Below, piece by piece: positions 1 to 42,208 of a DNA stretch of 42,208 bases. The first letter of the stretch is position 1; every line of letters starts with the position of its first letter. Position numbers and translations under genes: made by a program. Source of the DNA: a virus; the IMG/VR virus record IMGVR_UViG_3300045284_000133, positions 1-42,208 of that record, one strand, 5' to 3'. The notes beneath the pieces are model-generated. The model was not told where the DNA came from. It searched no databases and saw only the letters and a program-made list of their open reading frames with translations.

Positions 1-127
1 GCCATGTCAGGCGCAATTGCGCAGCCTTTTATGTGCGTCGGAGCGGTAATATCACAGGCCGTTGCCTGCTGTCCAGCCGTTTGTCGTAGTACCGCGTGGT
101 GCGCTGGCACTGTGGACACCGCGCCGT
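1..127. repeat. Terminal direct repeat, left copy (circular-closure overlap)
   Basis: These 127 bases are identical to the last 127 of the window. A single exact overlap whose length is a common assembler k-mer, with genes running straight through it (the prohead protease start codon lies at 3-5, equivalent to 42084-42086), points to a circular or circularly permuted genome. True packaged terminal repeats are possible but less likely. Bases 6-28 are the short gap between the Com-like gene and the protease start; they contain the palindrome TGCGCAATTGCGCA. Confidence 0.9.
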
Positions 128-187
128 GCAGGTGTAAGCCCCCCGCATTTCGACCAGCGGCGCGCCACAGTGGCTGCACCGTACCAT
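29..187 (-). CDS. Com-like small zinc-finger protein (52 aa)
   Basis: A 52-residue protein with Cys4, Cys7, Cys24 and Cys27 arranged CxxC...CxxC near the N-terminus and a basic tail, like the Mu Com family. In phage Mu, Com is a zinc-binding translational activator of the mom DNA-modification gene. The ATG at 187 sits one base after the MuF stop (TGACATG), so translation is probably coupled. Two methyltransferase genes lie in the same operon, but the family match rests on size and cysteine pattern, so an RNA-binding or regulatory role is inference. It could instead be a generic zinc ribbon. Confidence 0.6.
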   Translation of the reverse strand: MVRCSHCGAPLVEMRGAYTCTARCPQCQRTTRYYDKRLDSRQRPVILPLRRT

Positions 188-188
188 G

Positions 189-923
189 TCAGTCGGCCTC
201 TGTTGCATCGGCCTCCGTGCTGTACTCAATAGTGCAACGGCACTGCACCTGGCACTCGGTATCGCCAATTGGCGTTATGTCCTCAATGGGCACCCAGCCT
301 GCATCGGCCAGGTCGGGGCAGTCCTGGCAATGTTCGGCCCCGTCGTCCAGTATGCGGCGCGCCAGGGTTGCGCCCGCGTCACGTTTGGCCACCGCGTCCA
401 AATTTTGGTAGGTGCTGTAACCAGCCTCTGCATACTGGCCAGCCCTTGCCACCAACTGGGCATCGCTAACCTGGTCGCGCGCAATGTCAGCACCAAAGCC
501 CAGCATGTAGTCGTTTTGGCGGGCCACGACGTTGCCCACCCGCCCCCAGTCGCCCAATGTCATTTGCTCTTTACCGCCCTTTGCCAACACGCCCATAGTG
601 CGGTGCAGTTGTTTAATTTCCTCGCGCATGCCCAATTCAAACTCGGCCCCGCTAATGGTGCCCGCCGCCTTGGCGCGCGCCAGGTCCTGCATACGCTCCT
701 TGGCGCCCGCGCCAATGTCGCGCACCCAGCGGTTAACCGTTTGGATGCTAACTAACCGTTCGGTTTCGGTACTTACGTAGCGGTGGCGGGTGGTGTCCCA
801 CAGGAAGAACACGCCAGCAGCCAGGGCGGCCTTTAGCAGCCTATGGCGTTCCTCAGGCTGCATGTCCTGCAGTGGCTGGTCCTCTGTGTCGTCCACCTGC
901 GTGTTTTGCAATAGGTCAGGCAT
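189..923 (-). CDS. MuF/SPP1 gp7-like head morphogenesis protein
   Basis: This 244-residue protein carries, in its last 45 residues, the cysteine-rich signature of the Mu gpF/SPP1 gp7 minor head protein family: CxxC, then a short GW segment, then an IG...C...CxC block. These proteins sit inside the procapsid near the portal and help head assembly or DNA ejection. The N-terminal half is helical and charged. The ATG at 923 overlaps the methyltransferase stop by 8 bases. Position after portal and before protease and capsid is standard for HK97-type morphogenesis modules. Confidence 0.85.
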   Translation of the reverse strand: MPDLLQNTQVDDTEDQPLQDMQPEERHRLLKAALAAGVFFLWDTTRHRYVSTETERLVSIQTVNRWVRDIGAGAKERMQDLARAKAAGTISGAEFELGMREEIKQLHRTMGVLAKGGKEQMTLGDWGRVGNVVARQNDYMLGFGADIARDQVSDAQLVARAGQYAEAGYSTYQNLDAVAKRDAGATLARRILDDGAEHCQDCPDLADAGWVPIEDITPIGDTECQVQCRCTIEYSTEADATEAD

Positions 924-1623
924 CGGTTTCGTCACTGGTAATTTCCAGCCGTTGGGCCTGCTCACATTGGCCCTCGTCAATGTCCACGCCCACCGCCACC
1001 ATGCCCAGGTAGTTGGCCCAGGCCAGGGCACTGCCACGCCCGCAAAAGGGGTCAGTCACAGTTTGCACGCCACGGTTAGCCAGGTAGGTGCAGGCCAATT
1101 TGCAGGCCCCGTAGCCCGTGGCGTTTGGGTAGGTCATATGCCCCGCGTCTATAACGTCGGGCAAGGTCGTTTGGCCGTTATGCGTGCGCCGACTTATGCA
1201 CAGCATGTGGCTGTAGGTCGGGCGGTACAGGTCGACCACGCCCACCCTGCGCCGCAATACAATTTTGTGCCATACCAGGTTTAGGTGGCGGCCCTTGGCG
1301 GCGTCCATCACCAGGTGCGCCTTGCTAATGACACCGCCCCCCATGCGGCGGTCAGTTTGGTAGAAGATGGCGTAGCCGTCGGGCTGCAGGGCGTCCAGGC
1401 AGGCGTCCAGGTAGTTGTCAAACCAAATGCGGTACTGGAAGGCATCGTTTATGTCGACTTCCTGGGCGTCGGGCAGCCCCGTAAATATAGCCTCCACCTG
1501 CTGGTGGTGCTGGTCCAGGTAGTCGGCGGCATCTTTGCAGTAGACGTAGCGCGCCACAGGGGGCCGTCCTGGGGCTATTAGGGGGTCAGGCTGCGTTTTT
1601 AGGTTGGGGTCCTCGTCCTGCAT
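916..1623 (-). CDS. SAM-dependent DNA methyltransferase, TGLPD-motif family
   Basis: A 235-residue methyltransferase. The SAM-binding loop DPFCGRGS is near residue 192, followed by a GVDID strand. The catalytic position expected to be (D/S/N)PPY reads FTGLPDAQE near residue 47, ahead of the SAM loop, so the order is IV then I as in beta-class amino-methyltransferases. TSLPD/TGLPD variants occur in a recognisable phage and actinobacterial methylase family, so this is probably functional, but its target base and site are unknown. The start overlaps the HNH gene by 38 bases. Expected role: protecting phage DNA from host restriction, or altering packaging or gene control. Confidence 0.75.
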   Translation of the reverse strand: MQDEDPNLKTQPDPLIAPGRPPVARYVYCKDAADYLDQHHQQVEAIFTGLPDAQEVDINDAFQYRIWFDNYLDACLDALQPDGYAIFYQTDRRMGGGVISKAHLVMDAAKGRHLNLVWHKIVLRRRVGVVDLYRPTYSHMLCISRRTHNGQTTLPDVIDAGHMTYPNATGYGACKLACTYLANRGVQTVTDPFCGRGSALAWANYLGMVAVGVDIDEGQCEQAQRLEITSDETDA

Positions 1624-1843
1624 CGTGCTCCTGGGCGTGGCACCAACGGCACAACACCCTTAAATCGCCGTCCCACTCCCGACCCAGCCTTGCGTAGGTC
1701 AGGTGGTGTACTTGTAGGCCATAGGGCCTTTGGCACCGCTCGCACTTGTAGCCCGCCAAGGCCAGGCTGCGCCAACGGCGTACCTGCCACGCTGCACTGT
1801 GCAGGTACAGGCGGTATTCGGGGCTATGGGTGCGCCTTGGCAT
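1586..1843 (-). CDS. HNH endonuclease
   Basis: An 85-residue compact HNH nuclease. Structural zinc pairs are Cys34/Cys37 and Cys65/Cys68, the metal-binding HH is at 46-47, and the closing histidines are at 69 and 73. It lies between portal and methyltransferase, overlapping both (20 and 38 bases). Phage HNH proteins beside the terminase and portal often assist the large terminase in DNA cleavage during packaging, as in HK97 gp74. That role fits the location here but is inferred; a homing endonuclease is less likely because the gene is tightly built into the operon. Confidence 0.85.
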   Translation of the reverse strand: MPRRTHSPEYRLYLHSAAWQVRRWRSLALAGYKCERCQRPYGLQVHHLTYARLGREWDGDLRVLCRWCHAQEHDAGRGPQPKNAA

Positions 1844-3248
1844 CTAACACGCCCTGGGCGTCCACTGGGGCCACCCGTTCAAACCACGCATCTAACTGAT
1901 CCAGGTCGTGCTGGCCTGGCCCGACATTGCCCAGGGCCTTCTTGTCGGCGCCCTTTAGGCTGCCAAAGGCCACAGGTGCTGCAGGCGCGCCCGCCTTCGG
2001 GCTGTATATTTCGTCGTCGGGTTCGCTTTGTTTGTCCAGGTCGGCGCGGGCCTCACTGCGTTTTAGTATGCCCCCCACATAAGCCTCCGTGGTGCGTTTG
2101 TACAGGTCGTTTTCGTTGTCACGCAGTGCCGTTATTTCCGACAACTCAAACTCCACCCAGTAGTCGTCCACGTTGTCGGTGGGTGCTATAAAGTCCAGCA
2201 GCAACTGCTCGCGCAACACGCTGGCAATTATGTTTAGGGTTGGCACCACGCACTGCTCCCACGCCAGGCGTTCAGCGGTTTCAATGTTGCTGTAGGTGGC
2301 ACGGTCCAGGTGCGACCCATAGCCCAGCACTGCGCCAGGTATGCCCAGCACCGCCGCCACCCTTTCCTCCGGTATGCGCCTGGCCTTGTCTACCGCCAGG
2401 TCGTCGGGCGACAGGCCCATCATTGTGATCTTTACGGGGCGTTCAAAGGCCAGCACCTTGCCAGCGTTTGCGCCCGTGGTGCCTTCCATTGCCTCGCGTT
2501 TCATCACCTCGGGTTTTAGCTGGTACATGCCCGTCGGGTCGGGTTCGGGGCTAATGCAGTAAGGGGGCACGCCAAAGTTTTCGGTTAGGGCGCGGGTGTA
2601 CTTTGTCAGGGCTTCGTCGGCCAGTACTTCCAGCCACAGGCTGTCTATGGGTGCCAGGCCCAGGCGCGGGTCGGCGGGGTCCAGGGCGTGCCTAAAGTGT
2701 ATTAGGTCCTGGGGCAGTATCTGTTCCTCGCGGCCTTGCGGGTCCACGTAGGTGTAGTAGCTAATGAATTCCTCGCCACCCTGCACCGTGTACACCTTTA
2801 CGTTGCCACTGTCCAACGGCCACAGTTGCTGCACCTGGCCTGTAACCTTGTTGCGTGACTTAAACCAGTAGACATTGCCGTAGACGATCCACTTATAGGC
2901 GAAGTCCTGAATGAGTAGTTCGCCTGTCATATACGGGTTCGGCCTGGCCAGCAGGTCCAGCAGCGGGTGGTCCGCTATGGGCGTGTAGGTGTCGTCGGGC
3001 TGCAGTTGCATTACCTGGGGCGGCGGCTCCGTTAGCACCGTGCCCAGCCAGTTAATGGGGGCCATCATTAGGCTGCTTTGGGTCACGTTGCGGCGTTCGG
3101 TCAGGCTAATGGCCCCGCGTTGGTCGGGCCAGTTGGGCCAAAAAATTTGGGCCTGCACGCTGTTAGGGTAGGCCGTGGGCCATTGGACCTGCTGCCCCTG
3201 TGGGTTTAGCCAGGTCAGGCCTTTGCGTAGTACGTCACGTAATGCCAT
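1824..3248 (-). CDS. HK97-type portal protein
   Basis: A 474-residue portal subunit. The early segment with PINWLGTVL, HPLLDLLARPNPYMTGELL near residue 100 and the following FAYKWIVYGNVYWFK region are typical of the HK97/SPP1 portal fold, the dodecameric ring at the unique capsid vertex through which DNA is packaged and released. A near-perfect Shine-Dalgarno site (GGAGGTGA) precedes the ATG. The C-terminus is acidic and alanine-rich and overlaps the HNH start by 20 bases. It follows the large terminase by 4 bases. Confidence 0.92.
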   Translation of the reverse strand: MALRDVLRKGLTWLNPQGQQVQWPTAYPNSVQAQIFWPNWPDQRGAISLTERRNVTQSSLMMAPINWLGTVLTEPPPQVMQLQPDDTYTPIADHPLLDLLARPNPYMTGELLIQDFAYKWIVYGNVYWFKSRNKVTGQVQQLWPLDSGNVKVYTVQGGEEFISYYTYVDPQGREEQILPQDLIHFRHALDPADPRLGLAPIDSLWLEVLADEALTKYTRALTENFGVPPYCISPEPDPTGMYQLKPEVMKREAMEGTTGANAGKVLAFERPVKITMMGLSPDDLAVDKARRIPEERVAAVLGIPGAVLGYGSHLDRATYSNIETAERLAWEQCVVPTLNIIASVLREQLLLDFIAPTDNVDDYWVEFELSEITALRDNENDLYKRTTEAYVGGILKRSEARADLDKQSEPDDEIYSPKAGAPAAPVAFGSLKGADKKALGNVGPGQHDLDQLDAWFERVAPVDAQGVLDAKAHP

Positions 3249-3252
3249 AGGG

Positions 3253-4458
3253 TCACCTCCGAACTGGCGAAATTAAACACATGCGCCAGGCCAGGGCGCG
3301 GGCTATTACTGTGTCGTCGTGGCAACCGTCGGCGGCCTGGTAGTGCGGGCGGTTAGTGGCGGGCGAAATCTTACACTCGAAACTTTCAAGCTCTGCCGTT
3401 GCCCAGGGCAGGTCCAGCCACCGCCCCTCTTTGCGCTCAAACGCCAGGGCCAAACTTTGTATCAGTGCAGGTTTGGTGGTGCCGCTGGTAATAAAGCCCT
3501 GCACGTTGCAGCCTGCGTCCAGTAGGGCCTCGACGTTGGGCGCGCCAATGCTGTTTAGCTCCGCCAGCATTTCGGCCTGCCACCTGTCGGCCAGTATTTT
3601 TATGCGGTCACGCTGTTGCTGCCAGGGCAGGCGTATGTGTCGGTCAAGTGCCACCTCCGTGTGGCAGTCGGCGCAAAACACCGACAGCACCGTGGCGTCC
3701 ACTTGCTGCCCCCAGTCCAGGCCCGCAACTATGCGGTGGCCTGCGTGGTCTAAGGGGTCACTGTCGGCGGGTGCTGTCAGACAATCATTAAAGCCCCTAA
3801 ACACCGTGGCGTCACTTTCTAAAAACTCGGCTTCAAGCTCCTGTTTACGGGCGGCCTCTGTCAGGTCGTCGGCCAGGTCGTCAATGGCGGCGGTCACCAG
3901 GTACGGGTTTTGGTAGGTCGTAAAGTGGAAGGCCTGCCAACGGCCCGTGGTGTCCTGGCGCGCCTTGTCGTACAGGTCACGGAAGGCACCACGGGGGCGG
4001 GGGCTGCTTAACATATACGCAGTGCCGTCGTTGTCTATAAGCATCGGGCCAACGGCCTCCCAAATGTCAGGCGCAAGTAATGCGCATTCGTCCAACACCA
4101 GGAAGTCGCAATAGTCGCCCCGCAAGGCGTCGGGGTTGCTGGCAGTCTTAACACGTATCTGGCCCCCTGACTGTGCGCAGGTCAGTATGCGCCGTGACTC
4201 GTTGCGTTTTAGCACCTGGGCCGTTATGGCGTCCTGGCACCACACGGTAACCTTTGACCAGAAGGCATCGGCCTGGTCCTGCGTTGCGCTGCATAGCAGT
4301 ATGCGCTGGCCGTCAAACAGGCGTTCAACCGACTCAATGGCCGCCAACGTTGTTTTGCCACCGCGTCGACCTGCACAAATAACCTTACGTTTTGCCTGAC
4401 TTGCCCGTATCGCTACCTGCTGGTCGTGCGGGTTTGGCAGGTTTATGTCTATCTCCAT
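3253..4458 (-). CDS. terL: Terminase large subunit
   Basis: A 401-residue packaging motor. Walker A AGRRGGKT is at 29-36, Walker B LVLDE at 120-124, and an SSP coupling motif at about 151-153. The C-terminal RNase H-like nuclease shows GLDWG with Asp248 and the late acidic pair at 381-382. It pumps DNA into the prohead and cuts concatemers. The 74-base overlap with the small terminase, with no clear Shine-Dalgarno site of its own, suggests coupled translation. Family assignment is secure; the packaging type (headful or cohesive) cannot be told. Confidence 0.95.
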   Translation of the reverse strand: MEIDINLPNPHDQQVAIRASQAKRKVICAGRRGGKTTLAAIESVERLFDGQRILLCSATQDQADAFWSKVTVWCQDAITAQVLKRNESRRILTCAQSGGQIRVKTASNPDALRGDYCDFLVLDECALLAPDIWEAVGPMLIDNDGTAYMLSSPRPRGAFRDLYDKARQDTTGRWQAFHFTTYQNPYLVTAAIDDLADDLTEAARKQELEAEFLESDATVFRGFNDCLTAPADSDPLDHAGHRIVAGLDWGQQVDATVLSVFCADCHTEVALDRHIRLPWQQQRDRIKILADRWQAEMLAELNSIGAPNVEALLDAGCNVQGFITSGTTKPALIQSLALAFERKEGRWLDLPWATAELESFECKISPATNRPHYQAADGCHDDTVIARALAWRMCLISPVRR

Positions 4459-4837
4459 CGGTATGCTTTATGTTTACTACCACCTCTGACTGGCCCTGCT
4501 CGCGTGGCGCCCAACGGTCAGGGTGTCGACGGGCCAGCATTGTGGCAGCGGCGCGCCAGTCGTGCGGAAATTGCGCGCGCCAAAACGTCAATGCAGCAAG
4601 CTCTGCCTGGGCCTCGGCCTGCTGTACCGCCACAAAGAAATCGAAATATTCACCACTGGTTTCTTTGCGCCCTTTGGCCATCCAGTAGTGGAAGGTGGCA
4701 TCGTGTATGCCCGCATAAGTGCAGGCACTGGTGAAGTACATGCCCTGGCGTATAGCCGTTAGCAGGCGGTCCACCACATCGGGTGTTAGCTTGCTGGGGC
4801 GTCCTCTGCCGTTGGTGCCGTTGCCGTTTTGTGCCAT
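4385..4837 (-). CDS. terS: Terminase small subunit
   Basis: A 150-residue protein with an N-terminal helix-turn-helix of the homeodomain-like type (RGRPSKLTPDVVDRLLTAI, then the recognition-like AGIHDATFHYWMAKG), as in many small terminases that recognise the packaging site. A helical oligomerisation region follows, then a basic proline-rich tail. Its start shares one base with the stop of the ParB-methyltransferase gene (TAATG), and it overlaps the large terminase by 74 bases. The assignment comes from the HTH plus position directly before terL. Confidence 0.85.
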   Translation of the reverse strand: MAQNGNGTNGRGRPSKLTPDVVDRLLTAIRQGMYFTSACTYAGIHDATFHYWMAKGRKETSGEYFDFFVAVQQAEAQAELAALTFWRAQFPHDWRAAATMLARRHPDRWAPREQGQSEVVVNIKHTDGDRHKPAKPARPAGSDTGKSGKT

Positions 4838-6276
4838 TACGCATCGCTGGGCTTCTGGAAAACCAACACAGGCTCCGTGCCTATTTCTTGCGCCCCGCGC
4901 CCAAAACGGTAATGCAGTTGGAATTCTTCGGTTCGTACATACGCAAACCCAGCCTTTACGGCGGCCTGCATAGTCCAGTCAATCATTGGCACCTTCTCAG
5001 GGCCGTGTTTGTAGTCCATCACATTCAGCACCGCATACCTGCCAGGTTTTAGGGCAGCGTATTGCAGGCGCAGCATCGGTTCCAGGAACCCCGCCCGCCA
5101 GGTGTCGGCGGTGGTGTAGCGCACGTCACTCTGCGTCGGCTCGTCACAATAACGCTCACGGGCAAAGTAAGGTGGGCTGGTAAACGCAAAGTCTGCACGG
5201 CCTGCCAGCACGTGCGGGTACATGTCCTCGGCGGCCTCACAGTAAAGCTCCACACGGTCACTGTAGCCCAGGTCGGCGGCCATACGCAGGTTGGCGGCGT
5301 GCGTTGCAGTCGACGGGTCTATGCCAATGTAACGGCCACGGGGGCAGGCGGCCATAAAGCCCACCAGGCGGCCACCGTACCCTGTCGACGTGTCCAACAC
5401 CACGCTGTCGGGCTGGCAGTAGCCACGGTAGAACATTGCGGCAAACCCTGGGCGGAAGTTGGTCGGCGGCGCGGTGCCAGTAAGGGACAGGGCCGTAAAG
5501 TAATGGTCCGGTATACCGTCGCCCACGTCCAGGCTAACACGCAGGGCCTTACGCAACAGGCGGTCATCGTTGAACACGTCCAGGGTGGGTTTGGCGTGGC
5601 CCGTGCGGGCGGTGTAGCGGTGCGTGTGGTAGGTGTCGGCCACCTGGTAACCCGTGCTGGTATGCGCCAGTTGGTCTATGCCCATTTGGGCCAGTTCGTT
5701 TAGCTCCTGCATACAAACGTGCAGTGGCTGGTGGCGGTAAGGGAAGCCCGTTTTGCGGAACCAGTCAAAGGCCGCGTCTATTACCTGGTCGTCGGTGTAG
5801 ATGATGCTGGGCGGCGTACCCTGGCGCACGGCCACGCCTGCAGCGGTCAGGGCTTTGGTAAACATGCGGGCCAGGTCGGCGTTTTCGTTTTCAATGGCAT
5901 CGGTCAGGGCCTTCAGCATGTCGCCGTCGGTTTTGGCCATTGCGCCCAGCGGGTCCAGGGTGGCCAGCACGAAGTCTGCTTCTTCGTCGTCCAGGTCGAC
6001 TATTAGCACGGGCACTTCTGCGTCGGGCGTAGTGGCTGCACGCAGGTGACCGTCCAGCAGCAGCAACTGCCCGTCCACCTCGCGTGCTATTAAGGCGTCG
6101 GCGTAGCCCACTTTGGCCAGGGCGCCACGCAGGGCCTGCACCTGGAATTGCGGGTGCCGCCGCCAGTTCTTAGGGTTCTCTACCAGGTCGCCCGCCCGCA
6201 CGTGGCGCAGTTCTTTGACACGGGAACGCGGGGTTAGGGTCGGGGCGGGGGCGTCGGGTTTAGGTGTTGCTGCCAT
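4837..6276 (-). CDS. ParB-domain / DNA methyltransferase fusion
   Basis: A 479-residue two-part protein. Residues about 20-120 form a ParB/Srx-like N-terminal domain (LVENPKNWRRHP ... LLLDGHLRA). The C-terminal half is a SAM methyltransferase with SAM loop LDTSTGYGGR near residue 300, GIDPS after it, and catalytic TSPPY near residue 365. The order is SAM loop first, then TSPPY, the reverse of the common ParB-N6/N4 fusions, but matching a phage methylase family with FAFSSPPYF followed by DE.TQS. The likely activity is adenine-N6 or cytosine-N4 methylation. It lies immediately before terS, so marking of packaging or restriction sites is plausible but inferred. Confidence 0.85.
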   Translation of the reverse strand: MAATPKPDAPAPTLTPRSRVKELRHVRAGDLVENPKNWRRHPQFQVQALRGALAKVGYADALIAREVDGQLLLLDGHLRAATTPDAEVPVLIVDLDDEEADFVLATLDPLGAMAKTDGDMLKALTDAIENENADLARMFTKALTAAGVAVRQGTPPSIIYTDDQVIDAAFDWFRKTGFPYRHQPLHVCMQELNELAQMGIDQLAHTSTGYQVADTYHTHRYTARTGHAKPTLDVFNDDRLLRKALRVSLDVGDGIPDHYFTALSLTGTAPPTNFRPGFAAMFYRGYCQPDSVVLDTSTGYGGRLVGFMAACPRGRYIGIDPSTATHAANLRMAADLGYSDRVELYCEAAEDMYPHVLAGRADFAFTSPPYFARERYCDEPTQSDVRYTTADTWRAGFLEPMLRLQYAALKPGRYAVLNVMDYKHGPEKVPMIDWTMQAAVKAGFAYVRTEEFQLHYRFGRGAQEIGTEPVLVFQKPSDA

Positions 6277-6386
6277 TACAATCCGTAAGACATAGCCTCA
6301 TAGGCCAGGTAGCCAATAAACAAACAAACGGCCAGCCAGGCCAGGTAGTAGACGCACAGGGCGATCGTTTTAAGTCTTTCATTCAA
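6276..6386 (-). CDS. Tiny single-pass membrane protein (36 aa, TTG start)
   Basis: A 36-residue frame starting at TTG 6386 inside the end of the upstream gene and ending in TAA that overlaps the next ATG (TAATG). Residues 8-29 form one continuous hydrophobic helix rich in Leu, Tyr, Trp and Ala, followed by a short tail. Tight end coupling on both sides supports a real gene, but no ATG or GTG start exists in frame and no family is recognised. A role in membrane perturbation or lysis is possible given neighbouring tiny membrane genes. Confidence 0.45.
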   Translation of the reverse strand: MNERLKTIALCVYYLAWLAVCLFIGYLAYEAMSYGL

Positions 6387-6615
6387 TGCGCCACGGGTGC
6401 AACAACGTAGGCGGTGGCTGGGTCACCTGTTGCAGCAGGTCGGCGTAAACGGCCAGTTTAGCGGCGTGGGTTTCCAACCTGGTCAGGTCCACGTCGGTAA
6501 CTGCGTGCGTGGCCGCCAGGTCGGTGGCCAGGGTGCGCACCACCTGCACCTCACTTTGCAGGCGGTCCATCACGCTGCGTATCACTTCTGTTTTTTGCTC
6601 GGTGGTCGTTGTCAC
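6379..6615 (-). CDS. Small helical protein, function unknown (78 aa)
   Basis: Seventy-eight residues, almost wholly predicted helical and coiled-coil-like, with no cysteines and no membrane segment. It starts at GTG overlapping the previous stop (GTGA), a strong sign of translational coupling. It lies within the cluster of three tiny membrane proteins at 6276-6901. No homology recognised. Could be a soluble partner or regulator of the membrane proteins. Confidence 0.6.
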   Translation of the reverse strand: MTTTTEQKTEVIRSVMDRLQSEVQVVRTLATDLAATHAVTDVDLTRLETHAAKLAVYADLLQQVTQPPPTLLHPWRIE

Positions 6616-6779
6616 GGCACCTTGCGCCCCGTGTCGTCGGGGTCCTTACTAGCGCGGTCGTCCTCGTCCTTGTGCGCCCAGATGATTATCAGTTTGACAA
6701 AGATCATAACGGCGACCAGGCCGCCGCCGAAGATCAGTAGCACCACCAGCCAGTCACGCCAAGGGTGTTCGCCGTTCAT
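6612..6779 (-). CDS. Small membrane protein (55 aa), lysis-like
   Basis: Fifty-five residues: a short polar N-terminus, one strongly hydrophobic helix at about 10-34, then an acidic and basic cytoplasm-type tail (HKDEDDRASKD). The ATG at 6779 overlaps the previous stop as ATGA and its own stop overlaps the next GTG. Single-helix proteins of this shape occur among holins, antiholins and spanin components, but nothing in the sequence fixes the role. Confidence 0.55.
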   Translation of the reverse strand: MNGEHPWRDWLVVLLIFGGGLVAVMIFVKLIIIWAHKDEDDRASKDPDDTGRKVP

Positions 6780-6901
6780 TTACGCTTTCTGTACCGCACC
6801 CTGCGCTCGCGCCAGATATAGAAACGCACTGCTGTGGCGGCAATGACCAACAGCAGTGCATAGGCGGCCAGCAGTACCAGGGCATTACGCCACGGGAACA
6901 C
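6776..6901 (-). CDS. Small membrane protein (41 aa, GTG start)
   Basis: Forty-one residues starting at GTG 6901, six bases after the stop of the upstream gene. One hydrophobic helix (about 7-27) is followed by a very basic tail (RERRVRYRKRK), giving a clear N-out/C-in signal by the positive-inside rule. It overlaps the next gene as ATGA. It is the first of four linked tiny genes, three with membrane helices. A holin-like role is a guess. Confidence 0.55.
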   Translation of the reverse strand: MFPWRNALVLLAAYALLLVIAATAVRFYIWRERRVRYRKRK

Positions 6902-6906
6902 ACTGG

Positions 6907-7212
6907 TTAGGTGGTGATCTTCAGCAGAGCAACGTCCTCGCCCCCTGCGTAGTCGGTGCCGTTTTTGCTAATGGCGTACACCCCTGCCTCCCAGTCGGCC
7001 AATGCGAAGGACCCCGCTGCACCTGCTGGGTAGGCCTTGGCGGCGGCAAAGTCTAAATCTTCCTGGGTAATGGCGTTGGCCCCGCCGCTGTTAAAGCCCA
7101 GTTTGTTTATTTCGCTGTCGTAGTCCTGGGCCTGTTTCAGGGTGTTAACCAGTTGGGTGGCCAGGCCGCGCCCGCTAGTGATGTAACTGGTTTTCTTTGG
7201 GTTCTCTGGCAT
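6907..7212 (-). CDS. Hypothetical protein between tail fibre and terminase genes (101 aa)
   Basis: A 101-residue soluble protein, beginning with a lysine-rich stretch, helical through the middle (LVNTLKQAQDYDSEINKLGF) and ending in beta-type segments. A clear Shine-Dalgarno (GAAAGGA) precedes its ATG. No family recognised. Position after the fibre and coiled-coil genes hints at a virion or tail-fibre accessory role, but this is only context. Confidence 0.7.
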   Translation of the reverse strand: MPENPKKTSYITSGRGLATQLVNTLKQAQDYDSEINKLGFNSGGANAITQEDLDFAAAKAYPAGAAGSFALADWEAGVYAISKNGTDYAGGEDVALLKITT

Positions 7213-7234
7213 GGCGTCCTTTCGGGGTTAAGGG

Positions 7235-7756
7235 TTACTTCTTTGGTTGGCCAGTCGGGGGCAAGCCAGCATCGGGTTGGCCTGGGCTGCCTGGCTTCCC
7301 ACCTGGCACGGGTTGGCCGCTGATGTGGCCAGGCTGCCCACCAGGCACTGGTTGGCCACTAATGTGGCCTTGCCCTGGTAGGCCCTGGTCGGGGCGGTCA
7401 GGTCGACCACCAGGCAATGAGTTGTCAATGCTGCCCCCACCTGGCAGGCCCTGGTCAGGGTGGGCGCCGCTGGGCAGGTCGTGGCCTGGCGTTGCGCCCG
7501 TCGGCGGTGGCGTGCCCGCTGTCGGCGGGTGGGCCACCTGTTGGGCCTGCTGTGCCGTGTAGGCTACGCTCTTGGCACAGTCCTCTGCCTGTTTTGCCAG
7601 GTCTTCCAGTTCGTGTTTGGCAGCGGTGCCTTTGACGGCGGCCTGTTTAAGGGCCTGGGCTATTTCTTTTTGGCGGCCAGCAATGTACTCCAAGTCCTGG
7701 GCAATTGCCTTTGTGCCCGCCTGTATGGTGTTTAGTGACTGTTGCATATCGCCCAT
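7235..7756 (-). CDS. Coiled-coil protein with Gly/Pro-rich repeat tail (173 aa)
   Basis: Residues 1-75 form an alanine- and glutamine-rich amphipathic helix typical of a trimeric or dimeric coiled coil. Residues 80-173 are a low-complexity Gly-Pro-Gln tail containing a near-exact repeat of GHISGQPVPGG and several GLPG units, similar to collagen-like stalks of phage fibres. The Shine-Dalgarno is AAAGGAG. Immediately downstream of the large tail-fibre gene, so a fibre-associated or capsid-decoration protein is likely; no family recognised. Confidence 0.7.
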   Translation of the reverse strand: MGDMQQSLNTIQAGTKAIAQDLEYIAGRQKEIAQALKQAAVKGTAAKHELEDLAKQAEDCAKSVAYTAQQAQQVAHPPTAGTPPPTGATPGHDLPSGAHPDQGLPGGGSIDNSLPGGRPDRPDQGLPGQGHISGQPVPGGQPGHISGQPVPGGKPGSPGQPDAGLPPTGQPKK

Positions 7757-7767
7757 AAGTTACTCCT

Positions 7768-10700
7768 TTACGATGTTGGTGCTGTTAGTTGTATGTACCA
7801 AACGCTAATGCGCACTGCACCAGCGGTGGGCGTGCCTGTCGTGGTCACGCGAACTTTGGCGGCGGCCACTTGTTGTTGGCCCTGGCCAGCGGCGGTACGT
7901 GTTGCCACCCACATGTTGGTGCCTATTGCGGTGGTGCCCGAGGTTAGGGCGGTGCCTGTTGCCAGGAACCTGTCGGCCACAGTTGCATCGCCAACGGTAA
8001 AGGCCGTTGCTGTGGCTATGGTCGTGGTAACACGTATTTCAATGGCCAGGATGATCGAGTTTGCGGGCAGCAGGTTGGCGGCGGTGTCGGTTGTCACGCC
8101 AGCAGTGGACAGCGTTAGCAACTCGGTGGACATTAGGATGGCGGCGTTGCTGCCATTAGCGCCGACGGCGGCAAACTTGGCATCAAGTTGCTGTTTAGGC
8201 ACCGCGTGCAGGGCACTGGTGGCGTTGCCGCTAAGGGTCAGCAGGCCCGACATTGTGTCACCAGCCTTTAGCACCTTGCCGTCACAGTATTGCTTGGTGG
8301 CAACAGCCATGGCCGTTGCGGGGTCCTGGGATACAGTGACATCCCCGTTATTCAGAACCTGAAAAACGATGGTGCCCCCCACTGTGCAAGAAAAGAAGCT
8401 GGTGAGCGCACCCGCATAACCAAACACCCGAATTGCAGGAAATAATGTGCCTGTTGAAAAATGGCTGAACATCCGCATCGCAGGCATGTCAAGCGCGCCA
8501 CCATCCTGATAACTGCGCCACACAAAGTCGCCGTAGTTAATCTGGTATGCGGTGCCTTGGCTATTGGCGTTTATAGATGTGGTGTCAGCCGCAAAATTAA
8601 CTGACGCGTTCAGAGCATTGGTAAACGACATACACCAGTCAGGCAAAACAGCGGACACCGAAAGGCGCGTGCGCGAGTCTATGGCCTGATTGACGGCAAC
8701 ACGATTGATGACGGAAAGGCCACCAGAATTGATGTAGGCGGCGTCCACACCGCCGTTTCTAAATACAGTCGTGCCTACTGTTGACTCCACTCTGATGTGG
8801 CCAATGGGGGCCAGCACGCACAAATCGTTGACTGATGATGTGCTAATGAACGCGCCTGCCTGCCGCGCCACGCCGACATAAGCAAGGGCGGTACCTACGC
8901 CATCAGTCAAATTAAGAAACGGCGACCCTGTGCCAAGTGCGGAACAAAGAGTCAAGCCGCCGTCGGTTGGGTGCGTGATGACGACCTGCTTTGCGAAAGT
9001 ATGCAGGCCAGTCCACGCATAATTCGCAGCGAGATCGACACTGCCAGAACCGCCTGCGTGCGCATCGACGTATTGCTTCGTTGCAACGCCGAGCGGGATT
9101 GTGGGGTCGCGTGACACCGCAACATCGCCGTTAGTGCCCACTGCAAACAAGGTCGTGTTGGGTGCATTTCCAAGTTGGACCACGAAGCAGGAGTTCGCAT
9201 CGGCGGTGTAGCCAAACACGTATAGTGAGCGTTTGGCGGGCAGGGTGCCAATGTCAAAAAACGCCGCCCGTGTTTCAGGTAGTGCGCCTGGCGTGCCGTC
9301 GTGGTTGCCGATGATTAGGTCGCCGTATGAGGACAGGTAGGCGCGCCCACGTCCACGCGAGTTGGGCATGCTGCCAGCGGTGGCGCACTGGAAGTACACC
9401 GCCCCGTCGGTGTTGTTTGTAAACTCAAAAACAAACTCACTAACGGTAGTCGACAGCACATGCACCTGTGCATAGGCCTTTGGCGAGTCGCCAACACCGA
9501 GACGTGTTGTTGCGAGGTTGCCGTTGAAGGTGCCTTGCTGGGTCCACGTATGCAGGCCCGTCCACGGGTAATTGGCGGCCAGGTCGACGCTGGCCGCACC
9601 AGCGGTGGCCCAGGTGCCTGCAGCGGTCAGGAACTGCGAAGCACTGGCGGTGGCAGGTTTGGGCACCAGGCCGTTGGCGGCGGTGGAGAAAACAGGAATG
9701 GTTGCCACCTTGCCGTCCACGTATTGCTTTGTTGCGGCCTCCAACGGTGCGGCGGGGTCCTGCCCCAGCGTTAGTAGCCAGCCTGCGCCGACGTAGAGGG
9801 AAACCTGAAAGTCCCAACGGTAGGCACTGACCAACACCGAGCCACCCGAGTACAGTCCGCTGCGCCCTGGCCCGCTAAACAGGAAGTACCCTTCGCGTTC
9901 CAGTGTCGGTATGTGGTTTATTGAGTCGTAAGAGAACCACCGTTGGGCGGTGCCTGCGTTGTCGGTTGCGTTAATGCCAACTTGCTGACCCAGGGTCAGG
10001 CTGGCCGTGCCAGTCAGGCCTTGCGTGGTGTTGTTGGTCAGGCGCAGGTTGCCGTAAATGTCTACGTGGGTGTTGTACACCCAGGCGTTGGAGGCGGCAA
10101 CGACAGTACCTACAGCGGGCCAGGTGCCAGTGCCAACGACGAACTGTATTAGCGACAGGTAGCCACCACTGCCCCCGTTGGCGTCACTGAGTGGCCCCAC
10201 ATAGGTGTAGTTGGTGCTGGGGCTATGGTGCAGTATTTGGGTGTCGACACCGTTTGAGTACTTGCTGTGAATGGACCCTGTGGAGGTCAGCAGGGTTAGG
10301 GGCTTAGTCCACGAATGGTTGCCTGTCCACGGGTAGTCTGCAGCCAGGTTAACGCCGCCACTGGCTATTGCGGCGTCCACGTAGCCTTTGGTGGCGGCCT
10401 GCAGTGGCAGTGTTGGGGCAGCGGGCAGGGTCACGGGTCCGGTAAACAACGCAGGGCCGTAGCAGTGCAGGGCGTTGGCGAAACTCCAAACACGTGCATT
10501 GGTTGCCCAAATAGTAACGGCGGCCACGGCGTTGTCGGGCGTGGCCTTTGGGGCGTTGAAGTAATGGCGGCCACTGCCGTACAGGCGATAACTGTCCTGC
10601 TGCTGATAGCTGCTGTCGAAGGCGGAGTAGTGCAGCAGGGCCGTGGTGTCACCTGGCGGCGGGGCCGACAGGCCAAACTCCACCTCGGTTGGGTGCAGGA

Positions 10701-11520
10701 ACTGCGTATGCGCTGCCGTGATGTTGGCGGAAATTTGGACACTTTGCCCGCTGATTTTGATTTCGTTGGGCGAGTACAGTTGCAGCAGGCCCGTGGCGGC
10801 GATGCTTAACAGGCCGTCGTAGATGGGATCGCCAATAGTGGCCGATTGCACATAATTCGTATAAAGGAATTTCTTGTTAACGAACTTGTGCGTGCCCGTC
10901 CACGTGTAATCGGCGGCGGTGTCCAGTGGCGGTGGCAGCGGTATGGCGGCGATTGAATCGTCCACGTAAGTGCGCACCAGGTCCACGTAGTTTTTGGTGG
11001 CCGCGTGGTAGGTGGCCAGCGGGTTGCCCACCAGGGTTAAGTAGCCAGTCATTGTGGCCCCAGCCAGGGGCACGTAGTTGGCCAGGTTAGTGCCGCCTGC
11101 GTCGAAGCGTACCCAGTCGGCGGCGGTCAGGTAGCCGTCACTGTCGGCGGTGGCCTGACTGATGGACAGTATGTTCGCGGCGTAGTGCAGCGGGGGCTGG
11201 ACGACAAAGGCCTGGGCCTCTGGCGGTGGCACAAGTATCGGCGCAAGTTCGCCTGTTGGCGCAGCAGGCACGGCAAACGGAATACCGCCGTTGCAGTCCC
11301 AAAGTGTGGTGGCGCGGGCAACAATGTGGGCAGTGGCTAGTTGGGGCAGGGTGAAGCGGTAGGTGCCAGTGGCATCTGTCAGGGTGGATTCTGGAATGAG
11401 GGTTATGGGGTTGCCGTTTACGTCGTCGACACGTTTAAGCGTAACCAGCACGTCCTGCGCGGGTCCGCCGCTGGTGTCGTAGATGTAGCCGTATGCGTCA
11501 CACTGTGGTAAGGCAGCCAT
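7768..11520 (-). CDS. Tail fibre with ATKxYVD repeats (1250 aa)
   Basis: A 1250-residue fibre. The N-terminus (about 1-100) resembles a carboxypeptidase-regulatory-like beta sandwich (VLVTLKRVDD ... TGTYRF). Five copies of the phage-fibre motif (A)ATKxYVD occur near residues 173, 377, 597, 814 and 1074, each starting a segment that runs into a D(T/L)AA(D/N)Y.WTG.H motif and a variable beta-rich part. The C-terminus ends in a compact beta domain. It probably trimerises and binds host surface glycans or proteins. It is the first gene of the late transcript after the double terminator, separated from terminase by six small genes. Part of it (8340-9060) differs in codon use. Confidence 0.85.
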   Translation of the reverse strand: MAALPQCDAYGYIYDTSGGPAQDVLVTLKRVDDVNGNPITLIPESTLTDATGTYRFTLPQLATAHIVARATTLWDCNGGIPFAVPAAPTGELAPILVPPPEAQAFVVQPPLHYAANILSISQATADSDGYLTAADWVRFDAGGTNLANYVPLAGATMTGYLTLVGNPLATYHAATKNYVDLVRTYVDDSIAAIPLPPPLDTAADYTWTGTHKFVNKKFLYTNYVQSATIGDPIYDGLLSIAATGLLQLYSPNEIKISGQSVQISANITAAHTQFLHPTEVEFGLSAPPPGDTTALLHYSAFDSSYQQQDSYRLYGSGRHYFNAPKATPDNAVAAVTIWATNARVWSFANALHCYGPALFTGPVTLPAAPTLPLQAATKGYVDAAIASGGVNLAADYPWTGNHSWTKPLTLLTSTGSIHSKYSNGVDTQILHHSPSTNYTYVGPLSDANGGSGGYLSLIQFVVGTGTWPAVGTVVAASNAWVYNTHVDIYGNLRLTNNTTQGLTGTASLTLGQQVGINATDNAGTAQRWFSYDSINHIPTLEREGYFLFSGPGRSGLYSGGSVLVSAYRWDFQVSLYVGAGWLLTLGQDPAAPLEAATKQYVDGKVATIPVFSTAANGLVPKPATASASQFLTAAGTWATAGAASVDLAANYPWTGLHTWTQQGTFNGNLATTRLGVGDSPKAYAQVHVLSTTVSEFVFEFTNNTDGAVYFQCATAGSMPNSRGRGRAYLSSYGDLIIGNHDGTPGALPETRAAFFDIGTLPAKRSLYVFGYTADANSCFVVQLGNAPNTTLFAVGTNGDVAVSRDPTIPLGVATKQYVDAHAGGSGSVDLAANYAWTGLHTFAKQVVITHPTDGGLTLCSALGTGSPFLNLTDGVGTALAYVGVARQAGAFISTSSVNDLCVLAPIGHIRVESTVGTTVFRNGGVDAAYINSGGLSVINRVAVNQAIDSRTRLSVSAVLPDWCMSFTNALNASVNFAADTTSINANSQGTAYQINYGDFVWRSYQDGGALDMPAMRMFSHFSTGTLFPAIRVFGYAGALTSFFSCTVGGTIVFQVLNNGDVTVSQDPATAMAVATKQYCDGKVLKAGDTMSGLLTLSGNATSALHAVPKQQLDAKFAAVGANGSNAAILMSTELLTLSTAGVTTDTAANLLPANSIILAIEIRVTTTIATATAFTVGDATVADRFLATGTALTSGTTAIGTNMWVATRTAAGQGQQQVAAAKVRVTTTGTPTAGAVRISVWYIQLTAPTS

Positions 11521-11557
11521 AGGGCGTTACAAAGTTTACGGTCAGGTGGTCGGCGGG

Positions 11558-11586
11558 AGTTTATTCCTGGTCGGCGCAAAGTGCAA
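11558..11586 (-). promoter_or_regulatory. Candidate late promoter upstream of the tail-fibre gene
   Basis: On the minus strand TTGCAC (11586-11581) is followed after exactly 17 bases by TAAACT (11563-11558), about 35 bases before the fibre ATG. It lies just after two terminators that end the early leftward transcript, where a late promoter is needed. It lacks the GTAAC-N7-GTTAC repeat seen in the early promoters. The -10 is weak, so a late activator may be required. Confidence 0.35.
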
Positions 11587-11588
11587 AC

Positions 11589-11620
11589 AAAAAGGGCGCG
11601 GGTGCTGACCGCACGCCCTT
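11589..11620 (-). terminator. Intrinsic terminator (second of pair), leftward
   Basis: Read on the minus strand, a GC-rich hairpin with GGGCG pairing to CGCCC (extended by a wobble pair and one mismatch) is followed by TTTTT. It stands downstream of a stronger terminator and ends the early leftward operon. Confidence 0.7.
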
Positions 11621-11663
11621 GTCCAGGTGTTGGTGTTGTTGCATCAGGGCACCCACGTTGGCA

Positions 11664-11700
11664 CAAAAAGGGCGGGCGGTCAAAGGGTGGGCCGCCCGCC
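11664..11700 (-). terminator. Intrinsic terminator (first of pair), leftward
   Basis: On the minus strand, GGCGGGCGG pairs perfectly with CCGCCCGCC across a loop of about 12 bases and is followed by a run of five T. It comes 27 bases after the last early leftward gene (stop at 11727). The gap 11521-11726 holds only the two terminators and the candidate late promoter. Confidence 0.85.
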
Positions 11701-11726
11701 AGAGTGCCCATTCCAGCAGAAGTAAA

Positions 11727-12035
11727 TCAAACGTCCACCAGGCCGTGGCCTGGCAGGTCGCCCAGTACGCGGGCGCGGTGTTCGGCGTTCATTGCCTGGA
11801 AGGCACTAAGGGCACAGGTGGCGAAGCGCAACACAGCATCGGCCTCCGTTCTTTCGTCGTCGTCCCACGCCTGTTGTATGTGGGTGGCTATGGCGGCCAG
11901 GTGGTCCAGCAGGGGCTGCACGTCGGTTAGCTCGCGTGGCGGTATGTCGCCCTGGGTGGACGGCGTACCGTAAAAGAATTTCTTTTTTGGTACTTTCATT
12001 GTGTAGACCACTGGGTAGTCGTCGTTTAATTTCAT
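11727..12035 (-). CDS. Hypothetical protein, last gene of early leftward operon (102 aa)
   Basis: A 102-residue protein with a basic N-terminus (KVPKKKFFYG), then a helical domain. An in-frame ATG at residue 13 is an alternative start; neither has a clear Shine-Dalgarno, so coupling to the upstream gene (4-base gap) is probable. No cysteine motif, membrane helix or family is recognised. Confidence 0.65.
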   Translation of the reverse strand: MKLNDDYPVVYTMKVPKKKFFYGTPSTQGDIPPRELTDVQPLLDHLAAIATHIQQAWDDDERTEADAVLRFATCALSAFQAMNAEHRARVLGDLPGHGLVDV

Positions 12036-12039
12036 ATTT

Positions 12040-12315
12040 CTAGAATGGTGGTAATAGCCTGGTCAGGGTGTCCAGCACGTCCTGCAGGGTGGCGGTGTCG
12101 TCCTGGTACTGTTGGCAAAAGGGGGCCTGGTCGTAGGCTGCAGCCAGCACGGGGTCCTGTGCTGTCAGGCGGTCGACGGCGGCCTGGGTAGCGGTGCGGC
12201 GTTCAATCTCGCGGGTCACCACGTCGACTTGTCGTTTCAAACTTTCAAGGTCGGGCATAGGTTTACTCCAAACGCCTTCCAGCCATCTGTCGTGCAGTTG
12301 GTAGGGGCTGGGCAT
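12040..12315 (-). CDS. Hypothetical helical protein (91 aa)
   Basis: Ninety-one residues; ATG at 12315 shares a base with the previous stop (TAATG). Residues 23-91 are a long helical region (PDLESLKRQVDVVTREIERR) with coiled-coil heptads. No family recognised. Upstream in-frame starts would overlap the previous gene further and were not chosen. Confidence 0.65.
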   Translation of the reverse strand: MPSPYQLHDRWLEGVWSKPMPDLESLKRQVDVVTREIERRTATQAAVDRLTAQDPVLAAAYDQAPFCQQYQDDTATLQDVLDTLTRLLPPF

Positions 12316-12719
12316 TAGTCGGCGGCCTCCTGGTGGCCCTGGTACAGCAGGGACACCCAAATAAGTTTAGGGTTGCGGTGGCCGACCAGGCGCAGGGTAG
12401 GGTCATAGCGTCGGGGGTTAGACGCACGGCACCAGCGGGCCTTGGCGGCGGCCAGTATGCGTGCCCCCATTGCGCGGCGGTCATTGGCGGTAATTTGCAA
12501 ACCCAGGTTGCGCTGCAGGTCGGTGTACCTGCGCCACACTTCGTCTGTGGTCCACTCGCGGTAGTTCAGGCAAACCCAGCGTATAACGTCGTCGGCCAGG
12601 GCCTTCCACTCGTCCTGGGCGCCGTCGTCGGCGTTGTCAATGGCGGCCTGGGTTACGGCGCGGGTTTGGGCAGGCGTGCCAAACAGGTCAGGCTGGTAGG
12701 GTTTAGTTTTCGCTTTCAC
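12315..12719 (-). CDS. Winged-helix-like phage protein (134 aa)
   Basis: A 134-residue protein. After a basic N-terminus come a helical block (WKALADDVIRWVCLNYREWTTDEVW), a segment with RRAMGARILAAAKARW and a final RNPKLIWVSLL strand. This layout, with a T-x-D-x-VW helix and a late RALGA-like motif, occurs in small replication-region proteins of actinophages and related phages, possibly DNA-binding. No function is established. It overlaps the upstream gene by 4 bases. Confidence 0.6.
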   Translation of the reverse strand: MKAKTKPYQPDLFGTPAQTRAVTQAAIDNADDGAQDEWKALADDVIRWVCLNYREWTTDEVWRRYTDLQRNLGLQITANDRRAMGARILAAAKARWCRASNPRRYDPTLRLVGHRNPKLIWVSLLYQGHQEAAD

Positions 12720-12967
12720 GTGTTGTCCTTGTCGTACAGGCTGCGCGCAGCGGGCGGCACCAGGCGCAGCAGGTTTTTAACTTCGCGGCGCAGGCGGGTG
12801 TTTTCAGTGCTGACCCTGCCCACCTCGTCAATGGCCTCCTGCATCAGTTCGGTGCGCCGCTGCAGGGTGGCGTCCACCAGGTCAAAGCGGGCGGTTAGCT
12901 TGTTGTAGGCAATGCTAACCAGCACCACGCCGACGCAAAAGCCCAGGGCCGCACCGTACCAGAACAT
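12716..12967 (-). CDS. Membrane-anchored coiled-coil protein (83 aa)
   Basis: Residues 2-21 form one hydrophobic helix with glycine faces (YGAALGFCVGVVLVSIAY), followed by an amphipathic coiled coil of about 50 residues. This type II topology resembles inner-membrane spanins (Rz-like) and also Tsr/LapA-type small phage proteins. It sits in the early operon, not by the other tiny membrane genes, so a spanin role is doubtful. Start overlaps the previous stop (TGATG). Confidence 0.65.
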   Translation of the reverse strand: MFWYGAALGFCVGVVLVSIAYNKLTARFDLVDATLQRRTELMQEAIDEVGRVSTENTRLRREVKNLLRLVPPAARSLYDKDNT

Positions 12968-13170
12968 CAGGTGGCGTCCTTGATGCGCATACGGTGGTTT
13001 AGCTTGCGCGCGGTAATTTCGGCGGCCTCCTGGCTAGGGTGTCGTGACACGACCAGGCGGCCAAACTGGACCACCCACGGCAAGTGTGGCGTGGTGTAGT
13101 TGTCCTGGTTAACCACGCACTTTGCGGGCGTTGCCGTTTTGGGTTTGGGGCTTTCGGTTTTCGTTCGCAT
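12967..13170 (-). CDS. Hypothetical basic protein (67 aa)
   Basis: Sixty-seven residues starting at ATG 13170, chosen because a strong Shine-Dalgarno (AAAGGAGG) lies 7 bases upstream; a longer reading of the same frame to 13509 overlaps two better genes. The N-terminus is Lys/Pro-rich; the rest has a beta-beta-alpha look (WVVQFGRLVVSRHPSQEAAEITARKL). Unknown function, possibly nucleic-acid binding from its charge. Confidence 0.65.
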   Translation of the reverse strand: MRTKTESPKPKTATPAKCVVNQDNYTTPHLPWVVQFGRLVVSRHPSQEAAEITARKLNHRMRIKDAT

Positions 13171-13363
13171 AGAGTGCCCTCCTTTCGGCACCACGTAGCG
13201 TGTGGCAGTCACAATTGCACTGGGCTGGTGGCAACTCGCCCAGCACCATGTTGCCCAGGCCCAGGTAGCTGCCTTTGCAGTCACGGTGGTAGCCCGTGCG
13301 GCAAGGCAAAAACAGGTAGCTAATCGGGTCGGTTCGTGCGCGGTTCTGTGGCGTCCAGGGCAA
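13109..13363 (-). CDS. Cysteine/histidine-rich small protein (84 aa, TTG start)
   Basis: The TTG at 13363 follows AGGAGG at a 6-base distance, which decides the start. The protein contains CRTGYHRDC and later QCNCDCH, a likely zinc site, and a basic C-terminus. It overlaps the upstream gene by 44 bases and the downstream gene by 62. The cysteine layout resembles small early proteins of actinophages ending in CxCxCH, but no function is known. Confidence 0.55.
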   Translation of the reverse strand: MPWTPQNRARTDPISYLFLPCRTGYHRDCKGSYLGLGNMVLGELPPAQCNCDCHTLRGAERRALYANENRKPQTQNGNARKVRG

Positions 13364-13493
13364 CGTCGGCCTCCTGTTCGATGTAAACGGCCAGGGCCTG
13401 CAGTTCGCTTTCGTCCTGCACCGCCCAGTACACGGTGCGTATAACGTGTTCCAAGTGGGCCACCCGTTTGCGTAGGGTCTCGGTTTCGGTCAC
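13320..13493 (-). CDS. Small coiled-coil protein (57 aa, GTG start)
   Basis: Fifty-seven residues, helical throughout (TLRKRVAHLEHVIRTVYWAV), starting at GTG that overlaps the previous stop as GTGA. It ends in TAG within the start region of the cysteine-rich gene. The codon use matches real genes of this phage, unlike the alternative frames. Unknown function, probably oligomeric. Confidence 0.6.
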   Translation of the reverse strand: MTETETLRKRVAHLEHVIRTVYWAVQDESELQALAVYIEQEADVALDATEPRTNRPD

Positions 13494-13759
13494 CTGCCCG
13501 CCTTGTCATACAGCCACGGTTTACAGGTCGGGCAGGTGCATGGGTATTTCATAACAGCCTCCAACGTTTGCGGCAACCACACGCCCTTGTCGTTGCGTGC
13601 CCAGGCTGGCGGGCGCAGCGGGTCGGCCTTGCGTTGTTTGTCGGCGGCGTTTAAACAGCCACAGGCGCGCACCTGCACCGCCGCCCTGCGCATAGTTGGG
13701 CAGGCTATTTCAAACCTCTGCCAGCCCTCGCCGTCACATAGGCCGCATTCCTCATTCAT
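13490..13759 (-). CDS. Zinc-ribbon-like protein (89 aa)
   Basis: Eighty-nine residues with an N-terminal CxxC followed by DGEGW (CGLCDGEGW), internal CGC and C-terminal CTCPTCKPW. The CGxCDGxG plus CPxC pattern is like a DnaJ/zinc-ribbon fold often seen beside phage replication genes. It overlaps the upstream gene by 8 bases and the downstream GTG by 4. Metal binding is likely; function unknown. Confidence 0.65.
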   Translation of the reverse strand: MNEECGLCDGEGWQRFEIACPTMRRAAVQVRACGCLNAADKQRKADPLRPPAWARNDKGVWLPQTLEAVMKYPCTCPTCKPWLYDKAGR

Positions 13760-14345
13760 CGTCGTGCCCCCCTAACGCGGTGCCCAGCAGGTCACCCAGT
13801 GGGGTCATACCGCTACTGGACCCCGCGCCCTTGGCGGCCCGTTTAGCTTCCAGCCACTTTGCCCAGTACTCGTATTCGGCCTGGTTTTCTTCGGGGGTCA
13901 GTATGCGGTGCATTTCGTCGTAGTCGTCCACAGGGCCAGGCACGTAGCCAGGGCGCACGCCTGTGCCGCGTGGCGGGGGCGGCGTGGTAGCCCTGCGCTG
14001 CTGGGCCTGCTGGTCAAAGAACCGTTCGCGGCTCAGTTCTTCGTAGGCCACCCGTATGGCCGTTGGGGTTATGTTGCGGTCATCGTTGGACAGCCTGGCC
14101 GCCCGCGTAAAGGCCGCGTCCAGGTCGTCGGTGGGCACGTCGGCCAGCACCCGCCCCCAGGCCGACAAATGCACCTGCATTTCGGCATCATCGCAAAAGG
14201 GTAAGCCCCGTAAAGTCCTGCCCTCCTGTATCATCGCTGCCAGCCTCAGTTGCCGCACGTCGGGCAATGCCTGCGAATGAGGCAAGTAGCCTTTGGGAGT
14301 TTGCCGTAAGAGGGGCCTGTCGTTCTTGTCGTTGTAGTCCGCCAT
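13752..14345 (-). CDS. Replication-region protein, possibly helicase-loader-like (197 aa)
   Basis: The ATG at 14345 is preceded by AAGGAGATA at a good distance, and the frame uses the phage's favoured codons (CTG, AGG, ATA) from that point. Residues 40-110 are helical with WGRVLADVPTDDLDAAF ... ITPTAIRVAYEEL, a layout reminiscent of the N-terminal domain of phage helicase loaders such as SPP1 G39P. The middle is proline-rich and disordered, with an acidic end. It directly follows the initiator and overlaps its end by 158 bases. The loader assignment rests on position and a weak pattern. Confidence 0.6.
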   Translation of the reverse strand: MADYNDKNDRPLLRQTPKGYLPHSQALPDVRQLRLAAMIQEGRTLRGLPFCDDAEMQVHLSAWGRVLADVPTDDLDAAFTRAARLSNDDRNITPTAIRVAYEELSRERFFDQQAQQRRATTPPPPRGTGVRPGYVPGPVDDYDEMHRILTPEENQAEYEYWAKWLEAKRAAKGAGSSSGMTPLGDLLGTALGGHDDE

Positions 14346-15195
14346 TGTCGTTATCTCCTTGTCTAATAAACATTTCCACGTGTTCTGCGTCACGGCATAT
14401 CAGGGCTATACCGTCGTAAAATTTGCCGTCGGGGTTGCCGCCCTGGTGCCAGGGCGACCTGGCGCAGCCAGTAATGGCGGCCTTTAGCTGGTCTAGGGTA
14501 AAACCCTCTTTTAGGCGGTCCGACACCACCCGCAGGCGTTTGCGGTCCAGAATCGCCCGTGGGTGCTGCAACGTCTCCCGCCAAAACTCAAACGCCAGGC
14601 GTGCGTCTATGGCCACCTGGTTGTCCTGCTTCCTGCGTAAATCTGCGCCCCCAACCTCGACCCCAGGCAGCAACGCCGTGGACGTTGCCGCAGGCAACTC
14701 CACATGTCTTAGTTCTTCTTGGTTCATATGGGCTGGTTCATGGGCTGGTTCAGTCCTTATATGCGCATGTCCAATTTGGCACCCTTCCAGGGGTTGTTTT
14801 GTCACCCCCCCAGGGGTTAATTTGTCACCCTTGTGGGGTTTTGTGGGGGTTAACTTGTCACCCACGGTGGGTGTTCTTTTGCCCCCCACAGTGGGTGGTG
14901 CCTGGTGTATGTCGGCGGGCAGGCCGTGGAACCCAAAAAGGGGCACCGTGGTAGGCGTGCGGTGCCCGTCGTCGGGGGGGTCCAGGCGTACCCACCCAGC
15001 CACCACTAATTCCTTGCGCCACCGCACCACTTGCCGTTTGTCGACACCCAGGGCGGCGGCGGTGGTTTGCAGGCTGGGCCAACAAACACCCGTGGCCTTG
15101 CCCCGTAGTTTGCATAAATAGCCGTAGTAATACCTGGCCCCAAATGTCACGTGTTTAGCTGCTGACTCCCATAGCTCATCAGGTACAAACGCCAT
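14188..15195 (-). CDS. Lambda O-like replication initiator / phage replisome organizer
   Basis: A 335-residue initiator. Residues about 1-75 form a winged helix-turn-helix (SLQTTAAALGVDKRQVVRWRKELVVAGWV), which should bind the origin. Residues 90-140 are a Thr/Lys/Pro repeat region encoded by an iteron array. Residues about 175-270 match the C-terminal domain of phage replisome organizers (RLKEGFTLDQLKAAI, ARSPWHQGGNPDGKFYD, a final CRD...VEMFI). The start at 15195 has AAAGGG just upstream; a TTG at 15330 would add 45 poor residues. The last 52 codons run out of frame over the next gene. It probably recruits the host helicase, with the neighbouring gene as loader. Confidence 0.8.
   Translation of the reverse strand: MAFVPDELWESAAKHVTFGARYYYGYLCKLRGKATGVCWPSLQTTAAALGVDKRQVVRWRKELVVAGWVRLDPPDDGHRTPTTVPLFGFHGLPADIHQAPPTVGGKRTPTVGDKLTPTKPHKGDKLTPGGVTKQPLEGCQIGHAHIRTEPAHEPAHMNQEELRHVELPAATSTALLPGVEVGGADLRRKQDNQVAIDARLAFEFWRETLQHPRAILDRKRLRVVSDRLKEGFTLDQLKAAITGCARSPWHQGGNPDGKFYDGIALICRDAEHVEMFIRQGDNDNGGLQRQERQAPLTANSQRLLASFAGIARRAATEAGSDDTGGQDFTGLTLLR
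14772..14898. repeat. Iteron array: candidate origin of replication inside the initiator gene
   Basis: Five direct repeats on the plus strand with core TTTGTCACCC (cores at 14775, 14798, 14821, 14854 and 14878; spacings 23, 23, 33 and 24). Each is followed by a short GGGG or GGGTG block able to pair with its CCC, so every unit is also a small inverted repeat. The best units read TTAACTTGTCACCC and TTAATTTGTCACCC. A sixth related site, TTAACTTGACACCCC, is at 15243. The placement in the linker-coding part of the initiator gene copies the lambda ori/O arrangement. Confidence 0.7.
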
Positions 15196-15469
15196 TACAC
15201 CCTTTGCCCTTTCCTGGCACGTCGTGCCCCCATTGCCTGCATTTAACTTGACACCCCGTTGCCGTTTGCAGACAATTAGCGGCAACTGGGTGGGCGGTGG
15301 ACCACGGGACAAATGGCCTCCGCTAACCAAAATGGGACTACCAGGGCCTTGCGACCCTGTGGTTCAAAGTAGACGCGGCAACGGGTAGTGGGCTGGCAAG
15401 CTAATTAACCGTTTGGCGCGTTTTGCTTTTGCAGGTGACATTATGCCCTGCCTTTTGGACCTGCGCCAT
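15196..15469. other. Gap between recombinase and initiator genes
   Basis: About 270 bases with no confident gene. Minus-strand frames include a 25-codon ORF starting at an ATG near 15447 (MSPAKAKRAKRLISL...), overlapping a preceding stop as TAATG, and in another frame a gene-like stretch with RVYFEPQGRKALVVPFWL but no usable start. The region also holds an isolated iteron-like site at 15243 and a stem formed by ACCAGGGCC and its near complement around 15340-15362. It may carry a tiny or decayed gene. Confidence 0.4.
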
Positions 15470-16306
15470 TCATTTCTTGGCTCTAATGTCGTCCGCTAGT
15501 GCCTGTGCCCATTCACTAAACGCCGCAATGCACTGCTCTAACTGGTCGTCGTTTAGCTCGTCGCGGCGTTTGCAGCCTGTCGTGCGTTCCATTTGCGCCT
15601 GTATGCCCCCGTAGGCCTGGCCCAGGTCGCGTAGTTGCTGTATTTCCTGCAGCAGCCTGGCCTGCAGTTGGGCGTGTCGGTCCTCCGTTGCATCGTCGTT
15701 GGGGGCAACCTCTGCCGCCGCCAGGTCGACAGGTGGGGCAAGTGTTAACGCCGCATTATCCAACGCCACGGCCTCAATTGCATAGGGCTTAATCGGCTCC
15801 ATGTTGTGCGGCGCAATAGATTCCACCTCGGTTTCGTCCAGCAGCCCCAGGCCCAGTATTGACAGGGTGGCGCGCCTTTTGCCTTTTGTCTCGCACTTCA
15901 TCAGGGCGTTGGCCAGGGCCTCGCCCTTTAGCCCGCCTATGCTGACCGCCCCTATACTTTCCTCCGCCCTGCCCGTCGGTAACATAGCCCGCACCTTTAC
16001 CACATACACGTCCTGTATCTGTTCGCGGGTCACCACCTCCCGTGTCACCTGGTGTATCCGCGCCAGTTGGTCGGTGCAGGCCCTGCTGGCATACAGTATT
16101 TCCTTGCCGTTCAGCCGCAACGGCAAAAAGGGCTGCCCCAGCGGGTCCAGCCCCAGGCGTTCGCAAAACTGGCGGTAGTAGGCCACCTTCTGTTTGGGCG
16201 ACAGGCCCGACAGGTCACCTTTAAGGGCCAGGGATTCGTAAACAGATTCTGTAACCGTTGCGGGCACGGCGGCCCCGTCGACTTTGGCAATTTCTTGTGT
16301 TGGCAT
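15470..16306 (-). CDS. Probable ssDNA-annealing recombinase (RecT/Rad52-like superfamily)
   Basis: A 278-residue protein. The N-terminal half has YYRQFCERLGLDPLGQPFLPL, LNGKEILYASRACTDQLARIH and a later KCETKGKRRATLSILGLGLL-DETEV block, a conserved pattern in phage proteins that occupy the recombinase slot of early operons. The last 90 residues are a helical, acidic tail. It should coat single strands and promote annealing for replication and recombination, together with host proteins. GGGAG lies 7 bases before the ATG. No partner exonuclease was seen. The subfamily (RecT, Erf or other) cannot be settled by eye. Confidence 0.65.
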   Translation of the reverse strand: MPTQEIAKVDGAAVPATVTESVYESLALKGDLSGLSPKQKVAYYRQFCERLGLDPLGQPFLPLRLNGKEILYASRACTDQLARIHQVTREVVTREQIQDVYVVKVRAMLPTGRAEESIGAVSIGGLKGEALANALMKCETKGKRRATLSILGLGLLDETEVESIAPHNMEPIKPYAIEAVALDNAALTLAPPVDLAAAEVAPNDDATEDRHAQLQARLLQEIQQLRDLGQAYGGIQAQMERTTGCKRRDELNDDQLEQCIAAFSEWAQALADDIRAKK

Positions 16307-16336
16307 ATAATGCTCCCGTTGTTTCCTTGTTTAGGT

Positions 16337-16378
16337 AAAGGCCGCCAGGGCTATGCGGTAAGGGTCCTGGCGGCCTTT
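16337..16378. terminator. Strong 13-bp hairpin between SWIM and recombinase genes
   Basis: AAAGGCCGCCAGG (16337-16349) pairs perfectly with CCTGGCGGCCTTT (16366-16378) over a 16-base loop. On the minus strand it ends in only TTTA, so termination may be partial. It sits 8 bases after the SWIM-protein stop and before the recombinase start, where it could reduce read-through from the repressor promoter or act as an RNA processing or antitermination site. Confidence 0.5.
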
Positions 16379-16385
16379 GCTTTGT

Positions 16386-16700
16386 TTACATCAGCAGGTC
16401 GGTGTCCGCTGCCTGCATTAACTGCAATTCCTCGGTAGTCTTAACAAACGTGCGGGCCGCCGCTGCAATATGCAGGCAAACCCGCCCAGCCTGGCCCGCC
16501 AGGCAGTCACAGGCCGCCACTATTTCGTCCTCAGCGTTTTGGAAAATCTCCACCAGGTGCCACCTGTCGGGGCTGCTGCCACTGCGCACCCTAAACAGGT
16601 GCCCCTCAGTCACCAAAAGCTCGGCCTGCGCCTTTAGCTTCTCAGCCCGTGCCCACGCCCGCTCAAAGTCGTTGCGGTGCCTGCTAATATTGATCATCAT
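16386..16700 (-). CDS. SWIM zinc-finger protein (104 aa)
   Basis: A 104-residue protein with an N-terminal helix of about 28 residues, two beta strands (HLFRVRS, RWHLVEIF), and a SWIM motif: Cys64-x-Cys66, eight residues, Cys75-x-His77. SWIM domains bind DNA or proteins; small SWIM proteins are common in phage early regions, where they sit beside recombination genes. Here it lies between repressor and recombinase. The role is unknown but DNA metabolism is likely. AAGGGG precedes the tandem ATGATG start. Confidence 0.7.
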   Translation of the reverse strand: MMINISRHRNDFERAWARAEKLKAQAELLVTEGHLFRVRSGSSPDRWHLVEIFQNAEDEIVAACDCLAGQAGRVCLHIAAAARTFVKTTEELQLMQAADTDLLM

Positions 16701-16722
16701 AACCGTTGCCCCTTGTTGTTGG

Positions 16723-16995
16723 TTAACGGGCGCGCGCAGCCAGCCACTCGCCCGTGTTGTTTAGCGTGGTCGGCGTCACGACGGCCCGCCAGTCCAGCCC
16801 AAAGTAGTCTGCAGCCTTGCGTATTAACGACAGGCTGGGCGCATGCCCGTGTTCCAGTCGCCAAATGGCCTGCCTGGACACGCCCAGGGCATAGGCCATA
16901 TGCACCACCGACACGCCCCTGGCCTGGCGCGCCGCACGCAGGGCCGCAAACCTGTAACCACTGCCCACGTTTTCAATTGATCCTGGTGTTCTCAT
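16723..16995 (-). CDS. Cro/CI-type HTH repressor (XRE family, 90 aa)
   Basis: Residues 16-71 form a classical five-helix XRE DNA-binding domain: RFAALRAARQARGVSVVHMAYALGV, then SRQAIWRLEHG as turn and recognition helix, then SLSLIRKAADYFGL. There is no C-terminal peptidase domain, so LexA/CI-style autocleavage is absent. The ATG at 16995 lies 8 bases beyond a -10 box, so the transcript is nearly leaderless, as with lambda cI from PRM. The ATG also lies inside a GTAAC-N7-GTTAC-type operator, implying autoregulation. It likely controls the dispersed early promoters listed below. Confidence 0.8.
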   Translation of the reverse strand: MRTPGSIENVGSGYRFAALRAARQARGVSVVHMAYALGVSRQAIWRLEHGHAPSLSLIRKAADYFGLDWRAVVTPTTLNNTGEWLAARAR

Positions 16996-17032
16996 AACAA
17001 CGTATGTTACACCACCCGCCCGCCCCTTGCAA
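16994..17032 (-). promoter_or_regulatory. Leftward early promoter and operator (repressor gene)
   Basis: Minus strand: TTGCAA at 17032-17027, 17-base spacer, TAACAT at 17009-17004. The start codon follows 8 bases later. Operator ATAACAACGTATGTTAC (16994-17010, plus-strand reading) covers the -10 and the ATG. A further GTTAC half-site lies at 17063-17067. Confidence 0.65.
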
Positions 17033-17109
17033 CTAAATACACCACTTACCAGGTGCATATATTGTTACAGGCCACCCAAAAATAAATTGCATTTTCTTTT
17101 GCCTGACCC

Positions 17110-17138
17110 TTGCAATACGTAACGGCCTTTGTTACTAT
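17110..17138 (+). promoter_or_regulatory. Rightward early promoter P1 with operator
   Basis: TTGCAA (17110-17115), 17-base spacer, TACTAT (17133-17138). Operator GTAACGGCCTTTGTTAC occupies 17119-17135. An AT-rich block CCCAAAAATAAATTGC lies upstream at about 17076-17091, like an UP element. It faces away from the repressor promoter, forming a divergent switch region 16996-17109. Confidence 0.75.
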
Positions 17139-17187
17139 GCAGGTGTTGGAAGCAAACGCAAACACAAACTTGAAAGGAACAACGACA

Positions 17188-17754
17188 ATGAACCGCACAA
17201 TAAAAATAGGCAACCTGGACGACGTACACGGGTGCAAACGGTGCAACGCCACGGTGTACGTTGCCCGCACCCGCAGTGGCAAGGAGTGGATTGTGGAGGT
17301 CGACTTTGACGACAATTGCGATGCCATTTTTGAGGTGGACGGCGCGAACCTGCCCACGGTGCAGCATACGCTGGGCCGTTGCAATGACCGCGCAAACTTT
17401 GGGGCGCCCCCAGTGGTCGTGGACCGCGCCCAACGGGCCGCAGAGGTTAACGCCGCCGCCGCCCTGGGCCTTACCGAGTTTGACCGCATAGTACTGAAGG
17501 TTAACGCACGCGAGGCACGGCGCGCCGCCGACGCAGCCAGGGCAAAGGCCCGCCGCCAGCACGAGCGCACGTACAGGCAACTGCCCAGTGGCCGCGCCGA
17601 CGGCCTGCGCGCCCCGCGCCCCACCGACTTTGCGGCCTACGTGGAACCTGTTGAAACGCCTGCAGAGCGTGACAGGCGCGAGCGTGCCGAGTACGAGGCT
17701 ATGTCCGACGCCGAGCGCGAGTTTAGGGCCGAACGCCTGAGCGACTACGAATAA
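17188..17754 (+). CDS. Early protein with zinc-ribbon-like start and charged tail (188 aa)
   Basis: ATG at 17188 follows GAAAGGA at a suitable distance, about 50 bases downstream of promoter P1. The N-terminal 75 residues include CKRC (16-19) and two more cysteines in a beta-rich module (TVYVARTRSGKEWIVEVDF). Residues 100-188 are a highly charged Arg/Glu/Ala helix, likely a coiled coil, ending very acidic. First gene of the rightward early operon, so perhaps a host-takeover or regulatory protein. No family recognised. Confidence 0.75.
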   Translation: MNRTIKIGNLDDVHGCKRCNATVYVARTRSGKEWIVEVDFDDNCDAIFEVDGANLPTVQHTLGRCNDRANFGAPPVVVDRAQRAAEVNAAAALGLTEFDRIVLKVNAREARRAADAARAKARRQHERTYRQLPSGRADGLRAPRPTDFAAYVEPVETPAERDRRERAEYEAMSDAEREFRAERLSDYE

Positions 17755-17767
17755 CTGACCGACACCA

Positions 17768-17785
17768 GGGGGCCGCAAGGCCCCC
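17768..17785 (+). other. GNRA-capped leader hairpin upstream of a ribosome binding site
   Basis: GGGGGCC, loop GCAA, GGCCCCC: a perfect 7-bp stem with a GNRA tetraloop, 4 bases before the Shine-Dalgarno AAGGAG of the next gene. No U tract follows, so it is not a normal terminator. An identical hairpin lies at 22223-22240. Confidence 0.6.
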
Positions 17786-17799
17786 GACAAGGAGCAACC

Positions 17800-18153
17800 A
17801 TGAAGCACTACGCATTTAGCACCGACCCAAAAGACATTTGGGGCGAACCCCTTAGTAAGGGCTACGGCCCGCCCGCCACCGTGGACAACTTGCTGGCCCG
17901 CATTAACGACATTGAACGCGCCCACCTGCAAATAACTGCCCGCCTGGTGGCGCAGGTCGAAGCCCTGGAAAAGGCCAACGGCCTGCTACGGTCCAAACTG
18001 GTTTGGGTCACGGGCGAGGTGCCAGGGGTCCAGGCTGCACTGGACGAGTGGCAGGGCTACATTGACGGGGCCACCACAATAACGCCCGACTACGGCCAGG
18101 CCGACGATGCCCAGCAGGCGCGCGAGCGCGGGGGCAACCCTGACAGGCCCTAA
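17800..18153 (+). CDS. Early hypothetical coiled-coil protein (117 aa)
   Basis: A 117-residue protein with a polar N-terminus, a coiled coil at about 28-75 (LLARINDIERAHLQITARLVAQVEALEKANG) and an acidic, disordered tail. AAGGAG lies 7 bases before the ATG, just after the GNRA hairpin. Likely co-transcribed with the upstream gene. No family recognised. Confidence 0.75.
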   Translation: MKHYAFSTDPKDIWGEPLSKGYGPPATVDNLLARINDIERAHLQITARLVAQVEALEKANGLLRSKLVWVTGEVPGVQAALDEWQGYIDGATTITPDYGQADDAQQARERGGNPDRP

Positions 18154-18162
18154 ACCTGGCAC

Positions 18163-18191
18163 TTGACAGGTGTTGCGTTTTATGTTACACT
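18163..18191 (+). promoter_or_regulatory. Rightward early promoter P2 with variant operator
   Basis: Consensus -35 TTGACA (18163-18168), 17-base spacer, TACACT (18186-18191). Operator variant GTTGCGTTTTATGTTAC at 18172-18188 keeps the right half and changes two bases on the left, so repressor affinity may be lower here. Confidence 0.7.
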
Positions 18192-18209
18192 GTCCTGGTA
18201 GTCAACCAC

Positions 18210-18235
18210 GGGGCGGCCCCACCGCCGCCCCTTTT
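18210..18235 (+). terminator. Attenuator-like terminator in the P2 leader
   Basis: GGGGCGGC (18210-18217) pairs perfectly with GCCGCCCC (18224-18231) across loop CCCACC and runs into TTTT. It stands about 20 bases after the P2 start point and before the ribosome binding site of its gene, so most transcripts would stop unless antitermination, coupling or leaky read-through acts. Confidence 0.65.
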
Positions 18236-18256
18236 AAACACGTAAAGGAACAACGA

Positions 18257-18502
18257 ATGCCAAAAGCAAAAGTAGACAAACTGACAAAGGTTGAGGTGGG
18301 CCAGGTCGTCAAAGTCGACCTGCCAGGCTACACCGAAATGACCGTCAAACCACCGTGCGAGAATAAGACTAGCGGCACGTGGTACTGCGCCACGCACAAA
18401 ATGGCCTTTATGAACCAGTTGCAGAAGGACATACATATAGGCAACGGCAAGGCCCACCAACTGGCCTGGGCGTGTTTTGAACACGGCCTGGAACAGCCCT
18501 AA
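18257..18502 (+). CDS. Early hypothetical protein (81 aa)
   Basis: An 81-residue basic protein starting at ATG 18257 after AAAGGA. A beta-rich front (VEVGQVVKVDLPGY) precedes CENKTSGTWYCATHKMAF, with two cysteines and histidines that could hold zinc, and a late CFEHG. A promoter and attenuator are dedicated to this single gene, suggesting tight dosage control. No family recognised. Confidence 0.7.
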   Translation: MPKAKVDKLTKVEVGQVVKVDLPGYTEMTVKPPCENKTSGTWYCATHKMAFMNQLQKDIHIGNGKAHQLAWACFEHGLEQP

Positions 18503-18570
18503 CCACTAACCGACCTGGGGCGGTGCCCGTGGCCGCCCAAAAATAAATTGCAAATACTTTGCCTTGCCCC

Positions 18571-18599
18571 TTGCGCCCCGTAACAAGTTACGTTACTGT
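18571..18599 (+). promoter_or_regulatory. Rightward early promoter P3 with operator
   Basis: TTGCGC (18571-18576), 17-base spacer, TACTGT (18594-18599). Operator GTAACAAGTTACGTTAC at 18580-18596. The upstream block CCCAAAAATAAATTGC (about 18537-18551) repeats that of P1. Confidence 0.75.
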
Positions 18600-18605
18600 A
18601 ACTGT

Positions 18606-18623
18606 GCTGGCAATGAAGCCAGC
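18606..18623 (+). other. Leader hairpin of the P3 transcript
   Basis: GCTGGC, loop AATGAA, GCCAGC at the very 5' end of the P3 transcript. The P5 transcript has the same hairpin at 20854-20871 (GTTGGC, AATAAC, GCCAGC) with a G-U pair preserving the stem. This suggests a selected 5' cap-like stabiliser or regulator. Confidence 0.5.
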
Positions 18624-18648
18624 CACGAACCCCTGAAAGGAACACGCA

Positions 18649-19446
18649 ATGTTTTACAACAAGAACCAACAGCCCGTTAGCCTGGCCGCCTACGCAGCGG
18701 TTAACGCCACCAACGCCGCGCCCCAGGTCAGCAGCAGGTACAGTTTTATACCGACGACCACGGCCATTAACATACTGGGCGACCACGGGTGGCAGCCCGT
18801 TGCGGTCCAGCAGGCGCGCGCACGCAAGGCCGCCAACGTTGGCTACCAAACCCATAGCCTGAGGTTCCAGAACACCAGCATGGTGCAGGCCCTGCAGGTC
18901 GGCACGACGATACCGCAAATTGCCCTGCGCAATGCCCACGGGGGCGAATCCGCGTTTGTGCTGGACCTGGCACTGTTGGAGCTACGCTGCACCAACGGCC
19001 TTATGGCCGACCTGGGCGGGCATGAGCAAATGCGCATTACCCACCGCAAGTTCGACCCCAGCGGGTTTGAGGCCGCCCTGCGCGAGTTGTGCGGGTACTT
19101 TGGTGACCTTATGGGCACGGTGGACCGCTGGCGCACGGTGCAGGTGCCTGGTGCTGCTGCCAGGTCGTTTGCCCAGGATGCCATTAACCTGCGTTGGGAC
19201 GGCGCACAGTACAGCGTCGACCCCACCGACCTGTTGACGGCAACCAGGTACGAGGAAAAGGAGTCGACCCTGTGGAACGTGTACAACGTGGTCCAGGAGA
19301 AGTTGCTAAAGGGCGGTGTTGAGGCCCGCCAACTGCAGGGCAAGCAAAGGGTGCGCAGGTCGCGCAGCATAACGAACATTTACGCCGACGCCAGGCTAAA
19401 CAAAGGCCTGTGGCACCTGGCCAGTACGCTGGAAGCCACCCTATAA
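18649..19446 (+). CDS. DUF932-family phage/plasmid-like protein (265 aa)
   Basis: A 265-residue member of the DUF932 / phage-plasmid-like (TIGR03299-type) family. Recognisable parts are the central FVLDLALLELRCTNGLM strand-helix, the HRKFDP turn and a C-terminal LWNVYNVVQEKLLKGG followed by a basic RRSRSI and ARLNKGLWHLA helix. Members are widespread in phages and plasmids; function is unresolved, though DNA recombination or repair has been suggested. It has its own promoter P3 and its own terminator, so it is an independent transcription unit. AAAGGAA precedes the ATG. Confidence 0.85.
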   Translation: MFYNKNQQPVSLAAYAAVNATNAAPQVSSRYSFIPTTTAINILGDHGWQPVAVQQARARKAANVGYQTHSLRFQNTSMVQALQVGTTIPQIALRNAHGGESAFVLDLALLELRCTNGLMADLGGHEQMRITHRKFDPSGFEAALRELCGYFGDLMGTVDRWRTVQVPGAAARSFAQDAINLRWDGAQYSVDPTDLLTATRYEEKESTLWNVYNVVQEKLLKGGVEARQLQGKQRVRRSRSITNIYADARLNKGLWHLASTLEATL

Positions 19447-19470
19447 CGGGGCAGGCAAACCAGCCACGCA

Positions 19471-19498
19471 GCCCTGGGGCCGACCCCAGGGCCTTTTT
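19471..19498 (+). terminator. Intrinsic terminator after the DUF932 gene
   Basis: GCCCTGGGG and CCCCAGGGC form a perfect 9-bp stem with a 4-base loop, followed by CTTTTT. It ends the P3 transcript 25 bases after the stop codon. Confidence 0.9.
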
Positions 19499-19616
19499 GC
19501 GTGGGGCTGGTCGTTTTTTGTCGCGTCACGGCCCCTTTGTAAGTTACTATAAATGTTGCATTACTGGCCCGCCATTTACGTGACACGCCGACGGGCCAAC
19601 CGATTGACACAAAAAG

Positions 19617-19634
19617 TGGGGCACCCAGGCCCCA
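19617..19634 (+). other. Leader hairpin before the winged-helix gene
   Basis: TGGGG and CCCCA pair over an 8-base loop, directly before the AGAAAGG ribosome binding site. The gap 19499-19651 otherwise holds only a weak promoter-like TTACTATAAA. Confidence 0.4.
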
Positions 19635-19651
19635 GAAAGGGTTTGTTTTGT

Positions 19652-20302
19652 ATGAGTTACGCTAACACCACTGCGCCTAATGCGCAAGAGTATACGTACC
19701 TGCCCAGCGTCGGGTTTAGACAAGTGGCCGCCAAGGTGCGCGGGGTCTACCGCAACCTGCAGGGCCGTACCATAACAAAGGGCGACCTGGCCACACTGTG
19801 GAAGCTCAGTGCTGGCGGGTTTAGCACCTACTACCGCGCCGCCGCAGACTTTGGCCTGCTGGACATAGACGGCGACAACGTGACACTGACCGCCGACGGT
19901 TACGAGCTTTGCCTGTTGGAGGTGGACAGCCACGCCTGGTTGCAGGTCGCCCGCCGCTGCGTCGACAAGTCGGCGGCCTGTCGGGCAATGTTTGACAGGT
20001 TTACGATAGACGCCACCGAACACGACATTAGGCTGGACCTGGGCCTGCGCAACCTAAAGGCCGAACCCATTAACAGGTTTGTGGCAGTCTTTAAGGGCTG
20101 CGTGGACATTAAACGCAAGGCCGACGGCCCCGCCGCCGACACGCCTATAACCGTGGGCCAGGGTCCAACGCCTAACGACGTTGCCCGCCTGGACACGCCG
20201 CCAGTGGACACGGTGCCCGTGCCCGAACCCGCCACCTTCCGCGCCAGGGTCATACTGGTGCTAACCGAGTTGGGGCTGTACGACCAACACCCACCAGAAT
20301 AA
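19652..20302 (+). CDS. Winged-helix-like early protein (216 aa)
   Basis: ATG at 19652 with AGAAAGG about 11 bases upstream. Residues 35-90 (TITKGDLATLWKLSAGGFSTYYRAAADFGLLDIDGDNVTLTADG) have the helix-helix-strand layout of a winged helix like DUF5343; a second helical part follows at 95-160 and then a Pro/Asp-rich linker and a final helix. It may be a DNA-binding regulator, for example a late-gene activator, but this is inferred from fold only. Its promoter is unclear: TTACTATAAA near 19543 resembles a -10 with no good -35. Confidence 0.65.
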   Translation: MSYANTTAPNAQEYTYLPSVGFRQVAAKVRGVYRNLQGRTITKGDLATLWKLSAGGFSTYYRAAADFGLLDIDGDNVTLTADGYELCLLEVDSHAWLQVARRCVDKSAACRAMFDRFTIDATEHDIRLDLGLRNLKAEPINRFVAVFKGCVDIKRKADGPAADTPITVGQGPTPNDVARLDTPPVDTVPVPEPATFRARVILVLTELGLYDQHPPE

Positions 20303-20315
20303 TTTGCATTGGCCC

Positions 20316-20344
20316 TTGACAGCAGTAACGGGCAATGTTACTGT
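20316..20344 (+). promoter_or_regulatory. Rightward early promoter P4 with operator
   Basis: TTGACA (20316-20321), 17-base spacer, TACTGT (20339-20344). Operator GTAACGGGCAATGTTAC at 20325-20341. AT-rich GAATAATTTGC lies just upstream, at the end of the previous gene. Confidence 0.75.
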
Positions 20345-20424
20345 GTACTTGTTGGTGGCCATACAGGCAACACCTATTACGTGGTCTGCAGCGTAGCCCG
20401 CGCAGGCCTGGTGGCCACAAACAA

Positions 20425-20461
20425 CGGCCCCGCCCAGTGCAAGGAACAAGGGGCGGGGCCG
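20425..20461 (+). other. Perfect 11-bp leader hairpin in the long P4 leader
   Basis: CGGCCCCGCCC (20425-20435) pairs with GGGCGGGGCCG (20451-20461) over a 15-base loop. The P4 leader runs about 140 bases to the ATG at 20493, unusually long for this phage. No U tract follows. A GTG-started frame reads through the leader to 20481 but has no ribosome binding site, so the leader is more likely structural. Confidence 0.55.
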
Positions 20462-20492
20462 CAGTTAAAAACACGCAATTGAAAGGAACGCC

Positions 20493-20804
20493 ATGAGCTT
20501 GATCGAAACGCCGCAAGAAGTCAACACCACAGAACTGGCCCGCCAGTTAGACGCCGCCCAGCACGACATAGACCTGGCCTTTGCCCGCCACCAGGCCAGC
20601 ATAGACGCCGCCTTTAAGAAGTCCGCCGACGAGTTGGACACGCTGGTGCGCCGCCTGCACCTGGCCATTAACAGGCAGGTGCCGCACGACGGCCTTTGTG
20701 ACAGGTGCAACGACTTTGCAGGTGACTGCCTGGAAGTCGACAGGCCCAACCCCAGTAGCTACAGAGCCACCGATAGCGTTTGCGGCCCGTGCCGCCAAAA
20801 ATAA
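20493..20804 (+). CDS. Early coiled-coil / zinc-ribbon protein (103 aa)
   Basis: Residues 8-62 are a charged coiled coil; residues 67-100 hold CDRC (69-72), a lone Cys79 and CGPC (97-100), a likely zinc site. GAAAGGA lies ahead of the ATG. Its stop codon lies inside the AAAAATAAATTTGC block that forms the upstream element of promoter P5. Similar small zinc proteins fill this operon. No family recognised. Confidence 0.75.
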   Translation: MSLIETPQEVNTTELARQLDAAQHDIDLAFARHQASIDAAFKKSADELDTLVRRLHLAINRQVPHDGLCDRCNDFAGDCLEVDRPNPSSYRATDSVCGPCRQK

Positions 20805-20818
20805 ATTTGCAATTACCC

Positions 20819-20847
20819 TTGCGTAGTGTAACTGGCTTTGTTACTAT
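20819..20847 (+). promoter_or_regulatory. Rightward early promoter P5 with operator
   Basis: TTGCGT (20819-20824), 17-base spacer, TACTAT (20842-20847). Operator GTAACTGGCTTTGTTAC at 20828-20844. Upstream element CCAAAAATAAATTTGC at about 20795-20810 overlaps the end of the preceding gene. Confidence 0.75.
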
Positions 20848-20853
20848 ACCTGT

Positions 20854-20871
20854 GTTGGCAATAACGCCAGC
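20854..20871 (+). other. Leader hairpin of the P5 transcript
   Basis: GTTGGC, loop AATAAC, GCCAGC at the start of the P5 transcript, matching the P3 hairpin at 18606-18623 with one C-to-U change that still pairs by wobble. Confidence 0.5.
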
Positions 20872-20895
20872 CACTAACGCAAGGGGGCAACGACA

Positions 20896-21216
20896 ATGCA
20901 GAAGGCAAACGCAGTTAAGGTCAGCACGGAGGTGGGCATGCTGGCATTTATGCCCACCAGGCTGTTTATTGACACCTTGGCGGTGGGCGACCAGGCGCCC
21001 AATGCTTTTGGGCGGGTGGGCAGGGTCACGGCCATAGCCTACCGTGGCGTGGACACCAACGGGGCCGCCTACGTCGGCTATTACGTAACCCACGGGGCCG
21101 ACCTTACGGGGCGCGCGTCCTGCAGCCTTAAAGAGGGCCAGGTGCTACGTAGCCTGCGCCTGTGCCAGGTGCTGAACAGTGCCGAAATTGACGCACTAGA
21201 AGGGTACTTGCCGTAA
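20896..21216 (+). CDS. Early hypothetical beta-rich protein (106 aa)
   Basis: A 106-residue protein driven by P5, with AAGGGGG upstream of its ATG. The middle (GRVGRVTAIAYRGVDTNGAAYVGYYV) reads as a small beta barrel, followed by a C-terminal helix (NSAEIDALEGYL). Its stop overlaps the next start (TAATG). No family recognised. Confidence 0.75.
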   Translation: MQKANAVKVSTEVGMLAFMPTRLFIDTLAVGDQAPNAFGRVGRVTAIAYRGVDTNGAAYVGYYVTHGADLTGRASCSLKEGQVLRSLRLCQVLNSAEIDALEGYLP

Positions 21217-21395
21217 TGAACACAGCAGCCCCGCACTACTACACCGCCGAGTGCCGCCGTTGCGGTGGCACTTTTGAAACGCCCGAAGCCGAAACGGTGG
21301 AGGGCTTTGTTTGCGACCAGTGCCAGCACGACGACCTGGCCGACGACCAGGAATGGTTGGCCGAATTGGAAGGAGAGGACGAAAATGCACTTTGA
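21216..21395 (+). CDS. Small zinc-ribbon protein (59 aa)
   Basis: Fifty-nine residues with CRRC (13-16) and CDQC (33-36), a complete two-knuckle zinc ribbon, and a very acidic tail (DDLADDQEW ... EGEDE). Coupled to the upstream gene by TAATG and to the next by an 11-base overlap. Acidic zinc ribbons of this size can bind RNA polymerase or mimic DNA, but the role here is unknown. Confidence 0.7.
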   Translation: MNTAAPHYYTAECRRCGGTFETPEAETVEGFVCDQCQHDDLADDQEWLAELEGEDENAL

Positions 21396-21753
21396 CAAAC
21401 AGGCCCTGGACAGGTGGATTGAGCGCGAGGACCCCAGCCTGGCCGACGACGACGACGGGCAGCCACCACCAGAGGTGGACGTGCCCGACGTATACGACCA
21501 ACTGCAGGCGGCCCAGGATGCCCTGGTGGCCACCAGGCACGCACTAGCCGAGGCCCGCGCCGACCTGGTGGCACTGGCTGGGGAGAAGGAACGCACTATG
21601 CTGGGGGCAGGCCTGGGCCTGGCCGAACGCCTGGCCCACATTGACAGCATGCCCAGGGGCTTTTGCTACTGTGGTGACTGTGCCAACGCCACCAGCATAC
21701 GGATACTGGCCCGCATTTGGACCCAGCACCGCGCAAAAGAAAATGCAGAATAA
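21385..21753 (+). CDS. Early hypothetical protein with C-terminal CxCxxC (122 aa)
   Basis: A 122-residue protein starting at ATG 21385 after GGAGAGG. A very acidic N-terminal third (SLADDDDGQ) leads into a helical coiled coil (DQLQAAQDALVATRHALAEARADLVAL) and a C-terminal CYCGDC motif at 94-99. Third gene of the P5 operon. No family recognised. Confidence 0.7.
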   Translation: MHFDKQALDRWIEREDPSLADDDDGQPPPEVDVPDVYDQLQAAQDALVATRHALAEARADLVALAGEKERTMLGAGLGLAERLAHIDSMPRGFCYCGDCANATSIRILARIWTQHRAKENAE

Positions 21754-21766
21754 TTTGCGTTTGCCC

Positions 21767-21795
21767 TTGCGCCCAGTAACGTAGCCTGTTACTAT
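21767..21795 (+). promoter_or_regulatory. Rightward early promoter P6 with operator
   Basis: TTGCGC (21767-21772), 17-base spacer, TACTAT (21790-21795). Operator GTAACGTAGCCTGTTAC at 21776-21792. GAATAATTTGC just upstream repeats the P4 arrangement. The leader after the -10 (GTGTTGG, then ACAAACTTGAAAGG) closely matches that of P1. Confidence 0.75.
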
Positions 21796-21841
21796 GTCGG
21801 TGTTGGACGAAACAAACACAAACTTGAAAGGGCAAACGACA

Positions 21842-22210
21842 ATGACCACGCAAACCACAGTTAAGTTTATGATTGACACCCCGCAGGGTGTAGACGTTAT
21901 TAACGCAGTTTTAGACGCCAGGCCAGGCACCGTTTGGGCCTTTGGCCACCGCGTCCTGGCAGTGGCTGCTGGGCGGGTGCAGGTGCAAACCAGCCGTGAC
22001 AGTTTTAACGGTGGCACCACCCAGTGGGCCGACGCCGCAATGGTGGGCATTATGGCCGACGACACCGACACGTTGCTGGCGGCCTTTGATGCCTGGGCGG
22101 GTGTCGCCCGCAGCAGCCAGGCCGTGGCAGCCCTGGAAGCCCAGGCGCCTGGTGTTAACTGGGGCAGGTCGGGCCAGTTGATTGGCGGCACTGACTGGCG
22201 CAGGGCCTAA
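21842..22210 (+). CDS. Early hypothetical protein (122 aa)
   Basis: ATG at 21842 after GAAAGGGC, driven by P6. A 122-residue alpha-beta protein (VKFMIDTPQGVDVINAVLDA, then a strand pair and an Ala-rich helix). No cysteines or membrane segments, no family recognised. Confidence 0.75.
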   Translation: MTTQTTVKFMIDTPQGVDVINAVLDARPGTVWAFGHRVLAVAAGRVQVQTSRDSFNGGTTQWADAAMVGIMADDTDTLLAAFDAWAGVARSSQAVAALEAQAPGVNWGRSGQLIGGTDWRRA

Positions 22211-22222
22211 CTAAAAACAAGT

Positions 22223-22240
22223 GGGGGCCGCAAGGCCCCC
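22223..22240 (+). other. GNRA-capped leader hairpin, second copy
   Basis: GGGGGCC, GCAA, GGCCCCC, identical to 17768-17785 and again directly before the ribosome binding site (GAAAGGAAAG). It could set a processing or stability boundary between co-transcribed genes. Confidence 0.6.
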
Positions 22241-22256
22241 GAAAGGAAAGGTTAAA

Positions 22257-22463
22257 ATGTCTTTTGTCAGACTACTAAAAGGCCGCCAGGCTGTCTACGT
22301 AAACCTGGACAACGTGTTGCTGGTCGTAGCGGACACACGCGAGGACGGGCAGTATATAGTCCAGGTCACCTACGTGGGCGGCAACGTTGCCACCTACTAC
22401 GCCGCCGACGCCTACGCCCTGGTTAACGCCCTTAACATTCAACTCGACGGGGAGGACGCATAA
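22257..22463 (+). CDS. Early hypothetical small beta protein (68 aa)
   Basis: Sixty-eight residues: RLLKGRQAVYVNLDNVLLV, then YIVQVTYVGGNVATYYA and a short helix, a beta-sheet-rich layout similar to small phage proteins that report flagellar or cell-wall-like context only by chance. GAAAGGAAAG precedes the ATG. Its stop touches the next ATG. No function known. Confidence 0.7.
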   Translation: MSFVRLLKGRQAVYVNLDNVLLVVADTREDGQYIVQVTYVGGNVATYYAADAYALVNALNIQLDGEDA

Positions 22464-22718
22464 ATGCCCACGCCAAACTATGAACAGGTCGTCGTCCACG
22501 GTACGGTTATGCGCCGTATAGGCGATAGCTTTTATGAGCCGCAGGAGTGGGGCCTGTGGTCGGTGCAGCGGTACAGCCCAAAGTGGCGGCAATGGGAACG
22601 CTGGGGCGATGCCCTGTACAGCACCAGGCCCGCCGCCGACGCCGCCAAGGCCAGGCTGGACATTGAATTGTTTGGTGACCAGTGGCGGGTGGTCCACACT
22701 GGCCCGCCTAACCAGTAA
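22464..22718 (+). CDS. Early hypothetical protein, last rightward gene (84 aa)
   Basis: Eighty-four residues, tryptophan-rich (seven Trp), with a beta front and helix at 60-70. It begins one base after the preceding stop and three bases follow. Its end overlaps the convergent minus-strand membrane gene by 11 bases, marking the boundary of the early and late blocks. No family recognised. Confidence 0.7.
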   Translation: MPTPNYEQVVVHGTVMRRIGDSFYEPQEWGLWSVQRYSPKWRQWERWGDALYSTRPAADAAKARLDIELFGDQWRVVHTGPPNQ

Positions 22719-22854
22719 AGAACAGCCCCGCCGTAAGTAGTGCCAACCCCGCCGCCACCAGGTTAACCCTTGGTGGCGTTGGTGTATAAAAGGCCGCCAG
22801 CAGGAAACAAACAAACGCCGCCACCAGGAACAGCAAGTGCCAACTAAAGGCCAT
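22708..22854 (-). CDS. Tiny two-helix membrane protein, holin-like (48 aa)
   Basis: Forty-eight residues: hydrophobic helix 4-22, a short PTPPRV turn, second helix 31-46. AAGGGGGG lies 4 bases before the ATG. This hairpin topology fits class II holins, and its place at the end of the late operon suits lysis timing, but no endolysin was found nearby. Inside it, CGCCACCA and TGGTGGCG (22753-22778) form a stem that might also stop transcripts converging from both sides. Confidence 0.55.
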   Translation of the reverse strand: MAFSWHLLFLVAAFVCFLLAAFYTPTPPRVNLVAAGLALLTAGLFFTG

Positions 22855-22868
22855 AATGCCCCCCTTGT

Positions 22869-23183
22869 TTACTGGCTCTTTAAAGCCCCCACGTCGGTTA
22901 CAAATTCGCGGAAGGCCTTATCGCTAAACGGCCACTCGGCGCGTTCGACCTTGCCCGCCAACACCACCGCTTCCTCCGCCGTCAACTCTACGCTGCCATT
23001 GGCAGCCTCAATTTTGGCCGCCAGCCCTTCGGCCTCATCCATGTCACTGGCCGCAAACCCGCGTTTAGGGGCGCCCTGGGCGTCCAGCGGTGCAACGTTG
23101 CGCACAATTTCCGCCAGTTGCACCTTGTAGTCCAATTTCATTCCGTTGCGTAAAACCAACTGCTTAAACTCCAATGTGACCAC
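22869..23183 (-). CDS. Hypothetical late protein (104 aa, GTG start)
   Basis: The GTG at 23183 follows AAGGAGG at a 9-base distance; an upstream ATG at 23222 has no ribosome binding site and lies against the tRNA-like element, so the GTG was chosen. The protein has a beta front (TLEFKQLVLRNGMKLDYKVQL) and an Ala/Glu helical body ending in WPFSDKAFREFV. It lies between the tail spike and the membrane protein. No family recognised; a lysis or tail accessory role is possible. Confidence 0.65.
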   Translation of the reverse strand: MVTLEFKQLVLRNGMKLDYKVQLAEIVRNVAPLDAQGAPKRGFAASDMDEAEGLAAKIEAANGSVELTAEEAVVLAGKVERAEWPFSDKAFREFVTDVGALKSQ

Positions 23184-23223
23184 TGTTCTGTGCCTCCTTA
23201 ATTTGCGTAACTGGTTGGACATG

Positions 23224-23318
23224 AAAAGGGGCCAGGTCCTGCGCGGGGATCGAACCCGCTTCCCCCTGCTCCTACAAGTTCAGAATGCAGTTAAAAGAAC
23301 GCAAGGGCCTGGCCGCCC
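23224..23318 (-). tRNA. tRNA-like element with intact T arm, degenerate or D-arm-less
   Basis: On the minus strand GCGGG-TTCGATC-CCCGC is a textbook T arm with GTTCGATCC. Upstream, GTTCTTT pairs with GCAGGAC (6 of 7 incl. wobbles) as acceptor and is followed by U8 A9; then about 32 bases hold a CTGCA/TGTAG stem around TTCTGAACT. A normal D arm is absent. An outer 7-bp helix GGCCAGG/CCTGGCC encloses everything. It could be a D-arm-less tRNA, a decaying tRNA, or a tRNA 3'-end copy serving as an attachment site. Anticodon cannot be assigned safely. Confidence 0.45.
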
Positions 23319-23321
23319 TCC

Positions 23322-26300
23322 TTAGACGTAGCACGGCGACACGTACCACTGGTGCAGGCGCGCGTCACAGGTAATAAACACGTCACGCTGCCCCGACAGG
23401 CCCGCGTCCAGCGTTATGCTGGTGTACATATTGTTTATGAGGTCGGAGCCGCCCGTGCGGGTAATGAACAACTTGTTGGTGGCGGTGCCACCACCACCCG
23501 CTGGCAGGTCACGGCGCAGCATAATGAAGTGCCACCGCTTGCCGTCCCACGTCGACGCCGCCCCCGCCGTGTCGGGCAACTGCAGGGTAAGGGTGGCCCC
23601 CGTGCCACCGTTGTAGGTGTCAACTATGACCGTCTCCTGGTTGGCGTCCAGGGTTTCCGTTTGCGTGCCCCCGTAGCCACCAAAGGGCTGCCAAATGCGC
23701 ATAAAGCCCTGGCGGCCACCAAACGTTTGGACCATGCCCTGGTTGTTTACTGAAAACTTTGTGACACCAGAATTTAGGCTGGCAAAGGGGCTGTTAATGT
23801 TTACTTGTATGCCATTGTCGACCACCGCCGAGCTTGTAATGGCGTAGGGCGAAGGTGCGTTTGTAAACTTTGGCAGGGCGTTGGTGGTAATTGTGCCCGT
23901 GCCCGCCACGCCACTGCCACCCGTTGGTGGTGCCACCCAGGCCAATTGCCCGCTGGTTTGGACCTGCAGCAGGTAGTTGTTGGCAGGTATAGACCCAGGC
24001 CACAGGTAGGCAATGCCGTGTACGGTCAGGTCGCCTATGTTGCTGACCGCAAACTGCACGGTGCCATTGACGCTGGCCTTTAGCAGGGGCAACGACGTAG
24101 TGGCCATGTTTATAAACAGCCCTACGCAACTGTTGGGGCTGCCCAGCATTACGCACGTGTCCTCACTGGTGGCCACCAGCAGCCTGCTGAAGCTCGGGGC
24201 GGCGGGGTTGCGGGTGTTGCCCAACAGTTCAATGCCCACGTAGCTGCAAATCTGCGTGCGGCAATGGTCGCCTGACTGGAAGCAATTCCTATCGCCGTAA
24301 ATTAAGAACCTGGTGGCCTCGCCCGTGCTGAAGGCCGTGGCACTGGGTATAAAACCAAACGCCCTGGGGCCTGGCGGCGGTGTCTCTGTGCTGCCCGCTG
24401 GGTAAATAAAGGCCCCGCTGTAAAAGTATGCGGCGTTGAACTTCTTGCTAGGGCTGCCCAGGTTAATGCTGTTGGCCGCCGTGCCGTCGGCGTTAAAGGC
24501 AGGCAACACCCAGGTGTTAATGGCCACGCCGCTGGTGCTGTGGTCGCCCGCCGTCGTCTCTGACAGGTTGGACAGGAATACATTGGCACCGCCACCCGTG
24601 CCCCCTGGGGCGTCGACCCACGCCAACACGGGCGTGCCTGCTGTGGTGTTAAAGCCCAGGTATTTGTAGGCCCCGCCAGTCGGGTAGACGGTAATAGGCC
24701 CTGGCCACGTATAGTTGACGCCCCTAATGATGCCCAGGCCGCCGTCGGTGTCCACCCTAAAGGTGTAGTTGGTAAGTGCGCCACCTGGTGCGCAAACGGC
24801 TATTGGGTAGTCGGTGGTGTCCGGATACCGCACCCGTAGGGCACTGGTGAAGTAGGCCCGTTTAGCACCAAACGCCGCGTGGGTCACGTCTGCATTTACG
24901 CGCGCCTGTATTTCGCCCCCAGTATTTACTGGGTCATAAATGCCTACGCTGCGATGCTCAAAACGCCAAACCCCGTAGGCGTTGCTGGGCCTGCCCACCA
25001 GCCACAGTTGCGCCAGGTCGGCCACCGCTGCATCGCCTATTACCTGCAGGTCGCGCGAGTTGACATAGACGATTGCGCCGTCCTGCGTAACCTGACTGTT
25101 GCCCAGGGTGCTGCTGGGCGTGGTGCCTGTAAACAATGGCAGGGTGTTAACGGTGCCACTACCGCCCACGCTGCCCGTGGCCAACTCGACCCACGACAAC
25201 AGCAGGGCGCCAGGGGCACTACCGAAGTACGTGGCCTGCAAAAACCTGGGCGGCACGGTGCTAAATATTGGGCTGGGCCACTGGTACTGGACACCCTTGA
25301 TGATGCTGAGGTCGCCCGCCTGACTTATAGCGAAGTTGGGCGTGGTGCTGTTGTATGGCGCAACCTCAAAAGCGTTGCCCAGGCCCGTAACGTTGGCACT
25401 GGTTGCTTTGATGCGCACGGCGCCCTTAAACCAACTATGGTGCGACCCCAGCACCACAGCAGGCACTGCGCCCGCCGACACCAGGCCCAGGGCCACCTGC
25501 ACCTCGCCACCCGTGTTAAAAGAATCCTCCACGCCTGGGTTGGGCGGCCCGCCTGACCACGCCCTGTTTTCGTACCTAATGGCGGCGTTGGCGCCTGTGT
25601 ACGAACGCATGTAAAAGTCGGACATGTCCTGGCCGTCGTTTAGGCGTTTAAACAGCAACTGGGTGCAGTCTATTTGCACCGTACCGTTGCCGCCTGGCCC
25701 CGTGCGGTCCTCTATTGCCGAGTCGACTAGCTGGAAGGTTGGCGGCGTGTAGGGTGGCGTGCCGTAGCCCACCAGGTCCCACCTGGGTATGCGTAGGTGG
25801 GTGCCGCCAAGGGTGCTGGACACGTTGCCCGCGCCACCGCCCCAACTTAGCAGCCCACTGCCATTGTTGGTTAGCACGCCCACCGCGTGGGCTGTTGGCC
25901 AGGTGTAGGCCCTGCCCTTTATGTAGTCCAGGTCGCCGTCGGGGCCTACCACAAACTTTGGCAGGCGCAGGGTGGTAGACAGGCACTGTATAAAGTTGCC
26001 CGTGTAGCCCGTGGCTGGGGTCGCGTAAATTGTCAGGCCGTGTTGTGCAGGCGTCGACCCCACGGTAACCAGGTATAGGGCACTAGCCCCCCAACTCTTA
26101 CTGCTGTTGTTTTCCGTGTACGTTTCGTTGTAGGTCAGGCACCCGTTAACGCCGTCATTCCACAACTGCCCCCTGGGGCCGACACCTGCAGCAGCCTGCA
26201 GCAGTACAAAGGTGCCAGCACTACCGCCCACCGTGTCGTTGGTTGGCCCAAACCTCACAATGTTGCCCGTGTCACAACTGGCCAGGTGGCAATAGTTGGT

Positions 26301-29300
26301 CGTGTAGTAAAGGGTGTTGATCTCGCGCGCGTTCTCGACACGCAGCCCGACACCCAACACCACCAAATCGCTGGGTGTTGCTATGGCGGGGCCGTTAACC
26401 ACGTTGTCGCCCGTGGCGTTAAAGATTGCGAACCTGTCTTTAGTGCCCGAAATGATAACGCCGCTGCTGGTGCCGCCTGGCGGGTCCAACCAGCCCAGCA
26501 CGACAGGCGGGCCTGCGTTGGTGTAGCCCAGGAACTTTACAGGGTGGGTTGAGTCAATTGGCGGTATGGTGCCCGTGGGCCATTCATACGCCTTGCGCCT
26601 AATAACGGCCAGGTTGCCGTCGGGGCCGACTACAAACTGGTCTAGGCGCAAGTTGCTGGCCGTGCAATTTATGAAGTTGCCAGCGTAGCCCGTGTTGGGC
26701 GTGGCGTGTATGGTTAGGCCGTGCTGGTTGGGCGTGGTGCCAATGGTCGCCATGTACAGGGCACTGGCGCCCCAACTCTTGCTGGCATCGTTTACGGTGT
26801 AGTCGGCGTTGTAGGTCAGGCAGCCCGACACGCCATTGTTCCACAACTGCCCACGCGCGCCGCCCGCTGCCTGCAGCAACACCAGGTTGCCGTTAAAGCC
26901 CCCCACCGTGTCGTTGGTTGGCCCAAACTTTACTATGTTGTCGGTGGTGCATTGCGCCAGGTCGCAATACCAGGCCGTGTAGTACAGGGTGTCAAAGGCC
27001 TTGCTGTTTTCGACACGCACGCCCACGCCCTGGAACACCACTTCGCTGGGCGTGGCAATGGCGGGGGCGTTAACCACAGTGGTGCCAGGCGCAGCCCCAA
27101 ACATTGCAAACTGGTTGGGCGTGCCTGGGCCTATACCGCCGCCCGTGGCAATGGTCGTGTACACGCCGCCGCTGCCCAACTTTAAAACGCCTGCAATGTT
27201 AACCAACGAGAAGGCACCAGCGGGCGGGGGCGGGGGCGGAAACTGCCCCACGTCTATGGGCCTAAAGTACAGCGGTGCGTACAGGCTGCCACCGCGCTCC
27301 TGCGTTATGGGCTGGTCGGCGTCAAAGGTCGCACTAATACCAGGCTGCAGGCGCACGTTGGCAACCCTGAAAATTGGGCTGTTGCCAGTGCCTGCATTGC
27401 TGAACCTTATGCGGAAGAACCTGCCAGTAATGCCTGGGTCCAGGTTTGTCTTTATGCACAGGCGCAACCACTGCCCAACGGGCATGCCATAGGCTGGCGC
27501 GCCCGTTAGCGTCACGCTGCGCACCGTATAGCCCGCCGTGGCCGTGCGCACTTCAATGGTTACAACTGTGTTGTTGTCGGTGGCCCCGCCCGCGCCGTTT
27601 GACTCTATGTAATGATCCCAGGCCAGGGTCCACTGGCCCACCTGCCTGCTATCGGGTATTGGCACGTCCTGGGTCAGTACGTCGACCTGGCCCGCGCCCA
27701 GGGCCTGCGTGTTAACCCTTACATACCGCTCCCACCGTGCAGGCAGCAGGGCGTAAGGGTAGTTGGGCTGGGTCACCACGCCAGCGGTGGGCGTTGTCCA
27801 ACCCACCAGGCCGTCCAAAAAGTTGGGGTTGGCAATAACGTTTGTCCATCGCTCGTCCCACAGTTGCAGGGTGTTGGTTTGGGCGTTGTCGAAACTTAGG
27901 CTATGGCAGCCAGGCCCAATAATCACTGGCTCGCTGCCCGCCGCCACGGCGCCTGCAGTGTTGGCCAACCCTGCTATCCAGTCAGGCGCATAGCAATTCT
28001 CAAACTCAAACCCTTGGCAGTAGCCCAGCATCTGGAAGGCCGTACCACCGCCTGACTGCCCCAGGTAGGTGCCACGCACTTTAACGCCCTGGCAGTCCTT
28101 TATGCGTATGCCAACACCGTGGCCACTGGGCGTTATGGGCGGGTCTATGTCAATGCTCCCGCCCGTGTGGCTGCTGTCAATGCTGACCGCACGGCAATCT
28201 ATGAGGTCAATGGCGGCCCCGCCTTCGCCACCCGCATCTTCCTCCCACAGGCCGTCTATGCGCATAGCATCGGTATGCTCCACACGCACGCCGCCCGCAT
28301 CGCCCGTGTAGCCCACCCAGTTGCCTTGGTGCGTGCCCCCGCGTATGGCCACGTTGTTGGCGTTATGGATGAACACATTGGCCAAACAGGTTTGGTAAAC
28401 AATGACCGTAAAGGGTGGGCGCGGGTCACCTGGCAGGCCTGTGCCTGCTGACTGAAAGACTGGCATTGAAATGGTGCAGGCCGTGCTGCTCTGCACCGAT
28501 TCAATCATGGTCACGTGGGTGCTGTTGTTAACGCCTGGCCCGTCGACCAGTTTTATAATGCGGCCCACGTCGGTGCCCGTAAGGCCGCCCGCCACGGTTA
28601 GGCTGCGCGGTGCAGCGGCGTTAATGACACCACCGCCCAGTGTCTTTAAGGGGTCCGCCCCGCCGCCAAAGTCCTGTGGCCCGCTGTACACCACCAGGCT
28701 GTTAACGATTTCAATGCTGTTGTCTTCCTGCTGACTTGTGCCCCGCACCGTGGCGTTGCCCACCAGGGCAATGGCACCTGACCTGTTGTGGTAGCCCTTT
28801 ATATTCGTCAAAAAGGCAGTTTGCAGATTGTCAGACCACAGGCCCCAACGGCCCCAGCCCTGCAGCAGCACGTTTTCCACCCGCACGTTGCCCGTGGACG
28901 GCCCAGGCACCCCGCCGTTGGTGGACGTAGCAGTAAAGGCCAGGCCGTGGCCCATGCTGGTGGCCCTAATGCCCTCCTTGCTGTCGTCGGGCACGCACCA
29001 CAGGCCCAGGTTGCGTATGACCGCATCATAGACGCCACTGTTAAGGTTGCCCGTTTGCTGGTCGCCCACCAGTTGCAGGCCGTTGCCGTCGTGGTTGCAA
29101 ACAATGGCCGTGCGCCATTCGCCATCGCCCTCAATAATCACCTGCTGGTTTAGCCCCGTGCCCGTTGCAGGCCACAGCAACTTGCGCCGCACCCAGTAAC
29201 GGCCCTCAGGCAGCCACAGGTGGCCACGGTTATTTATGGCAGTCTGCAGGGTGTCGGTGTCGTCGTGGCAAAAGGCACCTGGGTTACTTGTCCAGGTGGG

Positions 29301-30071
29301 CGTGTCGGCCACGGTCACGGTGGCCCCGTTAACCGACACCACGGTGGTGTATAGCGGTGGGCTGCCAGGTGCGGGTCCAAAGATGCGCACGCCCTGGCCG
29401 CCACGGAAGCTATGGGGCACAACTGCCTCGGTCCAAAACGGCAACGGGTGGACGTTTACATCGCCATCCCACCACTGGCCTGGCAGTATTTGTATGTCCT
29501 TGCTGCCCGCCGTAATTATGACCTTGTAGACACGGCCATCTGCGCTGCAGTTCCAGTCAGTAACAGCGTTCTGCTGGCCCGTGCCCGTGCGCCTGCTGCG
29601 TATCTGCGACTTCTGGGTTACATCGCCCTCGTCACGGAATTGCAAAAAGGGCAACTCGCTGTTTAGCACCGCACGGTTGGGCAACACCTGCACGTGTTGG
29701 TTTTCAAGTGCCTTGCCCGTAGCCAGGCCGCCGCCGCCCGCCAGGGCTTTAACGATGATTATGCTCGGCTCGGCCTCGTCAATGCTGGCCACTGTGACAA
29801 GGCCCCGCGAGTTGCGGCCAATGCTGCGTATGGCCACGTCGGTGTCGTGGTCCAGGGCCAACTTAAAGTAAATCGGTTCGTCTAACTTGAAGGTGCCCAG
29901 CAGGCGCGCCGAGCTTACGGGGAAGTGGGCTTCGTGGTAGTAAACATCGCTGTTCGTTAGCGGCACGTCGGTGCCAGGGCCGCCCAGGCCCACTAGTAGC
30001 TTGTCACGGTTGGCAAAGGCCGCCCGTGGGCGCAGTGGCTTAATTAGGCCGAAGCCAGTTTGGAATGCCAT
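23322..30071 (-). CDS. Giant tail spike / fibre with beta-helix and tandem repeats (2249 aa)
   Basis: Residues 1-250 are a beta-rich virion-attachment part. Residues about 270-720 read as a right-handed beta-helix (DTDTLQTAINNRGHLWLPEG, then many short NV.I..N.. rungs), the fold of depolymerase tailspikes. About 740-930 is a beta-sandwich, probably carbohydrate-binding (NPNFLDGLVGW). Then come two tandem repeats of about 180 residues (near 980-1165 and 1210-1392) and a shaft with five GDLxxIxGxxYxWP motifs. The C-terminus is a compact beta domain. It likely binds and perhaps digests a surface glycan; catalytic residues were not identified. Confidence 0.8.
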   Translation of the reverse strand: MAFQTGFGLIKPLRPRAAFANRDKLLVGLGGPGTDVPLTNSDVYYHEAHFPVSSARLLGTFKLDEPIYFKLALDHDTDVAIRSIGRNSRGLVTVASIDEAEPSIIIVKALAGGGGLATGKALENQHVQVLPNRAVLNSELPFLQFRDEGDVTQKSQIRSRRTGTGQQNAVTDWNCSADGRVYKVIITAGSKDIQILPGQWWDGDVNVHPLPFWTEAVVPHSFRGGQGVRIFGPAPGSPPLYTTVVSVNGATVTVADTPTWTSNPGAFCHDDTDTLQTAINNRGHLWLPEGRYWVRRKLLWPATGTGLNQQVIIEGDGEWRTAIVCNHDGNGLQLVGDQQTGNLNSGVYDAVIRNLGLWCVPDDSKEGIRATSMGHGLAFTATSTNGGVPGPSTGNVRVENVLLQGWGRWGLWSDNLQTAFLTNIKGYHNRSGAIALVGNATVRGTSQQEDNSIEIVNSLVVYSGPQDFGGGADPLKTLGGGVINAAAPRSLTVAGGLTGTDVGRIIKLVDGPGVNNSTHVTMIESVQSSTACTISMPVFQSAGTGLPGDPRPPFTVIVYQTCLANVFIHNANNVAIRGGTHQGNWVGYTGDAGGVRVEHTDAMRIDGLWEEDAGGEGGAAIDLIDCRAVSIDSSHTGGSIDIDPPITPSGHGVGIRIKDCQGVKVRGTYLGQSGGGTAFQMLGYCQGFEFENCYAPDWIAGLANTAGAVAAGSEPVIIGPGCHSLSFDNAQTNTLQLWDERWTNVIANPNFLDGLVGWTTPTAGVVTQPNYPYALLPARWERYVRVNTQALGAGQVDVLTQDVPIPDSRQVGQWTLAWDHYIESNGAGGATDNNTVVTIEVRTATAGYTVRSVTLTGAPAYGMPVGQWLRLCIKTNLDPGITGRFFRIRFSNAGTGNSPIFRVANVRLQPGISATFDADQPITQERGGSLYAPLYFRPIDVGQFPPPPPPAGAFSLVNIAGVLKLGSGGVYTTIATGGGIGPGTPNQFAMFGAAPGTTVVNAPAIATPSEVVFQGVGVRVENSKAFDTLYYTAWYCDLAQCTTDNIVKFGPTNDTVGGFNGNLVLLQAAGGARGQLWNNGVSGCLTYNADYTVNDASKSWGASALYMATIGTTPNQHGLTIHATPNTGYAGNFINCTASNLRLDQFVVGPDGNLAVIRRKAYEWPTGTIPPIDSTHPVKFLGYTNAGPPVVLGWLDPPGGTSSGVIISGTKDRFAIFNATGDNVVNGPAIATPSDLVVLGVGLRVENAREINTLYYTTNYCHLASCDTGNIVRFGPTNDTVGGSAGTFVLLQAAAGVGPRGQLWNDGVNGCLTYNETYTENNSSKSWGASALYLVTVGSTPAQHGLTIYATPATGYTGNFIQCLSTTLRLPKFVVGPDGDLDYIKGRAYTWPTAHAVGVLTNNGSGLLSWGGGAGNVSSTLGGTHLRIPRWDLVGYGTPPYTPPTFQLVDSAIEDRTGPGGNGTVQIDCTQLLFKRLNDGQDMSDFYMRSYTGANAAIRYENRAWSGGPPNPGVEDSFNTGGEVQVALGLVSAGAVPAVVLGSHHSWFKGAVRIKATSANVTGLGNAFEVAPYNSTTPNFAISQAGDLSIIKGVQYQWPSPIFSTVPPRFLQATYFGSAPGALLLSWVELATGSVGGSGTVNTLPLFTGTTPSSTLGNSQVTQDGAIVYVNSRDLQVIGDAAVADLAQLWLVGRPSNAYGVWRFEHRSVGIYDPVNTGGEIQARVNADVTHAAFGAKRAYFTSALRVRYPDTTDYPIAVCAPGGALTNYTFRVDTDGGLGIIRGVNYTWPGPITVYPTGGAYKYLGFNTTAGTPVLAWVDAPGGTGGGANVFLSNLSETTAGDHSTSGVAINTWVLPAFNADGTAANSINLGSPSKKFNAAYFYSGAFIYPAGSTETPPPGPRAFGFIPSATAFSTGEATRFLIYGDRNCFQSGDHCRTQICSYVGIELLGNTRNPAAPSFSRLLVATSEDTCVMLGSPNSCVGLFINMATTSLPLLKASVNGTVQFAVSNIGDLTVHGIAYLWPGSIPANNYLLQVQTSGQLAWVAPPTGGSGVAGTGTITTNALPKFTNAPSPYAITSSAVVDNGIQVNINSPFASLNSGVTKFSVNNQGMVQTFGGRQGFMRIWQPFGGYGGTQTETLDANQETVIVDTYNGGTGATLTLQLPDTAGAASTWDGKRWHFIMLRRDLPAGGGGTATNKLFITRTGGSDLINNMYTSITLDAGLSGQRDVFITCDARLHQWYVSPCYV
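25895..26450 (-). repeat. Spike tandem repeat, unit 2
   Basis: Encodes about residues 1210-1392 with the same motif order as unit 1 and high identity (RFAIF, VGLRVEN, FGPTNDTVGGSAG, SKSWGASALYLV, FVVGPDGD). DNA has diverged at third codon positions, so this is not an assembly duplication. Confidence 0.75.
26590..27140 (-). repeat. Spike tandem repeat, unit 1
   Basis: Encodes about residues 980-1165: NQFAMF...ATPS, VGVRVEN, TLYYT.WYC.LA.C, FGPTNDTVGG, RGQLWN.GV.GCLTYN, SKSWGASALY, QHGLTI.ATP.TGY and a final FVVGPDG. Boundaries are approximate. Unit 2 follows immediately. Confidence 0.75.
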
Positions 30072-30074
30072 AAG

Positions 30075-30359
30075 CTAAGTTGCCACTATGTCCCAATAGC
30101 CACATCTGAATTGCCCGTCGTCGTCAATGCGGCAACGGTACAGGGTGCCCACCGCACCCGCCACCGTTATGTCGGGTATGACCCCCTGCACGTCACTGTT
30201 TACAGTCTTTTCCAACACGCCGCTAACGTAGTTGCCCTGGGCGTCCAGCGTAATTTTGTACACCTTTATGGGCATGTTGGGCAGGCGGGTAACCACGCCC
30301 GTAAGTTGGTCGTCACGCCTGGTCGGCCTTTGGTCGCCCTCGCTTTTTAGCACCGCCAT
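30075..30359 (-). CDS. Small tail-region protein (94 aa)
   Basis: Ninety-four residues, beta-rich (KVYKITLDAQGNYVSGVLEKTV; GTLYRCRIDDDGQFRCGYWDI). It starts one base after the tail-tip gene and ends 3 bases before the spike. Size and place suggest a connector or chaperone between the tip and spike, but no family is recognised. Confidence 0.7.
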   Translation of the reverse strand: MAVLKSEGDQRPTRRDDQLTGVVTRLPNMPIKVYKITLDAQGNYVSGVLEKTVNSDVQGVIPDITVAGAVGTLYRCRIDDDGQFRCGYWDIVAT

Positions 30360-30360
30360 G

Positions 30361-33234
30361 TCATTGCACCTTTAGCTGTATGCCCGCGCCCGCCACAGGG
30401 TCCAGTGGCTTCTGTGGGTGCGGCGGTATTGGGTTGGTGGTGTCACCTGGTTTAGGGTTTGGCCCTGGGTTGTCGGTTAGTTGCCCGTCGGGGTTGTCGG
30501 CGCCTGGTGCAGCGGGCAGTACTGCAAACTGCGCCAGGCTGCTGTGGGCATACACCTGCGCTTCGATCTCCAACACCAGTTGGCTCTGGCGGGTCATTTT
30601 GGTTATGCGGAAGAACTGGTAGGCGTCGGGGGCATAGGGCGACCACTCCAACGTGCCGCTTTCGGTAAACCTGTTTACACGTTGCGACAGCACCCTAATG
30701 ACCTGCCACGGGTGCAGGCCCAGCAGTTTGGCCAGCACCGACCAGGTGCGGAACTTTACGGTAAAGTTGTTCTTCATACCGCCGCTGTCGTTGTCGCCGT
30801 AGTACAGCAGCATAGTGCCAATCCTCGCGGCCTCCGACAGGCTGTTTATGCCCATGCCCGCATAGCTTTTACCGACCACCCTGAAAGACAGGTCACCAGC
30901 CGCACGGCCCGCCAGCAACTGGGCGTTCAGGTCCTGGAAGATCAGCGGGCGTTCGGTGTCGTCAAAGTTGGCATCATTAAAAGTAAACTTTACTTCGTTG
31001 GCCAGTTCGCTGTCGTTTTTTATGCTGTAGGTTAAGGTGCTGCGCCCGCCCTCCCACAGTATGTTCTGCCTAATGCTGGGCAGCATGTCGTTGTCATAGT
31101 CGGCCAGCACGGGTCCGGTAAAGTTGGCAAAGTCGGCGGGCACCTCGTCCTCGCGCATAGGCAACACCCGCAACTTGCCCTGGTCCTGAAAAGGTGGCGT
31201 AAACCTGCCCATCATGCAGAAGTCGCCCAGCACCGCCTGCGCCGTGCGCGCGTCAACCACGCCGTTAAAGGTGCTGCGTGTAATGCTAATGGGGTTGCCC
31301 AACTCGTCAATGCCAGGTACTGCCTGGTCGCACCAGTCGGCCAGGGCCTTCCACTCGGACAATATGAACCTGCTGTGGTCCAGCCCATAGCCGTAGCGTT
31401 TGTTGGTCAGGAGGTCCAACAGGCACCAGGCCCTGTTGGTCGTGTATTGCCTTGTGTAGTTGGTGGCCGACACGGGCGCGGCGTACACCCTTATGCCCTT
31501 GTTGCCTACCATACGGCAACTGGCCTTTATGGTGTCGGGCACGAAGTTGCGGAAGTCGCCCTTGCCGTAGTCCAGGTTAACAATGCTGGTGCCGCTGTAA
31601 TTCAGTTGCTGCGCGGTCAGGCCAGCTTGATGCACCAGGGCTTTGGCCTGTCGTTTAATGCCAAACACGCCCGACCAGTTGACATGCCCGCAATCAATGG
31701 GCTGCTCATTGACAATAATTGAACTGGGCAGGCCAGGCGTAGACGGCCCTGGGTTGCCGTCAACCTCTGCGTTGTTGGGGTCACTTAGTGCAGGACCGCA
31801 GCCCACGTTGGGGCCTTCGGCAATAACCCACAGGGTGGTAAGGAATCCGTTGCTGGCGTTTTCGCCTGGGTTGCTGCCCGACTCGTAGGCCAACAGCGTA
31901 AGGTCCTGCACCCGCTGGGTGCCATAGATCACCCGCAAGGGTATCTTTAAGGCCGTTTCGTTGGCCCTAATGAAGGCCATAAACGGGTGCCTGGTAAACG
32001 GCCCCACCACCTCGCTGCCCACTATTACGTCGAAGCCCAAATAGCTTTTGGAGTCGCCCAGGCGGGCGGTGCAGTCACTGGGCCTTTGGCGCGGGCAGTC
32101 GGTAAACGGCACGCCGCCATTTAGCTTACCAAAGCCACTGGCCTTTGGGTCGGTCAGTTGCGGCGGCCCCAGGTGGGCACTGTACGGGCAGTCATTCTCA
32201 TTTATGGCGGCCTGCGTTGGGAACCACGGTTGCGCCGTCGTCGGGTTTATGAGGCCACCAAACAGGGCACTGCAGCCCGTGTAGATGATGCGGCGCGGTA
32301 TGGTCAGGTTGGGCGACCTAAACCCAGCCGCGCACTCGACAGGGAAGGTAAACCCGTCGGCCTCGGTGGGCGTGCGCAGGTAGCCGTCAAAGATTTCTAT
32401 TAACAGGTCCACGTCGGGGAAGTACTGGGTAATGATGACTGGCACGCCCTCGCCACCGTAGCCCCACCACAGGGCCGTTATGTTCCAGTCCAGGTCATTA
32501 AACTCCAGGTCCATCGTGTCGTCTGACAGGTCACTGGTGCGGGTAAACTCGGCGCGCCACTTTGCGGGTGTAAACCTGGCCTGTATGCCACTGAGGCCGT
32601 AGGCGGCCAGGGCTGGGTAATGCACGTCCCACGGGGCCTCGCTGTAGTGCAGCCACTGCTGGCCGCCAAACCAGCCCACGCTGGCAATTTCAACGCACAG
32701 GGGCGAGTCCAGGGCGGCAAGGGCCGCAACCTTGGCGGGGTCTATGGGTGGCACCGTCGGCGGCACGTTTAGCGGCGTAATGGCCACCGCGTCCAGTATT
32801 GACGACACCGAGGCCCCGTTGGTGTTGATGCCAACGAAGCGCAGGGTATGCGTGGCCGCGCCTGCAGTAAACGACAACTTTACCTGCTCAAAGTTTGACG
32901 TTGCGGGCGTAATGTGGCCCAGCAGCACCGCGTCCAGGTATACGTTAAAGTCGTGGGCGACCTGCCCAGGTATTTGTTGCGACACCCAAAAGGTTAGCTG
33001 GTAGTTGACACCTGGCACGAAGCCCGTTAGGGCCTGCGTAATGGTGCCAGTCAGGGACAGGAAGGCCCCTTGCGCGCCCTCATGCGCTGGCACGGCCCCG
33101 AAGATTGCACCCAGCAGAACACCAGCGTTGGTCCAGGTCCACCCAGCGGGCGCGGGGTTGCTAATGTACCCTGGTGACACAGGGCAAACTGGGGTTTCAA
33201 ACCCAGCGTTGGCTATGGTAATTGGCGTGGCCAT
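30361..33234 (-). CDS. Tail tip / central hub protein with N-terminal CBM-like domain (957 aa)
   Basis: Residues 1-160 are a galactose-binding-like beta sandwich (IANAGFETPV ... LTGFVPGVNYQLTFWVSQQ ... IPGQVAHDFNVYLD). Residues about 190-560 resemble tail proteins of the DUF2163/hub type. Residues about 560-900 match the lambda J-like tip domain (LTNKRYGYGLDHSRF, LGDFCMMGRF, NEVKFTFND, LLGLHPWQVIRVLSQ). A Pro/Gly-rich tail ends the protein. It should form the tail tip that contacts the host. The start overlaps nothing; the gene follows 1 base after the previous stop. Confidence 0.8.
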   Translation of the reverse strand: MATPITIANAGFETPVCPVSPGYISNPAPAGWTWTNAGVLLGAIFGAVPAHEGAQGAFLSLTGTITQALTGFVPGVNYQLTFWVSQQIPGQVAHDFNVYLDAVLLGHITPATSNFEQVKLSFTAGAATHTLRFVGINTNGASVSSILDAVAITPLNVPPTVPPIDPAKVAALAALDSPLCVEIASVGWFGGQQWLHYSEAPWDVHYPALAAYGLSGIQARFTPAKWRAEFTRTSDLSDDTMDLEFNDLDWNITALWWGYGGEGVPVIITQYFPDVDLLIEIFDGYLRTPTEADGFTFPVECAAGFRSPNLTIPRRIIYTGCSALFGGLINPTTAQPWFPTQAAINENDCPYSAHLGPPQLTDPKASGFGKLNGGVPFTDCPRQRPSDCTARLGDSKSYLGFDVIVGSEVVGPFTRHPFMAFIRANETALKIPLRVIYGTQRVQDLTLLAYESGSNPGENASNGFLTTLWVIAEGPNVGCGPALSDPNNAEVDGNPGPSTPGLPSSIIVNEQPIDCGHVNWSGVFGIKRQAKALVHQAGLTAQQLNYSGTSIVNLDYGKGDFRNFVPDTIKASCRMVGNKGIRVYAAPVSATNYTRQYTTNRAWCLLDLLTNKRYGYGLDHSRFILSEWKALADWCDQAVPGIDELGNPISITRSTFNGVVDARTAQAVLGDFCMMGRFTPPFQDQGKLRVLPMREDEVPADFANFTGPVLADYDNDMLPSIRQNILWEGGRSTLTYSIKNDSELANEVKFTFNDANFDDTERPLIFQDLNAQLLAGRAAGDLSFRVVGKSYAGMGINSLSEAARIGTMLLYYGDNDSGGMKNNFTVKFRTWSVLAKLLGLHPWQVIRVLSQRVNRFTESGTLEWSPYAPDAYQFFRITKMTRQSQLVLEIEAQVYAHSSLAQFAVLPAAPGADNPDGQLTDNPGPNPKPGDTTNPIPPHPQKPLDPVAGAGIQLKVQ

Positions 33235-34305
33235 CTAGTAGTACCCTGGGCGCACTTCAACAATGTCCAGGCTATAGCCCCACAGGTTGCTACGTTTGCC
33301 CTGGGTAAACGCCACCTCTGTGTTGGCCATACGCACCAGCCACTTTTGGGCAGTGGCGTAGTTGTAGGGTTCTTCCCAAACCAGCCCCCCGCGCTCTGCA
33401 GGGTCCACAAACACAAAGGGTGTTACGGGCGACATCATACGACGGCCAAAGAACCGTTGCAGGTATTTCATGCGTGTTTGCATGTCGCCGTAGGTGGCGT
33501 TGGTAATTAGGGCGTTGGGCGTGGGGTTAACGGGGGCCAGGGCTACGTTGTCTATTAACGAGGCCACGTCGGCCCCGTTGCTGTTGACACCCTGGAAACG
33601 TAGGGTCATTTGGGTGGCCTGCGCCGTAAAGGGTATTGTTACCTGCTGGTACACGTGGCTGGCGGGCGTGACACGGCCAAAGTTAACCACGGGGTCCAGG
33701 TACACGTCGAAGTCGTGCGCCACCTGGCCTGGCATTTGCTGGGCCGTATAAAAGCGCAGGTTGTATTGGGCGTTAACCACGAAGCCCGTTAGGGCCTGAC
33801 TGATTGCGCCAGTCTTTTGTATGAACCCTGCCTGCACGCCCTCTGGTGACATGCTGCTGCTGTAGCGCAGGCCCTGCACCACGCCCGCGCCGCCTGCTGC
33901 GCCCGCCGCAAAGTTCCAACTGTAGCCCGTTGGGCTAAAGAAGATGCCCGTGTCGTCGGGCACCAGCGGGGCCTCAAAGCCCCAATTGTAGACAGGTATT
34001 TGCCCGTAGGGGTCAGGGTTAATTACGTAGGTCAGGGCTGCACCTGCGCTGGGGCCTTCCACTATTGTGCCGTCGTCGTATAGCGGTATGACCTTATGTG
34101 GTTGCTCCACAATGCTGTGCTTCGTCTCGGACCACGTTAGCGACCACTTGCGCAGTGGCAGGCCCGTGCGCACCTGGGCAAAGTAGCCGTTGCCAAAGTC
34201 GGCGGTCAGGGCCGTGTACCCTATGGTCCGCTTCATGCCCACCGTCCCAACGTCGGTTAGGATTTCGGGGCCGTGCGGGCCAAAGTTCCAGTCAGTTACT
34301 GCCAT
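33235..34305 (-). CDS. Distal tail protein with inserted CBM-like domain (356 aa)
   Basis: The outer parts (residues 1-100 and 265-356) form a distal-tail or DUF2460-like protein (MAVTDWNFGPHGPEILTD ... LRKWSLTWSETKHS ... FGRRMMSPVTPFVF). Residues about 104-262 are an inserted beta-sandwich homologous to the N-terminus of the next gene: both share ALTGFV, QMPGQVAHDF(D/N)VYLD, TLRFxGxNxNGA and SxxDxVA. So the carbohydrate-binding module was duplicated between adjacent genes. Likely part of the tail baseplate that first touches glycans. Confidence 0.75.
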   Translation of the reverse strand: MAVTDWNFGPHGPEILTDVGTVGMKRTIGYTALTADFGNGYFAQVRTGLPLRKWSLTWSETKHSIVEQPHKVIPLYDDGTIVEGPSAGAALTYVINPDPYGQIPVYNWGFEAPLVPDDTGIFFSPTGYSWNFAAGAAGGAGVVQGLRYSSSMSPEGVQAGFIQKTGAISQALTGFVVNAQYNLRFYTAQQMPGQVAHDFDVYLDPVVNFGRVTPASHVYQQVTIPFTAQATQMTLRFQGVNSNGADVASLIDNVALAPVNPTPNALITNATYGDMQTRMKYLQRFFGRRMMSPVTPFVFVDPAERGGLVWEEPYNYATAQKWLVRMANTEVAFTQGKRSNLWGYSLDIVEVRPGYY

Positions 34306-34519
34306 AGGTCGTTTGCACCGTTGCCTTCCACCGTTCTGCCTCGCGCTCGTCCTGCCATTCCTGCAGTTTCAACGTTGCCGCCATGTCAAAGTCCAGGGCC
34401 AGGCTGTCGTCGTCCACGCCCAACAGGCTGCTGGGCCGTTGCCCAAACTGGTGCCCTGCCAGGGCCACCGCTAACAGCAGGCCGCCGCCTTCAGAACGTA
34501 CGAAATCGGGCCAGGTCGG
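34292..34519 (-). CDS. Tail assembly chaperone, frameshifted second part (75 codons)
   Basis: An open frame without ATG, GTG or TTG at its 5' end, lying in the +1 (or -2) frame after the upstream chaperone. It encodes GHQFGQRPSSLLGVDDDSLALDFDMAATLKL and a charged helix, with the RPSxLLG...D...D motif typical of the fused T part of lambda G/GT-type chaperones. The overlap of frames covers 34491-34519. It overlaps the distal-tail start by 14 bases. Translation as a fusion is inferred from family knowledge. Confidence 0.7.
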   Translation of the reverse strand, partial: PTWPDFVRSEGGGLLLAVALAGHQFGQRPSSLLGVDDDSLALDFDMAATLKLQEWQDEREAERWKATVQTTYGSN

Positions 34520-34940
34520 TTACGTCGACCTGGAACACCCCTTCCTGCTGCTGCGCCTTACGCTGCTGCACTGGTGTTGCACCGCCCGCCATTGCCCACT
34601 GGAAGATAAACATTGCGTCCTCCAGCGGTACGTCGTCGGGTGCTATTTCGTCGTCGTTAGTGGGCACGTCAACTATGCGGGGCTGCACCACTGCAGCCAC
34701 AATCGTGGTGCGCATAAACTCAAACAGTTCCTTAAACTGCTCAGGCGACATGTCCGGCACCACTGGTGCCGTGCCCTGGCCCGCCCGTAACATAGTGCGC
34801 ACCAGGTTTTCGGGTAGCTTGCCCGCCGCAATCCACATCTGTATAGGCGGCCTGCGCACCAGCACGGTTAGCCCGCTGGGTAGTTCCAGTTCTATTGCCT
34901 GGTTTTGTTTGTTGCGCCAGGCTGCTGCGTTTGTAATTGG
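34491..34940 (-). CDS. Tail assembly chaperone, first part (149 aa)
   Basis: A 149-residue protein, ATG at 34940, 7 bases after the tape-measure stop. LPSGLTVLVRRPPIQMWIAAGKLPENL, a FKELFEFMRTTIVAAVVQP helix and PLEDAMFIFQWAM at 120 match the G-type chaperones that coat the tape measure. In most siphophages these genes come before the tape measure; here they come after. Stop TGA at 34491 is probably bypassed at a low rate by ribosomal frameshift. Confidence 0.75.
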   Translation of the reverse strand, partial: PITNAAAWRNKQNQAIELELPSGLTVLVRRPPIQMWIAAGKLPENLVRTMLRAGQGTAPVVPDMSPEQFKELFEFMRTTIVAAVVQPRIVDVPTNDDEIAPDDVPLEDAMFIFQWAMAGGATPVQQRKAQQQEGVFQVDVTDLARFRTF

Positions 34941-34947
34941 CATTGTC

Positions 34948-37632
34948 TTATGTACTCGGTAAAAGGTTAAGGCCCAGGTTGCGGTTAAAGGTTGCACTAG
35001 ACTTACTGGCATTCGTCACGCCCGTGGCAAAGGCCTGTGGCGCCGTTGCGGCGGCACGTGTCACCACGTCGCCTGGGCTGGACATAGCAATGGTGCCGTT
35101 CAGGCGTTCAATGGCCTCTGACTGCCTGTTGTTTGACGCTATGACCGCGCCGAACAGATCGCCAGGCGTGCCACCCAGTTGGGCAGTGCCGCCCAGGTTT
35201 ATGGTGGTGTTGGGTGGCTGCAGCGTTGCCGCCGTTGTGCTGCCTGCGCCGCCCCCGCCGCCCGCGTCGGGCCTGACTTTAGACGCTGCAAACCCTAACG
35301 CCAGGGCCAGTATTTCAAGGCCCAGGCCGCCAGCAAAGTACAGGGCGGCGGCGTGGTACTGCCCCATAGCAAGGGCCACCAGGGCCATTGAAAACGCAAA
35401 GGCCGCCCAGCTTGATGCCATTTGGCCCAGGGCTTCAAGGGTGCCCGCCACCAGTTGCTTCATTGCCGCTGGCCCCGTGTGGCCCGTTTGTATATAGGCG
35501 TCAATCATTTTGTGCAGTTGCTGGTTAAAGGCCGACAGGAAGGCCAGGGGCAGTGCCTTTGTAATAAACAGCCCTATGCCCTTCCACGCCTGGCCCGCCA
35601 GCAGCAACTGGAAAGACTGGTCCACCAACTTCTGGATCATTTTGTCCAGTTGGGCGTTGGCGTCGGCTATTGATGCCGTGCCCTTTTGCACCGCATCAAA
35701 GTAGTCCTGCATTGACTGTTGGGTTTCGCGCCACGCCCTGGTTAGCGGGTCCAGGGCGGCCACCTGCGCCTTTATGTCGGCTATAACGTCCTGGGTTACG
35801 GTGGTCTGACCTGGCAGTTTTACGTCTTCGGGTTTGGTTTTGGCAATGGCCTCGTTAATTGCCAGGCCCTGTTTAAACCAAAAGTCGTGTATGTCCTCTG
35901 CCAGCTTTTCCTTGCTCTTTTTTAGCTTCTCATCTTCCTTTTGTATTTTGTCGCTGGCGTCGGCGTTTATGCGCACCCGCTCGCCTTCAATGTCTATTAG
36001 CTGGACGTTTAAGGCCGACTCAATATTAGCTATGTCATTGGCCGCCTTGGCGCGCAGGCCCGCCCGCTGGTCGGGTGTCTTAGCTGACCGTAGGTCTATT
36101 TCCAGTTGGTCGTTTATCTGCTTTTTGTGGGCCTCGGCTATTTGCTTGTCACTGGCCGACATAAAGGCCGCAAATTGATCCTGGTTTATAACCTTGTCGC
36201 GCAGGTCGGCCTTTAGCTGCGCCTGCTCCTGTTCGCTAAGTCGCTTCTGCTGGTCCAGCCTGGCCCTGGCGTTGGCCTTGTCCTCATCAAAGGTCGGGTC
36301 TTTCTCCTTCTTGGCGTGTTCCTTTTTGACGTTTAACAGGCCCAGGCCCGCCGCTATTTCGTCACGCAGCCGCTTTTCGCGCTCGGCCTTTAATAGCTTG
36401 TCGCGCACGTCAATGGCTATTAGGCCGCCCTTCTCTGCAGCCTTGCGTTGGGCGTCCTCGTCCACGCCAGGTACGGCCAGGTCGGGCACTTTGTCGACGA
36501 CGGCACCCAACGATTTAATGGGTTCCTTCATCGTAATAAGGCCTTCGGCCACGGTCATAAAGTCGTGTCCAAAGGCCCGCCAGGGGTCTATCTCTGGCGG
36601 CTTCGGTGGCGTCACTATGTCGGCAAACCCGCCGTGGGCCTTTACGTCGTCACGTATGGCGTTCCAAATGGCCCGCATAACCAGCCACCCAGCCTGCAAC
36701 TCGGGCATCACGTCCACGGCGCGCACGACACTACCGACAATCAAGCCCAGGGTTTCAACTAGCTCGCCCCCTGCCTTAACAACGACGGTCAGGGCCGTGG
36801 CCAGGTCGCCCATAACGGGCAATAGGTCCTCGCCCACCTTCACAAAAACGGCCTGCAGTTGCAGTTTAAGGGCGTCTAGTTTGTCGCCCACCTCGTCGGC
36901 CTTGTTGGCCATGTCGTTGGTAAACGCTATGCCCAGTTCTTCGGCCTTCTTGCGTGCCCCTTCCAGGCCTTCGCCTAGCTCCAAGAAGGTCGGTATAAGG
37001 CGCGCGCCACCACGGCCAAACAGGGCCATAGTGTCGGTGGTGCGCTGGGCCGACGGTCCAATTTCGTTGAATTTCTTTAGGAACTGGTCAAACGCCGCCT
37101 CGGGGTCGCGCGTCACGTCCTCGGCGGTTAGGCCAAAGTGCGCCAGGGCGGCGGTGGCCTTGTCGCCCCCTTCCGTAGCGGCACGCTCAAACCTGACAAA
37201 AGACTGGCTCAGTTCTTCCAGGCTGCTGCCACTGGTGACTGCAGCCAGGCGCAGGGCCGACAGGTTTTCAACCGACAGGCCCGTGGTTTGTGACAGGTCG
37301 TGTAGTTGACTGCCCAGGCTAATGGCCTCGGCAACGCACGCAGCCAGGCCCGCAGCAAGTGCCGCAAGGGCGGCCACGGCGCCCAGGGTCACGGTGCCCG
37401 CCATGCCCCCAATGGCTTCGGTCAGGCCCGTTATGGCACTGGTGGTTTCGCCACCAGCACCACTTAGGCCTAATAGTTTTGTAGAGAGGGTTTGTACGTC
37501 GGGCGTAAGGCCGCCAACAGCCTTGCCCGTTTGGCCCAATTGCTGCTCCAACGATTTAAGCGCAGCCTGTGCGCCCTTGTCGTCGGCGTCAATTGTGAAT
37601 AGCAGTCGTAAGGTGCCGCTGCCTGCTGGCAT
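34948..37632 (-). CDS. Tape measure protein (894 aa)
   Basis: An 894-residue protein. Start-region beta-alpha segments are followed by a hydrophobic Ala/Gly stretch (about 75-105), a TMP domain (LSQTTGLSVENLSALRLAAVTSG ... ALFGRGGARLIPTFLELG), long charged coiled coils at about 400-620 (EKDPTFDEDKANARARLDQQKRLSEQEQAQLKAD begins one), and C-terminal membrane-like helices. It sets tail length; at about 0.15 nm per residue the tail would be roughly 130 nm. It may also carry DNA-ejection functions. Follows the tail tube by 6 bases. Confidence 0.9.
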   Translation of the reverse strand: MPAGSGTLRLLFTIDADDKGAQAALKSLEQQLGQTGKAVGGLTPDVQTLSTKLLGLSGAGGETTSAITGLTEAIGGMAGTVTLGAVAALAALAAGLAACVAEAISLGSQLHDLSQTTGLSVENLSALRLAAVTSGSSLEELSQSFVRFERAATEGGDKATAALAHFGLTAEDVTRDPEAAFDQFLKKFNEIGPSAQRTTDTMALFGRGGARLIPTFLELGEGLEGARKKAEELGIAFTNDMANKADEVGDKLDALKLQLQAVFVKVGEDLLPVMGDLATALTVVVKAGGELVETLGLIVGSVVRAVDVMPELQAGWLVMRAIWNAIRDDVKAHGGFADIVTPPKPPEIDPWRAFGHDFMTVAEGLITMKEPIKSLGAVVDKVPDLAVPGVDEDAQRKAAEKGGLIAIDVRDKLLKAEREKRLRDEIAAGLGLLNVKKEHAKKEKDPTFDEDKANARARLDQQKRLSEQEQAQLKADLRDKVINQDQFAAFMSASDKQIAEAHKKQINDQLEIDLRSAKTPDQRAGLRAKAANDIANIESALNVQLIDIEGERVRINADASDKIQKEDEKLKKSKEKLAEDIHDFWFKQGLAINEAIAKTKPEDVKLPGQTTVTQDVIADIKAQVAALDPLTRAWRETQQSMQDYFDAVQKGTASIADANAQLDKMIQKLVDQSFQLLLAGQAWKGIGLFITKALPLAFLSAFNQQLHKMIDAYIQTGHTGPAAMKQLVAGTLEALGQMASSWAAFAFSMALVALAMGQYHAAALYFAGGLGLEILALALGFAASKVRPDAGGGGGAGSTTAATLQPPNTTINLGGTAQLGGTPGDLFGAVIASNNRQSEAIERLNGTIAMSSPGDVVTRAAATAPQAFATGVTNASKSSATFNRNLGLNLLPST

Positions 37633-37638
37633 GTCATT

Positions 37639-38355
37639 TTACCGCGCCTGGTAGCCTGGGGGCACGAAGCCCTGGCCTGGTTGCACCTGCTGCGCCTGCA
37701 CTTGCTGCCCCTGCACCTGCTGCCCACCCTCCGCTGCCAGTCCACCCAGCAACGTAGCAGGCTGCTCCATAAACTGCGCCAGTTGGTCACCTGGCGGCCT
37801 GCTGCCAATGGGCAAGGCCTGGAACTTGTAGGGCGTTGTGCTGCTGGCCTTGCGGGTCACGTTAAAGACAAAGGCCTCAACGTTCATCGCCTTGTATAGC
37901 ATTGCATAGCAGTACTTGTCATTGTTTGGCGCACGCTGCAGGGCCACCAGCGTAACGGTAGGCTGTTTATTTAACGGGAAGGTTATGGCACCGCCAAACG
38001 ACCACAGGCCCGTGGCCGCGTTAAAGGTCGCGTTGGGCAGCAACTTGTCCACTACCAGGGGGTCTACGATCTGCATAAGGTTGCCCTCAATCGTGATCGT
38101 TTCAACGCCTGGGTCAGTAAATATAGGGGCCTTTGACTCGTCGGCCTCAATGGTCACCAGGTCAAACCCGCTGGTAAATTTGTTGCCGTCGGTGGTGTAG
38201 CCGACCAACAGGCCCGCCGTGGGCGTTGGCACCTTTGTTACGGCGTCTATGGTCAGGGTTAAGGCCGTGCCTGTGGCTGGCAGGGGCACGTCAAAGTATA
38301 GCCACCCTGGGCCTATAAGTGTTTGTTCCGAGTTGCGTGCGCCTGTACTTGGCAT
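37639..38355 (-). CDS. Major tail tube protein (238 aa)
   Basis: A 238-residue beta-rich protein directly before the tape measure. GYTTDGNKFTSGFDLVTIEADESKAPI and the following EGNL...IV match the tail-tube family seen in many siphophages. The C-terminus is a Gln/Val repeat (QQVQGQQVQAQQVQPGQG), probably a flexible surface extension or decoration arm. Overlaps the neck gene by one base. Confidence 0.8.
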   Translation of the reverse strand: MPSTGARNSEQTLIGPGWLYFDVPLPATGTALTLTIDAVTKVPTPTAGLLVGYTTDGNKFTSGFDLVTIEADESKAPIFTDPGVETITIEGNLMQIVDPLVVDKLLPNATFNAATGLWSFGGAITFPLNKQPTVTLVALQRAPNNDKYCYAMLYKAMNVEAFVFNVTRKASSTTPYKFQALPIGSRPPGDQLAQFMEQPATLLGGLAAEGGQQVQGQQVQAQQVQPGQGFVPPGYQAR

Positions 38356-38882
38356 TACATCACCCCCAATTTGGTTTCAAAGTAGCTGATTTTAACGGCA
38401 ATGGCCGCCACCTGTTGGTACATCTGGTTAGCACTGCGCCGTGGCAGCAACCCGTATTCGTGCCTAATTGCTTCCAGCACGGGCGGCCCATAGCTGGTCG
38501 TGGACACGCCCTGCAAAATGTCCTGCCACGTGGCCTCGCGTATTATGCTGTCCACCGCATTAACCCGTATGAACAATTCGTCCGCCAGTTTGTCGGGGTC
38601 CGCTGCCGTTGCGCCAACCTGCACGGCCAGGCTATGCACCTCGTCAATGGCCGTATTGTCGGCGTTTGTGTTTTGGTCGGTGGTGTCGGCCAGCACCAGC
38701 ACAAACGGGAAGCGTGGCTCCACGTGTATGGCGGCACCAAACAGCCTGAAGGGTTCGACAGTTTCCGGTGCCGCTGCCCAGGCCAGGGCCGCAGGCGCAT
38801 CGCGTTCAATGATCCGCCGCAGGTTTCTAATAATGGGGCGTATGTACTGTGCATCAATACGTGGTGTCCACGGTGTTGGCAT
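38355..38882 (-). CDS. Tail completion / terminator-like neck protein (175 aa)
   Basis: A 175-residue protein with a helical front (IRPIIRNLRRIIERDAP), a beta core (FRLFGAAIHVEPRFPFVLVLADT) and a C-terminal helix. Located between the gp10-like protein and the tail tube, the slot of tail terminators (lambda U, HK97 gp10 neighbours). Homology is not certain; position is the main evidence. Shares a base with both neighbours. Confidence 0.6.
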   Translation of the reverse strand: MPTPWTPRIDAQYIRPIIRNLRRIIERDAPAALAWAAAPETVEPFRLFGAAIHVEPRFPFVLVLADTTDQNTNADNTAIDEVHSLAVQVGATAADPDKLADELFIRVNAVDSIIREATWQDILQGVSTTSYGPPVLEAIRHEYGLLPRRSANQMYQQVAAIAVKISYFETKLGVM

Positions 38883-39370
38883 TACCTGGTGACCCCAAAG
38901 CCCAGGGTGGCGCAGTAGTCGGCAAACTCGCGCTCTGCCACGTCCAGCATGCGGGCCTCGGTGCTGTCGTCAATGTCAATTACAGGGCGGGCCTTTAGGT
39001 TGCGCGGTGGGTAGCCGTAGTGGTGCGCCCTGGCGTAGGGCACGCTGCTGCCCAGGGTCAGGGTTTTGGCCTCGGCCTCAAACACCGCATCGGGCGAAAA
39101 CCTGTTAACCACACTGCGCTCCAAATTGCCCGTCAACCGTAGCAGGGGTTCGCCTGGGTAGTATTTGGCCTTCCACTTAGCATACTGCTCGCTAAGTGCC
39201 GCCCAGGTGCCTGCGCCGCTGGCGTCAAACCACGCCTGTTCGCGTTTGTAGTACTCGCCCGCCATTTGCGGCCATAGCCACCGCAGGTCGCTAATGCGTT
39301 TGGACAGGGCCGCCATAGCGTTGGTGGCCTGGTCAAAGGTTTGTTTGTCTATGGTCAGGGTTATGGGCAT
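38882..39370 (-). CDS. HK97 gp10 / Mu gpG-like virion morphogenesis protein (162 aa)
   Basis: Residues 40-130 contain the family layout: W..LS..YAKWKAK.YPGEPLLRLTGNLERSV, then a GS.VPYARAHHYGYPPRNLKARPVI block. Such proteins join head completion and tail attachment. The TG.L..S motif and YA..H.YG...R are the clearest signatures. Positioned with other neck genes. Confidence 0.75.
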   Translation of the reverse strand: MPITLTIDKQTFDQATNAMAALSKRISDLRWLWPQMAGEYYKREQAWFDASGAGTWAALSEQYAKWKAKYYPGEPLLRLTGNLERSVVNRFSPDAVFEAEAKTLTLGSSVPYARAHHYGYPPRNLKARPVIDIDDSTEARMLDVAEREFADYCATLGFGVTR

Positions 39371-39393
39371 TGTGTCACGTGGAACACCCTAAG

Positions 39394-39753
39394 CTAATAA
39401 CTGGCGTACCCTGTAATGGGCTGGCACCGCAGCCTAATGATTGCAGGGCTGCCTACCGCTGGGTCTACCGCCCTTTTTTCGTACCTGGTGCCGCCAATGT
39501 TTACTGCGCTGCACTGCTGCACCCAGGTGTCCAGGCCGCCCGTGCGCCAAATGACCAGCACCTGGTATTCGGGCACGCCCAGCGTTTCGCCCGCCGTCTC
39601 GTCTCCGCACCACCCGCTAGTCACGCTGCCCAGGGTGGTAAACGTGCCGTCAAGCTCCCGATTCTCAAACAACAACAGGTCGGGCAACCCTTTGGTGCGC
39701 CTGCGTGCGTCCAGGTTAAGCCCAGCAACCTGGGTTTGTAGGTCAGGCTGCAT
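39394..39753 (-). CDS. Head-tail joining protein (119 aa)
   Basis: A 119-residue beta-rich protein starting at ATG 39753, which overlaps the upstream gene by 11 bases; longer starts would run deeper into that gene. DLLLFENRELDGTFTTLGSVTSG and IRLRCQPITGYASY are its main segments. Probably a head-closure or stopper protein by place in the gene order, but no motif confirms it. Confidence 0.6.
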   Translation of the reverse strand: MQPDLQTQVAGLNLDARRRTKGLPDLLLFENRELDGTFTTLGSVTSGWCGDETAGETLGVPEYQVLVIWRTGGLDTWVQQCSAVNIGGTRYEKRAVDPAVGSPAIIRLRCQPITGYASY

Positions 39754-40213
39754 GGCTCGGTTGCCAGTTGCGGGCCATTTGCTGGCATTGTTCGTACACC
39801 GTTTGCATTTGGTAGTTTTGGCCCGCACTGCTGGCCGCCACCAGTGCTGCAGCCTTGGCAGCCTTCAGCCGCCAGGCCTCAAAAATGGCGCGCCCGTGGT
39901 CGTAATAGCCTTCAAACAGTCCACCCTGCACCCACGTGCAGGTGCCGTCCACAATTGTGCCCGTGCCGCTAAACTGGGGCTGCGTGGCACCACTCAGGCC
40001 CGTGGCCAGGCACAGGTAAAAGTAGCCGTTGGGCGGCCCTGGTGTAATGCGCTGGTTAACAAGGTAGACGCTATTGGCAACCCAGGGTAAGGCCGCCTGG
40101 GTTGCCAATACGCACGCTTCTAACTCGCCCGTGTCCAGCGTCGGCGGGTCACAGGCGCGGGCAAACACTGCCACCGCCTGTATGGCTATTTGCAGGGCCT
40201 TTTCTTGCTCCAT
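39743..40213 (-). CDS. Head-tail connector protein (156 aa)
   Basis: A 156-residue protein immediately after the major capsid gene. The helical N-terminus (ALQIAIQAVAVFARACD), a central beta part and a long C-terminal helix match the adaptor slot (HK97 gp6 type). A Cys/Trp-containing loop (CTWVQGGLFEGYYDHG) is unusual. Position is the main evidence. Confidence 0.6.
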   Translation of the reverse strand: MEQEKALQIAIQAVAVFARACDPPTLDTGELEACVLATQAALPWVANSVYLVNQRITPGPPNGYFYLCLATGLSGATQPQFSGTGTIVDGTCTWVQGGLFEGYYDHGRAIFEAWRLKAAKAAALVAASSAGQNYQMQTVYEQCQQMARNWQPSHAA

Positions 40214-40217
40214 CGGT

Positions 40218-41414
40218 TTAGATCAGGGCCGTAAGGTCGGCCTTGGCAAAAAACGCAGGCCTAAACACCACAAAGCCCACCCTGGCCTCGCAAACAATGG
40301 TCAGGATGTTCTTGATGAGGTCGTCATTCTTCAGGCCCGTAAACACGTTAATGTCCTCGCGCACCAGCAGCCTGGATTCGTTCCAGTCCGCCACATAGGC
40401 CCAGCCTGCAGGCAGGCCTGGCACGGTCACGACAGGCAGGCCCCACATTGACATAACGCCCTTGTCAGTCGGTGCGCCCCACAGGTAGGCGTAAGGCGTG
40501 CCGCCGACGGTCAAGCGCACGGTGGCCCAGTCTGCTGCTGACATTGCAATGGCCGTAGGCGTGCCGCCCACTGCCTCAATCTGCATAATGGCGTGCATTA
40601 TGGTGGTGGGTATGTCGGTGGCAAACGCCACAGGCTGCACGCCGCTAATGTTGTCCAGCCCCCGTAGCTCGGGTAGCGTGCCCGTGCCCGCCAGTACCTG
40701 CTGCTGTATCTTCTGGCGCACGCCGTAGCGCAGGTTGCTGTCAATGACCGACCTAATAAACGGGGCGTCGGCCAAACACTCAGTGGTGACAGGAATCCAA
40801 TGCGCCACCTTGCTAATGGGCACGACGACAGGCGCAAACGTTTTGGCACTTTCCGGCTTCGCGCCGCCTTCCAGCACCATGCCCGCCGCGTTTGTAAACA
40901 CCGTCTCCTGGTAGTACGTAATAGACCCCACGGTAACCGACACGTTGGGTATCAGGTCCAACAGGCTCAGGGGCAACTGGGGCAGCATCTGAAAGAGGTC
41001 GGCGCGGTACGTCGACCCTATGACCTGACCACTTGTAATTAGCGTTTTGTAAACCAGTTCGGTGCTAACTGGGTCCTGGTCGCTAAACCTGCCGTTGCGC
41101 CCTTTGTATTCTTTGGACTCTACAAACAGGTCGCCCAGGGTCTTCAGCATGTCGCCCTGGCCCTGGCCTTGGTGCTGCCCGAACCCTGGGGGCCGCACCA
41201 CCAACGCCTTTTCTTCCTTTGCCTTGTTTGCCCGTGCTGCTGACTCGGCCTGCAGCGTTTCCGCCGTGGTAATTTTGGTTTCCAACGCCTTTAGCTCGTC
41301 ACTTAGGCCCGTGGCTTTGGTCAGGTCGTCGGCGGTGGGTTCCTCGACGGCCATAATCTTTTCCAGGTCCGCCTGCAAACTTTTGGCCTTGTCCACCCAT
41401 TGCTGCGTCTGCAT
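40218..41414 (-). CDS. Major capsid protein, HK97 fold (398 aa)
   Basis: Residues 1-95 form a charged coiled coil typical of the delta scaffold domain, followed by a Gly/Gln linker. The rest is an HK97-type capsid: VSVTVGSITYYQE near 165, a P-domain helix (FIRSVIDSNLRYGVRQKIQQQVLAGTG) and terminal beta strands (CEARVGFVVFRPAFFAKADLTAL). The adjacent protease should cut off the delta domain. AAAAGGAG precedes the ATG. Residues for HK97-type lysine-asparagine crosslinks were not assessed. Confidence 0.9.
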   Translation of the reverse strand: MQTQQWVDKAKSLQADLEKIMAVEEPTADDLTKATGLSDELKALETKITTAETLQAESAARANKAKEEKALVVRPPGFGQHQGQGQGDMLKTLGDLFVESKEYKGRNGRFSDQDPVSTELVYKTLITSGQVIGSTYRADLFQMLPQLPLSLLDLIPNVSVTVGSITYYQETVFTNAAGMVLEGGAKPESAKTFAPVVVPISKVAHWIPVTTECLADAPFIRSVIDSNLRYGVRQKIQQQVLAGTGTLPELRGLDNISGVQPVAFATDIPTTIMHAIMQIEAVGGTPTAIAMSAADWATVRLTVGGTPYAYLWGAPTDKGVMSMWGLPVVTVPGLPAGWAYVADWNESRLLVREDINVFTGLKNDDLIKNILTIVCEARVGFVVFRPAFFAKADLTALI

Positions 41415-41426
41415 AGTTGACTCCTT

Positions 41427-42086
41427 TTAGGCCCGCACTAAACGGGCTATGGCTATGCGGCGCAGTGCTGCCCGCCGCTGTTCCAGTTCGGCGTCCAGGT
41501 CACGGTGGACGGCCTTCACTGCTGTTACACGGGTGGCAGGGTTAGCAGCCACCGACACTATAGACACTTCGTAAAGCTCAATTTCGGTTATGCGGCGGTG
41601 CCCCTTTGCCGCCTCCGACTTCAGCACCCTAAACCCGATGGACATTTGCTGGGCGCGCCCCCGCTTCAACTTCTCCACCAGTTTGGCCCTGGCGTTTTGG
41701 GCGTCGGGCGTCGGGTAAAACTCAGACTGCACCCACAGGCCGTGGTCGTCCTCTTTGGCCTCCAATATGGTGCCCAACTCGCTGCGCCAGTCGTGGGCGT
41801 CGCAAAGGAAGCCGCAGGCCTTGAAGTCGTCCAGGCCAGCAGTAAATGCGCCAGGCACTATAATGTCGTCGTCACGGTCAGGGTTGCCAAACACCGCCGC
41901 ATAGCCCTCCAACACGCCTGGGCTTTGGTCGGCGTCGACCATCTTAAACTCGTCTGGTGCGGCCTTTGTTTCCAGGCCGTCGGGTGCGGGCAGGTACTTA
42001 ATCATTTTGGTAGGCCCCGTAAACGACAACACCGCCAAACGTGCCCCCTTGCCGAAGGCCAGTTTGACGGTGCTAATCTCCGCCAT
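41427..42086 (-). CDS. Prohead protease, HK97 family (219 aa)
   Basis: A serine protease of family U35/S78. GYAAVFGNPDRDDDIIVPGAF lies near residue 55, the catalytic His in LCDAHDW follows near 85, and QMSIGF near 140 carries the catalytic Ser, with ELYEVSIVSVAANP downstream. It removes the capsid delta domain during maturation. The start at 42086 (equivalent to base 5 of the left end) has no close Shine-Dalgarno; a later ATG at 42005 is an alternative. The gene spans the circle junction. Confidence 0.9.
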   Translation of the reverse strand: MAEISTVKLAFGKGARLAVLSFTGPTKMIKYLPAPDGLETKAAPDEFKMVDADQSPGVLEGYAAVFGNPDRDDDIIVPGAFTAGLDDFKACGFLCDAHDWRSELGTILEAKEDDHGLWVQSEFYPTPDAQNARAKLVEKLKRGRAQQMSIGFRVLKSEAAKGHRRITEIELYEVSIVSVAANPATRVTAVKAVHRDLDAELEQRRAALRRIAIARLVRA

Positions 42087-42208
42087 GTCAGGCGCAATTG
42101 CGCAGCCTTTTATGTGCGTCGGAGCGGTAATATCACAGGCCGTTGCCTGCTGTCCAGCCGTTTGTCGTAGTACCGCGTGGTGCGCTGGCACTGTGGACAC
42201 CGCGCCGT
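42082..42208. repeat. Terminal direct repeat, right copy
   Basis: Exact second copy of bases 1-127. Joining the two removes the window ends and places the prohead protease directly downstream of the Com-like gene, restoring a continuous late operon. Everything encoded here is annotated at its left-end coordinates except the protease start. Confidence 0.9.

Follow-up and report, generated by a model that had tools for sequence, protein, structure and literature searches.

Can several early promoters of a phage be governed by one small protein through a single, repeated operator? This question is raised by a 17-bp inverted repeat, GTAAC-N7-GTTAC, found in IMGVR_UViG_3300045284_000133, an unclassified bacterial virus whose entire record of 42,208 bases (the window) was analysed. 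The repeat would serve as operator for a single DNA-binding protein that acts as a dimer, most likely a 90-aa HTH protein; this protein probably represses five early promoters jointly and also keeps the expression of its own gene in check. The position, register, and statistics of the sites strongly support a predicted shared-operator regulon made up of the five early promoters and the HTH start region. From the sequence, we infer that the HTH protein is the binder, that it acts by repression rather than activation, that the promoters concerned are early, and that the protein regulates its own gene.

The phage and its gene layout

Positions 1–127 and 42082–42208 constitute an exact direct repeat of 127 bases at the two ends of the record. 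The record therefore most likely represents the whole genome of a phage, ~42.1 kb long and assembled as a circle. Leftward genes encode packaging and structural proteins (terminase, portal, prohead protease, capsid, and tail) as well as replication functions, and small rightward genes form a block that extends from 17188 to ~22.7 kb. The phage is an orphan: its portal protein has a best identity of ~31% to known phages; its terminase, capsid, replication, and HTH proteins have no relative in IMG/VR; and the first 25 kb of the genome gave no DNA match in the phage collection. Among the scanned proteins, many of which lack any match, we recognised neither an integrase nor a partition ATPase nor a cleavable repressor, and positions 16000–23400 contain no match to an Rfam family.

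Several other features of the genome are recorded here. On the minus strand, a 479-aa protein (4837–6276) has a ParB-like match at its N terminus as well as a DNA-methyltransferase match (PHROG 620 and 498), and a second putative methyltransferase lies at 916–1623. A 2249-aa open reading frame without a PHROG match occupies 23322–30071 (minus strand) in the tail-gene region. The 278-aa protein encoded at 15470–16306 (minus strand) has neither a PHROG nor a Pfam match; it has 28 related loci in IMG/VR, with identity of up to 60%, as well as matches in two Campylobacter phage records, and is possibly a recombination (single-strand annealing) protein. At 16284–16392 (plus strand), the best promoter match of the region (TTGGCA-16-TATAAT, 11/12) has a predicted start that lies a short distance before a hairpin of terminator-like form and very high stability (z −5.5); this may represent a small RNA of ~65–75 nt or an antisense promoter together with a terminator that serves the leftward gene at 16386.

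Operator sites and the proposed regulator

GTAAC-N7-GTTAC occurs exactly five times in the 42.2-kb record, at 17119, 18580, 20325, 20828, and 21776, and nowhere else; all five copies lie in the short intergenic gaps between early genes. Base composition predicts 0.021 copies against the five found (Poisson P 3.6e-11), and sequences simulated with a first-order Markov model contained 0.09 copies on average and at most 1. This dyad is the most enriched of all 5-base inverted repeats with spacers of 0–20 bases, and following correction for the roughly ten thousand dyad tests, the probability of chance is still ~4e-7. Where up to two mismatches are allowed, 20 matches to the motif are found against 17.5 expected; this is no enrichment, and hence, only strong sites are counted.

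A symmetric operator matrix places six sites—the five exact copies and a one-mismatch copy at 16994—at scores of 20.6–22.5, followed by 18172 at 15.7 and then by 33626, inside a gene, at 15.3. When each site is scored by a matrix built without it, all six outscore every non-site. The preliminary description listed seven sites (18172 as a variant), all given as GTAAC/GTTAC, and named a clear gap between these and all other hits as support. Five of the seven have that sequence, 16994 departs from it by one mismatch and 18172 by two, and the gap holds for the five exact sites and 16994 but not for 18172. The sequence of the latter (18172–18188) is GTTGC-N7-GTTAC, and a matrix built without it scores two non-sites higher, which leaves it in third place. 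It lies within a rightward promoter, TTGACA-17-TACACT (18163–18191), that looks real, but as an operator it is doubtful. The regulon should be counted as five sites plus one rather than seven.

Coding regions, in which matches of equal quality would speak against a regulon, hold no exact copy of the operator. Only two one-mismatch sites fall inside genes, 33626 and 35783, and the full matrix ranks them as its best two non-sites; their number is near the 0.7 per genome expected by chance, and they were not accepted as operators. A two-mismatch candidate for an eighth site, 19543, was likewise rejected, its dyad being out of register with the adjoining TACTAT.

Each exact operator is embedded in a longer conserved unit, CCCTTG-N6-GTAAC-N7-GTTACTRT-N5-TGYTGG, of which the dyad had been recognised earlier, though its full extent was missed (CCC before the −35 element and TGYTGG at the predicted start). 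All five modules are on the plus strand: module 1 (17107–17149; operator 17119–17135) precedes the gene at 17188–17754, module 2 (18568–18610; operator 18580–18596) the DUF932 gene at 18649–19446, module 3 (20313–20355; operator 20325–20341) the gene at 20493–20804, module 4 (20816–20858; operator 20828–20844) the gene at 20896–21216, and module 5 (21764–21806; operator 21776–21792) the gene at 21842–22210.

The proposed regulator is encoded on the minus strand at 16723–16995, at the left edge of this array and not, as first described, at its centre. It is an HTH_31/HTH_3 (XRE-type) protein, with Pfam scores above the curated cut-offs (HTH_31, 37.6 bits against 27; HTH_3, 32 bits against 23) and a PHROG match to transcriptional regulators. 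The HTH domain stands alone in the 90 aa, with no C-terminal S24 peptidase or dimerisation domain, and structure prediction from the single sequence gave a mean pLDDT of 51, too low for the model to be usable. The HTH_3 fold class includes lambda-type repressors, the dimers of which bind sites of such length.

The one-mismatch operator (16994–17010) covers the start of the HTH gene. It reads ATAAC-N7-GTTAC on the plus strand and GTAACATACGTTGTTAT, followed by G, on the minus strand, with the HTH ATG starting in the last two bases of the operator. Its leave-one-out score is 17.6, compared with 16.1 for the best non-site, and the probability of a one-mismatch site arising by chance in that gap of ~190 bp is ~0.003. 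The site also overlaps the −10 element of a possible, weakly evidenced leftward promoter, TTGCAA-17-TAACAT (17004–17032, minus strand), which was read from the sequence, agrees with the consensus at 8 of 12 positions, and scored below the threshold of the promoter scan. The predicted HTH transcript would have no leader at all or one of just a few bases; in keeping with a leaderless transcript, the HTH ATG is not preceded by any visible ribosome-binding sequence. Binding over the start codon and this possible promoter would result in negative autoregulation.

The site at the HTH gene could, however, mean that this gene is itself a target, with the dyad bound by another early protein of the phage or by a regulator of the host, and with the HTH protein acting elsewhere. 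Since family matches are lacking for most early proteins, the binder could be an unrecognised DNA-binding protein among them; the gene at 17188, which is divergent from the HTH gene, matches no regulator family. We nevertheless consider a different binder rather unlikely, for the HTH protein is the only recognised regulator adjoining the array (and the sole XRE-type regulator recognised among the scanned proteins), and its own start carries the site. A host regulator might be expected to have similar promoter modules in bacterial genomes, but the core together with the start-site block has a single match in the genome collection, inside a coding gene of a chromosomal contig; ~0.2 matches were expected, as estimated from the size of the collection, and the match was treated as chance. 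The 90-aa protein is thus most likely the binder and, as predicted from the sequence, the repressor.

Within the collections searched, neither a close relative of the HTH protein nor a further copy of the module came to light. In the phage collection, the HTH protein has no relative at E 1e-5, and looser limits gave weak matches only. Four of the closest annotated weak matches are on alphaproteobacterial plasmids, adjoin ImmA/IrrE genes, and have different recognition helices, with no GTAAC-N7-GTTAC upstream; therefore, they do not test specificity. The core CTTG-N6-GTAAC-N7-GTTACTNT is present in 45 stretches of IMG/VR, one match each; the DNA examined contains no second exact operator, and the open reading frames of these stretches include no convincing HTH relative (best E 2.8), so these matches were treated as chance or unrelated promoters. 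The 28 loci with relatives of the 15470–16306 protein contain no significant HTH relative (best E 0.028) and no comparable promoter-borne dyad when simple 5-base dyads are counted; some of them have enriched dyads of other sequence. The DUF932 relatives in IMG/VR (L005 and L006) bear no resemblance to this phage.

Promoter architecture and mode of action

The five modules can be read as sigma-70-type promoters, with a −35 element TTGNNN, a 17-bp spacer, and an extended −10 element TGTTACTRT, the TG of which is present in four of the five. TTG and TACTRT are 17 bp apart in every module, and the right arm of the dyad overlaps the −10 element in the same register throughout. This fixed register and spacing had been ascribed to six rightward copies; it is borne out in five, the sixth (18172) having a 17-spaced promoter but a doubtful operator. 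With the G of TGYTGG as the predicted transcription start, the operator spans about −26 to −10. It is situated between a −35 and an extended −10 element that have the optimal separation of 17 bp, a location well suited to repression; a dimer bound to the single operator in the spacer and −10 of each promoter would obstruct RNA polymerase at the five promoters simultaneously. Since the core promoters look complete, we favour repression over activation. Such a repressor may keep a lysogen silent, as CI does, or may only turn early genes off in the lytic cycle, in the manner of Cro. The proposed simultaneous switching of six early transcripts would, accordingly, be retained for five and is doubtful for that at 18172.

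The pattern TTG-N6-GTAAC-N7-GTTACTNT-N5-TGYTGG fits exactly at all five sites and was absent from 100 shuffles, and CCC lies directly 5′ of TTG in each module. A matrix of the whole unit, built from the five modules, scores these at 63–69, 18172 at 13, and all else below 7. The promoter part alone—with the left arm, the spacer, and two right-arm positions masked—scores 28–42 in the leave-one-out test, against a best background of 13. The arms of the dyad are 100% identical across modules and the 7-base spacer 33% identical; the stretches between the conserved blocks share 28%–36% identity, which is near random, and the copies are therefore old or independently shaped rather than recent duplicates. 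The conserved blocks themselves appear to be held by selection.

Uniformity of this kind could also be expected if the modules were mere copies of a strong promoter, arising by duplication or from the needs of RNA polymerase, and the dyad lacked a dedicated regulator. In favour of this reading, part of the extended −10 element falls within the right arm, CCCTTG and TGYTGG are conserved outside the dyad, and the promoter and operator parts are never separate on the rightward side. The low identity between blocks argues against recent copying, however, and GTAAC in the spacer is no sigma-70 element. A sigma-70 promoter has no need of this left arm, nor of the T and C in the right arm, and the dyad thus imposes a further constraint. 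Since the two parts never occur apart rightward, only the site at 16994 is independent of the module, and there the dyad is found without the rest of the module and on the opposite strand. We regard mere promoter copying as quite improbable. Highly improbable is a third explanation, in which an activator binds the dyad, or a phage-specific polymerase or sigma factor uses the whole 43-bp unit as its promoter, and all members of the array are turned on jointly. The exactness with which the unit is conserved does resemble phage-specific promoters, but ordinary −35 and −10 elements at 17 bp need no activator, an activator centred near −18 would be unusual, and the scanned proteins include no recognisable polymerase or sigma factor.

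The transcripts that the HTH protein would repress may be separate units rather than one operon, because a strong intrinsic-terminator-like hairpin (19471–19497, plus strand) lies 3′ of the DUF932 gene and strong hairpins are found in the module 3 leader and in that of the promoter at 18172. Given the first of these hairpins, the next gene probably needs its own promoter. Between one and three small genes lie under each module. Predicted leaders measure 40–43 nt in four of the five modules, consistent with one kind of transcription unit; that of module 3 is ~142 nt long, with a large hairpin inside. Strong GC hairpins at 20420–20465 and 18209–18235 (plus strand) are located in the 5′ leaders of genes 20493 and 18257, respectively, and the second, which is followed by TTTT, could be an attenuator. 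An identical 20-base sequence, GGGGGCCGCAAGGCCCCCGA, is present at 17768–17787 and 22223–22242 and forms a hairpin just 5′ of the ribosome-binding sites of genes 17800 and 22257.

A more specific proposal, possible but on balance doubtful, is that a Cro-like 90-aa protein alone would be the off switch for an early region of separately promoted small genes that share a five-block promoter, with TGYTGG as a second shared control element; the phage itself would do so with no integrase, partition ATPase, or cleavable repressor that can be recognised.

Relation to known phage regulons

Streptomyces phage phiC31 has 17-bp conserved inverted repeats at many early promoters, to which one repressor binds, and its layout would be the closest parallel to that proposed here. 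The phiC31 repressors are large proteins, whereas the regulator proposed here is of 90 aa. The present system would share with lambda CI and Cro a dyad of 17 bp, a protein of the HTH_3 class, and an operator placed on the start region of the regulator's own gene. Lambda, however, has two clustered tripartite operators, and a switch of its type has clustered operators between two divergent regulator genes, whereas single, widely spaced operators occur here in at least six places; nor does the 90-aa protein possess the C-terminal domain of a self-cleaving, CI-like repressor. The preliminary description was right to set this phage apart from lambda, although P1, SP-beta, and the cluster A mycobacteriophages already provide examples of a single repressor with scattered operators. 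As in such dispersed-operator regulons, the site is repeated at promoters far above chance and is also found at the gene of the proposed regulator.

The C1 repressor of P1 has 22 scattered 17-bp operators, some of which control the repressor's own promoters (PMC8546580), and the arrangement proposed here would be similar in having one repressor and scattered 17-bp sites that include its own gene. P1 operators are asymmetric (ATTGCTCTAATAAATTT) and distributed genome-wide, whereas those described here are inverted repeats within a 4.8-kb early block (PMC8546580). In SP-beta, MrpR is the master repressor and binds a repeated element, SPBRE, at the promoter regions of around ten genes (PMC10516654); a repeated element in several promoter regions, with a single proposed binder, is likewise seen here. 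MrpR has a tyrosine recombinase fold and a 15 bp element, in contrast to the small HTH_3 regulator proposed for this phage (PMC10516654). The cluster A mycobacteriophage L5 has one repressor and many dispersed sites, some of them in early promoters (PMC6550527). The L5 sites are 13 bp long and asymmetric, and the majority lie outside promoters and block elongation (PMC6550527); the operators described here differ from such stoperators in being symmetric, with all convincing copies at promoters.

A regulon of this kind is therefore known, and what is new here is its own site sequence, the very small size of the proposed regulator, and an unusually uniform set of promoters. The regulon predicted from the sequence of this orphan phage would place five nearly standard promoters under one small protein and, if confirmed, would add an example in which a minimal HTH protein controls many promoters. 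In that event, the five natural module variants, with their free spacers and fixed arms, would also constitute a ready set for measuring operator specificity.
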